Below are positions 1 to 64,000 of a stretch of DNA of 64,000 nucleotides, piece by piece. Within the stretch, counting starts at the first letter, position 1; the number at the start of each line of letters is the position of its first letter. The notes beneath the pieces are model-generated. The model was given only the letters and a program-made list of their open reading frames with translations. It was not told the DNA's origin and did not search any database. Position numbers and translations under genes: made by a program. Source of the stretch: Schizochytrium sp. TIO01 (Eukaryota > Sar > Bigyra > Thraustochytrida > Thraustochytriidae); assembly GCA_004764695.1 (NCBI GenBank), contig SMSO01000035.1, positions 1,734,001-1,798,000 of the forward strand, in the 5' to 3' direction.

Positions 1-220
1 TCACCTTCTTCCTTTTCAGTTTCTCAATTATGTTTTATGTTTCTGTTTCTGTTTATTTTATTTATAAAATAAATAAATAATGTTTTTGGCTCTTCTTAAT
101 TCTATAATTATAAAAATAAACATTTTTTAAGTTCAATTTAATACTTAAAAGTTAGAAAAAGGATGAAATTTAATTGTGCTGCTTATTGGAAGCACGTATG
201 TACAAAGTAACTCTTTCGTT

Positions 221-294
<74 letters not shown>
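221..294. repeat. Tetranucleotide microsatellite (CTTA)n
   Basis: About 18 uninterrupted copies of CTTA, read directly from the sequence. It lies in non-coding DNA. Confidence 0.95.
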
Positions 295-3200
295 AGTATA
301 TGATTAGTAAAAGATTGATAATTGTGTATTAATTAAAAGTCCTTTCTTTCTTTCATCGTTGGGGCAGAACGAATAGATTTCGCGCGTTGGGGGTAAAAAG
401 GCAGTCAAAGCCAGGGCAGGCTGATCTCAAGACCACCTAGTGTTTGCGAAATAGAGACATCGCTGTCAAGTGCATTAATACGAGGCCCATCTCCTCCCTC
501 GGAAATCGAATGAGTGCTTTTTACTGGGTTCCGATCTCTGATGTCTTGCCTCGAAGAAAAACGTTAAGCAGCCTAGCTAGTTAACGTTAATGACTACTGG
601 CTGCGCTCGATGTAGCCAGAGCGAAGAGAACCGCGGCAAACCATGGACACTGGCCAGCCTGAGGCTGCCAAAGATGTCGTTGCAGCCGGCATCGGCGCGG
701 GAATGTTGCAAAAGAGACGGTCTTGAAGACTTGGTGAGCCAGCATCCCAGAATGCGCGTGCTTCCATCGCCAGAGGCGGGAGAGTCCTTAGGCCGCAGAA
801 GCCATATCTTTAAAGATAAAATGACAAGGCCGTTTCTATGCGAGGGTTGTTTGCTCAGAGTTCATGACGACATCTCGTTTGCGTGGACTTGCCTATTGGA
901 CAACAGATTTGTTGAAACATGCCGAGTTGAAGGGTTGCCGATGATACAGTCAAGGTTGCTCACAACGTATTTAAGCACGTGGTTTTCGAATTACCGCAAA
1001 GCGATCCTCACAAGATAATCTGAAGCCAAAATTCCTTTATATAAACATAATGAACCTCGAAAAACACAAAAGGGTGGAGATGCTGTCGGAAAAGGCAGCA
1101 CCAGAAAATACTTCAATCTTGTTTTAAAAATTGTGCGACCGAAATTTTGCAATTTCCACACCCTTTTTGACCCTGAGGCCTTTCGTGCAAACAAAAGTTA
1201 AAGAGATCGTTCGCAAACTCTTAATGCGTCATTATTGTGTCATATTGCCTCTTTCAGATCAAATAACCTCAAATGGAATTGTTCGCTACTCACTAAGGTT
1301 TAGAACGATCCAATTCCTCACCACACTCAAGCGAACGTAAGCAAGCATAGGTAATCAGTCGTAGATAACTTTCTCTAATAATAAGTAGAACTGAGCCTGG
1401 TTGTGCATACATTATAATGCCACTCAATGTTGCGGTTGAGAAGTCGAACAACATCCATGCATCCATGCATCTATCTGGACTGTTTTAATTGATTTTCACA
1501 ATGTGTTTCTTGAATCAAACCACTTTAGCAGTCATCATTCACCCATTTACAAAGCAATCTATTTCACTGAGCAACCAGAAAGATGCACTGGCCAGTATGA
1601 GAACACCATGACGCGCTATGGGGCCTGATTTGAGATTTAAAAACAAGTTTAATTAAAATGACTTTAAAGGAAATCATGGCGCCTAAAGAATTTGAGAGCG
1701 CTCATACAGGTCTAGCAATACTTAAGGGGAACACTCAATCTTCAAGATCGTCATTGCGAATATAAAATTAATTTTCAAAATATTGCTTTTAAAATAATAA
1801 AATGCATATTGAAGGAACTATGTATAAAATCCACCGAGGATCGCGCGAACACAAGGTGGAGGCTGGGAACATGTGAACGTGAACTCCATCTAGTCTACCT
1901 AGTACTATCATGCGTGCGAATTCATCCGGCCTGCTGAAGAATCCACTGACTCTCACAAAACCACTTACTACCTGTTGTCTCACTTCAGTAATGTAACTTG
2001 AGGCAAAACCTAACTCGTAGCACCCTTAAATGGTGCTGACGTCGCGGACGAAGAACTGAGTCCTGAACCTCGTTTCAAGTATTCACTGGCGCAGACTGCA
2101 AGTCCATCGGCCTAAGCGTGTGTATAAACATAGCTGGCAAATAAAAGGGCTAACTAGCAGAGCATGGACGTTTATAGCTTGCTTGCTCGCTTGCTTGCTG
2201 AGGGAGGACCGACCAGGGTTTGTCGCATCAGGATTTTATAATTATTTAAATAAATCATCAAGCTAGCTAAGTACTTCAACAGTGGGTTTATAAAATGCGA
2301 TCCATGTTTTTAACATAGTAAACTTTGGATCTTACAAAACCTACCTTTTTTTAATTAAGTTCATGGAAGTTTTTTCTCATTGGTCTATCTGACTCAATGG
2401 CAGTGAGAAAATTTAGACATAAGCAGTGAAGGAAAGAAGCTTCGACACAGTAGGTTCGTGATGGTTGTGACGGTGCTAGTTATGCAGTGGCTTTGGTGGT
2501 GACTCCAATGACGCACGAACTAATTGAGCCTCTCGCCACGATACTGCTCGGGTTGTTGCAGGTGATTTTGCACGTGTAAGACATTTATCGCGAGTCAGAA
2601 ATAGCGCGCCGTGGATAGTTTGAGCAACCTCAGACCCCGCTTTTAAGCGAATTGCATGGTTGTGGTGTCTTAAAGGACTGCGCAGAAGCTTTCTGCAGGC
2701 AAATCACATAGCAATAGCAAGACCCTCTGTGATCTGTTTTCCCTAGTGAGAAGATCCTTGAGGAAAGTTACAGGGCCCTTTCTCACCAGATTCACTCTTA
2801 GCAACGGCATTCAAAGTTCACACCAGTTTTCCCAATCCCGCATCTCTTGCTCTAGTTTTCGATTTTATAAAATGGTATCTAATCTGTGACTTTAAAAATA
2901 GGCATCACTCAAAGAAAGAAGTCATCTATTTATCCTGTGAGTAGAGAGCATCGGAAAAGCAGAAGAAGGTATCAAGGATGAAAAGAGGAGTCCGGAACTA
3001 CGCTCGCTCAAAGCCTGAGCCTCTAAACTTTGGCGAAGAGCAGCATCGAAAACAAAAGAACTAGGCAGGCAGGCAGCAGGTGTCTAAGATTATACCCAGC
3101 TGTAAAAGAGGGGGCCGAACGACTTATACAGAAGAGTTGAAAAATAAAAACCACAAAACCGCAGAAGTTATTCATTCATACATACATACTCCCTCCATAC

Positions 3201-3300
3201 GCGACAGTGTGCGCTTGTGCCCAGGCCTGCGAGACCACGCCAGTCAATGTTTCCCTTCTTCGGCCCCAATGACGTGTGCGCATGAGCGCTGGGTAAGAGA

Positions 3301-3346
<46 letters not shown>
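3301..3346. repeat. Tetranucleotide microsatellite (AAGC)n
   Basis: About 11 perfect copies of AAGC. A shorter run of the complementary GCTT type is seen near 2176-2200. It is open in several frames, which explains the Lys/Gln/Ala/Ser-repeat open frames there. Confidence 0.95.
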
Positions 3347-3510
3347 TGAGCTAGCTAGCTCCACGACGACCCACTCGCCGCGTACGTACTGGCCCGACCA
3401 GAGCACAGGAGAGGGCGCTTTCCCGCAAACGTCACCAAGCTCACACCAGCATCATCGAGACAGCTAGAGTCCTACTGCGCCCTACGCCGTCCACCGGAAC
3501 AACGTCGACG

Positions 3511-3550
3511 CTCACTCTCACTCACTCACTCACTCACTCACTCACTCACT
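3511..3550. repeat. Tetranucleotide microsatellite (CTCA)n
   Basis: About ten nearly perfect copies of CTCA in non-coding DNA, some 165 bp after the AAGC array. Confidence 0.95.
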
Positions 3551-3710
3551 GTCATGCATGCTACGAGGATGCTTTCGGTAGCGCTAGGCGCGGGTTAGCG
3601 CGAAGGGTAGGAGTCCACATGATAGGACATCGCGGCTTTCCATTGGTTTGTTTGACAGGTGGCGAGAAGGGCGATCAATTGATCAATCGATGAAATAATT
3701 AATCGATCAG

Positions 3711-3765
<55 letters not shown>
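3711..3765. repeat. Tetranucleotide microsatellite (TCAA)n
   Basis: About 13 copies of TCAA. It is preceded by degenerate TCAA/TCGA words from about 3672, as if the array grew out of a period-4 region. Confidence 0.95.
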
Positions 3766-3951
3766 GAACAAACAGAGACTCAGTGGCGCTCCCGCTCCGT
3801 ATGCGGTGTGGCGGCCCGCTCGCGAGATAGGCGGCCTGTGTAGAGAGAGTGTTGCTTTGGATGGAGGCAATAAATCTGGGAAAGCTTAGCATTGGCGAAG
3901 AGAACTAACTAACTTGTTTGCGGATATACTGATTTTTTGCTGTTGTGGACC

Positions 3952-3994
3952 ATTTCATTTCATTTCATTTCATTTTATTTCATTTCATTTCATT
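3952..3994. repeat. Pentanucleotide repeat (CATTT)n
   Basis: About eight copies of CATTT with one interruption. It is the fifth simple repeat within the first 4 kb. Confidence 0.9.
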
Positions 3995-5960
3995 GATGGT
4001 GGTTGTTTTAGGATTTTAAAAGAAACGTCTGCGCAATGCTTGGCTTGCAACAGAGAGAAGTCAAGCTCGAGAGGACCACACTCAGAGCCGATCGTCTTAT
4101 TGAAAGCCGGGAACACGGTACCGCAGATAGCGCTGCTTTCGCACGCAAGCTGCGGCCCAAGACTCGCGAAGCAAGCATTCTTCGCCAGATCGTCCGGATA
4201 ATTTGACACAACGAGGCAATTAATTGGGTGCGACCGACGAATTTTTTAATAAATTATTTTTTTCATAAATTAAAGCAAAAAACATTATTTAAAATGAATT
4301 ATTTCCTGAATTGAAAGTTTAACTTTTAAATTATAAATAAATACATAAATACATAAATAAATAAGAAGAAAGTAAAAGAAAGAAACCATTCAGGGCCCGA
4401 GGAAATCAAGATCAGTTGACAATGCTGCCTCTTGAAAAAACGATATCCGACAGCGGCAAACTCCTTTTGGAGCAAGAATCTCTACTAATCCTCTTCGTCG
4501 AAGCTTGCCAGGGCAGATAATGCCGAGCAGCACACCGGCCGGCCCACGTACGAGAGAGAGGAGAGAGGATGAGAGCTGGAGTGAAGAAGCACTAGTTAGT
4601 TAGGTTTGTTAGTTTGTTTCTGAAGGGAATGAGGAATTTATTAGTAAGTTTCAATTTCAACCCCCATCGCAGGAAAAAGGATCATTGAATTCTGCCAAAG
4701 CAGTTCTTTCTTTCTTTCCAAAGTTCGTCAAAATCTTTGGATATCAGCCAGATCCTTTGAAGAGGGCAACCAAACACGCCCTGGGATCGCTGCCCACTGC
4801 CCACCCTGGAAAGTCCTCACCGCACTCACTCCAAGTGAGCGAATTGATTGCACGACCTTCAAGGCATCACGGCCAAGAAAAAGAAAGAAATTGGCATAGT
4901 TTTTAACCACCCGCCCGAAGAAAACTAGCATTCCAGGTCACTGGAAAAGCTTTGAGCGGCGAAGAAGAGCTATGAGATATAAATTGCAGATTTCCAGTTC
5001 GGTGTCTCGGAAAGCTAGCTCTGAAGAACCGTCTTCGCGAGCGCTCAGAGTCTCTCTAAGCCTTTAAGCACTCCGCGTCATCACTTCATCAATGCTGCGG
5101 CACCGCACAGAACGAATGTGTGGCTCTCCGCGTCCGCCCCGTTCTTTGTTTCACACAATGTAATAGGCGCTGCTTCCACGTGCTTATCCCACACGACCCG
5201 ACAATATTTTTCAGTTTGATTCCACGAGAACTGCGCCCGATCTGGTATCAAAGCACAAAGTACAGACTTCTGTACTGTGTCCCCTCTGTCTACTCTACTC
5301 CAGCGCCAATCCGGAGACAAGAACCCGACCTTCCAGTGCGCGCTCTCACGTCGCTCGCTCTCTACTGACGCTTAAAGCGTCGCTCGACAACCAGCGAGCC
5401 TTATGGCACTCTAGTGAACGATCGCGCGCACAACTCACCCAAACGATGCTTTAGGTTTTGGCATAGGATCGCCCTACGCCCCAGCCCATACATCGGTGCA
5501 CATAAACAAGGCTGCACGCGCCTGCCAAATTCTGTGTAAAAGTATGCATTCTACACCCGCGGCTGTGGAGGTAGCGTAGTCTTAATGGTTTTGCATAGAG
5601 GTGCAAATGGACTCTCGTTTTCTGTTAGATAGCAAACTGGTTTGGACTCTTGAGACATCATATTTATTCGTACACACGTTTTCACACGGCACATCATTGC
5701 AAGCCTCTGCGTCTTGGTCATAGACCTCTGCATCCTATCTTGACGTAGTCGCAGCTAGCACCAGCTGGTCTCCAAGCCTGTCTTTCAGGCATTTCATGCA
5801 GACAGTGCAATTGAAAGGAAGAAAGAGGGAGGCAGACTGTATCGCATACACGTGCTAAAATTCCTCTCTTTCGTGACGGTCATGAACTACAATGACTGCT
5901 ATCATCCTTTTATGCTTTACCATAGGAGTTTGCAATTGACCGCGATGATTGTGTGTTCAA

Positions 5961-8900
5961 ATGAAGAGTTGGAAAAGTACTGCGATCGATCGATCCTCCG
6001 CTGACAAAAAGCCTCTGGCAGCTCGCATAGAGCGGCATCTACGAGGTTGGTTGGGGAGAGCTGGCCTAGGTCCTCGTGGGCCTCACTCAATGCGTCCTGT
6101 GCGCTTGCGCAAGGGCGACAGGCTCTGGGTGCGCGATGATGACCTCGTGTGGCAAGAGGCCGTGCTCATGGGCCGCGCGTCTGGAGGCAGCGAGGGAGAC
6201 CGCAGCTCTAGCAGGAGCCGCAGCAGAAGCACTGCGTCAAGATCTAAGACTCGAAGTGGGTCTGTTGGCAGCCGGCATTCCGAAGGCGACGATACTGATC
6301 GACTGCTCGTGCAGCTGGGTTCCGACTGGAGCCGCGAGGCATCTGTGCGGTCGGTAAGCGCTAAAAGAGACTGCGAAGTACGCCTTGTCTCATCTAGCGC
6401 AGAACTTGCTGCCGTCGAAGACCTCACCCAGGTCCCTGCGCTACACGAGCCCTCACTTCTCGCCACCTTACACGAGCGCTTCAAAAATGACAGCATTTAC
6501 ACAAATGCAGGCCGTGTGCTCCTCGCAGTGAACCCTTACAAGCAAGTGAAAGGTGCGTACGGAAAATCTTTGGTTAAACAGTATTATAGGGCAGGAGCTG
6601 CAACGGAGGGTCTTGCTCCGCACCTCTACGCAGTTGCATCTACAGCGTATGTAAATGTTTTAGAGAAAAACGGCGTGAACCAGACGGTGCTTGTGAGTGG
6701 CGAGTCAGGCGCCGGCAAGACAGAGAGTACCAAGATCCTGCTCAGGGCCGTGACGCAAATGGCAGAATTCAGGCTAGGGAGCAGGTCGAGCAAAGATGGA
6801 AACAGCCCTAGAGATAGGAGCTCAAAGAAGCTCAAGAGCACACCAGAGATTTCTGACCGCGTGCTACAGGCGAACCCGATCTTAGAAGCATTTGGAAATG
6901 CATCCACTGTGAGAAATGAAAACTCATCAAGGTTTGGTAAACTAATTCAAGTGGCACTGAAACCAGTGCAAGGTACGCTTGAGGGAGCGAATATTACAAC
7001 ATATCTTCTGGAAAAGGCTAGGCTTACGCACCAGGGCACAGGCGAACGTAATTTTCACATTTTTTACGCCATGGCAGCAGGAGGATCGACAGAGGATATT
7101 GCAGACTGGAGACTGTATGATGACGGTAAGGGACTCGAGAGCTTTTCGTACATTTCAGACAGTGAGGCTATCCTGGACGAAGTCGAAGTCGACCGCAAGC
7201 GATTCGGTGCCGTGAAAGGCGCCATGAAGGTGCTCGGGTTCACACAAGAAGAAATCAAGTCAGTGCTTCAAGTTGTGGCAGGCGTGCTCCACCTTGGTAA
7301 TATCCGATTCTCTGGAGGTGCACGTGGAGAGGGTGCACGTGTTGCTTCTAAAGGCTCCTCAATGTTGGCGTGTGCTGCATGTTGTGATCTACTGGAGCTT
7401 GATGCTGATGCACTGGAAAGAGCCCTCTGTAAGCGTGTTATCCGTGTCAATGCCTCATCAAGCTTCTCCAGCAAACGCGAGCATGAGTCCTTTGAAAAAC
7501 CATTAACTGTTGAAGAGGCAGAAAGTGCACGTGATGCTCTGGCAATGACACTATATGAGCGTCTGTTTGCATGGCTGGTTTGGCGCATCAACCACAACCT
7601 TCGTGAAGGATGCTCCTCTGAAAGTCCTAGTGGTGACTCGGTTTCTTCCTTCAAATCTCGCAGATCCCAAAGCCCTGGCAGCAATCGACGTCTGAAATCC
7701 CCTGCAAGGACACCATTGGATGAGAATGGCGAGGAGATTTCCGGCCCAGTGCTACGAAAGAATTTTGAGATTGGTGTTCTTGACGTCTTTGGCTTTGAAG
7801 TTTTCGAGCAAAACGGCTTTGAGCAGCTCTGCATCAATTATTGCAATGAGCGTTTACAAAACCTCTTCAATGATTACGTTTTCATGCGGGATCAAAAGGA
7901 ATATAATGCTGAGGGAATTAACTGGGACTATGTAAACTTTCCAGAAAATAATTCTTGTCTGGAAATGATTGAATCACGCCCAATTGGACTTCTTGCTCTG
8001 CTTGATGAAAACTGCCTCTACCCACACGGTAATGACGAAAGTCTCATCAATAAGCTATACAATCATCTACCTCAACAATATGATCGCTTCATCAGTGCAT
8101 CCAAAAAGGATCGCGCCCATCTACGCTTTGCAATTCGCCACTTTGCAGGTGATGTCTTATACACAGCTACTGGCTTTACTAGAAAAAACAAGAATGAGCT
8201 TCGCCAAGAGGCAGTTGATCTCTTGAGATCATCTCGCGAACCAATTGTTAGCATGTTATGCCCATCGCATGCCGCTGATGCAGCTGGCGGAGCTGAGCTT
8301 GCTGATTTTTTTGATCAGCAACTTGGAGAACCCAGCAATGGGTCAACAGGTAAAAAGCTCACTTCTCTCTCATCGCTACGTGGTTTGAACGGACGCAGAA
8401 AGAGTAAAAGTGGACCCCAAACATTGCAACAGAAAACTGTGATTGCGCACTTCAAGGCACAACTTGACAATGCTTTGCAGACCATCGAGGCAAGTGAAGA
8501 GCACTTTGTTCGATGCCTGAAACCTAATGACGATGATGAACCAGGATACATGGATCGAGTTCGTCTTGTGGAACAGCTGCGCTATTCCGGAGTCTTGCAA
8601 ATGGTCCAGGTTGCCCGAGGTGGATATTCAACCCGGATGCTCTTTGATGAGTTTTTGCTTCGCTTTTGCACGCTACTACCCCTAGTATCTACAGAGCAGT
8701 CACCAACCGCAAACAATGGTCGTGTCTACTTTGGCACCCCAGCTCGTGCATACGCCACGATTCAGCGCTCGCCCCGCAAGGCACTTCAACGTTACTGCAA
8801 AGATCTCCTTCGTTGCTTTGGGTTCATTTATGGAGATGACTTTCAAACAGGTAAAACGAAAATCTTCTTACGGCAGCACAGTTTCACTTTGCTTGAACTT

Positions 8901-10436
8901 GCCAAAGATGCTGCTCGAGGTCGTGCCGCACGAACTATTCAACGCAATTCTAGAACATTTTTAGCTGAGCAAGCTCGCAAAAACGCTGCAATCAAAATTC
9001 AATGCATGGTTCGTGCACGAATTGCTCGTAATACACTCCGGCGAACTAGGGTTCGAAAGATATGGGCCGCACGAACGATCCAGGTTGCTGTTCTTAAATT
9101 CCTGGCTGCTATGCGTCGTGACCGCCGTCGACAAGCGCGTCAAGAACGCTCCAAACAGCAGAGGATTGCGCAGGAACTTGGTCTTGCACGATCCCCCATT
9201 GCAACACGAGTTACATTCGATCTGGCTAATCTTGAGGTTCGCCACATCGAATCTAGACACGACGATGTACCTTACACAGCACCATCAATTATTGTCCCTG
9301 CTCAGACCGAAGTTGAATCGCGCAGATTAGACTCCCCACCCCCACCTACTCAGGCAGAACTTACAGTCAATGTGGACTCCTTTTCTATTGAAGGTTTCGC
9401 AAAAGAAGATGCGGGCAAACTACAATCCCATTCTTCTCGTACGAACGGAAAGCAGCGTCGCTCTCGCCGTGGCTCCTTTGAACCAAATGAGCGGGAACCA
9501 ACTTTAGCAAGTGAAAACCGCGGATCATTTGATGAAGATGAAGACGAAGATGAATTTGAAGACAGCGAGTTCAGAAAGGATGACCCATACACCGGAGTCC
9601 CCGTGGAAACCCACAAGTCTAACAAAAAGAACAGGAAGAATAAAAATGGTGGCAAAAATGGGGCCACAGAAGAACAGCTGAAGGATAACAAACGCTCGGA
9701 CGATGGAAAGCAGAATAGTAACGAGATACCTCCAGGCGTTGACGAATCGAAGGAATTGAAAGACCGAGTGAAGCATGAAAACAACCCAGAGAGCCCTCGT
9801 CAGGGAGGCAAACCTTCTCAGTCAAAAGGACAGAAATCAAACCCCGGTAGTGACAGCGTGGCCGGCAACCCTACAAAGGAAGCCGTAGAATCAAAACTGG
9901 TCAACCGGAAAGGGAAAAACAACAACAACAATAAAAATACCAGACCTTCTGAAAGCGATAGCGACGATGATCTGGCAACTACTTCAGATGACGATTTTTC
10001 GGTGGATAGCGACTCCAAGACAAAAGATGGAATCAGCCGCAAGGCGCGAAGAACCTCATCACCTCAGGCTCGCCAATTTCTAACTGCTTTTATTGTTGTT
10101 GTTGTGGTCTTTCCAGTTGTCATCGGACTGGGTGGCCTTGACTTACTCATCACTCTGTCGATGCTTGGCCTGATGGGCGCATGGGTTTGGTTTCAAGTTG
10201 TCAAACCGAGAAACCGCAAAAGTGCAGATGACAGCGATTCTGATGATGATTCTGATGATGAAGATTCAAGCGATGATGAATCTGGTCTTTCCATGTCTGA
10301 GGATAGTGGAACAGACCAGCTACAGGCTGGGAAGAAAATGAAGAAAATGAAGGATGATAAGGGAGCGAAAAGGCCTTACCCAGGAAGGCTTCGGAGCACC
10401 AAATCTCAAGTGAATGGTAGGAAAACCAAAGTTTAA
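5961..10436 (+). CDS. Unconventional myosin with C-terminal hydrophobic (membrane) hairpin
   Basis: Actin-based motor of 1,491 aa if it starts at the first ATG (5961) after an in-frame TGA; a second candidate ATG is at 6090. Motor domain about residues 140-975: P-loop GESGAGKTES at 247-256, switch I NSSRFGK at 321-327, switch II DVFGFE at 608-613 followed by the relay-helix NYCNERLQ. Low-complexity Ser/Arg/Lys inserts lie after the P-loop and near 560-595. About 985-1055 is a neck with IQ-like motifs. No long coiled-coil rod is visible, so it is probably not a filament-forming class II myosin. The tail is charged, low-complexity and acidic, then residues 1373-1414 form a 42-residue hydrophobic stretch with a central GLGG turn, followed by an Asp/Ser block and a Lys/Arg end. 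I infer a membrane hairpin carrying the motor directly on a membrane. Motor identity is certain from motifs; class and cargo are unknown. Confidence 0.93.
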   Translation: MKSWKSTAIDRSSADKKPLAARIERHLRGWLGRAGLGPRGPHSMRPVRLRKGDRLWVRDDDLVWQEAVLMGRASGGSEGDRSSSRSRSRSTASRSKTRSGSVGSRHSEGDDTDRLLVQLGSDWSREASVRSVSAKRDCEVRLVSSSAELAAVEDLTQVPALHEPSLLATLHERFKNDSIYTNAGRVLLAVNPYKQVKGAYGKSLVKQYYRAGAATEGLAPHLYAVASTAYVNVLEKNGVNQTVLVSGESGAGKTESTKILLRAVTQMAEFRLGSRSSKDGNSPRDRSSKKLKSTPEISDRVLQANPILEAFGNASTVRNENSSRFGKLIQVALKPVQGTLEGANITTYLLEKARLTHQGTGERNFHIFYAMAAGGSTEDIADWRLYDDGKGLESFSYISDSEAILDEVEVDRKRFGAVKGAMKVLGFTQEEIKSVLQVVAGVLHLGNIRFSGGARGEGARVASKGSSMLACAACCDLLELDADALERALCKRVIRVNASSSFSSKREHESFEKPLTVEEAESARDALAMTLYERLFAWLVWRINHNLREGCSSESPSGDSVSSFKSRRSQSPGSNRRLKSPARTPLDENGEEISGPVLRKNFEIGVLDVFGFEVFEQNGFEQLCINYCNERLQNLFNDYVFMRDQKEYNAEGINWDYVNFPENNSCLEMIESRPIGLLALLDENCLYPHGNDESLINKLYNHLPQQYDRFISASKKDRAHLRFAIRHFAGDVLYTATGFTRKNKNELRQEAVDLLRSSREPIVSMLCPSHAADAAGGAELADFFDQQLGEPSNGSTGKKLTSLSSLRGLNGRRKSKSGPQTLQQKTVIAHFKAQLDNALQTIEASEEHFVRCLKPNDDDEPGYMDRVRLVEQLRYSGVLQMVQVARGGYSTRMLFDEFLLRFCTLLPLVSTEQSPTANNGRVYFGTPARAYATIQRSPRKALQRYCKDLLRCFGFIYGDDFQTGKTKIFLRQHSFTLLELAKDAARGRAARTIQRNSRTFLAEQARKNAAIKIQCMVRARIARNTLRRTRVRKIWAARTIQVAVLKFLAAMRRDRRRQARQERSKQQRIAQELGLARSPIATRVTFDLANLEVRHIESRHDDVPYTAPSIIVPAQTEVESRRLDSPPPPTQAELTVNVDSFSIEGFAKEDAGKLQSHSSRTNGKQRRSRRGSFEPNEREPTLASENRGSFDEDEDEDEFEDSEFRKDDPYTGVPVETHKSNKKNRKNKNGGKNGATEEQLKDNKRSDDGKQNSNEIPPGVDESKELKDRVKHENNPESPRQGGKPSQSKGQKSNPGSDSVAGNPTKEAVESKLVNRKGKNNNNNKNTRPSESDSDDDLATTSDDDFSVDSDSKTKDGISRKARRTSSPQARQFLTAFIVVVVVFPVVIGLGGLDLLITLSMLGLMGAWVWFQVVKPRNRKSADDSDSDDDSDDEDSSDDESGLSMSEDSGTDQLQAGKKMKKMKDDKGAKRPYPGRLRSTKSQVNGRKTKV

Positions 10437-11995
10437 GGAGAGGGCCCTTATTGAACATTGAAATACGGCCAAATTATTCTTAATCACGTTGGTTTGTGTG
10501 AACATGAGCGCGTCTTTTAAACGAACTCTATCTTTCTTTAATACGCTGGACAGAGGAATTGCAAGAAACTCTACCATGAACAAGGCTCTGCAATTGCTGA
10601 CGCACTGGATAAGCTATTACGATGCGAGTTGCCTCTTGTAGCGATGGCATTCCATAATACATAGCCACCTAAAATAATGCCTTTACCAGAAAGGCAACCT
10701 ATAAATTGAATACTTAATACTCTCGTGTAGTCTTTCCATGAACTATGAATATGCTCAATGCGGGCAGTTTCTGGACCATACATACACATGTGTGGCGGTC
10801 TCAATCGCATGCAATGCCGGCAACATTATTTAGGAAAATTATTTTTAAAAAAAGAAAGAAAGAAAAGATTAAGAAGACTGCATCCCTCAATACAGTAAAC
10901 ATCACAAAGCTAATGACTCGGTCCTTGTGGCATCTCTTCAAAGAAGAACTCAAGTCTAATTCGCGTCCCCAAAGCCATCTCCACCCGCTATCATGTGGTC
11001 ATCATCACACGACTCAACCTACTTGTGCTTCTCAGGTCCCGAACCCTGTTCGGTGCGCTAAAACACGGTGTTCTGAACAGCCCTACCAGTGTTAGCTTTC
11101 TTCCTAGCTGCCTCCAGTGCTACCAGAACCACTTTGCATTACCCTTTTGGCCACTCAGCCATTGTGGGTTAGTTGGGCATCTTCGATTGGCATCTCCAAT
11201 CGCGAGTGGCGATCTTGATCGACGCCCGAGTCCATGGCTCAATTTGGTCGGCTCCACGCAGGGAAGTGTCTGTGCTTTCCCGTTCTGCCTTGAGTTTCGC
11301 TCTTCAAGCCCGCCGTGCTTCGAGTTCTCCAGTTCCAAGGGCCGGGTCCTGCAGAAAGAACCGTCGCAAGCGGACCATCATTAGGGGCAGATAGGTAGGG
11401 GCTCATAGGAGAATCCTTAGCAGTCGAGAGCGCGTTGCAGAACCCAGGCAAACAGCCTTAAGGCAGTGGGTAGAGGTTAGGGTGGGGGTACCTAATTTGG
11501 CGTGGCTTAAGGCGACGAAAGGGTTCCGCAAGTGCCATACTGAGAAGATCGCGATCAACTCGAGGATGAGGTTTGATGCTAACTTTTGGACTTAAGGTTG
11601 GTTGGTTGATTGATTGACGGGGCGAGTGATCGATGGTTTTGCTGGCAAACACAAGCAATGCCGAAACCGAAGGCGGACGCCCAAAGAGGAATCAGAACAG
11701 CCGGGGCTTCGTGAGACCTTGTGCACGAGACCTTTGCGCAGCACATACATAAAGTGTGCACGAGCCAGCTGGTTGGGCACACTTGCACGTACGTACCTAG
11801 CTAGCTGCGTGGTAGATACCACGAAGCGGAACTTCGAAGCAGGAATCAGCAAATCCGATTGAAGTAGACACGGACGGGGAGGCCCATATATACATAGATT
11901 CAGGCCCTTGAAAACTTGCAGCAAATCCGAAACTAAGGTTGAGTGGGCATCGCATTTGACATTGTGCTTTGCGTCTTGATTGCAATATAGGGAAG
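10437..11995. other. Intergenic gap between myosin and PARP genes
   Basis: No supported gene. Several open frames of 60-160 codons occur on both strands but overlap one another in conflicting frames and show no domain. A GAAA run is at about 10849-10865, and a TATATA candidate lies close to the PARP start (listed). Confidence 0.6.
11886..11893 (+). promoter_or_regulatory. Possible TATA element of the PARP gene
   Basis: The sequence reads CATATATA about 105 bp upstream of the chosen PARP ATG. Spacing and composition would suit a TATA box, but AT-rich words are common in these spaces and no start site is known. Confidence 0.25.
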
Positions 11996-14485
11996 ATGGT
12001 TCGCAGGTCTTCTCGAGTTGCGTCAGCAACAGCAGTTGCAGGTGCTCCTGTGGCAACGAGGACCTCTGCACGTGTGAAGAAAATCAAAGAGGAGCAAACT
12101 TCGCCGGCGATCAAAGTGAAGCAAGAAGCCACTCCCTTGCCTTCTGCTGCGACCGTCACGAAGCGCAAGAGTACCCGAGCGAATGTGAACACTCCACAAA
12201 AGGGAGCGAAAAAAATCAAGGCTGAGACCTGCGGTCTCAAAGGTGTCGCTGGCCTCAATCTCAAGAACGGTGACGGGGTGAGTCCAGGTCTCGATGAAGG
12301 TTTTCTAGCCCAAGAACACGCTATGAACTTTGCTGAAGTTAAACGAGATGCTCGCCTTGTACGTATCGACCCAACGACGAACTCTGACAGTTACTACCTC
12401 ATTCAGGTGATTAAAAGCGGCCGCAAATTCATGTGCTGGCAACGTTGGGGCCGCACAGGAACCGCTGGGCAAGGTCGTCTTATGAGTGGTTCCCAGGCAA
12501 AGATGATCGCAGAGTTTGAGGACAAATTTGAGGAAAAAACAGGTGTAGCCTACCAGGATGCCCTGGATGGAGACACCAAGCCCATCCCTGGAAAGTACGA
12601 ATGGCTTTCATTGATGACTCGGGCACAAGCACTTGAGCAGCAAGGCGAATGGGAGTACTACGTTGATGATTTTGTTGATGGAAAGCCCACTGGCTGGTAT
12701 CCTTACGACGAGTGTGGAAGCAAATATGTCGAGGAGATTTACCGGGACCGCCACGTTGCACAAAATGTTAACATGTCTGTTCGCTTCGTCGAATCTGGCC
12801 ATTGGACATATCGAGTTGATCTTGGTGCCTCTGACGGCAACTTCACTCAAACCAATACATCCACAAACAAGACCCGTGTGATCCGTCGTATTGTCAATGG
12901 AACCCCGACAACCCAGCCTTCATCGCCAGCTACAGCGATTGCAAAACCTCAATCAGCAGCACTTAAGTCGATTGGACGAAACCTCTCTAATGCCTTGACA
13001 GGCGTTACAGTGGGAGCACAGCCTGTGCCCGCTGCCCTAAGTACAGAGATTCCTATTCAACCGAGCTGTGCTGGGTATGTAGGTTCTGGCACAAAGGTGC
13101 ACAAAGATTACGATGCAACTCTCAATCAAACCGATATCAAGAACAACAACAACAAGTTCTACTACATTCAACTTCTAGTAGATCTCACTGGGGACTACTT
13201 TGTATTCACAGCGTGGGGTCGTGTTGGTGAACCACCCAAGACTCAATTCCAAGGCCCTTTCGACGAGACCTCAGCAATTGCAGTCTTTGAAAAGAAGTTC
13301 AGCTCTAAGACGGGCAACCGCTGGGGTAATCGCAGCAACTTTGCAAAAATGTCTGGAAAGTATGATCTGATTCTGACAAAGGTTAGCACAAACACAAACA
13401 AGCCGGCGCCAAATGTAAAGGGGGAACCGGTCTGTTTCTCTCCCTCAAAGCTGGATGTAGACACACAAGAGTTTATTCGTTTCATCTTTGACAAGGATAT
13501 GTTCAAGGAGTCAATGGCAGAGCTGGATATCGATGTTGATAAAATGCCACTTGGAGCTTTGAGCGAAGCGCAAGTGCAACATGCTTACGATGTTCTTAAC
13601 CAACTTGAAGACGAAGTTAACGGACGTGCGCGTCAGAATGCTCTAACAGAGCTCTCCTCGCGGTACTACACTCTGATTCCTCATAACTTTGGCCGACGGC
13701 GCCCGCCTGTCATCAACTCTCAGGCTATGGTGCAAAAGGAGTATGATCTTGTCAACGTGATCGGCGACATCGAAAAAGCGCAGAGTATCATCAAGGAGTC
13801 TGATGAAAAACAAGCGATACAGACTGTGAACCCACTAGATGCAAAGTTCGACTCTCTCAAAATGGAGGATTGGGAAGTTGTAGCACCTAAGTCAGATCTC
13901 TTTCGTCGCTTGAACTCTTATGCTCTCGCAAGCAAGGGATATCGTAAGATGCGCTTGCAGAAGATCTTCAAAGTCGGGCGAGAAAATGAAGACAGCACTT
14001 TTAAACAATACGATGGGCTTGATCGCATGCTCCTGTGGCATGGTACAAATGTTGCTGTAGTAGCTGCAATTCTCAAGTCAGGTCTGCGCATTATGCCACA
14101 CTCAGGTGGAAGAGTAGGCGCAGGCATTTACCTCGCCACTGAGCACAGCAAATCCAGTGGTTACACCTCTGGGGCACGTTGGAAGGGTCACAACCTCGGA
14201 GTCATGTTCCTGGTGGAAGCGGCTGTGGGGAAATCAAAAATTATTCACCAGGACGACCCTCGTCTTAAAGCAGCGCCAAAAGGCTTTGATTCTGTACTGG
14301 CAAAGGGCTGTCAAAGTCCAATGGGAACAGGTGATGAGTTCATTGAAATTGACGGTCGAAAGGTCACCATTCCTGCTGGAGCAATTAATCCTACTGGTGT
14401 ACAGAGCAGCTTTACACAGGATGAGATGCTTATCTACAACGAGAAGCAGCATCGTTTGCGTTTTGTTCTTGTTTTTGAAATGTAA
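11996..14485 (+). CDS. Poly(ADP-ribose) polymerase, WGR-WWE-WGR-PRD-catalytic
   Basis: Nuclear ADP-ribosyltransferase, 829 aa from the ATG at 11996 (GAAG before ATGG); nothing upstream starts with ATG in this frame. Residues 1-75 are Lys-rich, like a nuclear/DNA-binding leader. A WGR domain spans about 108-203 (QRWGRTG at 149-155). A WWE-like domain spans about 216-300 (GEWEYYVDDF, then GWYPYDE, ending in a TRVIRRI stretch). A second WGR domain spans about 360-465 (AWGRVGE). The helical regulatory domain is about 485-617. The catalytic domain runs from about 623 to the end with the full H-Y-E triad: His682 in LLWHGT, Tyr712 in GAGIYLA, Glu810 in QDEML. The triad predicts poly- rather than mono-ADP-ribosylation (known for the family). 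There is no zinc finger or BRCT, so it is closest to PARP2/PARP3-type enzymes with a duplicated WGR and an inserted WWE. Likely role: DNA-break response. Confidence 0.93.
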   Translation: MVRRSSRVASATAVAGAPVATRTSARVKKIKEEQTSPAIKVKQEATPLPSAATVTKRKSTRANVNTPQKGAKKIKAETCGLKGVAGLNLKNGDGVSPGLDEGFLAQEHAMNFAEVKRDARLVRIDPTTNSDSYYLIQVIKSGRKFMCWQRWGRTGTAGQGRLMSGSQAKMIAEFEDKFEEKTGVAYQDALDGDTKPIPGKYEWLSLMTRAQALEQQGEWEYYVDDFVDGKPTGWYPYDECGSKYVEEIYRDRHVAQNVNMSVRFVESGHWTYRVDLGASDGNFTQTNTSTNKTRVIRRIVNGTPTTQPSSPATAIAKPQSAALKSIGRNLSNALTGVTVGAQPVPAALSTEIPIQPSCAGYVGSGTKVHKDYDATLNQTDIKNNNNKFYYIQLLVDLTGDYFVFTAWGRVGEPPKTQFQGPFDETSAIAVFEKKFSSKTGNRWGNRSNFAKMSGKYDLILTKVSTNTNKPAPNVKGEPVCFSPSKLDVDTQEFIRFIFDKDMFKESMAELDIDVDKMPLGALSEAQVQHAYDVLNQLEDEVNGRARQNALTELSSRYYTLIPHNFGRRRPPVINSQAMVQKEYDLVNVIGDIEKAQSIIKESDEKQAIQTVNPLDAKFDSLKMEDWEVVAPKSDLFRRLNSYALASKGYRKMRLQKIFKVGRENEDSTFKQYDGLDRMLLWHGTNVAVVAAILKSGLRIMPHSGGRVGAGIYLATEHSKSSGYTSGARWKGHNLGVMFLVEAAVGKSKIIHQDDPRLKAAPKGFDSVLAKGCQSPMGTGDEFIEIDGRKVTIPAGAINPTGVQSSFTQDEMLIYNEKQHRLRFVLVFEM

Positions 14486-14974
14486 AATTTGCACTCGCCA
14501 TTAATCTGCTCTCGCTGTACTTTCCATCTCTGCATCTGCTTCGTTAATTCATTTACATTTTTAGTACAAAACTAAAACTTCTATTATCGACCCCTTAAAT
14601 CGTTTCTCACTTTCTCTTATCACGGCTCATCTTGACTATTAAATTCATTATCGACAGAAAATCCATGTTTTAGCTGATCGAATGAATTCAATCTTTTTTA
14701 ATATTACACAGCACAAGAATTAAACTTTAGTAAAGCACTCAGAACATCCGAAGTACAAATAATAGTGGATACTTGGAAGGCAGGTCTGGAGGGATACTTT
14801 TAAGAAATTATCAAACAGGTCTATCGGTTAGGAGATGATATAAAGGTCGAGAGGACACATAAAGACGTTCCACGACGATTTCTAGATTCGTCGATCTTCT
14901 TGAGGCAGCTTGTAGAATGTGGGGAGCATCCCTTTTTAGTTTGTATTTAACTTTTTGTGGACTAAAAGGAAGAA
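14486..14974. other. Convergent intergenic space
   Basis: This 489 bp stretch lies between the 3' ends of the PARP (+) and EH-protein (-) genes. It is AT-rich and should hold both 3' UTRs and polyadenylation signals. No gene or repeat is seen. Confidence 0.7.
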
Positions 14975-17467
14975 TCAGTTCTTCTTGTCAAAATCGAAAG
15001 TCTCTTCAAAGCCAGCATCAGTGAAGGCCGTGTTCATATCCTTGGACGGAGCACTTGCAGTTGCTGTCGTTGACATAGTAGGCGCGTCGCCAGCTGTCGC
15101 GACATCTGAGGCAGGCTGGGTTGTTGATGCCTCCTCGAAGGGATCGGCATCGCCATCAAATGCTTCGTCAAATGCCGAAGAGTCTACATGCTCATCTTCC
15201 GTAGGCTTGGTAACCTCAATGCTGTTCCAATCAGACGCGTTAGAGTCCACCGTGGCAGGAGGTTGTTCGAGGCTGGAATTGGCAGATGGTGGTGCAGGCG
15301 GAGACGATAGCGAAGGTGCTTCGCGCGTCGGGGCACGGCGTTTGGGAGGTTCTCCATGTGGAGGAGGGGTCCGGCTACCATCAGAAGGCATAGGGCTAGC
15401 GCTACGAGGCTCAGGAGTCTCCACTCGGTTTGGCACAGGTGCATCGACCGGAGATCCTGCCTGCACGGCATCTCCAACCGACTCAGGAACTGGAGGTTCG
15501 TTCTCTTCGGCCTCGTGCGGGACAGGGCTTACAGTGAGATCAGGTGTTGCAATCTCATTTTGCTTCTCCACAGGAGTAGCAACTTCTACAGAATTAGTTT
15601 CGATTGTAGGAGCAGAACGAGTCGGCGCTTCGCGCGTAGGGGGAGAAACCGGCGTGTTTGCTGCTGCTACTGCTGCTGCTGCAGCAGCAGCTGATTCTGC
15701 AGCAGCAGACTTTGCAGCCTCGGCCTCAGCTTCGGCAGTCGCCACCCTTGCATTGGCTTCTGCCTCCGACTTAGCAGCTGCAGACTTAGCATCTTCAGCT
15801 TCCCGCTCTGCTTCTGCAGCTTTCGCTTTTGCCTCCTCTTCGGCCTTTGCAGCTTTTGCAGCAATTTCTTTGGCCTCCTTTTCAGCAGCACGTGCAGCCT
15901 TGGCTTCTGCTTCTGCTTCCGCTGCTTTGACCTCTGCGTTCGCAATCAAAGTCTTGATAGATTCTGATTCGTTCTGCAATTCCTCAAGTTGCTCCTTGAG
16001 AGAGTTCTTCTCATGTTCTACACACATCTTCTCTGCCAGGCGTTCAACGGTCTCCACAGAAATTTTGTGGATCTCCTCCTTCTGCTGTGCCACCTCCAAT
16101 CTCAGCTGCGCCACAGTTTCCCGAAGGAGGTCCATATCTGTGCTAGCCGCCTTCAGCTCTTCCTGGCGTCTGCCTGCGTCTTCGGTGGCGGTCTTGAGAT
16201 CTTCTACGAGACGGTCTCTTTCGGCACTGAGACGGGCTACCTCCTCTTCAATTCGCTGCTTTTCGAGCTCCTGCTGCCTCGCAGTTTCGCTCATAGCCAT
16301 AACTGCGGAGCCGAGAGCTTCGTTCGTTGCCGCAGCATTCGCCACATCCTCTTCGCTAGGACCGGCCGGCGAGGCAACGATAGGCTGTTCTGGAGTCATT
16401 TGGGGTTGGTGTTGCTGCTGGTTTTGTTGAACCCCGGAGTAAGATCCTGAAGGGTTTACATCTGCAGAAGAGTACGCTGATGAAAAGGAAGCATGAGGAT
16501 CCACAGGGGCTGCACGGGTCGGGAATCCTGAAGGGTGAGCAGCGTCAGAATTGCTTCCAGCATCCGACATGTGGGATTGCGATCCTTGGCGAGAAAGAGG
16601 GTCTTGTTGTTGTTGTTGCATGTGAAAGTTGTGGTTTGCATCAGGCTGAGATGCTGCTGTAGCAGCCGCAACAGCGTCCGCTGAGGTGAGAGGAGCGGAG
16701 CGAGGCTGGTTAGGCAAGAGTTCCTGAGGTACCTCAGAAGGCATGGCGAAATTCTTGCGTGTGATACAGAGCACCATGTGCATGGCAATGCAGAACTCGT
16801 CGAGTGAAAGCTTCAGATCCTTATCAAGGTCAGCCAGACGGAGAACCTCACGAAGCTGGTCCCATGGCATCTTTGACTTAAGAAAGAATTCCATAGCCTC
16901 CTTACCCTCAAGCTTGCCATCAACGAGCTTCTGCTTGTGAAAGAGGTCCTCGTATTGAGAGCGTTTTCCAGACGACATGGCCCAAGAATATCCTGTAACC
17001 GAGCCGCTGACGCTAGCAGTCTCAAAGGCGCTAGCTCCACTGACACTAGCAGGAGTTGAGGGCCGAGAAGCTCCGCTGTGAGATGGAGAACCTACGCCTC
17101 CGAAGGCGCCACTCGTAGGGCGGATGGTGAGGCTCGGAGGGCTTGGTGCCCCAGGAATCTCAAATTTAGGCAATGGCAAAGGACCTGATCGGTTGCGAGC
17201 AATGTTGTCAGCAGAGAGCTGAATGCCTGCCTGAATGAGACCGATGCAACGAAGCATTGTGTCGACCTGAACACGTTTGATTTCGCTGGCACCATCAGCA
17301 CCGAAATTCCAGATGGCACGGAGATCGGCGACACCAAGCTTGGAAGACTGCAGAAATGCCACGAGCTCCTTCGTTGCGAAGGTCTCAGATCCTGATGGGT
17401 TGGCAAGCTTCTCTAGCTCATCGTAGTACTGACGTTCCTCAGAAAGTACAGGTTCGTAGTGCACCAT
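14975..17467 (-). CDS. EH-domain endocytic adaptor, EPS15/Ede1-like
   Basis: Clathrin-mediated endocytosis scaffold, 830 aa, ATG at 17467. Two EH domains are visible, at about 12-105 and 164-255. The second keeps an EF-hand loop, DLDKDLKLSLDE at 213-224, that could bind calcium; the first loop is degenerate. EH domains bind NPF peptides in other adaptors (known for the family). A Pro/Ser/Gln-rich linker follows, then a long coiled coil from about 388 to 600 rich in Ala/Glu/Lys, as in EPS15 oligomerisation regions. The C-terminal part is low-complexity with repeated APTREAP/APTRSAP words. The acidic tail carries DPF (in DADPFEE) and Phe/Asp motifs that suit AP-2 appendage binding. The order EH-EH-coiled coil-DPF matches EPS15, with two rather than three EH domains. 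The gene is convergent with PARP and divergent from the DDT/WHIM gene. Confidence 0.9.
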   Translation of the reverse strand: MVHYEPVLSEERQYYDELEKLANPSGSETFATKELVAFLQSSKLGVADLRAIWNFGADGASEIKRVQVDTMLRCIGLIQAGIQLSADNIARNRSGPLPLPKFEIPGAPSPPSLTIRPTSGAFGGVGSPSHSGASRPSTPASVSGASAFETASVSGSVTGYSWAMSSGKRSQYEDLFHKQKLVDGKLEGKEAMEFFLKSKMPWDQLREVLRLADLDKDLKLSLDEFCIAMHMVLCITRKNFAMPSEVPQELLPNQPRSAPLTSADAVAAATAASQPDANHNFHMQQQQQDPLSRQGSQSHMSDAGSNSDAAHPSGFPTRAAPVDPHASFSSAYSSADVNPSGSYSGVQQNQQQHQPQMTPEQPIVASPAGPSEEDVANAAATNEALGSAVMAMSETARQQELEKQRIEEEVARLSAERDRLVEDLKTATEDAGRRQEELKAASTDMDLLRETVAQLRLEVAQQKEEIHKISVETVERLAEKMCVEHEKNSLKEQLEELQNESESIKTLIANAEVKAAEAEAEAKAARAAEKEAKEIAAKAAKAEEEAKAKAAEAEREAEDAKSAAAKSEAEANARVATAEAEAEAAKSAAAESAAAAAAAVAAANTPVSPPTREAPTRSAPTIETNSVEVATPVEKQNEIATPDLTVSPVPHEAEENEPPVPESVGDAVQAGSPVDAPVPNRVETPEPRSASPMPSDGSRTPPPHGEPPKRRAPTREAPSLSSPPAPPSANSSLEQPPATVDSNASDWNSIEVTKPTEDEHVDSSAFDEAFDGDADPFEEASTTQPASDVATAGDAPTMSTTATASAPSKDMNTAFTDAGFEETFDFDKKN

Positions 17468-18429
17468 GATTTTGATAGTGATGGTCTACTCTTGACTTTT
17501 GCTCGCACAGGCCAAAATTTACTCGTTACTTGTGCAGAATTGCAATAAATTGCTACAGGCAATTTCTACTAATGTCTTTGCTGCAATTGTAATCCGTGGC
17601 AGCACACAAGTCTTTAGACTTGGGTCTAGAGTCTTGGTGTCGTCAATGGGTGCTTAGATTGCGAGTCTCGAGGACAGCTTGGCCAGCAGCACCTCAAAAA
17701 AGACAGCGGCGGAGCAGAGCTCTGTAAAACGTAGTCGCAGCAAGAAAGCGTACTTGTTTCTGCTCTGAGAGTTACTGCAGCACCCCGCACAACAGCCTAG
17801 GTTGGTGATCAAGGTTTGCTTTGAGCATTGCTCGTTCAGAAACAAGTGCTGAAGATTGCTGACACTGATGATGATATTATTACCTTACTACCCCTAGGTA
17901 CCTACCTACCTACCTGCTATACCCTTAATTTAAGAAAGTAAATGAATAGAAATTCTTCTCTATAAAAATTTAGTCAGCGTGTTTACTCCATAATAAAATC
18001 CTAATACTGCCATGATTTTACGCACTGAAGATACATACGCGGGAGCTACTGTTATTGCTAGCAGTCGAAGCGATGCCTGTCATAGTAGTAGCTACCTAAC
18101 GCCTACACAGATCATCCACTTTTTGTTTTCGATGTGTTTATTTATTGTTGTGTAGTAAGTAAGGTACGTCAACGAAAGCAAACTCGAAGAGAGTCTGAGA
18201 AGACATGGATGAGATGTAGTTTCATGGATGCATCTCTGGTTGACATGCAATTGCAGCTGGTGAACAGAGGTAGTGCTGCATCGTAAATTAGGACGTCGAT
18301 TGACCTGTGCATTCAAGGCATTGTGAAAGAAGTAGATTATACGTGCAAATTGTAGAGGCTCACACCCCAAAAGCTTAGGCATCTTGATTTTGATTCTGAT
18401 GACTCTGCCTTCAGATGGTTGAGTAATGG

Positions 18430-18893
18430 ATGCTTCGCAGCAACTGCGAACATTTGAGCGAGCTAGCAGTGAAATCAGCTGCTGTTGATGAGGACTTCAA
18501 CGTCGATGAGGAATATCTTCAACATGCAATGTTCGGGGTTATCGAAGTACCTTTGGAGGAAGCCTGCTCCAAATTTATTGAAAAGGAGCACCCTCAACGG
18601 CCATCGCAAAGGAGCTTCCTGGGGTTTATCAGGCGACAATAATGTACACGAGCTGTCCTTTTTGCCATACGCTCGAAGAATCGTCGCTGTTCTTGCTGTT
18701 TCGGCACAGCTTTTAATTCTGATGTTCGGTGTACAAGCGAGAAGCTTAGAAAGTTGAAGAAGTCAGCTTTGATGGTCTCCACAGAACCTGATCACAACAA
18801 ATACTTACAACGAATCTGAGATTATTGATCTACCGTCACCAGCAGCATCTGCAGCTTTGCAAACCTATGCCACACTCTTTCGATTCTCGCCGT
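18430..18893 (+). pseudogene. Coding-like segment in shifted frames, possible small gene or pseudogene
   Basis: An ATG at 18430 opens 70 codons (to 18642) with amino-acid usage like a real protein, including EVPLEEACSKFIEKEHPQ. The next stretch reads best in another frame (to 18757), with a hydrophobic segment RRIVAVLAVSAQLLILMF that could span a membrane. The same frame, after two TGA codons, resumes a coding-like stretch to about 18890 (ESEIIDLPSPAASAAL). Either a small frame is broken by mutation or short introns are present; a CAG acceptor-like site is at about 18785. No family is recognised. Coding character was judged by eye only. Confidence 0.3.
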
Positions 18894-19175
18894 GATTCCC
18901 GACATAGTTCTTTCTCCCTGGACCAGCCTAAACTCGACTCGCGTTTAACTAGTTTGATCCCTTTTCTTTGATGGCGGTAGAACGAAATAAATCAATCTCA
19001 GTGATGAATGTAAATCTATCCATTTTCGCATGGATAAAGGGTAATATATAAATTACAGGATAACCCCCGCGGTTGGCAGCTCTTGTAGAAGAAGCAAGTT
19101 ATATTTTAAACTTTCTACATAATTCAAGATTTTATTCACTTGCATGGTGACAGTACAAGTAGATTATAGGGGGGG

Positions 19176-19183
19176 TATAAAAT
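19176..19183 (+). promoter_or_regulatory. Candidate TATA box for the DDT/WHIM gene
   Basis: TATAAAAT directly follows a run of seven G and is followed within 30 bp by a GC-rich stretch. It lies about 750 bp upstream of the coding start, so it would imply a long 5' UTR or a spliced leader exon. The match to a TATA consensus is good, but the assignment is inference. Confidence 0.3.
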
Positions 19184-19933
19184 AGAGTATATTGAGGCAA
19201 GGGAGCGGCGGAGGAGGCGCTTGGGCCCAGCAGACGGCGATCCTCGAGGGCGCCACGCCCGCCAGGTGACGCGAAGCAGTTCTTCGCTGGATCGAGATAG
19301 CGACTTCGGAGGAAGCTCGCGGTCTCTGGGGTGTCTAGAATCGGATTTTCGGCCTTGCCTGCGTTGAAGGGGCTTAAACTTCCTCACTCGCTGTGTTTCA
19401 TCGATTTGTTCGATCATTCCTTCGTCGTTAGCGCTTTTTAATTTTTTTCCGGAGCCAACTTTGAGGTTGGTACCTTGGGTTTCTGTTTTCTCCTACTAGT
19501 ACCGCTTTGTTGACTGTGTGTGTGCGGGCTTGCGCTTGCTTGCTAGTGTTCTTGCTTGCTGCTTTGCTGGTCTTTGCTTGACCAGCCTGTACCTCTATCT
19601 ATCGGTCTTCAGCACTTCAAGTATCGAGATCAACTGATCTTTGGTACGTTTAAATATAGACAAGAATAGGAAATAGAGATATTTTTCAATAAGATCCACT
19701 CCGGGGTTGAAAGGCGCTATCATTGGGATCAGAATCTTTAAACTCAAACTTTAGGTGAATATCAAGTAAATAGTCATCACAGAAAGTTGGGGTCATTTTC
19801 TGCAAAGTAGAGCAGGAAGCAACTAAGTGGCTTTTTGCTCAGATCGCATCCTTAACTAAATACTTCGTGCAAGGTTTGCAGCTTCAATCTTTGCGATCGT
19901 AGATCCATAACTAGTTACTAGCCGCGTGTGAAA

Positions 19934-22900
19934 ATGTCGACTGAAGCTGAGACCACTGCGAATGCAGTGAAGGACGAGGATGTCAAGATGGAAAATGGCG
20001 TTGGAGAGCTCAAGAACCTTGAGGAGGTTGTGGAGGTCTCATTCTTGCTGTGGCTTGTACTTTCAAGCACAACCTTCAAAATGAAGCAACTCTCGCCCAA
20101 GATGCTTGAAATGGGCTTGAACGCGCCCCATACGAGTGTGCTCATGTCCAGCACGCACACGATGCTGTTGCTTCCCTTAAAAGAGATTACACGGCTCGAG
20201 AAGGAAAGTCGAGGCAAGCACACCCGAATTATGGAGAAGCCCTACGAGTGGTGGACTCATGAGCTGCAACAAGTCGTGCGGCAATGGATCGTGGAGCGTC
20301 GTGACTTAGCTTACGACCTCGCTCGTATGGAGGATAGCGACGAGGACAGCGAGTACAACGAGGAGACTGTGCAGGCCCTCAAGGACTCTATTCGAGATCT
20401 CGATGAGCTTCTTACCCCTATCCTGGACCACCCTGTTCCAGTTCTTAAGGATCTTGAAGAAGACCTTAAAGAGCGCGGCGAATACCAGGACGATGATGAA
20501 GATGACGAAGACGAAAACGATAGCACAGGTACTTCAGGAGACCAACCCAAGACCGAAGCTGACGGCGATGGTGATGCCAACATGCAAGACAGCATTCAGA
20601 AGCAGGATGGAGACTCTTTTAGCAAGTCTAAACCTAGCAAGCCTTCCCGTGAGGAGCTTGAGGCTGACAAGGAGGACCGCGACAATATGAAAATCGACTC
20701 CATTATGCCTTTTAGCGGGCCCGACGGGTACCTATGTTTGGATCCTGTGAAGCGACTCTTTCTGTTGCGGTCTCTCTGTGTTTGGCGTGCCAACGGAAAC
20801 CCCGAACCCTCGGTACAGAATCGTCTTCGCGAGCACAAAAACGCAGACATGCGCATGAAGCCCATTGGAGAGGACAAGCATGCCCGCAGGTACTACTACT
20901 TCCCTCAGTTCTATCGCGATTGCCGCATTTACCGTGAAACACCGGGAGACGGTGGTAAGGAGAAAGAAGAGGCAGCGAGACTGCTTCGTGAGGAAAAGGA
21001 GCGCAAGAAGAAGGAGAAGGAAGAAGAGGCCAAAAGAAAAGCTGAGGCCAAGGCAGAAGCCAAAAGGGCCAAAGAGGAAGCAGAAAAGGCAGCTAAGGCT
21101 GAGAAAGAAGCCAAAGCAAAGGAAGCTAAAGCCAAAGCCGAGAAGAAGCAGAAGGAGTCAAGGAAATCCATTGCCACCCCGAGAAGATCAAGCTCGAGGC
21201 GTAGGTCGCAACCGGAGAGATTTGAAGATGAACTCGCACAAGAGCACCAGAAAAAACAGGAAAAGCAAGCCAGAAGACAGTCGCTGAGATCGAGAGGAGG
21301 TCGTAAATCTCTCGCAGACAGTGACGAAGAAGATGAAGATGAGAACGAAGAGGACAGCGAGGATGAGAATGGGGAAGATCAAAGTGAAAAGGATAGCGAC
21401 GCAGAAGATAGCGACGCAAGCCCGCCCGCAAAGAGAGGTCGAGGACGCCCGAAGAAACGCGCGGCGTCAAGATCTGCGAAAAAGCGTGGAAGACCTGCTA
21501 AGAGAGGAAGACCTGCCAAGAGGGGTCGTAAGGCCAATAAGGATAGTGAAGACGACACTGACGAAGAGAACGTCGAGAAGGACAGCTCTGATGAAGAGAT
21601 TGAAGAAGAGGACGAGGAGGAAGAAGAAGTTAGGGGCAGAGGAAGAGGCCGTGGCAGGGGCAGGGCGAAGAGTAAGAGCCAGACGAGAACCAAAAGCAAA
21701 AGCCAAAAGAACGCCAAGCGAGCAGTGAAACGTGACGAGAAACGGCGACTCGTGTACATAGGCCCCGAGCCAAAGGCCGAGAAGTGGGAGCTGGTCGCAG
21801 AGGGCGCAGAAGAGCTTAGGGCGCTGATGGAGGAGCTCGAGAGTGAAAAATCAAAGCATAACAAGGAGCTCTTGGAGGAACTCGAAAAGGCGCTCACGGT
21901 CATGGAGGAAGAGGCGGAAAACATCCGCAAAGAACAAGCCAAAATCGAGAGAGAACAAGTTCTACAAGCAATGCCACGCAAACGGTCCTCGCGAATCCAA
22001 ATGGCAGAAGAACGACGCAAAGAAGAAGAGGCCAAACGTCTTGAAGAAGAGGAGCTTCGACGCCAAGAAGAGGAGATCCAGGAGGCCCGTCGACGAAGGC
22101 AAGAAGAGATTCGGAAACAAGAAGAACGCCAGCAACGCATGCGTGAACGGGAACTGGCCAAAGCTGAAGAGCAGCGTCGTAGGATTGAGGAGCGAGAGCG
22201 CCGCGCCGAAGAACAGCGCAAGAGAGCAGAGCGCTTGTCTGCAGATAATCGCGGTGCCCCAGACAGTGAGGTGGAAGGCAACAACGCTGAGCAGGCAACA
22301 ACCCAGATGTCTACGCCGTCCAATGCGGCTGCATCGGCGCTCAATGGCGGTGGCTCACCTGCTGCTCCTACGATTGGACAGCAGCAGCAGCAGCCATCAT
22401 CATTTGCACAAAATGGCAAAATGCCAGTGTCTAGTTTTGCAAGCTTGCAGTCCCCAGTGATGAGGGCTACTCCGCAGATCAATGGCACACCTGCTCCTGC
22501 ACAACAGACTGTGACTCCTGCATCTGGAGTGCAACCTCCACAAAACCCCGCATTGGTTGTTGTTACTACAGGAACTACCCCCGCGGTTGCTGCTGCTCCT
22601 GCTGTTGCTCCTGCTTCTGCTCCTGCTGCTGCTCCTGCTGCTCCTGCTGCTACTGCTGTTCCTGTTGCTCCTGCTGCTCCTGCTGCTGCTGCTGCTGCTC
22701 CTGTTGCTCCTGCTGCTGCTGCTGCTGCTCCTCCTGCTGCTGCTGCTGCTGCTCCTCCTGCTGCTGCTGCTGCTGCTCCTCCTGCTGCTGCTGCTGCTGC
22801 TCCTCCTGCTGCTGCTGCTGCTGCTCCTCCTGCTGCTGCTGTCCCTGCTCCACAGGCTACGCCTGTGGCAGCTGCTCCAGTACCTACTCCAGTATCAGCT

Positions 22901-23086
22901 CCAACCCTTGTACCAGCTCCGACCCCTGTGCAAGTACCGGCTCCTATGCCAGCAAAAGTGCCAAGCTTGGTAAACGTTGGCAATGCATCAACTGAACAGG
23001 GAAAGCCTGCTGTCCAAGAAGTCATCCAACCTTCAACTATTGCAAATGGTGGAGATTCGACAAATGCAAACTCAGAAACAAATTAA
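19934..23086 (+). CDS. DDT/WHIM-domain, AT-hook chromatin-remodelling accessory protein
   Basis: Predicted nuclear protein of 1,050 aa from the ATG at 19934. A DDT-like helical region lies at about 35-90 (FLLWLVLSSTTF, then LHTM-type helices). A WHIM-type motif follows at about 260-325, ending KPIGEDKHARRYYYF, which matches the 'G-D-..-R-YY' signature of ISWI-partner proteins such as RSF1, ACF1 and WSTF. Basic/acidic low complexity surrounds AT-hook motifs at about 500-535 (GRGRPKK, KRGRPAKRGRPAKRGRK) and an RG-repeat at about 567-580. A coiled coil rich in Glu/Arg spans about 612-770, and the C-terminal 170 residues include a Pro/Ala minisatellite. No PHD finger or bromodomain is present, unlike RSF1 or WSTF. 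In the known families DDT plus WHIM contacts an ISWI ATPase and linker DNA. The exact orthologue is uncertain. Confidence 0.75.
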   Translation: MSTEAETTANAVKDEDVKMENGVGELKNLEEVVEVSFLLWLVLSSTTFKMKQLSPKMLEMGLNAPHTSVLMSSTHTMLLLPLKEITRLEKESRGKHTRIMEKPYEWWTHELQQVVRQWIVERRDLAYDLARMEDSDEDSEYNEETVQALKDSIRDLDELLTPILDHPVPVLKDLEEDLKERGEYQDDDEDDEDENDSTGTSGDQPKTEADGDGDANMQDSIQKQDGDSFSKSKPSKPSREELEADKEDRDNMKIDSIMPFSGPDGYLCLDPVKRLFLLRSLCVWRANGNPEPSVQNRLREHKNADMRMKPIGEDKHARRYYYFPQFYRDCRIYRETPGDGGKEKEEAARLLREEKERKKKEKEEEAKRKAEAKAEAKRAKEEAEKAAKAEKEAKAKEAKAKAEKKQKESRKSIATPRRSSSRRRSQPERFEDELAQEHQKKQEKQARRQSLRSRGGRKSLADSDEEDEDENEEDSEDENGEDQSEKDSDAEDSDASPPAKRGRGRPKKRAASRSAKKRGRPAKRGRPAKRGRKANKDSEDDTDEENVEKDSSDEEIEEEDEEEEEVRGRGRGRGRGRAKSKSQTRTKSKSQKNAKRAVKRDEKRRLVYIGPEPKAEKWELVAEGAEELRALMEELESEKSKHNKELLEELEKALTVMEEEAENIRKEQAKIEREQVLQAMPRKRSSRIQMAEERRKEEEAKRLEEEELRRQEEEIQEARRRRQEEIRKQEERQQRMRERELAKAEEQRRRIEERERRAEEQRKRAERLSADNRGAPDSEVEGNNAEQATTQMSTPSNAAASALNGGGSPAAPTIGQQQQQPSSFAQNGKMPVSSFASLQSPVMRATPQINGTPAPAQQTVTPASGVQPPQNPALVVVTTGTTPAVAAAPAVAPASAPAAAPAAPAATAVPVAPAAPAAAAAAPVAPAAAAAAPPAAAAAAPPAAAAAAPPAAAAAAPPAAAAAAPPAAAVPAPQATPVAAAPVPTPVSAPTLVPAPTPVQVPAPMPAKVPSLVNVGNASTEQGKPAVQEVIQPSTIANGGDSTNANSETN
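22724..22845 (+). repeat. 24-bp coding minisatellite (PPAAAAAA)n
   Basis: Inside the DDT/WHIM gene, four to five copies of CCTCCT followed by six GCT codons encode PPAAAAAA. Irregular GCT/CCT codons extend back to about 22590. The codons are almost pure, which suggests recent slippage. The run is also open as poly-Leu on this strand and as Gln/Glu on the other. Confidence 0.9.
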
Positions 23087-23654
23087 ACAGCATAAAATTC
23101 TACTTTGTGAGATGTTGATGAAGATTGCAACGAAGTGTAAAGCACAGGCGAGATAGTTAACCTTTTTGCTCTTCTGTTAGCATATTTGACTAGAGGTGTA
23201 GATCTATTTTCTCGATTAAATGATAAGCAATCGCTAACTTCTCATTTTCTTTTTTCTCGTTTTGTGCGACTGAGGGCTAGAATAAACCTTCTAACTTAGA
23301 ATACTGCGCCATCAAAGTGACTCACTCCTCAGCGAGACCCACCACCTGGATAGCAAGAACAACAAAACAAAAGCATAATTTTATTAAGATAAGTGAAAGT
23401 AATGAAATCTTACACCATCAGCACGGGTTCCAAGGTCAGGTTGAGAATTTGGCTGCACGATAATCAACTCTTTTTTTGAGTAAACTTTATTCAAGGTCTT
23501 CTTTCCCGCTGAGTGATCAATTTAAAAATCAACAATAATAGGAATATATCAATTAACAACCATAAGAACTCACAATTGGTGATCTGCTAAATGCTGTTTC
23601 ATCATCTTTCTATTGCAGTCTGGACTCTCATAATGAATCACTTATGAGGAATAA
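23087..23654. other. Convergent intergenic space
   Basis: This 568 bp stretch lies between the 3' ends of the DDT/WHIM (+) and MFS (-) genes. It is AT-rich and no gene is seen. AATAAA-type words near 23279 and 23380 could serve as polyadenylation signals. Confidence 0.6.
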
Positions 23655-25157
23655 CTAGTCAATAGCGACGTATTGACGTTCTTCTTCTTCTTCTTCTTCT
23701 TGTGAGTCCTCATCTTGCTCATTATTTCTTTCTGAAGCATCAGCGATGTTTGAATCCTCAGTATTGCTGAGGTGGTGATGCCGGTGAGCATGCGGTGGCT
23801 TCAAGAGGTCAGGGTGAAAATGAGGCCACATCGGAAGATAGAAAGCAAACTGAAGGATCCAAAATACAAATGCTGCTGCATAGATAGTGCATGTTCCAGC
23901 AGGTCCATCAGAGACACCAATTAAGCTACCAGCGATGACACGCGCAAGAGACATTGTCATAAAAAGAATAGCTTGGAACTTGCCCTGCTTTCGTGCACCA
24001 AGAAGTTTGCTGAAAAGACCCATGTTACCGGGCACTTGTCCAAAGGTGCCAAAACCCCAGAGCCCAAGAGTGATGCACAAAATGACTGGAGTGAGTTGGT
24101 GGGAGTGGGAACATCCAGCATAAATTGAAAACAGGAGTAAGGAGATTCCAACGAAGGTTTGAAAGCTGACAAATACACTTCGGTCACTCAGGTGATGCAA
24201 GTTCCGCAGCAAGAGCGGGAGGCCGACAAGTCCAACAACACTGGTTCCCATAAGCAAAACACCATTCATACGCTGGCCCCAGCCAAAGTACTCGTATGTG
24301 ACAATAGGAAGGCCCCATTGCACAACTAGCTGATTGAAACTATTTTGAGAAGATGTCACAAAAGTAACCCATGCACCTGTCTGTCTGAGAACCTTGGCCA
24401 TATCGACAAGCTCATATACAAGACTGCGAACACCGAAACATATTTTGCCGAGGATGGACTTCTTCCCCTCAAGAGCTTCTCCAAGCTCAGCATCTTGGGC
24501 TGGTCCTCCGAGAAGAGAGCTCTCGATGCCATCTATCTCAAGATGTGAACGATCAGGTTCTTGGAAGAACTTCACATGGATGAGGAGGCTGATCACATTA
24601 AAGACCATCAAAGCATAGCCACAGTAAGTGTATGAGTTAAATGCTGTGCCCTCGTGTGGTAAAACCGTCAGGAGCGAACCTAAGGCTGGGGCAACCACTG
24701 TAACTACATTGTAAACCAGCACCGTGATTCCAGAGAATTTGGTTTGCTCTCCAGCAGCAGCTGCGCCTGCAAAAGCCATGGCAGCAGAAATAACACCAGT
24801 GCTCGCGCCAAGGATGAATCTCGATAATAGAATAAACCAAAGGGCTTTGAAGAGGCCAGCGAGTGCGTATACAAGACCTCCAACTACTCCCAAGAGAAGA
24901 GAACTTTTAAATGCACTCTCGAATGAGACGTAGTCTGCAAGCAAACCGAACAGCGGCAAACCCAGAATTCTTCCCACAAAGAATAGAGAAATAGCTTGAC
25001 CATAGACTGCTCGTGAACCGTCTAAGGATCTGATGTATTCTGACATAGATGGGGAGACCAATGAAGCATCAAGAGCATCCACCGCCTGCAAAAGCCACAC
25101 ACACATAAAGTTGCGGAATCGCTGCCGATTAGCGTCTACTTCCGAAGATGAAGACAT
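23655..25157 (-). CDS. Major facilitator superfamily transporter (MFSD8/CLN7-like?)
   Basis: Polytopic membrane transporter, 500 aa, ATG at 25157. About 12 hydrophobic segments lie between residues 15 and 455, with the usual MFS gap between helices 6 and 7 (the charged loop with EPDRSHLEIDG and GGPAQDAELG). The helix 2-3 loop carries GLLADYVSFESAF, a variant of the MFS motif A (G-x-L-aD). The helix 4 region SRFILGASTGVISAAMAFAG resembles MFSD8-type lysosomal transporters, but I cannot fix the subfamily or substrate. The C-terminal tail is cytosolic-looking: His-rich (HAHRHHHL), then a Glu run encoded by a TTC/GAA microsatellite, ending VAID. The His tract might bind metal, but this is speculative. 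A CTTATAAG element lies about 200 bp upstream of the ATG. Confidence 0.8.
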   Translation of the reverse strand: MSSSSEVDANRQRFRNFMCVWLLQAVDALDASLVSPSMSEYIRSLDGSRAVYGQAISLFFVGRILGLPLFGLLADYVSFESAFKSSLLLGVVGGLVYALAGLFKALWFILLSRFILGASTGVISAAMAFAGAAAAGEQTKFSGITVLVYNVVTVVAPALGSLLTVLPHEGTAFNSYTYCGYALMVFNVISLLIHVKFFQEPDRSHLEIDGIESSLLGGPAQDAELGEALEGKKSILGKICFGVRSLVYELVDMAKVLRQTGAWVTFVTSSQNSFNQLVVQWGLPIVTYEYFGWGQRMNGVLLMGTSVVGLVGLPLLLRNLHHLSDRSVFVSFQTFVGISLLLFSIYAGCSHSHQLTPVILCITLGLWGFGTFGQVPGNMGLFSKLLGARKQGKFQAILFMTMSLARVIAGSLIGVSDGPAGTCTIYAAAFVFWILQFAFYLPMWPHFHPDLLKPPHAHRHHHLSNTEDSNIADASERNNEQDEDSQEEEEEEERQYVAID

Positions 25158-26125
25158 TTTCGAGAGGCGCTTGAGTAAAGTTTGTCGATGACTGACAGTA
25201 TTTGAAGTCCAACTTAGAACAAACGCAATGACCTGAACTCGATTCTGATTGAGTTCGGTTGTGAAATCCTAGCTTGACTGCAAAAAAATACACCACAGAG
25301 AATTGTGGGAATACGTCTCTCTTGCGAAGCCTGTTTAACTCCTCGAACGCCCCCTTATAAGACGTGCCAGAGTTATAGATTTGATGAATGGACTGACGCG
25401 ACAATGGTTTTCATTTAATAAGTTGTGACGCTGATCTCGCACTACTACTAGTGGGTACCTAGTAGATAGCACTCTAATAATTATCATCCTTACTATCTAC
25501 TTACTATAGTAGGTTTCATACTATTTCTATTGCTCTGTGCAAGATCGCGAGATCCAAGACATTGAGATCTTTATCAGGTTTTGGTTCGTGGCTGGTAGGT
25601 TTGTACGTATCTAGTTAGCCTCTCTGGGCCCAAGGATTTGGGGAGTTCTGCAGCGTGAATTAAGATTTTCGAGTGCGTGTAAAAAGATGTGTAAAGATCG
25701 CCCTCTCACAACGTCTACTGTGGGTCTGTACAAGTTTGGAGACGTAATTACAGGTAATGAGCAGTCGGTGCTGTTCGTAAAACCAACTGAGATTTACGCT
25801 CATCAAAGAACTCTGGAAGAGGGCGCTGCAGCATGTACAAGCTCCCTAGAACTAAATTGGGCGTTTCATTATTAGGTATAGAGCTAGCATGGTTCGTTGT
25901 TCGTTGGATGAATTAAACTGTTGCGGATAATGAATAAGAGTCTAAGACTATTTGGTAGACTGGAATAAATAAGCTCATTGCTCTGATAGATATCATAAAC
26001 GCATATGGGCAAGGCTGGAAGGCGTAGAGTGGCCGAAGTTAGAGTAAGAAAGACATGAAGACGTGACAATGAGATAGATTTTAAAAGGGTAGAGTAGTGT
26101 GAAACAAGGGCTAATGGGTAGTAGG
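25158..26125. other. Intergenic space between two minus-strand genes
   Basis: About 970 bp containing the 5' region of the MFS gene and the 3' region of the radical SAM gene. A CTTATAAG word is at 25354-25361 and a GGTACCTAG motif at about 25454. No additional gene is seen; the 62-codon frame at 25687-25875 has no recognisable features. Confidence 0.6.
25354..25361 (-). promoter_or_regulatory. Possible TATA-like element of the MFS gene
   Basis: The palindrome CTTATAAG sits about 197-204 bp upstream of the MFS start. A similar TTATAA word lies at about the same distance upstream of EMC2 (near 36001). The shared spacing is suggestive only. Confidence 0.25.
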
Positions 26126-27535
26126 TTATTCTTGGCGACAAGACGATCCTGCACCTGCTGTGCAACCATAACAGTGCTTGCGTGTGACAATAGCAATATC
26201 ACGGAGTTCGTCAGTGTTGTCGAAGTCAAAAACTGTAAGTCCAACCTTTTCTCCCAGCCGAAGGTGAAGTTCAAGCTGCTGGTTAAAGTCACAATCGAAG
26301 ACCTCGCCGGTGGGTCCCACGGACAGATATTTGCGGCACATAACCTTTTCGGCAGCCTCAGGGTTGTAGGCATTGACAAGAATAGACATGTACTCCTCAA
26401 GACGATCCTGTTCACGCAAATAATCATAAAAGCGGTTCAATGGCATGTTGGTAATACAATGGAGATCATTGAAGACAATGTCAAACTGGCCCTTGAGCAC
26501 ACGTTTGTAGTCACCAATCAGGTTGGTCTTATTTGGTGGCAAGTGAATTCCTGTGGGGTTATAGACAAGGTCCAAATGCAAGCCAGTGCCAGGTTTACCA
26601 TAGCCAACTGCATTCAAAAGCTGGAGACCTTTGATGCTACGCTGGAAAATTTTGTCACCACGCTGTTTGTTAACATTGTCTTCGAGGTAGCAAGGTAGAC
26701 TAGCAATGACTCTAACCTTGTGTTTAGCAAGGAAGGCAGGAAGGTCATCTTGGTGAGGCTCGAGCAGCACAGTTAAATTGCAGCGGTCAATGACCTCTTT
26801 GCCAAGCTTGGTACATTCTTCAACGAGGTAGCGGAACTCGCGATTGAGCTCTGGAGCACCACCGGTAAGATCAACGACATTGATGCTAGGGGACTTGCGG
26901 ACAATGTCGATACACTTGTCGGCAATTTCGCGCGTCATCATTTGCTTGCGCAGTGGAGAACTGTCGACATGACAGTGCGTGCAGGCCTGATTGCAGTAGA
27001 AGCCAATGTTGAGCTGCATGACTTCAATAGCCTCGCGGTGAAGCTTGACACCCGATTCGCGAAGCTTGGCAGAAAATTTGGGAACGTGTTCCATGGCTTC
27101 AAGATCATGGATTTTCTTGGCCTTCTCCTCAGTGGTGTATGGCCTTACACCTGTGGATTTCATTTCCTTCAGAGTTGCAGGAATCAGCGATTTGCCCATC
27201 ATATCCTCGATATCAGGGATCGCATCTGTGCCTTCGCTGTTGCCATCATCATCTTCTTCTTCCTCTTCTTCAATCGTGTAATCGCTGTCCACATTTCTAG
27301 TTTCTACAGAGCTCGCAGATTCGGTCTCATGCAAGTCTTTCTCTGCGGTCTTAGCGTCCGTATCCAGCTCTACCAAAGACTTCGAGACAGAAACCACCTT
27401 GACTTTCTGTTCTTGCGAAGCTTTATACAAATGAGCTCCAACAAACATACCAGCGCCTACAGCAACTAAAGCCACACTCGCAGCAAGAATTGCATTCTGC
27501 CTTCCGGCGCTATCTGCATGCGCCGAAGCACCCAT
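26126..27535 (-). CDS. Arsenosugar-biosynthesis-type radical SAM protein, membrane-anchored
   Basis: Radical SAM enzyme, 469 aa, ATG at 27535. The [4Fe-4S] motif CNQACTHC is at 180-187 (Cys180, Cys184, Cys187) and the SAM-binding TGGAPE motif is at 223-228. The C-terminal domain ends in the Cys-rich HCYGCTAGAGSSC (Cys455, Cys458, Cys466), the hallmark of the ArsS (rSAM/Cys-rich, DUF3641) family. In bacteria ArsS works with ArsM methyltransferase in making arsenosugars: it transfers a 5'-deoxyadenosyl group from SAM to dimethylarsenite (established for the family). Some bacterial members are selenoproteins; here the frame ends with TAA and has no in-frame TGA, so this is the all-Cys form. The N-terminus is additional: residues 15-37 are a hydrophobic helix, followed by an acidic linker (85-110), giving a membrane-anchored enzyme. 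The compartment cannot be decided. No arsM is in the window. Confidence 0.85.
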   Translation of the reverse strand: MGASAHADSAGRQNAILAASVALVAVGAGMFVGAHLYKASQEQKVKVVSVSKSLVELDTDAKTAEKDLHETESASSVETRNVDSDYTIEEEEEEDDDGNSEGTDAIPDIEDMMGKSLIPATLKEMKSTGVRPYTTEEKAKKIHDLEAMEHVPKFSAKLRESGVKLHREAIEVMQLNIGFYCNQACTHCHVDSSPLRKQMMTREIADKCIDIVRKSPSINVVDLTGGAPELNREFRYLVEECTKLGKEVIDRCNLTVLLEPHQDDLPAFLAKHKVRVIASLPCYLEDNVNKQRGDKIFQRSIKGLQLLNAVGYGKPGTGLHLDLVYNPTGIHLPPNKTNLIGDYKRVLKGQFDIVFNDLHCITNMPLNRFYDYLREQDRLEEYMSILVNAYNPEAAEKVMCRKYLSVGPTGEVFDCDFNQQLELHLRLGEKVGLTVFDFDNTDELRDIAIVTRKHCYGCTAGAGSSCRQE

Positions 27536-29570
27536 CTCCGAACGCAGAATCGAAACTCACGAGTAGCCTTCACTCAGCTGCCTGCCAAGACTACGTTAGC
27601 AAAGTTCGTGTGGAGAGTAACCCACCGAGAGAGTCGAGCCCAGGTACCGCGAGTTCTGGCGTCTCCGCGATTCGGGTTTGGCGATACTGCTTGCGGTCGC
27701 AGCCCGCAATTAAAAAGTGAAAAGTATTCTTCTTCTTGTTCGGCAATATTAAAAACCCCTTTGAAAGCTTCCTAGACTATATAATGTGCCGCAGCGGAGG
27801 GCATAATGATCCAGACATATCCAAATTTCGACTAGTTGGGCGTTGCTCTTTGAAGGGAGTCCTGGATGAGTCTGATTGTGGAGATTTTATTTTATTCCTC
27901 ACACGTCATCGTCATCAATCCATTCAGGGCGTCAAACATATCCATTGGAATAAAGTAGTTAATTTCATGATAAGAGAGGTGCTACGTAGCTGAGGAGGGA
28001 CGGTGCAGCAACGGTGGCGAAAAGGTCTGCATGAACTGTAATTGATGACAACTGTGATCCTTAAAGTTAAGGGAAGTCGATTGTGAAGCGTAGATACAAG
28101 ATAGAAACGAGACAGCATGATCAATTAGCCGCTATTCTGAGAATGTTGCTCAAGCTGATGCTTCTTTCTCTTTGCTTGGTCACGGAAGCTTTATTACATA
28201 GGATTTGGTTTTGTGAATAGGGAGGGGCAATACCGATTTTGAAGGCCTGCCTATCCGTGTCATACTCGACTCGCACTAAGTTCTTAGAATAATATGGCCA
28301 CACTTCCAAAGAAAAAAATTCGAGAAAATGAATCAACCGCAGGTTACTAAAGTAGCGTACGAACATTACGCATGAACAACGTTATAAGAGTTTTCAACGT
28401 GCGAAGATACTGGGCCGTAGTTTTTTTTTGTTTTTTCTGCCAATTAATATTTGGATACACAATATACTTTCTAGGAAGCACTAGAGAAGCCTTGCACGCT
28501 TGCTGCAAAGTTAAAAAGTACGATCACGTTTTATTTTAAGCTGTAGAATTCAAGACTTGACTAGGCTTCATTTGACTCTTGAAGAATTTCATATTCGTAT
28601 GCCATGCAGACGCTTCAAATTTCCATTCTACAAATCTGTCGTAAGACAATTGGATTGGACCAATAGTGTTTTGTTTCGAGAACAAAAGATTAAACACGTT
28701 TTAGCCAAAATAGAGTTGTCTCGCATAACAATAAATCGACAAACTAGTGGCAAAGTGTCCTGTGCACTGCTATTTGTCACAATGCGTATAATGTTGACAT
28801 CACGGTGCAATATATCCCCTCCTCCGGAAAATTTGTGATTAGAAGGCCACTTTCAGCAGAGTAAGTGAAACGCTTTGAATTTTAGAGCTGCTGATAATAC
28901 ACGATATTAGGGCAATCAGTACATGGAGAATTCTAGAACCTTGATCAGCCTAGTATCAACTTTTAAACTGACAATTACTAGTCTACAATTCACTGGACTA
29001 CCGGCTGGCCGTTAGTGCCTATATTGAAATTGTAAATATAATACCTTTTTGACGAGCATGTCCTTACGCAATTCATTGAGCCTCTTTAGTTATGTTCCAG
29101 TATTCGATCCTCAGAAAATATGCCCTCCATACTCCTGCAATCTTAATTAAAATTAGAAATGAGTTGTTTAGGTGATACTAAATTTAGTAGGCAGTTCGGA
29201 ACGATAAGATTCTAATTCATAATTTGCACAGATGAAAAATACCACAAATCTTTCGAAACTACTCCGTGTTTTGCGTTGTGGAAGTTGCAGTGCTATATTT
29301 TCGACAATGCTCGTGTACAATGTCAGTGGTTTGACATGCTCATGCTCATACTCATTTTCATTCCCAACCAGGAAGAGTCTATAGATTTACATTCGAGCAC
29401 AAAATCATTGTTAGAGGTTGCCGTGGCTGCTCATCTGGACCTTGCCCAAGTTTTACTCACCCTTCGCATGGGTATGCTTTCAGTGCTGTTGCGCAAGATG
29501 CGCTTTTCTTCTCGTCGCATATGACTTCTTCCTGGACCTTCATGTTCTCAGGTTCATTATTCAATTACTT

Positions 29571-30045
29571 GCCAATTGATTCTTACACTTCTTCTTCTTC
29601 TTCTTCTTCTTCAGACCTGGTGCATCTTCTTGTGCCGTGCTCATTTCCCTTCTGCCAGAACTCGACGGCCTGTCTGATGAGGTCCATGTGGCGGCGCTGG
29701 TAGGAATAAACCTCGGCAACACGCCCGTTTTGGAGGACCTGATTGCGCTTGGGAGGCTACTCTCCCTACTTGTAAGCGGGCGTCCCAGGATCTTGGCGGC
29801 TTCGTCGATGTGGCTGATGAACCCATTCGGGTCTTCAGCATTCATGATCATTGGAACATTCTGCTGCTGCTGCTGCTACTGCTGCTGCTGCTGCTGCTGC
29901 TGCTCCGCCAATGCACACTGCTCGCGCACATCTTCGTTTCATGATAACTCCTGCTCCTTCACGATTTTTCCCTCTCCGTCTCTCTCTTCCCAAATCTTGA
30001 TTCGTTTATTGTTTTTAACCCCTTTCACAGAAACTCTCAATATTT
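29571..30045 (-). pseudogene. Broken coding segment with polyglutamine run
   Basis: Read on the minus strand, one frame from about 30045 gives a protein-like text (KIWEERDGEGKIVKEQELS). It is interrupted by TGA, continues into a CAG run broken by a single TAG, then NAEDPNGFISHIDEAAKILG. Near 29755 the coding character jumps frame (a change of about 5 or 2 nt), then continues as KRNQVLQNGRVAEVYSYQRR and on to a Glu run and a TAA at about 29571. Two stops and one frameshift suggest a decayed gene. GTAAGA right after the Glu run could alternatively be a splice donor. No family is recognised. Confidence 0.35.
29862..29904. repeat. Trinucleotide repeat (CTG/CAG)n
   Basis: About 14 CTG units with one CTA interruption. 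The minus strand reads as the CAG run of the broken coding segment, and the interruption is the TAG stop. Confidence 0.9.
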
Positions 30046-31343
30046 AAACAGAAATCAAGTTCATGAGGAGAAAGTTTTGATCTTTCCATAACAACAACAA
30101 CAACAACAACAATAACAACAAAAATCCTGTAATCCTAATATTAGTTAATGGTACCAGGTCCTACAAGAAAGTTAGTTACCTTTGGATAGCCAACAAACAC
30201 TTATTTTAATGATTTATTTTTCAAGCGCTCGGTAGGAATAGAAACTAAAGACGAAAAGGGTCTCAAGCTCGAGGAATGCAAAGAAAGCCATTAGGTCTTA
30301 GGTATGATACGAGTTTTAGCTGCTTCAGTGTGCTGCAGATTCGTGCAAATTCAAGTGCATAAAATACACACAGTTCGCTCGAGATCACACATCAAAGGCG
30401 AGTTACGAGGCGCCCAAAAAAACGGCATTCAAATCAAAAGTATCAAAGTTGTACAACTCCTCAAATACGCTGAGAGAAACTAGAAAATAAAGAGGTAAGT
30501 TACAAAAAGAACACACCACAATTAACCTCTGATAATGCCTATTAGTCGATACCTCATGGCTGTTCTCTCATGAACATAGGTTGTTCCAAAAGTATTGATA
30601 ATCTGAAAACAAGAAAGAAAGAAAAAGAAAATCAAGGGAAAAGAAGGATGTCTGATAAATAAATATATTCTTTTTAATACTAGATAATAAGAGATACCTA
30701 GGCAAAAGAAAGAAAGAAAGTTAGAAAGTTCGAAAGAAAGAAAGAAAAACCTCTCAACAATGCATCATCTAGCTAGAACATAGTACCGAACAGGCGTAGA
30801 AGAACAAAATTAACCAGTTTTAGTTGAAGCAAGTAAGTTCGAAAGAAAAAAAGTATTCTTTCGTCCTTCCTCCTCTCTTGCTCTCTCTGTGAAGACAGAC
30901 TCCTTTCGAGCCAATTGCTATCGTTTAGGTTATTAGGCACGTAGGGTGCCACGATAGTTATTCGATTCTGTTCTTTCCTTTACGAGACAGACAATTCCAT
31001 GGATAGGAGGTGCCTAGGCACTTATCTACCAATACTTCGATACCAAGTGGATGGCTCCTTGCCACTGCTAGATAGCACTTGCGGAGAACTCTAGCAGTGG
31101 GGTAAAAGAATTCGAGGAGGCTTCCTCTGTTTTCTGGGCTTTCTTTCTTTCCTTCTTTCCTTCTTTCTTTCTTTTGGCTGTCTGTCTTCTATAGCCTGCC
31201 TTCGTTGTTTGTGCTTGGTCTCTGCATGTTTCTCTGTGCGCTTCTTCTGCCACGCAAATGCCTGCAGAGAGAGAGCCGCTGTGAAGCAGAAACCCAATCA
31301 GAGAGAGCAGAACTTGACTTGAGTTGGGCCTCTTTCTCCCTTT

Positions 31344-31344
31344 G

Positions 31345-31387
<43 letters not shown>

Positions 31388-31414
31388 ATCTTTCTTTCTA
31401 TCTTTCTTTCTTTC
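31344..31414. repeat. Compound microsatellite (TATC)n(TTTC)n
   Basis: About eight copies of CTAT followed by alternating TTTC and TATC units. It is part of a longer pyrimidine-rich stretch on the plus strand (about 31135-31440). Confidence 0.9.
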
Positions 31415-32945
31415 ATTTTGTTTTTGTTTTTGTTTTTCCCCGTCAAGTCGGATAGAGCAGTGCATAGGTGGTTAGAAGCTGTGTATGTGCCGCGATAGAC
31501 GAGCTGTGTAGCTGGAGATGGAGAGAGAAAGGCAAACCCGCGAGTGGAGGTGCTTCTCTGGAGAGAAAGGAAAGAGAGCGCAGCGCTATTCCCACTCGCG
31601 CCCAGACAGAAAGAGAACGAATGCCTGCCTGTGTCTCACATCAAGCGAGAAGGACAGGTAGGGGCGACTTTCCTGTTGTTCTTCTTAAGTATTTTCACCT
31701 GTCTATCTATCTACAAACTCTCACAATACATACAACTCATAGAGAAAGAAAGCCATCGATCAAAGAGGAGGAAAATTCAAAGATGAAAACAAAAACTCCT
31801 TTCGAGGAGAAAGGAAACGATTTGAGGAGAACAGAGAGAGAGAAAAGGAGAGAGAATGAATGAATGCATTCATGCATAGAGACTATGATTCACGTAGCGT
31901 AGGAGTACCGTAGGACCCTCCTACCAACTACCTACCTCCCTGCCTACCACCTCTGTGCTTAGTTAGGCCAAGAGTTAGGAGAGGAGAAGGAAAACCACTT
32001 TCCTTTTTTCTTTTCTTAGGCTTAGAGTAGTAGATAGAAGGCGCCTAGTGATAATAGGAGGGAGAGAAAGAAGAAGAAAAGTTTAGTTTAGTTTAGAGAG
32101 GTCGAAAAAAGAAAGAAAAGAGAGGAAAGGGAGAAAGAGGGAGAGAAAAAGCGGCTGCTGCCAAACTACGCCGCCTGCGCAGTCCGCTTCGCCGCCGCTT
32201 CGCGCTTCGCCCCTGCGCTGCGCCGCATCGGCTCGACGACGACGCCTTTAGCGAGGCGCTCTTGGTGCTACTCCCGGGTACCGTCGCCTCTGTCCAAATC
32301 GCCTGCCTTCTCGCTGTCGCGGGACGGGACCCGATCGGCCAGAGAGAGAGGACTCTCTGCGGCAGTCCGAGCTCTCGAGTCCTTCCTCCTTCAAAGGACC
32401 ATTCTCAAGTAGAGCTGCCTAGCTACCTACCCCACGGCTCCTCGGGTTGTGCGCAGGGCCAATCCTTGTGAGTCCTCACTACTCCACGCGGTCTCCAAAG
32501 GTTTCGTGCCGAAGAAGTTGCGAGCTCGCATATAATCAACCTCTTGAAAGGCATCTCGTGTTATTACTAAAGAGCGCTGTTTTTTGTTTTTTTCCTCTGC
32601 TATATAAATCATCGTTGGGATTTTGCTCTTTCGTAAATTTTCGCGAGGAGAATCACGAACGAAGGCTACGGGTCTGGCCAGATAACACCTGCGCTGAGAG
32701 TTCAGACTGATCAGTGCATTAATTGATATACTCACTGATTTTAGGCGACGAGTGTAATTTGATTGGGAAAGACCACAGGGACTTGCTTTGGAAAATCAAC
32801 TGACAGATTCACGCTTGAGGAAGAAACTGGATACCATTCGGGGATTAGCTAGCGAATTAGTTCACGACAACAAGGACTTTGCTTGGATTTTTGAGACTCA
32901 GGTCGAAGTGCTTGCTCCTCGCGAGCAGGCTTTGGAAAAGTGAAT

Positions 32946-33581
32946 ATGGACGCTCTGATAAGCGACCTCGTCGATGAATCTGCCATCGACGAGGCTCGTC
33001 AGTCTATCAAAAATTTGGTTAAGGCTGATGCTCATGAACGAGCTCAGCACTGCAAAAATCTGTTTCCCGCTGCTCTTATTAAGGATGGAGGCGAAATGAT
33101 CGTCCCATGTCTTGCAGTGGCTGCCGCAGAGTTGCTTTCAGGACAATCTCCTTCCAAAGCTGCTCTCAGTCGTGAGCTTGAAAAGTACCTTAAGACCGTT
33201 ATCCGCAAGGCGACTTCCTCCCGCAAACGTAAGGCCCGTGAAAAGAAGCGCAAGCAGCGTGCAGAGAAGAAAGTTCGCACCGACATGCCCTCCGGACCGA
33301 TGGACATGCAAATGCCACCGCATCACCAGATGCATCCGCAGCACCAAGTCCCTCCGCACCAGCACATGATGCCTGCCGGTGCGCCCCCGCCGCATCCGCC
33401 TGGTATGGATGCCCATGGTCACCGTGGCGTCAAGGTTGGTCGAAAGGGCGAAACTCTCAAGTCTCTTGCCGATGCAGCTGCGGTCACACTTGCCGAAGCA
33501 AGACGAGGTCATCCTTACGGAGATGATGGCCACGGCATGGCCATGCAGCATGGTCAGCACGGCCATCACGGTCACCACTGA
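32946..33581 (+). CDS. Small basic, His/Met/Pro-rich protein of unknown function
   Basis: 211 aa from the ATG at 32946. The first 90 residues are predicted helical and acidic/neutral (ALISDLVDESAIDEARQS onward), with no family I recognise. Residues about 93-112 form a strongly basic stretch (SRKRKAREKKRKQRAEKK) that could be a nuclear localisation signal or nucleic-acid contact. The rest is rich in His, Met, Pro and Gly (PPHHQMHPQHQVPPHQHM), and the C-terminus is HGQHGHHGHH, suitable for metal binding. Codon use resembles the neighbours and the frame is clean, so I believe it is a real gene. It lies downstream of a GC-rich leader and long purine/pyrimidine tracts. Function is not assigned. 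Confidence 0.65.
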   Translation: MDALISDLVDESAIDEARQSIKNLVKADAHERAQHCKNLFPAALIKDGGEMIVPCLAVAAAELLSGQSPSKAALSRELEKYLKTVIRKATSSRKRKAREKKRKQRAEKKVRTDMPSGPMDMQMPPHHQMHPQHQVPPHQHMMPAGAPPPHPPGMDAHGHRGVKVGRKGETLKSLADAAAVTLAEARRGHPYGDDGHGMAMQHGQHGHHGHH

Positions 33582-34893
33582 TTGATCTATGCTCTTTGCT
33601 TCCACTGACTGCTTGCTATGTTTCCTCTTCACCCCTTCGGGTGGACGACCGAGTAGCAGCAATTTCTGTCCCTATCATGCATGCACATGCACCCAGCACA
33701 TCCAACAACTCTTCACTAATCCTAACAATATCATCACCAAGCTGCGTACCAAAGCACCTTTGGAACCTGAAGAACACACAGGACAGCAGCAATAAGTAGA
33801 GCCGTGAATATTCTCACCAAGCTGCAAATTACATTCTTGCCGTTTGCCGTCTATGCAATAGGTGATTTGCGCTCAAATACAAAATACCAAGTCTGGGTGG
33901 AAGGGCTATTGGCTTATTGCCCTTTTTCTGTAGGCAACGATGTTCGCATGCTTTTTCTTTGAAGGTGACTGTACTCATGTGCTGGGCGCTACTGTGGCGC
34001 ACGTGGCTGTGTCAGTGTGGTGTAAACTAAACTCTCAAGCTTCTCCTCTCTTCTCTTTCCTCTCTCTTTCGCCCTCTTTTCATGATAAGTGTTGATTCGT
34101 CACACCCCAATCTACCCGGTTGATCACGGTGATACATTAATTCAATTTCTCTATTTCCTCTCTTCCTCCCAGTATCGTACTTTCGTCAGATGAGTGGGTC
34201 AAGAAAACAATCCTGGTGTATGCTCTACTACTTTTGCGCCTGCTTGTTTCTATATCTCCTTTGGGACAATTCCACAAATAAACACTATATCTTTGCTCGT
34301 TTCTTTTCTAATTCATCATTACACGTACTGCAGTATACATGCGATTTTTTCTGGTTCTGGATTCGTGAGCTCTCTATTTTTCAGAGTCTTACTTTCAAAC
34401 TGCATTAGGCTAGTTCACAAGCTCGATTATTTGTTTTCTGCTTGCTTCAAGATTATGATTCCGAGGCTGCATGCTAAATGCCTTCTTGATTGTTAAGGTA
34501 AGTGTTAGATTCCACGCAAATCATAGGCAGTGATCTGTGATAAACGTGTTGCTTGCGACATGAATACGGTAAGCGAGTTTAAACGTGTGATCTGTAATAT
34601 GAAATAAAGTGGGTCGATCAAAGAGCAATTTATATTGTTTTCTTGTTGTTGTTTTTTTTAATTATATATTTTGAAGAGACGAAGTGGAGGAAAGGGTTCA
34701 AAATATCAAGGCAAAGAGGCAATCAAAGCAACGGACGATCGCTTTAACTACCTACTCCCCAAGCATGTCCTTGTTCGTGATCCTCTCCTTCTTAGTTTGT
34801 TGTTTGTTTTTTCGACGGGTTGCTTTCATCGTTTTGCATAGGCAGGTAGATACATCTATGTGTAAGGGTGTTGGAAAGTAAGAGAGAAAGTGC
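33582..34893. other. Convergent intergenic space
   Basis: About 1.3 kb lies between the His-rich (+) and EMC2 (-) genes. It is AT-rich with pyrimidine-rich patches near 34040-34170. Open frames at 34190-34496 encode hydrophobic, low-confidence peptides and are probably chance. No gene is supported. Confidence 0.6.
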
Positions 34894-35790
34894 TTACTGG
34901 TCGCAGGAGAACCTGTTGATGACTGCGTCCATGATGCCCTCCATTCCCTTGGGCACCTGGACCTTCTTCAAGTGCTGTTGGGCCTTGAGGTTAAGTGCCG
35001 TGTTGAGGTTTCTCTGCACCAGTGCAGTAACATCGTCAGTACCAGCATTGTTTTTGCCCTTCTTCTTCTTAGACGCATCTCCCTCAGCGCCACGTGCCCA
35101 CTCATCGAGCGCCCTCGTGACTAGCATGAGACCCCAAAGAGCCCTCGGGTTAGCCTTGCCCTCCTTGAGGTGCAAGCTATGGCTAAAGTACTTCCTAGCA
35201 TCCAGCACATTCACCACATCTCCTCCGAGTGAGAATTTTGCCTCTGCCAGTGCCATGGGACTAATGTAGCTGTGAGGGTCGCACATAATGACTTCCTCGA
35301 GGCAGTAAACGGCAGAACGGAAGCTACCAGCCTCGACGTGCATGAGTGCAAGCTCCTTCCAGGCCTCAGCGTCGGCCTGAAAAACGTCAAGGTACTTGGT
35401 GAGCTGCGCGATAGCCTCAGAGGGCTTGTTAGTAGCCTTCAATAGGCACACCTTGCGCTTGAAAGCGAGCATATTCACCTCGTTTTCCTTGATGAGTGCA
35501 TCGTAGACAGCAGCAGCCTCCTTGACGCTGCCCTGGGCCTCCAAATAGAGACCACGTAACCTGGCTGCCCGCTGGGATTCGGGGAAAGACTCTTCGATTT
35601 CCTTTAACATAGAGCCTGCAACTGAAAGGTTGTTGCAGTCTAGAGCAGCGAGAAAAACCTGCTCGCGAACGGACCACTGGTCGGTTGACAAACGGGAGAG
35701 ACGCTGTCGCAGAAGATCGGTGCCAATGGCAACGACTTCAGAGGCCTCCGAACGTGAACCATCTTTGCGCTTCTCGGCGAGGAACTCCAT
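34894..35790 (-). CDS. EMC2: ER membrane protein complex subunit 2 (TPR protein)
   Basis: 298 aa from the ATG at 35790; the upstream in-frame codons contain no ATG. Tetratricopeptide-type helices run through residues about 60-260: AVYDALIKENEVNMLAFKRK, then SEAIAQLTKYLDVFQADAEAW, AVYCLEEVIMCDPHSY and DARKYFSHSLHLKEGKANPR. These follow the order of EMC2/TTC35, including the 'D-EAW-ELA' and 'A-YCLEE' signatures. EMC2 is the cytosolic scaffold subunit of the EMC insertase, which inserts tail-anchored and multipass proteins into the ER membrane (established). The insert GAEGDASKKKKGKNNAG near 250 is basic low complexity not expected in animal EMC2. The length is close to the usual roughly 300 aa. 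A TTATAA word at about 36001 may be its TATA element. Confidence 0.88.
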   Translation of the reverse strand: MEFLAEKRKDGSRSEASEVVAIGTDLLRQRLSRLSTDQWSVREQVFLAALDCNNLSVAGSMLKEIEESFPESQRAARLRGLYLEAQGSVKEAAAVYDALIKENEVNMLAFKRKVCLLKATNKPSEAIAQLTKYLDVFQADAEAWKELALMHVEAGSFRSAVYCLEEVIMCDPHSYISPMALAEAKFSLGGDVVNVLDARKYFSHSLHLKEGKANPRALWGLMLVTRALDEWARGAEGDASKKKKGKNNAGTDDVTALVQRNLNTALNLKAQQHLKKVQVPKGMEGIMDAVINRFSCDQ

Positions 35791-38625
35791 AGTGAGGGTA
35801 AGGCAAAAATACACAAAGACAACGAGAAGGGGGGATACGCGCGAAGAAAGAGGTCGAAGGAGAAAGCGCGAGAGAAGGATGGATGGATGAAGAGTTGAAG
35901 AGGAAACTCTGAACGATGAAGCAGCAGCGAAGATACGAGAAAAGAAGGGAGTAGAGCAGAGGGGTCAGCAGAAAGACAGAGAGCGCCAACTGGAGGACAC
36001 TTATAATAGGTTGCAGATGTGCAAGAGTGGAACCGCGACCGACGAGCGGCAGAGTCTGCACAAGATGCCACCTCGACGATGTGCTTGTACCTGTATTTTA
36101 TCCTTGTTATTTACTTAGTTATTATTTTTTTAATTAAAATTAAATAACAAAAAATGTCCTTTATACATCTAGCTACTAGCATATGATAAATATTATCTAG
36201 CGCTTACTAAGTCTTGAATGATGTGAAGAAGGAGATTATCGTTATTATTCTTGTATCTAAATAGATATTTATTTCATGTTGACTTTTTGTTTTAAATCAC
36301 TTGATATTATTATCAAACAAGACAAAAACAGTTTGTAAATAGACGTTTACAATAGATTTTGGTGCTATAGAATAAATAATACAAGTTAAAATATGAAGCA
36401 CTTTTGACGGTCCAACCTGGCAAAGTGTGTACCGGTGAGATATGGCTAATGACGATGATGGAGGAGATATGGGCTTGAGTGAGTTCGGGAAGTGCAATAA
36501 ATGAATTCACTGCTTTAGTAAAATGCGGATTTGACGTGTCATGGAGTCAGTTAAAATAACAAGGAAAAAGGCGCGTAGAAGGTTAGCTAAAAAAAGCTGA
36601 AGACCTTTTTTTTTGCAATTGCAACAATAGTCAATTTAGTTAGGAAATAACTCGGCCATATAAAACAATACGACATGCACCATAGGGAAGGGTTTCTTCA
36701 AATTGTATCACATATGTCTGTCCTAACTCTTATTGGTTCTTAGGTTTTGCACATCTTTTAGCCTTGCAAGATCTTGTGCTAGTGTAGTTTCCATTTTCCT
36801 GTTCAATATGCAAATTGTTATTTCTTGTTTCCGAACGCCAAATCCTAGACGATTATGATATAAAGAAGACACAGCATTTTCATTAAAAAAGGCAGTTATT
36901 TCTCAGAATATTCAAAGAGTAGAGTGTATTGTAATTGCTAAGAGTAGGTTCAGAAATAGCAATGCGACATTATTATAACTGTTGTGAGGATTTTTCTAAT
37001 GATGCAAATATCTTGTGAACTTGACACGAAGAGAGATATAGTGGCGTGCATAGATGATCGCCTCCCTCCTCAATCGCCATATCTTTCCGAGATCTAGATT
37101 TATCACAAGGTTCGCCTCTGCCATCGGCCGTATTTTATATGCTTCTACTTGTTGTCTCTAATTTGAAACGATAAACATAATAATGATACTTATAGGAAAT
37201 GTGATACCGGTTTTAAGGTAAACTACACATTTTGCTTCAAAATCTGCACGTTTATCTAGAATTCGAGCAAACATAGTACTGGTTTGGCAGGTAAATCATA
37301 TAATTGAAAGATTGGGGTTTTCCTAGCCTGACAAGGAAGAAAAAATATTCGGTCCTCGAAACACCATTTAATCTTGTATGTCCATGTTCCATTCAACAGA
37401 TTGTAGATTTTCGGTTCCTCTTATGGTTTGTGTGGCAGTTTGTTTATAAATAAACATCTTATTTTACAATCTTTCACTATCACTTTCACTATCCTCGTTA
37501 TGCATGGACTATGCTTATTGTTCTCTGCAACAGTGAGGGGAACTCATGAAGCATGGTTCAATGGGAAGATATGTATATGATGAACCTATATATACATACT
37601 ATACCTTGATTCAGGAATCTTTTCTGGTCAACAGTGGCGTTTCTACCCCATCAGAAAATAAGTATTATACTTGTTTATCCACGATCTTTCGTGAATATCC
37701 GAAGCCGCATCTAATTGTTGCAATCTTTGCTCTGGCCACTTAGGTTAAAGCTATTGAAAAATGTACGACTTTAAACCCTGTGCGTTCAAGCTGGGCAGTT
37801 TCTATCGTTCGCTGGAACTGCTGGGCATGCATGGAGTAACGATATGAATTTAAGACTCACCCACCACAGGTAAAGGCAAAAAACAAAAACAAAAAACTAA
37901 ATAATGTGAAGAAAGCAGGTAAAGAAACAGTGAAGAAACATGAGAACCTAATACTAGACCTAATCCTCTTAGGCCTTTGTCCTCACGCTTGGCTAGGTAT
38001 CACAAATAGCATGCTCAATTCTACTAGGCTTGATTATTTAGGTTTTGAAAAGCTGCTCATTATCACTACCCAACCTGGAATTTATCCAAACTTGAAAGCG
38101 AGCCTACCCTACCTAGTAGGGATTGTTAGATACTAATTTTTTCAATATTTGTTCTTTTTCGATTACTTTGCACGTTTGTACGTGCTAGGACTCATATCTC
38201 GTTACCAAGCTGATCTTTTCTCATATGATGTGGGTTGTTGATGCAGTTCACTTGCTTGCAAGCGTTTGAAGATGTAACCATGAGGGAGAAGAAGCAGATG
38301 TTTCTGCCTGGAATCTCAATAACATGATCATTGTTACAAGTGTTCTGTTCAAAAGATGCTGCGTTTCACTATTCTGAACGCTACGCACCCATCAGCTTTG
38401 GCTCGCTGACCTTTTAGCTTCGGCGCAGAAGAACGGTGCCCGGGGGGGTTCTTGGAATGACGGTAATTTTCCATAGAAGCTGCACTTTATACTTCAATAT
38501 CGACCTCGATCTCAAATTAAAAGAAACAAACGACAAGTTGCGAAGTGGTAATTTAATCTTCGCACAACCCGATGGGTGCACTTAGAGAGAAGAGAAAGAT
38601 ATCTCTAGTAGGTGCCTAGGTAGAT

Positions 38626-38643
38626 TAGGTAGGTACCTACCTA
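38626..38643. repeat. Perfect 18-bp palindrome
   Basis: TAGGTAGGTACCTACCTA reads the same on both strands. It is flanked by a related GTGCCTAGGTAG at about 38612-38623. It is the strongest instance of a motif family that recurs in the intergenic spaces. Confidence 0.85.
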
Positions 38644-39419
38644 GAACGAAGTTGCCACTATAATGCAATATGATTCACGCAGCGAATTTTTGGTGGATGG
38701 CAGCCGAAACGATGGGAGCTGGGTCGCTCAAAGTTGGCAATGATGCTGCTGCTGCGGACGGCGTAAGTCGAGGCTTGACAAAAATTCCCTGTGCCAATGA
38801 AATGTTTGGTCTAATTTGCTTATGAGCCAAAACAAGAACTCCAATTTGCGTGAATCCGGAAAGGAAATTCCTACTAGCGTGAGCTATAGAAATCCATACA
38901 GATGAAGGCTCGCACCCAAATTTAGTTGAGTCAAATTTAGTTGAGTCAAATTTACGAAGCCTTTATTGCGCTGCTTTAAATTATCGAATAAGTTTTGTTC
39001 TGAAGTTTGCTTAAATTGTATGCTATGTGTTGCTTCTTGACAAACCGCACCAATGTTGATGCTTAAAGCTGTCCATCTTGATCGGCGACTTTCAGGAATC
39101 CACTGGCAGCAGTGGCCCTTGCAGACAACTCTAATAGGTAAGTCGCCCAAATACGTTGCCAGTTTGCGTGAAAGCAACCAAATCTCGGTAGAAGGCAACC
39201 TACGCTCGAACTTGAAGTTTGAGCCAACCAGTTAATCAGTCGCTAGTGCAATTGCAATTTGGAGTCATACTACCATGTGGTAGGTACGACGCCCTTTTCT
39301 GCCAATATTCTAACGCAATACTTCTGATGTGTGAAAACTAATGTGCGTCCTCAAGTGCAGTGCCGTCATCCACGAATAACGATCCAGTTGCACCCACAAT
39401 TATCGATACTCTCAGCTAG

Positions 39420-40707
39420 TCGAAGGAAAGCTGTGGTGTTCTCGCGTCAAGATTATTTCAGCCATTGTATCATCCTTCGGTATTCTAAGTTTCACTTGGT
39501 TAGCGAGAACGGAAAATTGTGCGACGAAGATGATGTCAACGAAGTATCTACTAGCAAGGTGCTGTACAGTCCTACTGTAATAGGCATTGAGAGGCTCCTC
39601 AAAAAGTGCGAGATTCCGAAATGGTCAGCACGCCCCCGAATTGGAGCTTGGAAATCGCGGACTGTGCAGCCTCGATCTTGTTGCAGCGGGGGGCAAGTTC
39701 AAGCATCATAGAATCGACTACCTTACTTAGAGCCTAGCTAGATACTTGTCTGCCTGTGTCTTGATCTGTTTTCAAGACAGAGTCAACCTTCAAGTTGGTG
39801 AACTGCGTCCTTGGGGTGGGAAAAGTTCTTCATTGTTGTCATGGTCACTCTTTACAGCAAGGTGATGATCTCGAGGCCTAAACTTGCCAGATCAACCTGT
39901 GGCTGGCGGCCTTGGAACAGGCTAGTTTGACTTCAGCAAACAAACTTGAGAAGACTCAATCGCAGTTCGACGCACTGGATGGAGACGAACTTTAAAGTCT
40001 CGAAAAGTTCATTGCTGCACGCACGTGCACACCCCCTCTTCTTGGAGTGAAAAACTTGAAGAGCCGAAGTTTCAGGCAATTCTGCTCAAACAGAGACTTT
40101 GACAGATCCTGACGGGTGGTGGGGACATGATAACATGGCGAACGTAAGCCAGCACGTTCGTTATACAGGCCCAGACAAAAGCTGAGCGTGCGCAGCAAAT
40201 AGCTCAGCGGTACTGGTGGATAGAGATCCTTCGAGCCGGCGTTCCATGAGTATATAGGCTGCGATCTTAGGCCGAGGTACTCTAGCTAGTTTAAAGTAGT
40301 CTTTGCATCATATGGAGCACATTAAGTGTATTTCATCTCAAGTCTTAACTTTAAATTCAATGAATATTTGCAAAACTCCTTTGAAATTAATCTTCATCAA
40401 AGAAAGATCAAATCCATCGAGGTGAGGGAGTTGCAACCTTTGAGATCCTCTTTGCAATCCCCCTTTTTGCAGGAAGAAGAACTCTAAATAAAAGGAGAGG
40501 ATGACTCGTAAGAACTTCAAGGTGAGGAAATTGAGCTGACCCTATCGACGATGGCTTGCTTGCCGAAAGAAGCACTGACCGCCAACCGACTACTGGACTC
40601 CGACTTTTAAATTCACGAGCCTCCGGTGGAAATCAACGTCGGAGTTGGCTTTCACCAATGAATATCACAACGGCGCCCAAGAATCAACCATTCATGTGGA
40701 CACCTGA
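39420..40707 (+). pseudogene. Frame-broken coding remnant
   Basis: Protein-like text appears in changing plus-strand frames: LLKKCEIPKWSARP and NWSLEIADCAASILLQRGAS near 39600-39720; LEQASLTSANKLEKTQSQF followed by DALDGDEL, TAA and SLEKFIAA at 39910-40020; TKAERAQQIAQRYWW at about 40170-40220; and ELTLSTMACLPKEALTANRL with PPVEINVGVGF at 40525-40650. After a one-base slip, TNEYHNGAQESTIHVDT then ends at a TGA near 40707. Three TAA codons interrupt the last part. This looks like one or more decayed genes, or a retroelement. Splicing is possible for some breaks but cannot remove all the stops. No family is assigned. Confidence 0.35.
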
Positions 40708-40925
40708 TTAGGGATACACATTCAGTGCTGTGTTAAACTTTTTGCTGAAAAAAAAATGAAAGAAAGAAAAAAAGTAGTACGTAGGAATAATAAAGTTATC
40801 ATGGTATTTATTAGAACACTCACTTGCATGCACGTGCGTCACTAAATAGCTGCACTTGCCTCCTTCAGAAACTGAGTTTATATTTGATTTCCACAAATTT
40901 AAAGATAACTCAGCCAGACTAGAAG

Positions 40926-40952
40926 CCCCCCCCCCCCCCCAAAAAAAAAAAA
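40926..40952. repeat. Homopolymer pair C15-A12
   Basis: Fifteen C followed directly by twelve A. The minus strand is T12G15. It could be a natural mononucleotide repeat or a place where the assembly is unreliable. Confidence 0.9.
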
Positions 40953-43900
40953 CAATACTGGGTACGTCATCTTCGCTAGATCCAAGGCAGAGCCAAAAAG
41001 TTGTTTGTTTCTTCAGAAGTAAGTCAGAAAAGCTCAAGCGCAGAAAATAAGAAGCAAATTTCTTGAATTCCTTCATTTTATATCGCCTATTCCAAGGTCA
41101 TCAAACAAACTACTGCCAGCTAGCTAGCTGCTCGTATCAAGGTACCTAGTCATTCTCGCAATATAGTGAACGCTATCAACTTCGCAACAGCAGAAACCGC
41201 TTTCCGACTCTCGCGGTGTCCAAGAGTCACCATCATCCGAGAGTTCCACAGCACTCTTGATATCTTCGCTGGCAGGGACTTCAATCCCTATCAATACATA
41301 CAGCAATTACTTTCACTCAGCAATCATGAAGTGCCAAGTGGCTCGGATCTTCTTCTTCTGTTTCACAATAGCGCGGTTTCCCCGACCGCTAACCGGACTA
41401 ACTAGCATCGCCAACCCACCTTATACACCCAACATCACAATACTGACCCCACCTCGGATTAAACATGAATAAGGCGGTAGTCCAGCTTTAGGAGATGTGC
41501 CAAATAAACAATCGACGCGATTTAAGTCGAAGCTTGAGGCGAGCCGGACCATGCAGACTGCACAACTCGCGCAACCAGGGATAGCAGCAATGTGGTCAGC
41601 GACAAAATCCGGCTGCCATTGTAAACCTGTATCATGTGTATAATTGCAAAGTGACTTGTCTTGGTGGTTCCAAAGAGAACGGCGAACTACTCATGAAAAA
41701 TGAAGGAAACAGCCTCGATCGAAGGTGATCTTATTTTATTCATTTGCCGCTCGCTTGCTGGCTTGCTGTCAGACGCCCTAAGCATGGCGCGAGGCACGTA
41801 TTTGAATGCGGGCGGAGCAATGGCTGCTGCTCATTTTTGGTGGCGCAGAGGTTACGAGCAATCGCTGCGACTCGAGCTTTCCCGCGGCCTGATCTTCGGA
41901 AACCCCAGAAAGCAGCACTGCTTTTGTTCTCTTACACTCCTTATACACGTGCTAACTAACTACCAGGCGCAGAGGAGACAGCCGCAATGATGCAACCGTA
42001 GTGTTACACTTAGCGGGGTGGCTACAGAGCGAGAGACTGCGTCAGAACTACCAACCAAATGGTAAGACTGCCTACCGTAAACCATAGCACCCCTCCACTT
42101 CTCCTGGTAACCTTTTCCTGATTTTAACAAAGAGAGGGCTTCACTCTGAGGCCGAAGAGCGCTAAGAGCCCACTAGATCTGCCTAGCGCCAAGGCAGACA
42201 AGTAAACAGAACCTAATCCTTACTGAGGCGCCGAATAGAACGGCACGGTAGGAGCGTCTGTGGGTAACAGTAGGAGGGAGGAGGTGTTCTGAAGCCTGTT
42301 CTTCCTGGGAGGTGGAACGGGGATGGTATTGGAGAGAGGGAGGGATTGTTTGAAAGAGGAACAGCTGAAGTTTCAAAAGCGGTGCGAGCAAATCGCTAAC
42401 GATGGACTGCCGCCGACCAGAGTTTCCGCAAATCCAGCCTATCACCTTGTTGCGCTGCCGCTGTAGAGCAGGCTGCTGCCGACCGACCGACTGACGCCTG
42501 CCGGGCTGTCTGTTCGAGGAGAGGACCGCGTCTGCAGAAGATTGCAGGGACATCATCCGCCTTCCCGTGCTCAATTTACTACATTGGTTTGAGCGGTTCA
42601 TTCAAATCGATCAGTATTTGAAAACACGTGGGATTCATAGGGCTACCGAGGACTAGTACCTTATATAGGATAATCTATAGCGGAGACCTACGAGTTGGCC
42701 GCCTTGTTATTGGGGAGATTTTGCAGGAAAGGAATTGACAGTCGAGGTGCCGACAGACCCCCCGACATTAGCGTTTCTTCGCTCGAGTGCAGGAAGACGA
42801 ACCCCATTGCTGTTTGATCCTTAGTTGATTGCTTGTTTGTTCGCCGCTGCTTATTTGTTCGCCGCAGGGAGGTCTCCATCACCGCGTGCGTAATTTGAAG
42901 TGAAGAGAGCTCCGTGGACCAAAGCAAATCCCAAATAGTTCAACTTTGGCGGGCTGGCGAGTGAGCCTTTATAGTTGAGCCTCTTCTCGCACAGCGTCTA
43001 TCTCAATCGCTTAATTTCTAGCGACGCGAGAGAAAACAGATACCCCCAACAGGCAATTATCTGAAGTGCCTTGCCCTGCATCAGAACGAGACCCAGAAAT
43101 TAGCTGCTCCTCAAGATTGGGACCTGCCCATTTCGATCAGAATAGCCAAGCTCTGCAGCAGCAGTAGCAGCAGCCCAAGCTTTTTCGAAGGGTTAATCTG
43201 CCGTTGAAGTGGTTGACCTCTCCGGTTCTCTACATTCTACAAGGTTTTGTCCCGTAAGGCCTTTACGACCTACCTGACGCTCTCAACTTGAGAGAGGAGA
43301 ATTCCATTCCAATCTGTTGCAGGTTAGAGCACTGCTTGTGCGCATATAGAGCACTTCCTACTAAGGCTCAACTATAGCCATCCCTAAGTTCCGTCTACGT
43401 TCTGCAGAACTGCACACGATAAGCGCCTCATAGTTATAACCTTAGCACACGGTTGGGTTCCGCAAGCACTGGCGCCGAGCGATCGATCTCTGCTCGTTCT
43501 GGATCGGTTCTAGTTCTAGGGCCTTTGAGATACTGCTTGATCATCGCTCACGGTGGCTTGACCCTGAAATCCGGGCGAGGGATCCGAAGCTCCACACGTG
43601 TTGTCCAAGCATTTGAACGTGGCTCGGAGCCTGCAAGTTGAAGTTATTTCTTCATCTGATCTGCTTTCCAGACAGAGCCTTGCGTTCTGCAAGTTGCCAG
43701 CTCGTGGCCACCTACCAGAACCCTCACTAGCAGTCACATATCTGCCCAGTAGCGAGACGATCTTGACCAGCGTAGTAAGAGTCGCTATAGCGAACTCTCT
43801 AAGGCAATCAGTTGGATCAGAGGAACTCATTTGAGACGTGCTACTTAGGCTCTTCGTCTCTGAAACCTTTGGAGCCCTGTGAATTCTTTGAGGGATTGAA

Positions 43901-44174
43901 GGAGGAGAGACAAAGCCGTGCGGTTTGTATTAAGCTACCGCTGTAGACCAACCAACCGACCAATCAACGAACCAATCAATCGCTTCGCTCGACTTGATTT
44001 TGAGGAACGCAATTGCCCAGGTACGACTTTTTTGTACTTGCTTACCTTCCAACTCTTCAATTGCATTATTGAGAATCGAGGGAGACGGAAGTTAGTAGTA
44101 GGAGTTAATTAGGGCGTGAATAGAAGTACGGCACTTGCAAGGATCTCGTTTAGGTCGTCGAGGAAGAAAGCAAG

Positions 44175-45830
44175 ATGATGTTCATTGACGGCAAACCCGC
44201 AACCCAATACCTTTTGACCGAACAAGAAAAAGCACTATTGCCAAAGAGAAACTTTGTCGTAAACAATAAGGGCGCTCAGTTTGCAGACTTGGTAAGACAA
44301 GGTCGTGAGCAAGCAGCTGCAACTCATAACACAGGAGAGGGAGAGAAGAAGAAAAGAAGAGCCTCTCTGGCCAGTCTTGACGGCATCAAAAGCGTGTGGC
44401 TTAGCAAGACCAGTGCTTCAACATCACGATTGGCACAAGACCAAGAAGACGACCTTGAGGTAGACGCCAGTGACGACGAAGAAGCTTTACCAACTACCTT
44501 TGAAGGAATCTCATCAAAGACAAAACGTGTCAGCAATCGACGTGGATCAATCTTTAGATTGCGGGCTTCATCAACGCGCAAACCAAGCCCTTCTGAAGAT
44601 CTTCAAGAGCAAGAACAACAAGAAGAGGAGCAAGCACCGTCATTAGGTGTAGAAGAAACCAGTCCAGACGCAGAACAGGAAGAGGAACTTGAGCAAGAAG
44701 ATCCCGAGATACAAACGCCCGAAGCAACTGAAGAACAAACGTCTGAGAGCAGCAGCCGTGCTAAGTTTAACTGGGTTCAGGATTTTTGGCAAAATCAGTG
44801 CAGCATGGGTGGCAGCAGCAACATGAACACGTCGGCATTCACGCGCAGTCGTCGCGCAAGCACAAGCTCTGCGCGCTCTGCCGGCAAATCCTACCGCTTC
44901 AGCACCTCGTCTGGCTCCTCTAGAGCTCGTGGCAGCTCTGCAGACGAGACACGTGCGGATCTTCCCTCCATCGCTGCCATGACTACCACTCTCGGTAGCT
45001 TCATGGGTCGGATGACAGCTATGTTTGAACAGGATGAGGCAGCACCCTCTTCTCCGCGGACGTCGTCTCGCTCTTCATGGCGGAACAACTTTGACCTTCC
45101 TGAGATGGAGCACCCACACATGGCCCGTCCTAGCTTGAGCGAGCGATTCACAATCCTTAAACAGCGCCTTCTCCATGGTGATTCGGGCGAGAGTCAGGAA
45201 CTCTACCAGCGCTTCGAGGCCATGATTCTTCTTCGTGCTCGCCTTGTCCATGCTCAAGAGCGTCTCGCAGAGCAGGTGACAAGCGCTAACCTCACTCTTG
45301 ATTCCCTCGCACAGTACAAGGATCTCGAAAGCCGCTCCACGGATAAGGGTCTTCGTGACGCTGTTGATCAGCTTCGTGATGTTATTGAGGCCGTCCAGGG
45401 CGTCACTCACTTTCGCGATGCAATTGCCTCGGTTGACGAGGCCCTGCACTTCAGAAAACTTCTCAAAGATTACCGCACCGTCTGGGACCGCCACCTGCGT
45501 AAGTCAGCCCACCTTGTTGAGGCTGCTGAAAAGGGTGCTAAGCTCTTGTACCCCCAGAGACGCCGTGTCGAAGAGTTTCATGAGCAGAACGAAATGTACA
45601 ATGAACATGCGAGAAATATGTGTCTCTTCATGGACAACCTCACCACTGAGTGCAAGACAGAAGACTCTATCATTGACGAGGTTCAGAGCGTACAATATGA
45701 GGTTTTTATGCGCTGGCGAGAGGTTCTTCGTTCTGAAAAGAAGGCCCACAAGATTCGTGCTGTGCAAGGTGCAGCTCTTTACGAACGTGCATGGAAAAAC
45801 TACGCAAACACCATGTCTGTTGTCTTTTAA
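44175..45830 (+). CDS. Unrecognised protein with disordered middle and C-terminal helical (BAR-like?) domain
   Basis: 551 aa, first ATG at 44175 with a second directly after. Residues 1-50 form a small conserved-looking segment (PATQYLLTEQEKALLPKR). Residues about 55-290 are disordered, alternating basic Ser/Arg patches (RRASLASLDG, RRASTSSARSAGKSYRFS) that look like kinase targets with Glu/Gln-rich stretches. Residues about 300-551 are predicted nearly all helical with heptad-like spacing (RFTILKQRLLHGDSGESQEL, FRKLLKDYRTVWDRHLRKS, then a Lys/Arg-rich final helix). The length and helix pattern are reminiscent of a sorting-nexin/BAR domain, but no PX domain is seen. The frame is clean and the codon use normal, so the gene is real; the function is not known to me. 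Confidence 0.75.
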   Translation: MMFIDGKPATQYLLTEQEKALLPKRNFVVNNKGAQFADLVRQGREQAAATHNTGEGEKKKRRASLASLDGIKSVWLSKTSASTSRLAQDQEDDLEVDASDDEEALPTTFEGISSKTKRVSNRRGSIFRLRASSTRKPSPSEDLQEQEQQEEEQAPSLGVEETSPDAEQEEELEQEDPEIQTPEATEEQTSESSSRAKFNWVQDFWQNQCSMGGSSNMNTSAFTRSRRASTSSARSAGKSYRFSTSSGSSRARGSSADETRADLPSIAAMTTTLGSFMGRMTAMFEQDEAAPSSPRTSSRSSWRNNFDLPEMEHPHMARPSLSERFTILKQRLLHGDSGESQELYQRFEAMILLRARLVHAQERLAEQVTSANLTLDSLAQYKDLESRSTDKGLRDAVDQLRDVIEAVQGVTHFRDAIASVDEALHFRKLLKDYRTVWDRHLRKSAHLVEAAEKGAKLLYPQRRRVEEFHEQNEMYNEHARNMCLFMDNLTTECKTEDSIIDEVQSVQYEVFMRWREVLRSEKKAHKIRAVQGAALYERAWKNYANTMSVVF

Positions 45831-47201
45831 GAATATCTCTGTTACGTCTCATACAAACTACCACTCAGCGAAAATCTTTAAATCAGCTGTGTCTGGTCCA
45901 CCATATCGCGTGCCTCCTATAAGCCAGGCTTTACTTATATCTCGACATTCTCGTTGTATCTTCAGCAGTTTGCTCATTGTCTGACGCAAAGATAGCTCTT
46001 ACAAGTGATGATGAGATTTAATGTGACGCCATGTCATTAATTGGTATATCTGAACATCCTAAAACATCCTTTCGTATTCTAAATAACCATCAGAAATAAT
46101 TAATAATAATCCAAATGCATAATACCAAGAGAGATTGGAGAAAAGGTTGTTTCTCAACAACCCTACTATTACCTAGGTAGCTGACACAGTGTCAACTTCC
46201 ACCGAAGTAACTGCACTCTTGCTCTTTGCCCTTCCACTGCTAGCTAGCTTTCTCTTTGATTCGACTTGTGAAAATTGTGGTTTGCATCTTCACAAACTTC
46301 CTTCACAAGTCAGTCCCGAAGACTCACGAATAATGAATCAACTCTGTTTTGTTCCCCCGATTGTCTCCCATACTAACTGTGAATCCTATCTACTGCCTTT
46401 ACATGATTACTTTCACTCCTCCCAGTGCAAGCACACTCTTCTCCAAGTTGACTGTTTACGCATACTAAGAGGGCTAGTCTTTCCTGCTAAGAGGAAAAAT
46501 CCAGCAATGCAAAATATTTTCTCCATCTATGCTGCTCACGAATTGACGACCTTGCAATCCTTCAAGACCTATTCCCTTTATCACCATCACAGCTCAACTG
46601 AAGCTTGTACGTAGCCACGAATATTAAATGGACCTCTTTCAAGACGAGGCATTCTCATTATTATCCCAATGTCCAGTCTTGCATTTTCATTCGGTCTGCT
46701 CACGAATGACCAAAACAGAATTTAAAAGGTGTGTACTGAGTCCTGGACTATTTGCGTCCATTTATGGGCTGATTGTTGATTTCCAGACAGACAAGTCAGA
46801 CTGGAGCTTAGGTAGTCTCTGTGTGGATATTGTCCAGGCGGCAAGGGTCTGAAAGGTAAACCCTGATCGTTTACTTGCGTCGACGGTCGCATCTCGTAGG
46901 CAGGGTAAGTCATTCACAGCGTGGGTCTGTCTGTCCGCATACGTGTAAGTTGTCGCCAGGACTACAGGTACTGTGTGGAAACTTCTTCTTGAAATTGCTG
47001 AACAGAGCTTGTCTATACAAGAAATCAAGATCTGTGATACTCGACCCTTGACGAGGCGAGAGAAGAGAAGACAGAGTATATCAACAGCTCTCAGCTAGGA
47101 ACAAAAGAAACACAAGTAAGCAGGCAGTTTCAGAGAGCAACTTACTCAGCAGAAGGTAGAGCAGAGGTTAAGAACGCCTTGGTTCAAACGAGCTCAAGAC
47201 G
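45831..47201. other. Intergenic space between two plus-strand genes
   Basis: About 1.4 kb. A perfect TACCTAGGTA palindrome is at 46170-46179. A 141-codon frame from 46189 starts with GTG and has no domain; it is probably chance. No gene is supported. Confidence 0.6.
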
Positions 47202-47774
47202 ATGGACTCCCTCTTCGCTCAGATCGAAAACCCGGTCGTCAGGGAGCTTTTCTACTTTCTCTCGTCTGATCGCGTGTCACGGGAACTACAAGACTTTTTA
47301 GAGGACCATTGTGACCTTTTCGAAGGCACGCTTGACGACCTCACAGGAGAGCAGGATCTGGAGCGGTATTCAATTTATAAAGAATACACGGCTCTTCTCG
47401 ATGGGCACATGAAAGAGTTTTGCAAAGAACACGGCTATTCTGCGAAAGAAGTATATGAAGAATGCAATCGTGCCTGCGAAAAGCGCGATGACGATGACGA
47501 GAATGGCGAGTCGCTTACCCGGCTCCTCTTGGATATGCTCATTGCAGCTTCTGAGTACCAAGCTTTCGTGGTCAATATGATGACTTTCAAGCGCATCGAA
47601 ATTGTAAAGGCAGAAATTGCCCGCGTGGAGCATGAACAAGCTGAGCGAGAGAAGGGACAACATGGAAAGGGGGAAAGTAAGTTTGCTGACGACTTCGTAG
47701 CTGAGTCTAAGTCATCATATGAGTCTAAGTATGACCGAGGTGCTGCAACACCTAGACAAAAGTCCAAGAAGTAG
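47202..47774 (+). CDS. BART-domain protein (ARL2BP/CFAP36-like)
   Basis: 190 aa, ATG at 47202. Residues about 8-130 match the BART (binder of ARL2) helical fold: ELFYFLSSDRVSRELQDFLE, then YSIYKEYTALLDGHMKEFC, and LLLDMLIAASEYQAFVVNMM. The spacing of the 'EF-..-E-Y--L---I' helices is as in ARL2BP and CFAP36. These proteins bind ARL2/ARL3 GTPases and are linked to cilia and to mitochondrial or nuclear traffic (known for the family). The C-terminal 60 residues are charged, Lys/Ser/Glu-rich and probably disordered. The length suits ARL2BP (about 160 aa) better than CFAP36 (about 340 aa), so I favour ARL2BP-like without certainty. It is convergent with MLH3. Confidence 0.8.
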   Translation: MDSLFAQIENPVVRELFYFLSSDRVSRELQDFLEDHCDLFEGTLDDLTGEQDLERYSIYKEYTALLDGHMKEFCKEHGYSAKEVYEECNRACEKRDDDDENGESLTRLLLDMLIAASEYQAFVVNMMTFKRIEIVKAEIARVEHEQAEREKGQHGKGESKFADDFVAESKSSYESKYDRGAATPRQKSKK

Positions 47775-48214
47775 AGAATCTTGTCTACCTGAATAATTTG
47801 AAAGTACAGGGACTTCAAAGACGAATGATGATATGGCTGTGAAATACTGTAAAGTGGCCATTTCCAGGAAGATCTCTAAGAGACGAGACTGCTGCATCCT
47901 TAAACTGCATCATAGAAACAAAACAACACGGTATCCATAAACATTTTCTCAAAACTTCTCTTGACTCTTCTCTTGCTTAATGGCGGTCAGACTGCGAGGC
48001 TATGTGCAAAGCTTATTTGACAAACTAGAAACATTTGGTGCTACTTTTGATGTCTATCAGTTTAAGGGTACATTTTTTAATAAGAAAGAAGAAACAAAAA
48101 AGAAAAAAGAATGCCAAACATACAAAGGCTATCTACATTTCAAACTACAGCATTGTTCAAAGCACTTACAATTATCATAGGTTACAATACTCAGATGGGG
48201 ACATCAAAACAGCA
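47775..48214. other. Convergent intergenic space
   Basis: 440 bp between the 3' ends of the BART (+) and MLH3 (-) genes. Nothing but A-rich 3'-UTR-like sequence is seen. Confidence 0.65.
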
Positions 48215-50539
48215 CTACAGCTGCTGTCCATATTCTTGATTTACAATGTCTGCTATTGGTACACAAGAGGGGCGGCCATGGGCACATTGAAAGGGGAATT
48301 TACATCGAGAAAGTTTGCGAATCAATCGCACACACTGCTCGTGCGATAAATCATCTCCAAACTTGATTGCGCCTCGGCATGCCCGATTTACTGCTGCATT
48401 CCGAATAGGGGGAGGAAGGAGCAAATCGATCAAAGAAGGGCTTTCTTTAGCAAACTCCAAAATATCAATGAGACTAGACCCTCCCAATGGAACCCCAAAG
48501 ATAGCTGGAACAGAAGTCAACTCAATCTCGTTTGAGCTCCAAGGGCAGGCACACCAAGTATAACCCCATAACTCCAGTTTTGCACGAATTGATTGCAAAA
48601 GCTCTTGTTGATCTGGCATAAGCCTCACAGCCTCGCGTCTTTCAAGCTCGAACTTTTTCAAATAGGACGATTCTTGACCATCTTTCAGATCATCTTCAAA
48701 TTCTTCCAGACGGATTCTTTCGTCAGCAGCGTGCTGATCAATACAGAACACTTGCGAGTCATTTTGAACGAAAATGAATTTTGCTCCCACTTGGGCAATC
48801 ACCCTACAACTCGCAAGCGCTTCCCTCGTAAGGCTTACCCCTTCAATAACACGCGACGCAGAGAATTCAACATGTGATGCTCGATCTGCTTGCTGGTCAG
48901 TTATACGCCGCCGCTTAATCTGAAACGTGCGCCATGCGTCTTCCTCGCTACTTCCTGTTTGTACAAACGAATTTCCATCATTATCCAAATTAGTAGAAGG
49001 AGGATCCGGAGGGTTGTGACTCTCCTCTGCCTCAGCTCTTTGTCCCTTTTCGTCCATTGATGAGTGATGAGTTTCTGTCGATTTCCATGGTCTCTTACAA
49101 CTCAACGTCTTCTCCGCAGGCTCCTTTTCCATATTTTCATCTGTTAGTGAACGACGATTGCTCGCAATAGCCTCTGTTCGCCTTCGCCTGTCTGAAGGTT
49201 CATCAGCCTGTTGAAAGTAACGGCTGTGGCTTGAGGCGGATGTTGCATGCGAAACAAAACTATCTTGAGAGTTGTCCCCGGCACCAAGTGCATCAAGTTC
49301 TGCACTGGATTCGTCTTCAAATACCCCACGCATCAGCTCTTGAACAGCATCCATAATTCGGGGCCAATCAGCAAATTCAACAATGGCTTTACTTGGTTCC
49401 CACAGAATATCTACCATAGCAGGGTCGCATTGCATCACCAATACGAACGCAGGGAAGTATGGCCCAAATGATGTGTTCAAAGCGCTATCTGTTCGATCAA
49501 AGTAATTTCTGTACAAGCGGTTCATCAACCCCTCGATTCGACGAACTCGTGGCAGGGGACGCCCATTGACAAAGATGAATTGCAGTTGCGCTGATGATTG
49601 CATTTCCTCGATATGAGGTGGAGAAACTAAGGCTTCTAACTCAATCCCGTAGCTCGTTAAAGATCGATCAAGGAGGTTTTGTCCTAAAGTCTCTCCAAAA
49701 AGCTTCCCAAAGAGCTCTCTTGTCGATTGGCCTCCCGGCGATCTCCAGAGCACTGGGGTGTCAAATTCAACGTTGGAGCCTCCTCTTAGCACAAAACTAC
49801 AATGTGGAGATCCTAGTGCATTGCGTTCAAGGAGTCTCCGCACCTGCAGCAAAGTCTCTTTCGTCTGTGTCTGAAGGCGAGCCCTTCTTACGGGCACATC
49901 CTGAAATATCTCTTGGAGACAAACTGTCGTTCCGGGCGTCATACTTTTGGCATGACTGTCCTCTCTGACATCTGAGCTCTTTCCAAGCCTGATAGTTTTG
50001 GTCCACACAGTCATTGGTGATACTGAGCTTATTTTTGCTGCTGTTTGCGACGAGGAATCGAGCTTAGAGGGATTTGATAATGACGAATTCGATGACGAAC
50101 TGACTAAAGACTTCGACAACCTTGACGGTACTCGAGCTCCAGAAAGTTGCCATGGACGTGTCCAGATCTGTACTGATGCCAGGTGCGACAACGCAAAGAT
50201 TGCGTCTCCTCTGAAGCCCCGTGATGCAGCTTCCACGATGCCACATTTGAGCAAGGCCTTGTTATTCTGTGGAGAGAGTTTGCTCGTCGAAAACGATGCC
50301 CCTGCCCAAGCGAGTTCTTCACGGGACATTCCGCAGCCATTGTCGCGAACTGCTATGAATCCCTTCCGAACGTCAACTGTAACCTGGATTGCGTTCGCTT
50401 CTGCGTCAATCGCATTGGAAACGAGCTCTTCCACGGCTTGAGCAAAGCTTGAAACATTTCGCCCTGCGCGGATCTTCTCGCCCACGGAAGTCGCCAAACG
50501 TGCAAGGGGGAGCTCTTCACCATTATTCTTGCGCGCCAT
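48215..50539 (-). CDS. MLH3: DNA mismatch repair / meiotic crossover protein MLH3
   Basis: MutL homologue, 774 aa, ATG at 50539. The N-terminal GHKL ATPase has motif I EELVSNAIDAE (Glu38, Asn42, Asp45), DNGCGM at 66-71 and GFRGDA at 108-113, where the family usually has GFRGEA. A variable linker spans about 380-560. The C-terminal domain holds the endonuclease motif DQHAADERIRLE at 601-612, which satisfies DQHA-x2-E-x4-E, then ACRGAIKFGD at about 720-729 and QCAHGRPS at 751-758. The last two forms, and PIADI, are MLH3-type rather than PMS1/PMS2-type (those carry C-P-HGRP). MLH3 pairs with MLH1 as MutL-gamma, which nicks DNA in mismatch repair and resolves meiotic double Holliday junctions (established). 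An intact catalytic motif implies an active nuclease, and meiosis in this organism is an inference. Confidence 0.9.
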   Translation of the reverse strand: MARKNNGEELPLARLATSVGEKIRAGRNVSSFAQAVEELVSNAIDAEANAIQVTVDVRKGFIAVRDNGCGMSREELAWAGASFSTSKLSPQNNKALLKCGIVEAASRGFRGDAIFALSHLASVQIWTRPWQLSGARVPSRLSKSLVSSSSNSSLSNPSKLDSSSQTAAKISSVSPMTVWTKTIRLGKSSDVREDSHAKSMTPGTTVCLQEIFQDVPVRRARLQTQTKETLLQVRRLLERNALGSPHCSFVLRGGSNVEFDTPVLWRSPGGQSTRELFGKLFGETLGQNLLDRSLTSYGIELEALVSPPHIEEMQSSAQLQFIFVNGRPLPRVRRIEGLMNRLYRNYFDRTDSALNTSFGPYFPAFVLVMQCDPAMVDILWEPSKAIVEFADWPRIMDAVQELMRGVFEDESSAELDALGAGDNSQDSFVSHATSASSHSRYFQQADEPSDRRRRTEAIASNRRSLTDENMEKEPAEKTLSCKRPWKSTETHHSSMDEKGQRAEAEESHNPPDPPSTNLDNDGNSFVQTGSSEEDAWRTFQIKRRRITDQQADRASHVEFSASRVIEGVSLTREALASCRVIAQVGAKFIFVQNDSQVFCIDQHAADERIRLEEFEDDLKDGQESSYLKKFELERREAVRLMPDQQELLQSIRAKLELWGYTWCACPWSSNEIELTSVPAIFGVPLGGSSLIDILEFAKESPSLIDLLLPPPIRNAAVNRACRGAIKFGDDLSHEQCVRLIRKLSRCKFPFQCAHGRPSCVPIADIVNQEYGQQL

Positions 50540-51479
50540 GGAGAAGGGACAGCGCGGTCGCTAGGTAGAGTCCAAGGCTCACAAGCAGTCAGGTAAGATC
50601 GAGTTCGATCCTGAGTTGGACATCTGAGGACAACTTATTGAACGTTGTGGTTCCCAGAATTTTTATTGGCTTCTTTTACATAGGTACCTGCTAGGTGTCT
50701 AACAGATACTGTGTGAGGAGGTGACACCGATCCAGTGGAGGTTCACTGAAATGGAATGTAGACATTCTTGAACTATTTATATGCGCACATGGTTTGGAGT
50801 TGGACGAGAGACGATGGTGCTTAGGTACCTCAAGTTCATAAAATATAAAATTTTCAAAAAGGGTACGAAGTCCCTTTCTTTTAGCGAACTGTCAGAGCAG
50901 CTTCGCTGATTGTTTTTTGTATACGAAACTGGGCAAGAACTTAGCAATGCACAAGAAGACGAAGGACTTCCATGGCACCGGAGTGTGGCACGATGCAACC
51001 TTTGTACATAGCAACCTTGAAAAAGGAGTTCTTTGGTGGTAGAAATATGCTTACGAAGGAAAACAAACGCTTAAGATATTGACTTAATTTGTGTACTTGT
51101 GTTGGTTTTTAGTTATTTTGGTTTACTCTGGATGTCCAGCTTTCGAGAATGAGTATTTGGCCTCTTCAAATGATGGCAATGATGGAGGCTCTTCACAACG
51201 TGGGGTGGAATTGTGTTTCAGAAGATTTGGCGAATAGCTAAGTAATTTCAAATAGGCAGATTCCTGATATAGAAGAACGGATGCCAATTGCGAAGATTCA
51301 ACTACCGTCAAAATGATACATCAGTCAGTCAATCATTCGTGCTGTGGTCAAATGGCTCTTTGAGTAAGAAAAATGCAAGGAGAAAACCGATAAAGGCATA
51401 TTGTGTCAAGTAGATTGTGTATGGGGTCAGAAAATGAGGACTGGGATGGCGCTTTTAGGCAGCCAAATCCATCACTTTA
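50540..51479. other. Intergenic space between two minus-strand genes
   Basis: About 940 bp. TAGGTACCT-type motifs are at 50681-50689 and 50822-50830. No gene is seen; short frames at 50777-51311 have no features. Confidence 0.6.
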
Positions 51480-52907
51480 TTACTCCCATGCACCCCATCC
51501 TTCCTCATCGTCGTCGTCATCAGACTTGCTAGATTTCTTAGTCTTTGTTTTCTTTTGCTGCTCATCATCAGAAGCATCAAGCTCAGCTTTCTTTTGAGAC
51601 ATTTTCGCAGCCTCGGTAGTATCCTCAATCTCCTTATCATCATCATCATCATCATCATCATCACTGCCATCACTGTCATCTTCGTTCTCATCTTCATCAT
51701 CCTCAGCCTTCTGTGCCTGCGTCACTTTATCCTCGAGATTAGCTGGCTTTTCAACGTCAGCTTTCTCTTGGTCGTCACTTGAGCTGGCATCCGCAGCGTC
51801 TTCATCAGCCATGACAGGCACAGGCTCTGTAGATGCGGAGCTGCTGCCGTCAAGAACACCATCATCAACCTCCCAGCCACCAATGTCAAGATCGTCCTCC
51901 TCGATCTCGGAGGTCTTTCCTACGCTGGCCTTTGTAGATTCCTCGGTGGCATCTGCATGGTCCTCTTTGCTCATTTGCTGCTGTTCCGTGTGCTCGCGGT
52001 TCGCATCTTCAGCCTTAGTTTCCTTGACCTCCTTGAGCTCAGGAGTGATGGAAGGTGCTGGTGACGACCTTCCAGAAGCAGCTTCATATCGAGCACGTTC
52101 ATTGCGTAGTGTCTGATTCTCATTCTCAAGGTCTGCAACACGTGTTTTGAGCTGTTCGATCTGGGTCCGAAGATCTTCAACGGTCTGTTCTGCCAAAGCA
52201 GCACGGGTCTTGGCCTCAGAGAGTGCACTAGCAGGCACCATGTTACCTGCTGCCGACCTCGCCTTAGCTCCAGACTTGCCACGGGCTTTGATTTTGCCAT
52301 CAATGCTGTCTCCATCGTCTTCATCACTCTGACTGACCTTTGTCCTTGATTTAGGTCTCTTCTCGAGCTCATCACCATCATCGCTGTCAGAGCTATTGCT
52401 GTCTTCGCCCTCGTCAATGTCGTCATCCTCTTCTTCCTCATCGCCCCATGAGAGTTCCTCTTCATCCTGCTGACCAATGTCACCTGCGAGAAGTCGAGCC
52501 CTGCGCTGCACGTGCTGAAAGTAGAAGTAACGCAACCAGAAATCTTCATGGGTCATGCGATCTGGGACGTATGCATCATAGAGGTCCAGAAGCGTTTCAC
52601 TGGCTGCCTTGATTTGGTCTTCCCTGGAGGACAACTGGAAGCTCGAGGCAAAGTCCTCGAAACCAGCGAGGTGCTCGCCGCTCTCAAGATCTACCTCCAA
52701 GAAGGTCTCGAAATCAGGAATTTTAGCAAGCTTGAGGGATGCAGATGCTGCGTTGAGAGATGCGTCTTTGTCTTCGCTAGATGCGTCTTGGTTGAGCTGC
52801 GCAAGCTTCTCAGCAGCGGTACTCAACGCATAGGAGGTATCCTCCTTTACGGTGGAGACAAACTCATTCAGCTCGCGCTTGTACTGATCCAGAAGGCCTG
52901 AAAACAT
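51480..52907 (-). CDS. BSD-domain protein (BSDC1/SYAP1-like)
   Basis: 475 aa, ATG at 52907. The BSD domain lies at about 80-133, ending VPDRMTHEDFWLRYFYFQHV, where the 'FW-RYFY' signature is clear. Before it an N-terminal helical part of about 60 residues is present, as in BSDC1 and SYAP1. After it come an acidic Asp/Glu/Ser tract, a coiled coil at about 232-280 (VEDLRTQIEQLKTRVADLEN) and another long acidic region with a run of about ten Asp encoded by a GAT/GAC microsatellite. The protein ends DEEGWGAWE; a Trp/acidic tail of this kind is seen in BSDC1-type proteins. BSD proteins outside TFIIH have been tied to endomembrane and signalling roles, but no reaction is known. Family membership is firm; function is uncertain. 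Confidence 0.8.
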   Translation of the reverse strand: MFSGLLDQYKRELNEFVSTVKEDTSYALSTAAEKLAQLNQDASSEDKDASLNAASASLKLAKIPDFETFLEVDLESGEHLAGFEDFASSFQLSSREDQIKAASETLLDLYDAYVPDRMTHEDFWLRYFYFQHVQRRARLLAGDIGQQDEEELSWGDEEEEDDDIDEGEDSNSSDSDDGDELEKRPKSRTKVSQSDEDDGDSIDGKIKARGKSGAKARSAAGNMVPASALSEAKTRAALAEQTVEDLRTQIEQLKTRVADLENENQTLRNERARYEAASGRSSPAPSITPELKEVKETKAEDANREHTEQQQMSKEDHADATEESTKASVGKTSEIEEDDLDIGGWEVDDGVLDGSSSASTEPVPVMADEDAADASSSDDQEKADVEKPANLEDKVTQAQKAEDDEDENEDDSDGSDDDDDDDDDKEIEDTTEAAKMSQKKAELDASDDEQQKKTKTKKSSKSDDDDDEEGWGAWE

Positions 52908-54219
52908 CCTTTCTTGTACGAGGGTTCAGCACACCCGGAAAAGATATGTAAATATGTTCGCAAACTCTAAATGATCTGAAGCCCTTGAGAAATGCTGGCA
53001 CGTGTTTACGATTCAACTCTCTAAAATTCAAACTAGAAATAAAGAACGCGGGTCGATTTTGCATAAATGGCAGAGCAGAGTAAGCTCCTAAGACTTCAGA
53101 ACGTTTACGTTGATGCCTTCAGAAATTTCCACGGTCAGCCCCCTCAAGGCCACGTTTCGTAGCGTCGAGAAGCTGATCTGAGTGGCTTGTTTAGTTGACA
53201 AGTCAATCAGTCAACTCTTCAATTTTTCAATTGGTCAACTTGAATACAGCTTGGCTTGGCGCCAAAGGAGAAGGCGGAGGCGGCGTCCAGGGAAAGACCA
53301 GGGTCCTTGGGCTTGCCTGCGTCTGGCAGCTTCTCGCTGCGTCGCGCCGCCTCGGGCCTGAGCTCTCTTCTCGAGTCTGTTACCGCTCCTTTGGAAAGAC
53401 GCGAGAACTCAGAACTTTTCTTAGTTTTCTCACACCGCGGCGAGGAAACATGTGACTTTACCTATAAATTGTCACGGCACTATGGAGGCGATCCTTCAAA
53501 GAGCGCGTACCTATGTGTGATACGATATTACTAAATTAAAAGTTATCATACAACTTCATAATGAAGCTTCAAGAGGCACCCGAGAGGCCCAGGATTTGCT
53601 GGATTTGGTGCGCTACGGCATAACGTGGCGATTACCACAGTCGGCAATGCACCACGTCGGCATAGCGGATATAAAGAGGATCCAGGCTGGGTTTGGGCGA
53701 GATTAAGGCTTCTGGGAGATGGTAATAATTCGACCGAGGATCCGATCATGGGTAGATCTACCTATGTAATGGTATATGGTTTAGTTCTGCGAGAATACAT
53801 TCTTGGTGTTCTTTTCTGTTATCTAATGCTTAGATGGAAAATTGGCTTGAAAATGGGCTAACATGGCCTAATTTTACTTATCGACTCTTTCCGTCAAATG
53901 CTCGAAAAGACAAAAGTCTATTAGGTACTACTCTCTAGAATCTATGTCCCCTCATTGTAATTTGACCCATACCTGGTCTGTTATTAAATATGTGATCGAA
54001 GCGTTGCTCCTTTCTTCTATTGCTAGGATATGAAATTGATTCGTAAAGTTTCGACCTGAGGTACAGTAAGTATGGGAATCAGCGAAGGAGATATATGACA
54101 AAAAATAGGAGTCGAGTGTTGATTTTAGAAAACTAAGATACAAGAAATCCAAGGCGCTGAGGAGAGATGTTGATACAATTTGACTGGGTGGTTTTTGTTG
54201 GGCAGACAAATCCGGAGGT
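52908..54219. other. Intergenic space between two minus-strand genes
   Basis: About 1.3 kb holding the BSD gene 5' region and the ankyrin gene 3' region. A GC-rich patch lies at about 53250-53400 and the rest is AT-rich. Frames of up to 117 codons there have no recognisable features, and no gene is supported. Confidence 0.55.
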
Positions 54220-55116
54220 TTATGAAGCCTCAGAGCTGGCATCTGAACCAGATTCGTCATCGTCTGAGCCTTCAGAACCACTCTCGTTTTCACTTTCCTC
54301 GGCATCTCCAGCTACATCTGCATATTTGATCAGATTCTGATTAATGATTCGTTGATGACCGGGCAGGAAAACTCCAATATCCCGGTAATCTGCGGACGTG
54401 ATGCCAGTTTTGGCCCAGAATGAAAGTCTAGTGTATCCTGCTGAAATGAAACCAGCCGTATATTGTGGCAGCTGCACATCATCAGCAAGCCATCTCGTCA
54501 GCTCAGCGATTTCTTCCGGGCTCACTAGATTATGCGCAAGGTTTTCAGCCAAATATGCATGAATTGACTCTGCAACTTTACTATTTAGGGCCCTTTGCGC
54601 TAGAGTCAATGCTGAGTTGCCTTCATCGTCAAGCTCGTTTACAAGCTCTATTGTACCTCTCAATTTCATAAACTCCAAAATAGTCTCTACCACACACCTG
54701 TAGCCTTCTACAGCGGCAAAATGTAGCGCAGTATATCCGTGTTCATCTCGAGCCTGTAAAACAGCACCTCGATTCAAGAGCTCTCGGACTATGGGCTCTG
54801 ACCCCACACAGGCTGCCAAATGTAGGGGCGTATGGCCAAACTGCCTGGTCTTAACTTCGAGGTTTGCTCCAGCGTCCAAGAGAATTCGAACTGTATCATA
54901 TTTACCTGTTGCGCAGGCAGCATGAAGAGCATTCCACCCGTGCTGATGCTCGACCTCCATATCGCAAAGGTCTCCAGAAACTACAGCACCTTGAACGTGC
55001 AGGGCGGTTGGAGACATCGGCGTCGATGGAGCAGGAGACCCCGAGACAGCTGGCGAGGTTACAGCCACGGCAGAGGGTGACATTGAGGCCAATAGGGCTT
55101 GACGCAAAACGTTCAT
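54220..55116 (-). CDS. Ankyrin-repeat protein with C-terminal SAM domain
   Basis: 298 aa, ATG at 55116. Residues 1-55 are low complexity (Ala/Ser/Pro). Ankyrin repeats run from about 58 to 190: GWNALHAACATGKYDTVRIL, GHTPLHLAACVGSEPIVREL and GYTALHFAAVEGYRCVVETI are textbook units, and a fourth (GNSALTLAQRALNSKVAESI) is weaker. A SAM domain follows at about 205-266 (LTRWLADDVQLPQYTAGFIS, then GITSADYRDIGVFLPGHQRI). The C-terminal 30 residues are acidic and Ser-rich. Ankyrin-SAM proteins act as scaffolds in several animal and protist pathways; no specific partner can be inferred here. The gene is divergent from the first sulfatase. Confidence 0.85.
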   Translation of the reverse strand: MNVLRQALLASMSPSAVAVTSPAVSGSPAPSTPMSPTALHVQGAVVSGDLCDMEVEHQHGWNALHAACATGKYDTVRILLDAGANLEVKTRQFGHTPLHLAACVGSEPIVRELLNRGAVLQARDEHGYTALHFAAVEGYRCVVETILEFMKLRGTIELVNELDDEGNSALTLAQRALNSKVAESIHAYLAENLAHNLVSPEEIAELTRWLADDVQLPQYTAGFISAGYTRLSFWAKTGITSADYRDIGVFLPGHQRIINQNLIKYADVAGDAEESENESGSEGSDDDESGSDASSEAS

Positions 55117-57810
55117 CGTTCTATACGCAGAAAGTCGCCGCGCTCGGATCTGTCTAACGTCTGTTGATGGGTTGCGCGATGGACAAGACGTTGGCGAGTT
55201 CTTTGATCTTGAACTTCTTTTATTTGGGTCCTATGAGAAACCATAGAAGTCACTTTCGCAATAGGTATTAGTAAAATTACTGAATAGGTTATCTTAAAGA
55301 ATAGTTATAAGCTGAAAGGAGCGAAGAGACCAATGATATTTAAGGACTTGCTATACGCTATGAAAAAGACCGTCATTGTTTCTAAAAACGGGCTTTTAAC
55401 TTCCTGTAAACTAGTTGCCAAAGAATTCGTATATATATGTTACATATTTTTTCATTTGCTTTCGGTTGAGAACGCAGCTAGTTTTCTTCAAGTATGATGC
55501 AGACTTGTGAAGAGAACATTAATATACTATGAGCTTAGACTCTGCCAATTCATGAACGCTGCCTCTAGACACAAATTTCTAATTGTAGTTTTGATCTCTA
55601 GTTTAATTCCATTAACACAGAACAACTTTCCATAAAAAATTAACGAAACACTATTCTAATTCAACTCCACAAACACATACCCCTCCCCGTTAAATACTAC
55701 GCATACAGGCTTGGTATTTCCCTCTGAAACTCTGAAATTTTCATAAATGAAGAGAAAAGTGCTCTAATTTCGGTGTGCGTCCATCTTATGTCATTCTTAC
55801 CAAAACAGAATCCAACATAGCGAAACCGGCTGAGAAAGAATTGACCAGTAGCTTGGCTGTTGTCAACACAGCGCCGCACCAAGCTGTTACATAGATCGGA
55901 ACATTAAAGTATCAAATTACGGCGAGGTAGGACGTAGAAAACCACTTATTGAAGCAGATGTGAAGAATCTGATTAGATTTATTTAACTCTGTAGTGCCAA
56001 AAACTAAATCTTTATTGTTCGACATAAGCAATTTGGATAGATGAGATAAATCTCACTGAGTATGGAATGACGAAGCAATCGATGTGATCGCTCGGTAAAC
56101 ATGAACGTATAGTTGTGATACGATCATTTAAAATTGAAGATTGCAAATATATATATTATTCGGATGGATCTACGAGAAACAAGACATCAGGCATTGCTGC
56201 ATACGCTCGCCATAGCCCTGATGATCATATTCGAGCAGAGTTTAAATAAGTAACACGATTTACCTATACTCTCAAGAAGCTTTAGATTTAGAAATTGATA
56301 CGTTTGCATTCATGTACTTGAGGTTCACTAGCCGCAATTCTATATCACAGGATTTCTCAAATCGCAACCTCTCACAAGTGCCTTGAATAATTATACTATC
56401 ATGTCTGAACAACTTCGTGATTTAGGATCTCTTCAAGTTCCAGCCTGTATAATGTTCAGATACACAGGTTCGGGAGACCGCTTTGGTATTGGGGAATTCC
56501 AGGCCTTCAGTCCTGGATCCAAGCCCGGATATTTCTCGTTTCTGATGTTCTAGATTTAGTTCATAGAAGCCAAAAGTCCAGCTAACATGTCACATCCTTT
56601 GGGTTCAGGCTCTGTCCGGGGCAGATGGGCTATCTGTTCGTTGACAACTTTCCATTGCGCCGGAACATGTGTATCGCGACCAACTTTTTCAGAAGAACCA
56701 TGGCATCATAACTCTTGTTTAATTTCTGAAATTATATCAGCGACCTCAGATGCGTGACCCGAGCGCTTTCGAATTTTCAATCATTCCTCTTTCTGTCAAA
56801 ACCGCATCATAGCACGAACTTCGTGGACCTCCCATTCCAAATCAATGTCCGCAGGTGCAATCTGGATGTCCCACTAACTAGTAATTAGAGGTAGGCACTC
56901 CTATTGGCCCTTTTATCTGCTTGTAAAAACCTATATAAATACCAACACAGAATGTTCTTTACCTTTTTTTAATTGTTGGGTACGAATTTACCTGTTAAAA
57001 ATATACAGGATATATACAATTTTATAAATTAAAAACTAAAGTTGATTTTATAATTAAATAAATAAAAAGTAAAGTTCCACAATTTTCAACAAACTTAGTA
57101 TATGCTATGTACTACTTTCCGAACAGATACTGCGGGACTTGATAGATAGCCACAAACCCGTACAATGGAACATATTACGTTGAAACAATATTAAAAAATG
57201 TATGAAACTGCACAGTGAGCTTAGCGGAGGTCCCATGAACAAGTGCGTTGTCCTTGCATTGAGACTCTTTGAGATTAGGTAATATTATTTCTTAAAATCA
57301 ACCGTCACGTTCGTTAAGGATTCTTCTTAGTCGTTAACAAAATAATCCAAAAAATTCTTGTCTGTCACACACCAACAGTCACGGGAACGGGGCTACGGAG
57401 GGTCTCGGGGAAAAAATAAGGATGTCAGTCATGCCGATCTAATAACTATTATATTCTCTGTGTTTTCAATAAAGGACTAAAATATTACGTTTAAAACAAT
57501 TAGTTGTACTATAACCCCCCTTGTCATGCTTTCCACTATCGTGTCCCTTAGTTTCGTTTGTTTATTTCGCCTTTTAAAAAAAAGGCGATAGCTCGATTGC
57601 GAACACAATCGTCTAGCAGGTTTCCTTTCGCTCCCTTTTAGGGATATGTTGTGGAATGCTTGGCAGCAAAAACATAACACGACAGCTCGCGGGATCTGGC
57701 TGGTTAAGTTTATTAGCGTCTGAGGCGCCTTGAGCCTTAGTACAGAGGTTAAAACTAAGCAAAGTGGCGCATTGAATTCAGCAGACAAACAAGTAAATAC
57801 ATAGATTAAC
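55117..57810. other. Divergent intergenic region with retroelement trace
   Basis: 2.7 kb, strongly AT-rich, between the ankyrin-SAM (-) and sulfatase (+) genes. The only recognisable content is a short RNase H-like remnant at 56127-56310. Other frames (for example 55697-55882 and 57477-57899 on the minus strand) have no features. Confidence 0.55.
56127..56310 (+). mobile_element. Degenerate RNase H remnant of a retrotransposon
   Basis: One frame reads KYIYYSDGSTRNKTSGIAAY, then a DDHIRAEFK segment before TAA at 56247. The Y-(T/S)-DGS opening, the central G-A-YA and the RAE match type I RNase H of LINE-like elements. After a frame slip the text resumes as TIYLYSQEALDLE, which fits the 'I-(D)-SQ-AL' motif with the catalytic Asp replaced by Tyr. 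The middle of the domain appears deleted. No reverse transcriptase motif or terminal repeat was seen nearby, so it is an old fragment. Confidence 0.5.
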
Positions 57811-59484
57811 ATGAAGTTAGGCAAATCTAAGAGAAGATCTGGCCTCTTCACCAAGAGGCTTTTTACTAGCGTACTAGTTCTTCTCATGAGCTTGGACAAC
57901 CTTGCCGGTGTAGCTGCTGTTGCAAAGCCGAACGTGTTGTATGTGCTTTTTGATGACCTGCGACCAACAGTAGGGTCATATGATGATGATGTTGCAAAAA
58001 CTCCCTATTTGGATGCATTTTTTGCTCAGAGCGTTCAATTTGATAACATGCATTCGAGTAAAGCAGAATGTGCCCCGTCACGCGCGTCAATGATGGCTGG
58101 GCAAAGGCCTGATCGCATTCGAATCTGGGATTTTAAACCGAAATTCCGTAAAAACAATCCGAAACTGGTCACATTACCTGGTCATTTCCGGAAAGCTGGA
58201 TACCGCACTGTCATGGTTGGCAAAGTATACGATAATCGAAGCTTTTACAAGACGTCAAAAAAGGGAACCAAGACGGTGAAGCCTGCTCCTGACTTGTGTA
58301 ATACTAAGAGGCCTAAAAAGGAGTGCTCGTGGGACTCTGGTATTGTTAAACAGGCTATCCAAGTAAACCAAAATGATATGTGTCAAAACAACGGTACAGA
58401 GTATTTCCCTGGATCAGGTGCATCTGATCCATATGACCAACATCTACATTTGGCCTACTCATATGATGACGCTTTTCAATCTAAAGATCAAGATTATTGT
58501 GTAACCTCAGTTGCGATTCAGCAGCTTGAGACTCTTGCCGCTGCAGGAGAGCCGTTTTTCTTGGCTGTAGGCATTGTCAAACCCCATCTCCCATGGGTTA
58601 GACCACAATCCATTGCCGACCATTTTGCTGCACTTCCCGATAGCGATTTTGAAGTTCCTTCGTACAATTCTACTTACTGGAAAGATACACATGTTCGTTG
58701 GTCCAAATCCAACAGCGCAGAACTTAGTTCTTATGATGACTATGCATCTTACTCGGATGTTGATCGTGTCCGTGGATATTATGGAGCCACAACATTTGCT
58801 GATGAGCAATTTGGCCGTTTATTAGGCGCTCTCGACGCCATGCCGATTGCCAACAACACTTTTGTTATTGTGTGGGGAGATCATGGATTTCATCTAGGAG
58901 ACCGGGATTTGTGGGGCAAAAAAACAATCTTTGATCAGGCCACCCGCGTTCCCTTCGGAATTCGGCCTGCTGAAACATGGTTAGCTGATAATCAAGATGT
59001 CGCAAACAATGGAATTGGGGCGCGGGTCTTAGCGCCCACTGATTCTGTAGATATTTTGCCCACATTGCTTGATTTATGCAATATTGACCTTCCTTCGCTT
59101 TCAGATCGTGCTGGGGCTTCAATGGTTCCCTTAATGCGCAATCCAGCAGGTTCTATTCGAGCTGCTGCAATCTCGCAGTACGAGGCATATTCTGTCAGAA
59201 ACTACATGGGCTATTCTATTCGTAGCAGCAATTACCGGCTCGTTCTTTACGCCAAGGAAAGGAAATTGAACAGTAAGAACCGCAAAGTTCTTCCTTACAA
59301 AAAGAGCGTGGACTCAAGCCGTCTTGCTCTATATTACTATGACGAACCCGGCCAAATTGAGCTCGTAAATCATGTTAACGACCCGACACATGCAGCAGCA
59401 TATGCAGAGCTTTTGCAGCTCTTCAAGCAGAATAAGGATCGCGATTGGACTCATCTAATTGGTGTCAAACCTTTTGACCTTTGA
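57811..59484 (+). CDS. Secreted sulfatase, iduronate-2-sulfatase-like (copy 1)
   Basis: Sulfate-ester hydrolase, 557 aa, ATG at 57811. A basic N-terminus and hydrophobic stretch (about 15-37) form a signal peptide, so it acts outside the cell or in the endomembrane/lysosomal system. Metal ligands are in LFDDLRPT (Asp48-Asp49). The formylglycine signature CAPSR starts at Cys87 (ECAPSRASMMAGQRPDR), where a formylglycine-generating enzyme would oxidise the Cys. A further active-site segment near 355 reads WGDHGFHLGDRDLWGKK, as in IDS-type sulfatases. The order LFDDLRP, CAPSR, DHG matches iduronate-2-sulfatases, including those of marine bacteria, but the substrate cannot be told. The gene is one of a tandem pair with the copy at 61043; both share the C-terminal DRDWTHLIGV phrase. 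A role on sulfated polysaccharides is plausible. Confidence 0.9.
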   Translation: MKLGKSKRRSGLFTKRLFTSVLVLLMSLDNLAGVAAVAKPNVLYVLFDDLRPTVGSYDDDVAKTPYLDAFFAQSVQFDNMHSSKAECAPSRASMMAGQRPDRIRIWDFKPKFRKNNPKLVTLPGHFRKAGYRTVMVGKVYDNRSFYKTSKKGTKTVKPAPDLCNTKRPKKECSWDSGIVKQAIQVNQNDMCQNNGTEYFPGSGASDPYDQHLHLAYSYDDAFQSKDQDYCVTSVAIQQLETLAAAGEPFFLAVGIVKPHLPWVRPQSIADHFAALPDSDFEVPSYNSTYWKDTHVRWSKSNSAELSSYDDYASYSDVDRVRGYYGATTFADEQFGRLLGALDAMPIANNTFVIVWGDHGFHLGDRDLWGKKTIFDQATRVPFGIRPAETWLADNQDVANNGIGARVLAPTDSVDILPTLLDLCNIDLPSLSDRAGASMVPLMRNPAGSIRAAAISQYEAYSVRNYMGYSIRSSNYRLVLYAKERKLNSKNRKVLPYKKSVDSSRLALYYYDEPGQIELVNHVNDPTHAAAYAELLQLFKQNKDRDWTHLIGVKPFDL

Positions 59485-60123
59485 TATCCTCTGAGATCCT
59501 CCTATTCTTTCTCGCTCTTTGGAGATTCTGAACCCCATTTCATCGGCAAGCTTTACCGTTTGTCTCCATGCAAACCAGAGAGAGGAGGTTTTGTTAGAAG
59601 CTAGATGTCTGCGCTGTGACATTTCCGAGATTTAAGATGTTAGTAATAATCACACATGATAAATAATAATATCATGAAAACGAATTTAATTGCAATCTTT
59701 CCAAACCCATCTTGGCAGCACTTATCCTCCTGAGGTCAGAAAATGGTTAAACATCACAGAAAGTACTCAGAAAAGAGCGCCATCGCGGTGTGACCTCCCC
59801 AGGGCATCCTTTGGAATTAATTGCTCATCACATCACGGTACAACCATTTGACCCACTTCCCACGGGGAGCTCCATACTTTTATCGCATAAAAATAGGTGT
59901 CAGAAAAGGCATCTCTGACCAGTAATAGCCAAGAACTGCGACGAGTGCCCTCATACTATGGTTTGCGCATCCACCAAATCAGCTTAAGGTGCTAAGCCAC
60001 CAAACCCACTCCTGCAAATGCTCCTGACAATAGAAGCACGCGCAAAATGCAGTGCTGGCCGGTTGGCTCCTGAAATTTGCAGTTCAGTGGCTCCTCTGTT
60101 AACGGATGGCCTCTTTTTCAATC

Positions 60124-60158
<35 letters not shown>

Positions 60159-61042
60159 AGAGGTTTTATTACTGTTAGTTACATTAGGATCATTGTTTTT
60201 TTAGTTTCTGATTTTTTATTTAAAAGAAACCATAGAAGAATATTTCTTTTTAATTTAAAAAGAGCTCCTGCAGACGCTCTTTTTTTGGTCGCAGCAGTTG
60301 TTCTCACGAGTGCTGAGAGCACTACTGAGAAGAAGAAGCCTGTGCTCAGGCAATCTTTCTTGCACAGGGCCTGCCCACCATTGCACATCTTTGCACGCAC
60401 GCTGCACCACGATGACCTGGAGGAGGTAGATAAACAGATACCTGCCTAGTTGTTGGAATGCTTGGTGAGATTGGTGTGCAAGCAATCCTCCGCGTACCAC
60501 ATTTTATTTGTTAGAACAAGTAAACGAGTCAATCAATCGAGAAATCAGAAACGATAAATCAATAGGAGAGCGTTGACAGGAATCCATCTGCGCTCACTGC
60601 GCCTCCTACTTGATAGTGAGTGCCATTGTTTCCACAAGAAGGACAAACCCGAGGCCTTGAAACAAAAGGCGGGGAACCTGACTGAGGACGAGCAGGATTC
60701 TTCGCATGCCGTTTCCTTTTGTAAAATAGCGAGGCAGTTTGTAGATTGAAAGACGAGATCATTCGTACCACAAAAAGGAAATAAAACACCGTACTAGGCA
60801 CTAGGAACCCATTAGCACCATGGCACGGACCACGGACCTCCACATTGTTTATTTATTTGTTTGTTTTGTTTGTTTGTTTGTTTATTTGTTTACCTCTCTA
60901 GAGAGCTAATGTTGGAATTTTTAAAGAAAGAAGTAAGGTGTCAGGTTAGATAATAACATACGAACGGATGTAGAACAACTTGAACGGAGTGGAGAATCAG
61001 CTCTGCATCAAGCAAAACCCAAACCAGAGCCTCTCCTGCAAC
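59485..61042. other. Spacer between the two sulfatase genes
   Basis: About 1.5 kb with a (CAAT)n run at 60127-60155 and a (GTTT)n-type run at about 60845-60890. Open frames at 60018-60500 and 60559-60843 have no recognisable features. There is no trace of a third copy. Confidence 0.6.
60127..60155. repeat. Tetranucleotide microsatellite (CAAT)n
   Basis: About seven copies of CAAT. It has the same unit as the array at 3711-3765. Confidence 0.9.
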
Positions 61043-62767
61043 ATGGGGAGTAGGAAAGGCTGCAGCATCATGGGAAGAATGACAACAATACGAAAGCTGC
61101 GAGCGAGATTTGTCGCAGGGCTGCTATGTGTATTGAGTATTGCCTCGCAGATCAGAACGGCTCGGGGAGCTGCCACAAACCCTGAAACACCCAATGTGCT
61201 TCTAATCATCTTTGATGATCTGCGCACAACAGTGGGGGCCTACAATGATTCTGTGGCGTGGACACCCAATTTGGATGCATTCTTTGCGGAAAGCGTACAG
61301 TTTAACAACATGCATGCCTCGAAATCTGAGTGTGCGCCTTCGCGTGTTTCGATGCTGGCTGGACAGCGCCCCGATCGGCTTCGAATCTGGAGCTTTGAGC
61401 CTAAATTTCGCACTTACAACCCGTCTGTTGTAACATTACCAGGGCATTTCCTCAAGGCAGGCTATCGTGCAGTTGCGCTAGGTAAAATTTATGATAATCG
61501 GAGCTTTTACTCAAGCAGCAGTGACGAAAAGGATGAGAATGTTAAGATTGTCAGGCCTGTGGCTGACATTTGCACAGATGAAGACCCTGATGCTGAGTGC
61601 TCATGGAGCTCTGGAGTTTCGAAACAAACTGTCCAAGTTAACACGGATAACATTTGTAATAACAACGGCACTGAAATGTTTCCTGGATCTGGAGAAAATC
61701 CTTATGCTCAACACGCTCACATCATTTATAACTATGCTGACGAGCTTATTAAAAAAGACATGGATTATTGCATGGGTTCCCTAGCTGTTGCTCAGCTTCA
61801 AGAGCTTGCTGAGGGCGATGATCCTTTCTTTTTGGCTGTTGGAATTGCCAAACCTCACCTTCCATGGGTTGTTCCCCAATCTATTGCCAACCATTATGGT
61901 AACATTTCTGACGCTGAGTTTGAGCCTACCTCGTATCCATCATCGTACTGGAAAAGCAAGCATTTGAAATGGTCACATGCTCCAAACAAAGAGCTGGAAT
62001 CTTATACTGGATGGAATTCAGTTTCTGTAGCTGATAGGGCGCGAGGCTACTATGGGGCTGTTTCTTTTGGCGATCAACAAGTTGGGCGAATTCTTACCCA
62101 GTTAGATTCTCTTGAAGCTGCCAATAATACGTTTGTTGTGTTCTGGGGCGACCATGGCTTCCATTTGGGTGATCGTGACCTCTGGGGCAAAAAGACGGTT
62201 TTTGAGCAGAGCACCCGTGTTCCTTTTGGTATTCGTCCCTCTGCAAACTGGCTTGCTGCGAACCCTGATGCTGCCACAAATGGAATCGGAGCAAAAGTCC
62301 AAGCACCGACTGATTCTGTTGATATTTTGCCAACTATCTTGGACCTTTGTAATTTAACAATACCTGCTCAGACTGAGCGTGCAGGTACATCATTAGTACC
62401 TCTCATGAAAGATCCGACATCATATGTCAGATCAGCTGCAGTATCTCAGTTCGAAGCCTATGGATCAAAATCTCGGCGAGGTTACTCTATTCGCAGTACA
62501 AACTACCGCCTGATTGTTTACCTGCCCAAGTATAAGGTTTACAAGAGTTCTCCAACATCTCTTCCTTACCGTAACAAAACAACCAAAGCCAGGCAGGCAC
62601 TGTTTTATTATGAAACTCCAGGTCAGGTTGAGCTCGTAGACCGTATTAATAGTGCAGCTCATGCAACAGCGTATAAAGACTTGTTAAAACTATATACCCA
62701 GAATGCAGATCGGGATTGGACTCACCTCATTGGTGTTGAGCCTTTCGACCACCCATCTAATCGCTAA
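61043..62767 (+). CDS. Secreted sulfatase, iduronate-2-sulfatase-like (copy 2)
   Basis: Tandem paralogue of the preceding sulfatase, 574 aa if it starts at the ATG at 61043; ATGs at 61070 and 61079 would give a shorter signal peptide, and MTTIRKLRARFVAGLLCVLS is the best signal-like start. The DD metal site is in IIFDDLRTT, the formylglycine signature is SECAPSRVSMLAGQRPDR with Cys97, and the late active-site segment WGDHGFHLGDRDLWGKK is identical to copy 1 over these 17 residues. N-glycosylation sequons (NGT, NKT, NNT) are present in both copies. The copies diverge mainly in the signal peptide, in a loop after the YDNRSFY segment and in the surface around residues 180-240. They therefore probably arose by an old tandem duplication and may have different substrates. 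Downstream lies VPS20. Confidence 0.9.
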   Translation: MGSRKGCSIMGRMTTIRKLRARFVAGLLCVLSIASQIRTARGAATNPETPNVLLIIFDDLRTTVGAYNDSVAWTPNLDAFFAESVQFNNMHASKSECAPSRVSMLAGQRPDRLRIWSFEPKFRTYNPSVVTLPGHFLKAGYRAVALGKIYDNRSFYSSSSDEKDENVKIVRPVADICTDEDPDAECSWSSGVSKQTVQVNTDNICNNNGTEMFPGSGENPYAQHAHIIYNYADELIKKDMDYCMGSLAVAQLQELAEGDDPFFLAVGIAKPHLPWVVPQSIANHYGNISDAEFEPTSYPSSYWKSKHLKWSHAPNKELESYTGWNSVSVADRARGYYGAVSFGDQQVGRILTQLDSLEAANNTFVVFWGDHGFHLGDRDLWGKKTVFEQSTRVPFGIRPSANWLAANPDAATNGIGAKVQAPTDSVDILPTILDLCNLTIPAQTERAGTSLVPLMKDPTSYVRSAAVSQFEAYGSKSRRGYSIRSTNYRLIVYLPKYKVYKSSPTSLPYRNKTTKARQALFYYETPGQVELVDRINSAAHATAYKDLLKLYTQNADRDWTHLIGVEPFDHPSNR

Positions 62768-63459
62768 TCGCTAACCTATACAGTTCCCAATTGAAATGAA
62801 ATTGCAGGTTGATCATTTTTGCAATATAATCTGAATTGTTTGAAATGTTAATGTATAACAATCTTCAGCACATGATCTAGATTCGTTAAGTTTGCAATTT
62901 TTTGAATCTATAAATTTCCTTTAAGCATCTCTCTTTTACCTATGCCTTTCAAACTTTGAAGACGTTCACTACACCATAGTTTGCTGTACACTAAAATCAT
63001 GCATGGTTTATGTGGTTCTTAATTTCGTTTCACTTCTACTGGCACAGCCACTTCACTGAAACTTGTTGCTTCAGTTGAACGAATGAATTTCTAACGCCAA
63101 TTCAGAGACAGTGAAGTAATCACAAACTTAAACTAAGCAGCGCGACATACTTACATATTAACTGCATGCCTTTGAGAGAACAAGCTCATGATTAAAATGC
63201 ATAGAGGCAGAACTTGTTTAAAGTTTACTATTTTTAATTTATTTAATAGTAATGAGAATACATGATAATAAAGGAAAAGAATAAATCTTTGTCTTCACAA
63301 GAAGAACTTTCCCTTGTCACTCCAAACCCCAAACCACATCGCGGCTTCTTCGTGCGTAAGACTCTGCCGAAGCAGCTTTTGTGGAAATAGTGCAATTGTT
63401 AGCGTCCCCTCAGCTTAAAAGTCGAGCAGCCGGCCTCGAGGACCAACCTCTCAGCTAGG
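62768..63459. other. Intergenic space before VPS20
   Basis: About 690 bp, AT-rich, holding the 3' end of sulfatase copy 2 and the promoter of the VPS20 gene. No specific element was recognised. Confidence 0.6.
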
Positions 63460-64000
63460 ATGGGCGGCATGTTTAGCAAAAAGGGCGATTCTGCGCCACC
63501 AGCCCAACGCGCTCGAGGAGCAGGAGCTGCAAACGGAGTTGCCGCAAGCAAACCGAAGCCCGAGATGTCCGTGAAGGATCGTGCTTTGCTAGATCTCAAG
63601 GTGGCGCGAGACCGGCTCGACAAGGCCCGAAAGAAGCACGAACACGAGAAGCAGGTTTATGTGGAAAAGGCTCGCGAACTGCTCAGAGACAAGAAAAAGG
63701 ACCAGGCAAAACTTGCGCTGCGCTTGAAGAAAATGCGCGAAGTACAACTTGCCAAAGTTAATGACCAGTTCTTTAACCTTGAGAAAATGGTCAATGACGT
63801 CGAATGGGCTCAACACCAGGTGGAGATTGTCGAGGGTATGAAGGCTGGTAACAAGGCACTCAAGGAGCTCCAGCTTGACCCTGATGAGGTCAGTGAGATC
63901 ATGGCAGATACCCAAGAAGCGATGGACCGCCAACGTGAGATTGATGACATTCTTAACGAGCAGCTTAACCCAGAGGACGAGAATGATGTGCTTAAGGAGC
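63460..64000 (+). CDS. VPS20: ESCRT-III subunit VPS20/CHMP6, 5' part
   Basis: The frame opens at the ATG at 63460 and runs off the window end after 180 codons, so the gene is partial. The start MGGMFSKKG fits the N-myristoylation consensus (Gly2, Ser6), as in animal CHMP6, where the lipid anchors the subunit to endosomes. The Snf7-type helical core follows: ALLDLKVARDRLDKARKKHE, then ARELLRDKKKDQAKLALRLK, FFNLEKMVNDVEWAQHQVEI and EIMADTQEAMDRQREIDDIL. These match CHMP6/VPS20 in order and in the 'LEKMV--IE' phrase. VPS20 bridges ESCRT-II to SNF7 in multivesicular body formation (established). An alternative start at 63469 would lose the myristoyl glycine, so 63460 is preferred. Confidence 0.88.
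   Translation, partial: MGGMFSKKGDSAPPAQRARGAGAANGVAASKPKPEMSVKDRALLDLKVARDRLDKARKKHEHEKQVYVEKARELLRDKKKDQAKLALRLKKMREVQLAKVNDQFFNLEKMVNDVEWAQHQVEIVEGMKAGNKALKELQLDPDEVSEIMADTQEAMDRQREIDDILNEQLNPEDENDVLKE

Follow-up and report, generated by a model that had tools for sequence, protein, structure and literature searches.

The window, i.e., the whole 64,000-nt stretch of DNA that was analyzed, contains a frame on the plus strand that runs uninterrupted from position 5949 to 10436 (1,495 codons from stop to stop in the ORF listing). The first Met, with its ATG at nucleotide 5961, gives a myosin heavy chain of 1,491 amino acids, as in the original prediction. In the protein, the motor is followed by a neck, which is short, then by a charged linker, a hydrophobic stretch, and a 77-residue end with acidic and basic blocks. 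The features are as follows:

5961–10436, plus strand: myosin heavy chain gene, one unbroken frame, 1,491 aa (ORF and translation)
6123–6161, plus strand: LWVRDDDLVWQEA motif near the N-terminus (motif reading; similar motifs in two paralogs, L017 and L037)
6414–8873, plus strand: myosin motor domain (Pfam PF00063, best stretch from residue 156; PDB matches)
6699–6722, plus strand: P-loop GESGAGKT (motif search)
6915–6941, plus strand: switch-1 NENSSRFGK (motif search)
7782–7799, plus strand: switch-2 DVFGFE (motif search)
8916–9119 (limits approximate), plus strand: neck, two IQ-like motifs plus a third that is weaker (Pfam and motif search; the third by eye)
9129–10076, plus strand: charged linker, 316 residues, Ser/Asn-rich (composition)
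10077–10139, plus strand: hydrophobic segment 1, FLTAFIVVVVVFPVVIGLGGL (hydropathy, insertion energy)
10143–10202, plus strand: hydrophobic segment 2, LLITLSMLGLMGAWVWFQVV (hydropathy, insertion energy)
10203–10226, plus strand: basic flank KPRNRKSA adjoining segment 2 (sequence reading)
10227–10280, plus strand: acidic Ser/Asp block (sequence reading)
10332–10373, plus strand: basic block KKMKKMKDDKGAKR (sequence reading)

The motif at 6123–6161 resembles the myosin SH3-like domain. The motor matched PF00063 with an E-value of 3.6e-189 in the Pfam scan, and PDB entries matched it at residues 151–553, 605–777, and 830–918; a low-complexity insert of approximately 50 residues lies ahead of switch-2. 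The P-loop, switch-1, switch-2, and converter (GKTKIFLR, last residue 975, found intact by motif search) were all present in the motor, which assigns the protein to the myosin superfamily and bears out the original prediction of a complete motor. A Glu residue occurs 16 residues before the DALA sequence of the motor, and under the TEDS rule, Glu at this position favors motor activity that is independent of phosphorylation. As judged from its sequence, the motor is probably ordinary and active. A short IQ neck had also been proposed: the neck is short, with two loose IQ matches at positions 997 and 1017 of the protein (motif search), but as an IQ neck it is weak, the Pfam IQ match (9.1 bits, E-value 1.6) lying below the cut-off of 20.3.

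The 316-residue linker that follows is, from its composition, probably disordered. Behind it, nucleotides 10077–10202 encode residues 1373–1414 counted from the first Met (1377–1418 from stop to stop), FLTAFIVVVVVFPVVIGLGGLDLLITLSMLGLMGAWVWFQVV, exactly where 42 hydrophobic residues had been predicted. They form two blocks, with runs of 22 and 20 residues free of D, E, K, and R and a single Asp between them. Their mean Kyte–Doolittle hydropathy was 2.14, whereas the maximum among 2,000 shuffled versions of the entire protein was 1.49 (0 of 2,000 reached 2.14); likewise, the best 19-residue mean was 2.79 in the stretch, compared with a maximum of 2.67 in 2,000 shuffles, and the best 19 residues elsewhere in the myosin reached 1.29. 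Because its hydropathy exceeds that of all 2,000 shuffles, the hydrophobic stretch is not a chance product of composition. The 20 residues ahead of it contain seven K/R and one D/E, and KPRNRK lies right behind it, with acidic sequence afterwards; the acidic block and the basic block expected after the stretch were both found in the translation. As a guess, phosphorylation of the acidic Ser/Asp block could control its use as a site for sorting or binding.

A search of the organism's own genome (64.06 Mb, 37 contigs) for myosin heads yielded 67 match pieces. Forty-six loci were examined for myosin ORFs, of which 43 gave one and three (L044, L045, and L046) gave none under the motif filter; the 43 paralogs and this gene formed a comparison set of 44 myosin ORFs, of which 17 are truncated where the DNA read stops and 27 have closed ends. 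The three highest 40-residue hydrophobic means among the 44 belonged to this gene (2.08), L037 (1.89), and L036 (1.54), the fourth being 1.09, and the best 19-residue octanol values of the same three were −11.2, −11.8, and −11.8, respectively, the next among the 44 being −8.6. All three hydrophobic stretches lie past the neck, and they stop 77 (this gene), 173 (L037), and 123 (L036) residues short of the C-terminus. These tails align in composition and position, with no clear sequence identity, and the order of hydrophobic tail, basic flank, acidic block, and basic end is common to this gene and L037. A hydrophobic stretch of the kind originally noted in a single myosin recurs past the neck in the close paralogs L036 and L037, and the presence of a similar layout in two paralogs raises the value of the observation.

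In a quick tree of all 44 motors, this gene grouped with L017 (SH-aLRT 100), and the pair was joined by L036 and L037 (SH-aLRT 99); 20 of the 41 inner branches of this tree were weakly supported, and there were three long-branch warnings, none within the four-motor clade. A careful tree of 27 chosen motors (17 omitted) recovered the pair of this gene and L017 at 100/100 and the four-motor clade at 100/99 (bootstrap/SH-aLRT), and L001 and L009 were the sister pair to this clade in both trees. Hydrophobic tails occur in three of the four members, the fourth, L017, having been read in part: the frame of this closest motor ends at 1,126 aa, charged sequence stays open in a different frame as far as the locus boundary, and no hydrophobic stretch was found in the part read up to that point. 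Under random placement of the three tails over the 27 closed-end ORFs, the chance of all three falling within the clade would be 0.0014, a rough figure in that the clade was picked for study after the tails were known. Because 17 of the 44 ORFs are cut, hydrophobic tails may also exist outside the clade.

Several minor observations concern the myosins of this genome (G000), which number at least 44 ORFs (L001–L043 and this gene). The frame change in L017 (G000:C33, 3298996–3304323) may stem from an indel in the assembly or from an intron, or the gene may be broken. In L041 (G000:C31, 2410354–2412574), the motor matches change frame over an overlap of a few bases, like a pseudogene or an assembly indel. 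The L009 ORF (G000:C24), a 2,477-residue frame read in part, has a single borderline hydrophobic segment at residues 1148–1171 (insertion energy +0.29). The tail fragments of 30 of the 43 paralogs were scanned with Pfam, and they contained MyTH4 (L011 and L018), RCC1 repeats (L015), and PH (L020), with TPR (L034) and RhoGEF (L029) matched below the cut-off.

Outside this genome, the motor alone as a query gave no pattern match in the viral contigs, and an alignment of the four motors gave 131 pattern matches there, of which none was confirmed. The same alignment gave 71 pattern matches in the prokaryote genomes and two confirmed loci, both in one Verrucomicrobiaceae MAG, where myosin pieces lie at L047 (JAIYDP010000472.1) and L048 (JAIYDP010000149.1). 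Both loci match several other myosins of the present genome equally well or better, and the matches lie in separate pieces, the ORFs examined being those of L047. We judged both loci uninformative about the tail; they are most likely contaminant protist DNA.

Insertion of the hydrophobic stretch into a membrane was evaluated with a Hessa-type formula with hand-entered constants; a glycophorin A control gave −0.75, and a second control, 4 Leu in 15 Ala, gave +0.4 compared with an expectation of approximately 0. With these constants, the predicted insertion energy was −0.76 for residues 1377–1400, the lowest in the 44 myosin ORFs, and +0.42 for residues 1398–1415. The paralogs gave weaker values with the same constants, namely, +0.28 for the one segment of L037 and +1.05 and +1.70 for L036. 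On the octanol scale, the two segments of this gene scored −10.3 and −11.2, and the second segment scored −8.1 in L036 and just −0.5 in L037. The tail segment probably sits directly in a membrane, as these predictions suggest. Single-sequence AlphaFold models showed one continuous helix, which spanned 46 residues when the 149-residue tail was modeled (pTM 0.24) and 47 residues for a 61-residue piece (pTM 0.48), and neither model showed a hairpin. A straight helix of 46–47 residues is longer than a single membrane crossing allows, so either it bends, it stays at the membrane surface, or the prediction is mistaken. For this gene, the probable topology is a hairpin whose two ends are cytosolic, in keeping with the basic residues that flank the stretch on both sides; this positive-inside argument is not valid for all members, since the front flank of L037 has four K/R versus nine D/E and the flanks of L036 are weakly charged.

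Most of the studied myosins contact membranes through lipid-binding domains or adaptors. The original prediction named chitin synthase fusions as the known exception, which was wrong, and took a directly inserted motor to be a distinct class, which is not established: a transmembrane domain at the C-terminus was described in 2007 for the stramenopile myosins of class XXIX (Odronitz & Kollmar 2007; PMC2375034). In the sections of that study that concern this class, members are reported from every stramenopile species sampled at the time, the proteins are described as having three IQ motifs and as many as 18 CBS domains, besides PB1 and a transmembrane domain at the C-terminus, and myosin classes are defined by motor phylogeny (PMC2375034). 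The present protein resembles class XXIX in its myosin motor, short neck with weak IQ motifs, and putative C-terminal transmembrane domain, and chitin synthase is unmentioned in those sections. It differs in that neither CBS nor PB1 was listed for it in a Pfam scan with E-values up to 10, nor in the Pfam results for the scanned L036 and L037 tails, the comparison being one of domain descriptions. The three IQ motifs of the class correspond here to a Pfam IQ match below the cut-off, two loose matches, and a third seen by eye, and its transmembrane domain corresponds to the hydrophobic stretch with predicted energies of −0.76 and +0.42.

The chitin-synthase myosins, namely, class XVII of fungi and class-36 of molluscs, annelids, and rotifers, are likewise described, in the relevant parts of the sources, as having membrane segments (PMC3942036, PMC2375034, PMC5583752). 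They share with the present protein a motor joined straight to membrane-spanning segments, but these myosins include a chitin synthase, and the animal ones have many transmembrane segments, whereas no chitin synthase domain was listed in this myosin in the Pfam scan. In part of a further source, Myo19 is described as a Miro-interacting myosin with three IQ motifs, whose MyMOMA domain has a putative monotopic insertion (PMC9929473). The likeness lies in a motor with direct membrane contact through a tail segment; the difference is that Myo19 has MyMOMA and Miro, whereas in the present protein a stretch of 42 hydrophobic residues lies close to the C-terminus and MyMOMA was not listed for it in the general Pfam scan. 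Because class XXIX, the chitin-synthase myosins, and Myo19 are known from these sources, the idea of a directly membrane-held myosin is not new. What is added here, with no priority claimed, is a paralog group within one genome with a short-tailed layout, in which CBS and PB1 were unlisted in the three scanned tails.

As the best explanation, we consider it fairly probable that these genes form a paralog group of C-terminally membrane-anchored myosins, likely held by a hairpin, whose motor pulls its own membrane. The gene product would be a myosin motor and an integral membrane protein at once. Its 42-residue C-terminal stretch would enter an intracellular membrane or the plasma membrane as two short helices, and the motor, the linker, and the acidic and basic C-terminus would all remain in the cytosol. 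The flexible linker of approximately 316 residues would then allow the motor to reach nearby actin and pull the membrane without an adaptor. In this genome, the group would comprise four related motors, three or more of them with such tails.

This explanation presupposes that the stretch is translated. The hydrophobic stretch, or its first part, might instead be an in-frame intron missing from the protein, as an acceptor-like AG ends at 10116 with 11 pyrimidines in the 15 positions ahead of it, and four of the five upstream donor-like GT sites listed are in matching phase. The genome nevertheless looks intron-poor because Pfam and myosin-head matches span single open frames: nine of the 10 neighboring ORFs scanned (picked by length) had a Pfam match in one open frame, eight of them above the curated cut-off, and 29 of the 67 myosin-head pieces span at least 600 of the 679 profile positions in one frame. 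GC3 is also alike in the motor (0.43), linker (0.43), stretch (0.45), and C-terminus (0.38), and hydrophobic stretches recur at the equivalent position in two paralogs. With these single-frame matches, the even GC3, and the two paralogs, we judged an intron within the tail to be very improbable.

If the stretch is translated, it might enter the membrane monotopically or anchor the protein hydrophobically at the surface, in the way suggested for Myo19 (PMC9929473, in the part describing its putative monotopic insertion), rather than form two spanning helices. Blocks of just about 20 residues, a very short turn, the marginal second segment (+0.42), and the continuous AlphaFold helix are in keeping with such an anchor, but the energy of segment 1 (−0.76) nearly equals that of the glycophorin A control (−0.75), and both segments also have octanol values that speak for spanning (−10.3 and −11.2), and we regard this alternative as unlikely. 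Slightly more credible, though still doubtful, is that the protein is a diverged class-XXIX myosin, or close kin of that class, in which the C-terminal transmembrane domain was retained while CBS and PB1 were lost, which would be compatible with a membrane-anchored paralog group. The position of the anchor agrees, and the class was present in all stramenopiles sampled in 2007, according to the sections concerned (PMC2375034); against it, CBS and PB1 are unlisted for this protein and for the L036 and L037 tails, and the host is only presumed to be a stramenopile.

More ambitiously, and only as a tentative proposal, the membrane-anchored group may be a lineage-specific clade of integral-membrane myosins, apart from class XXIX and the chitin-synthase myosins, in which the motor is the membrane protein of its cargo. 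The clade would have expanded within one protist to three or four paralogs, each carrying a compartment of its own along actin with no need of an adaptor. A motor anchored in the bilayer could not leave its cargo by adaptor switching and would thus offer a simple system for actin-driven membrane movement, with the paralog set supplying three or four natural versions for comparison. If the host is a labyrinthulomycete, as we suspect from its genome size, base composition, seeming paucity of introns, and abundance of myosins, these myosins would be candidates for movement in its actin-containing ectoplasmic network; a source on this network reports that it contains actin and that its protein inventory is still in progress (PMC12221091).

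Elsewhere in the window, positions 11960–14485 encode, in a single open frame, a protein of PARP type whose domains are WWE, WGR, regulatory, and catalytic (Pfam), and positions 19922–23086 encode a protein with long Ala-Pro repeats (PPAAAAAA units) in its C-terminal part. Two adjacent sulfatase-like ORFs lie on the same strand at 57805–59484 and 60974–62767, the first recognized by Pfam and the second by eye.
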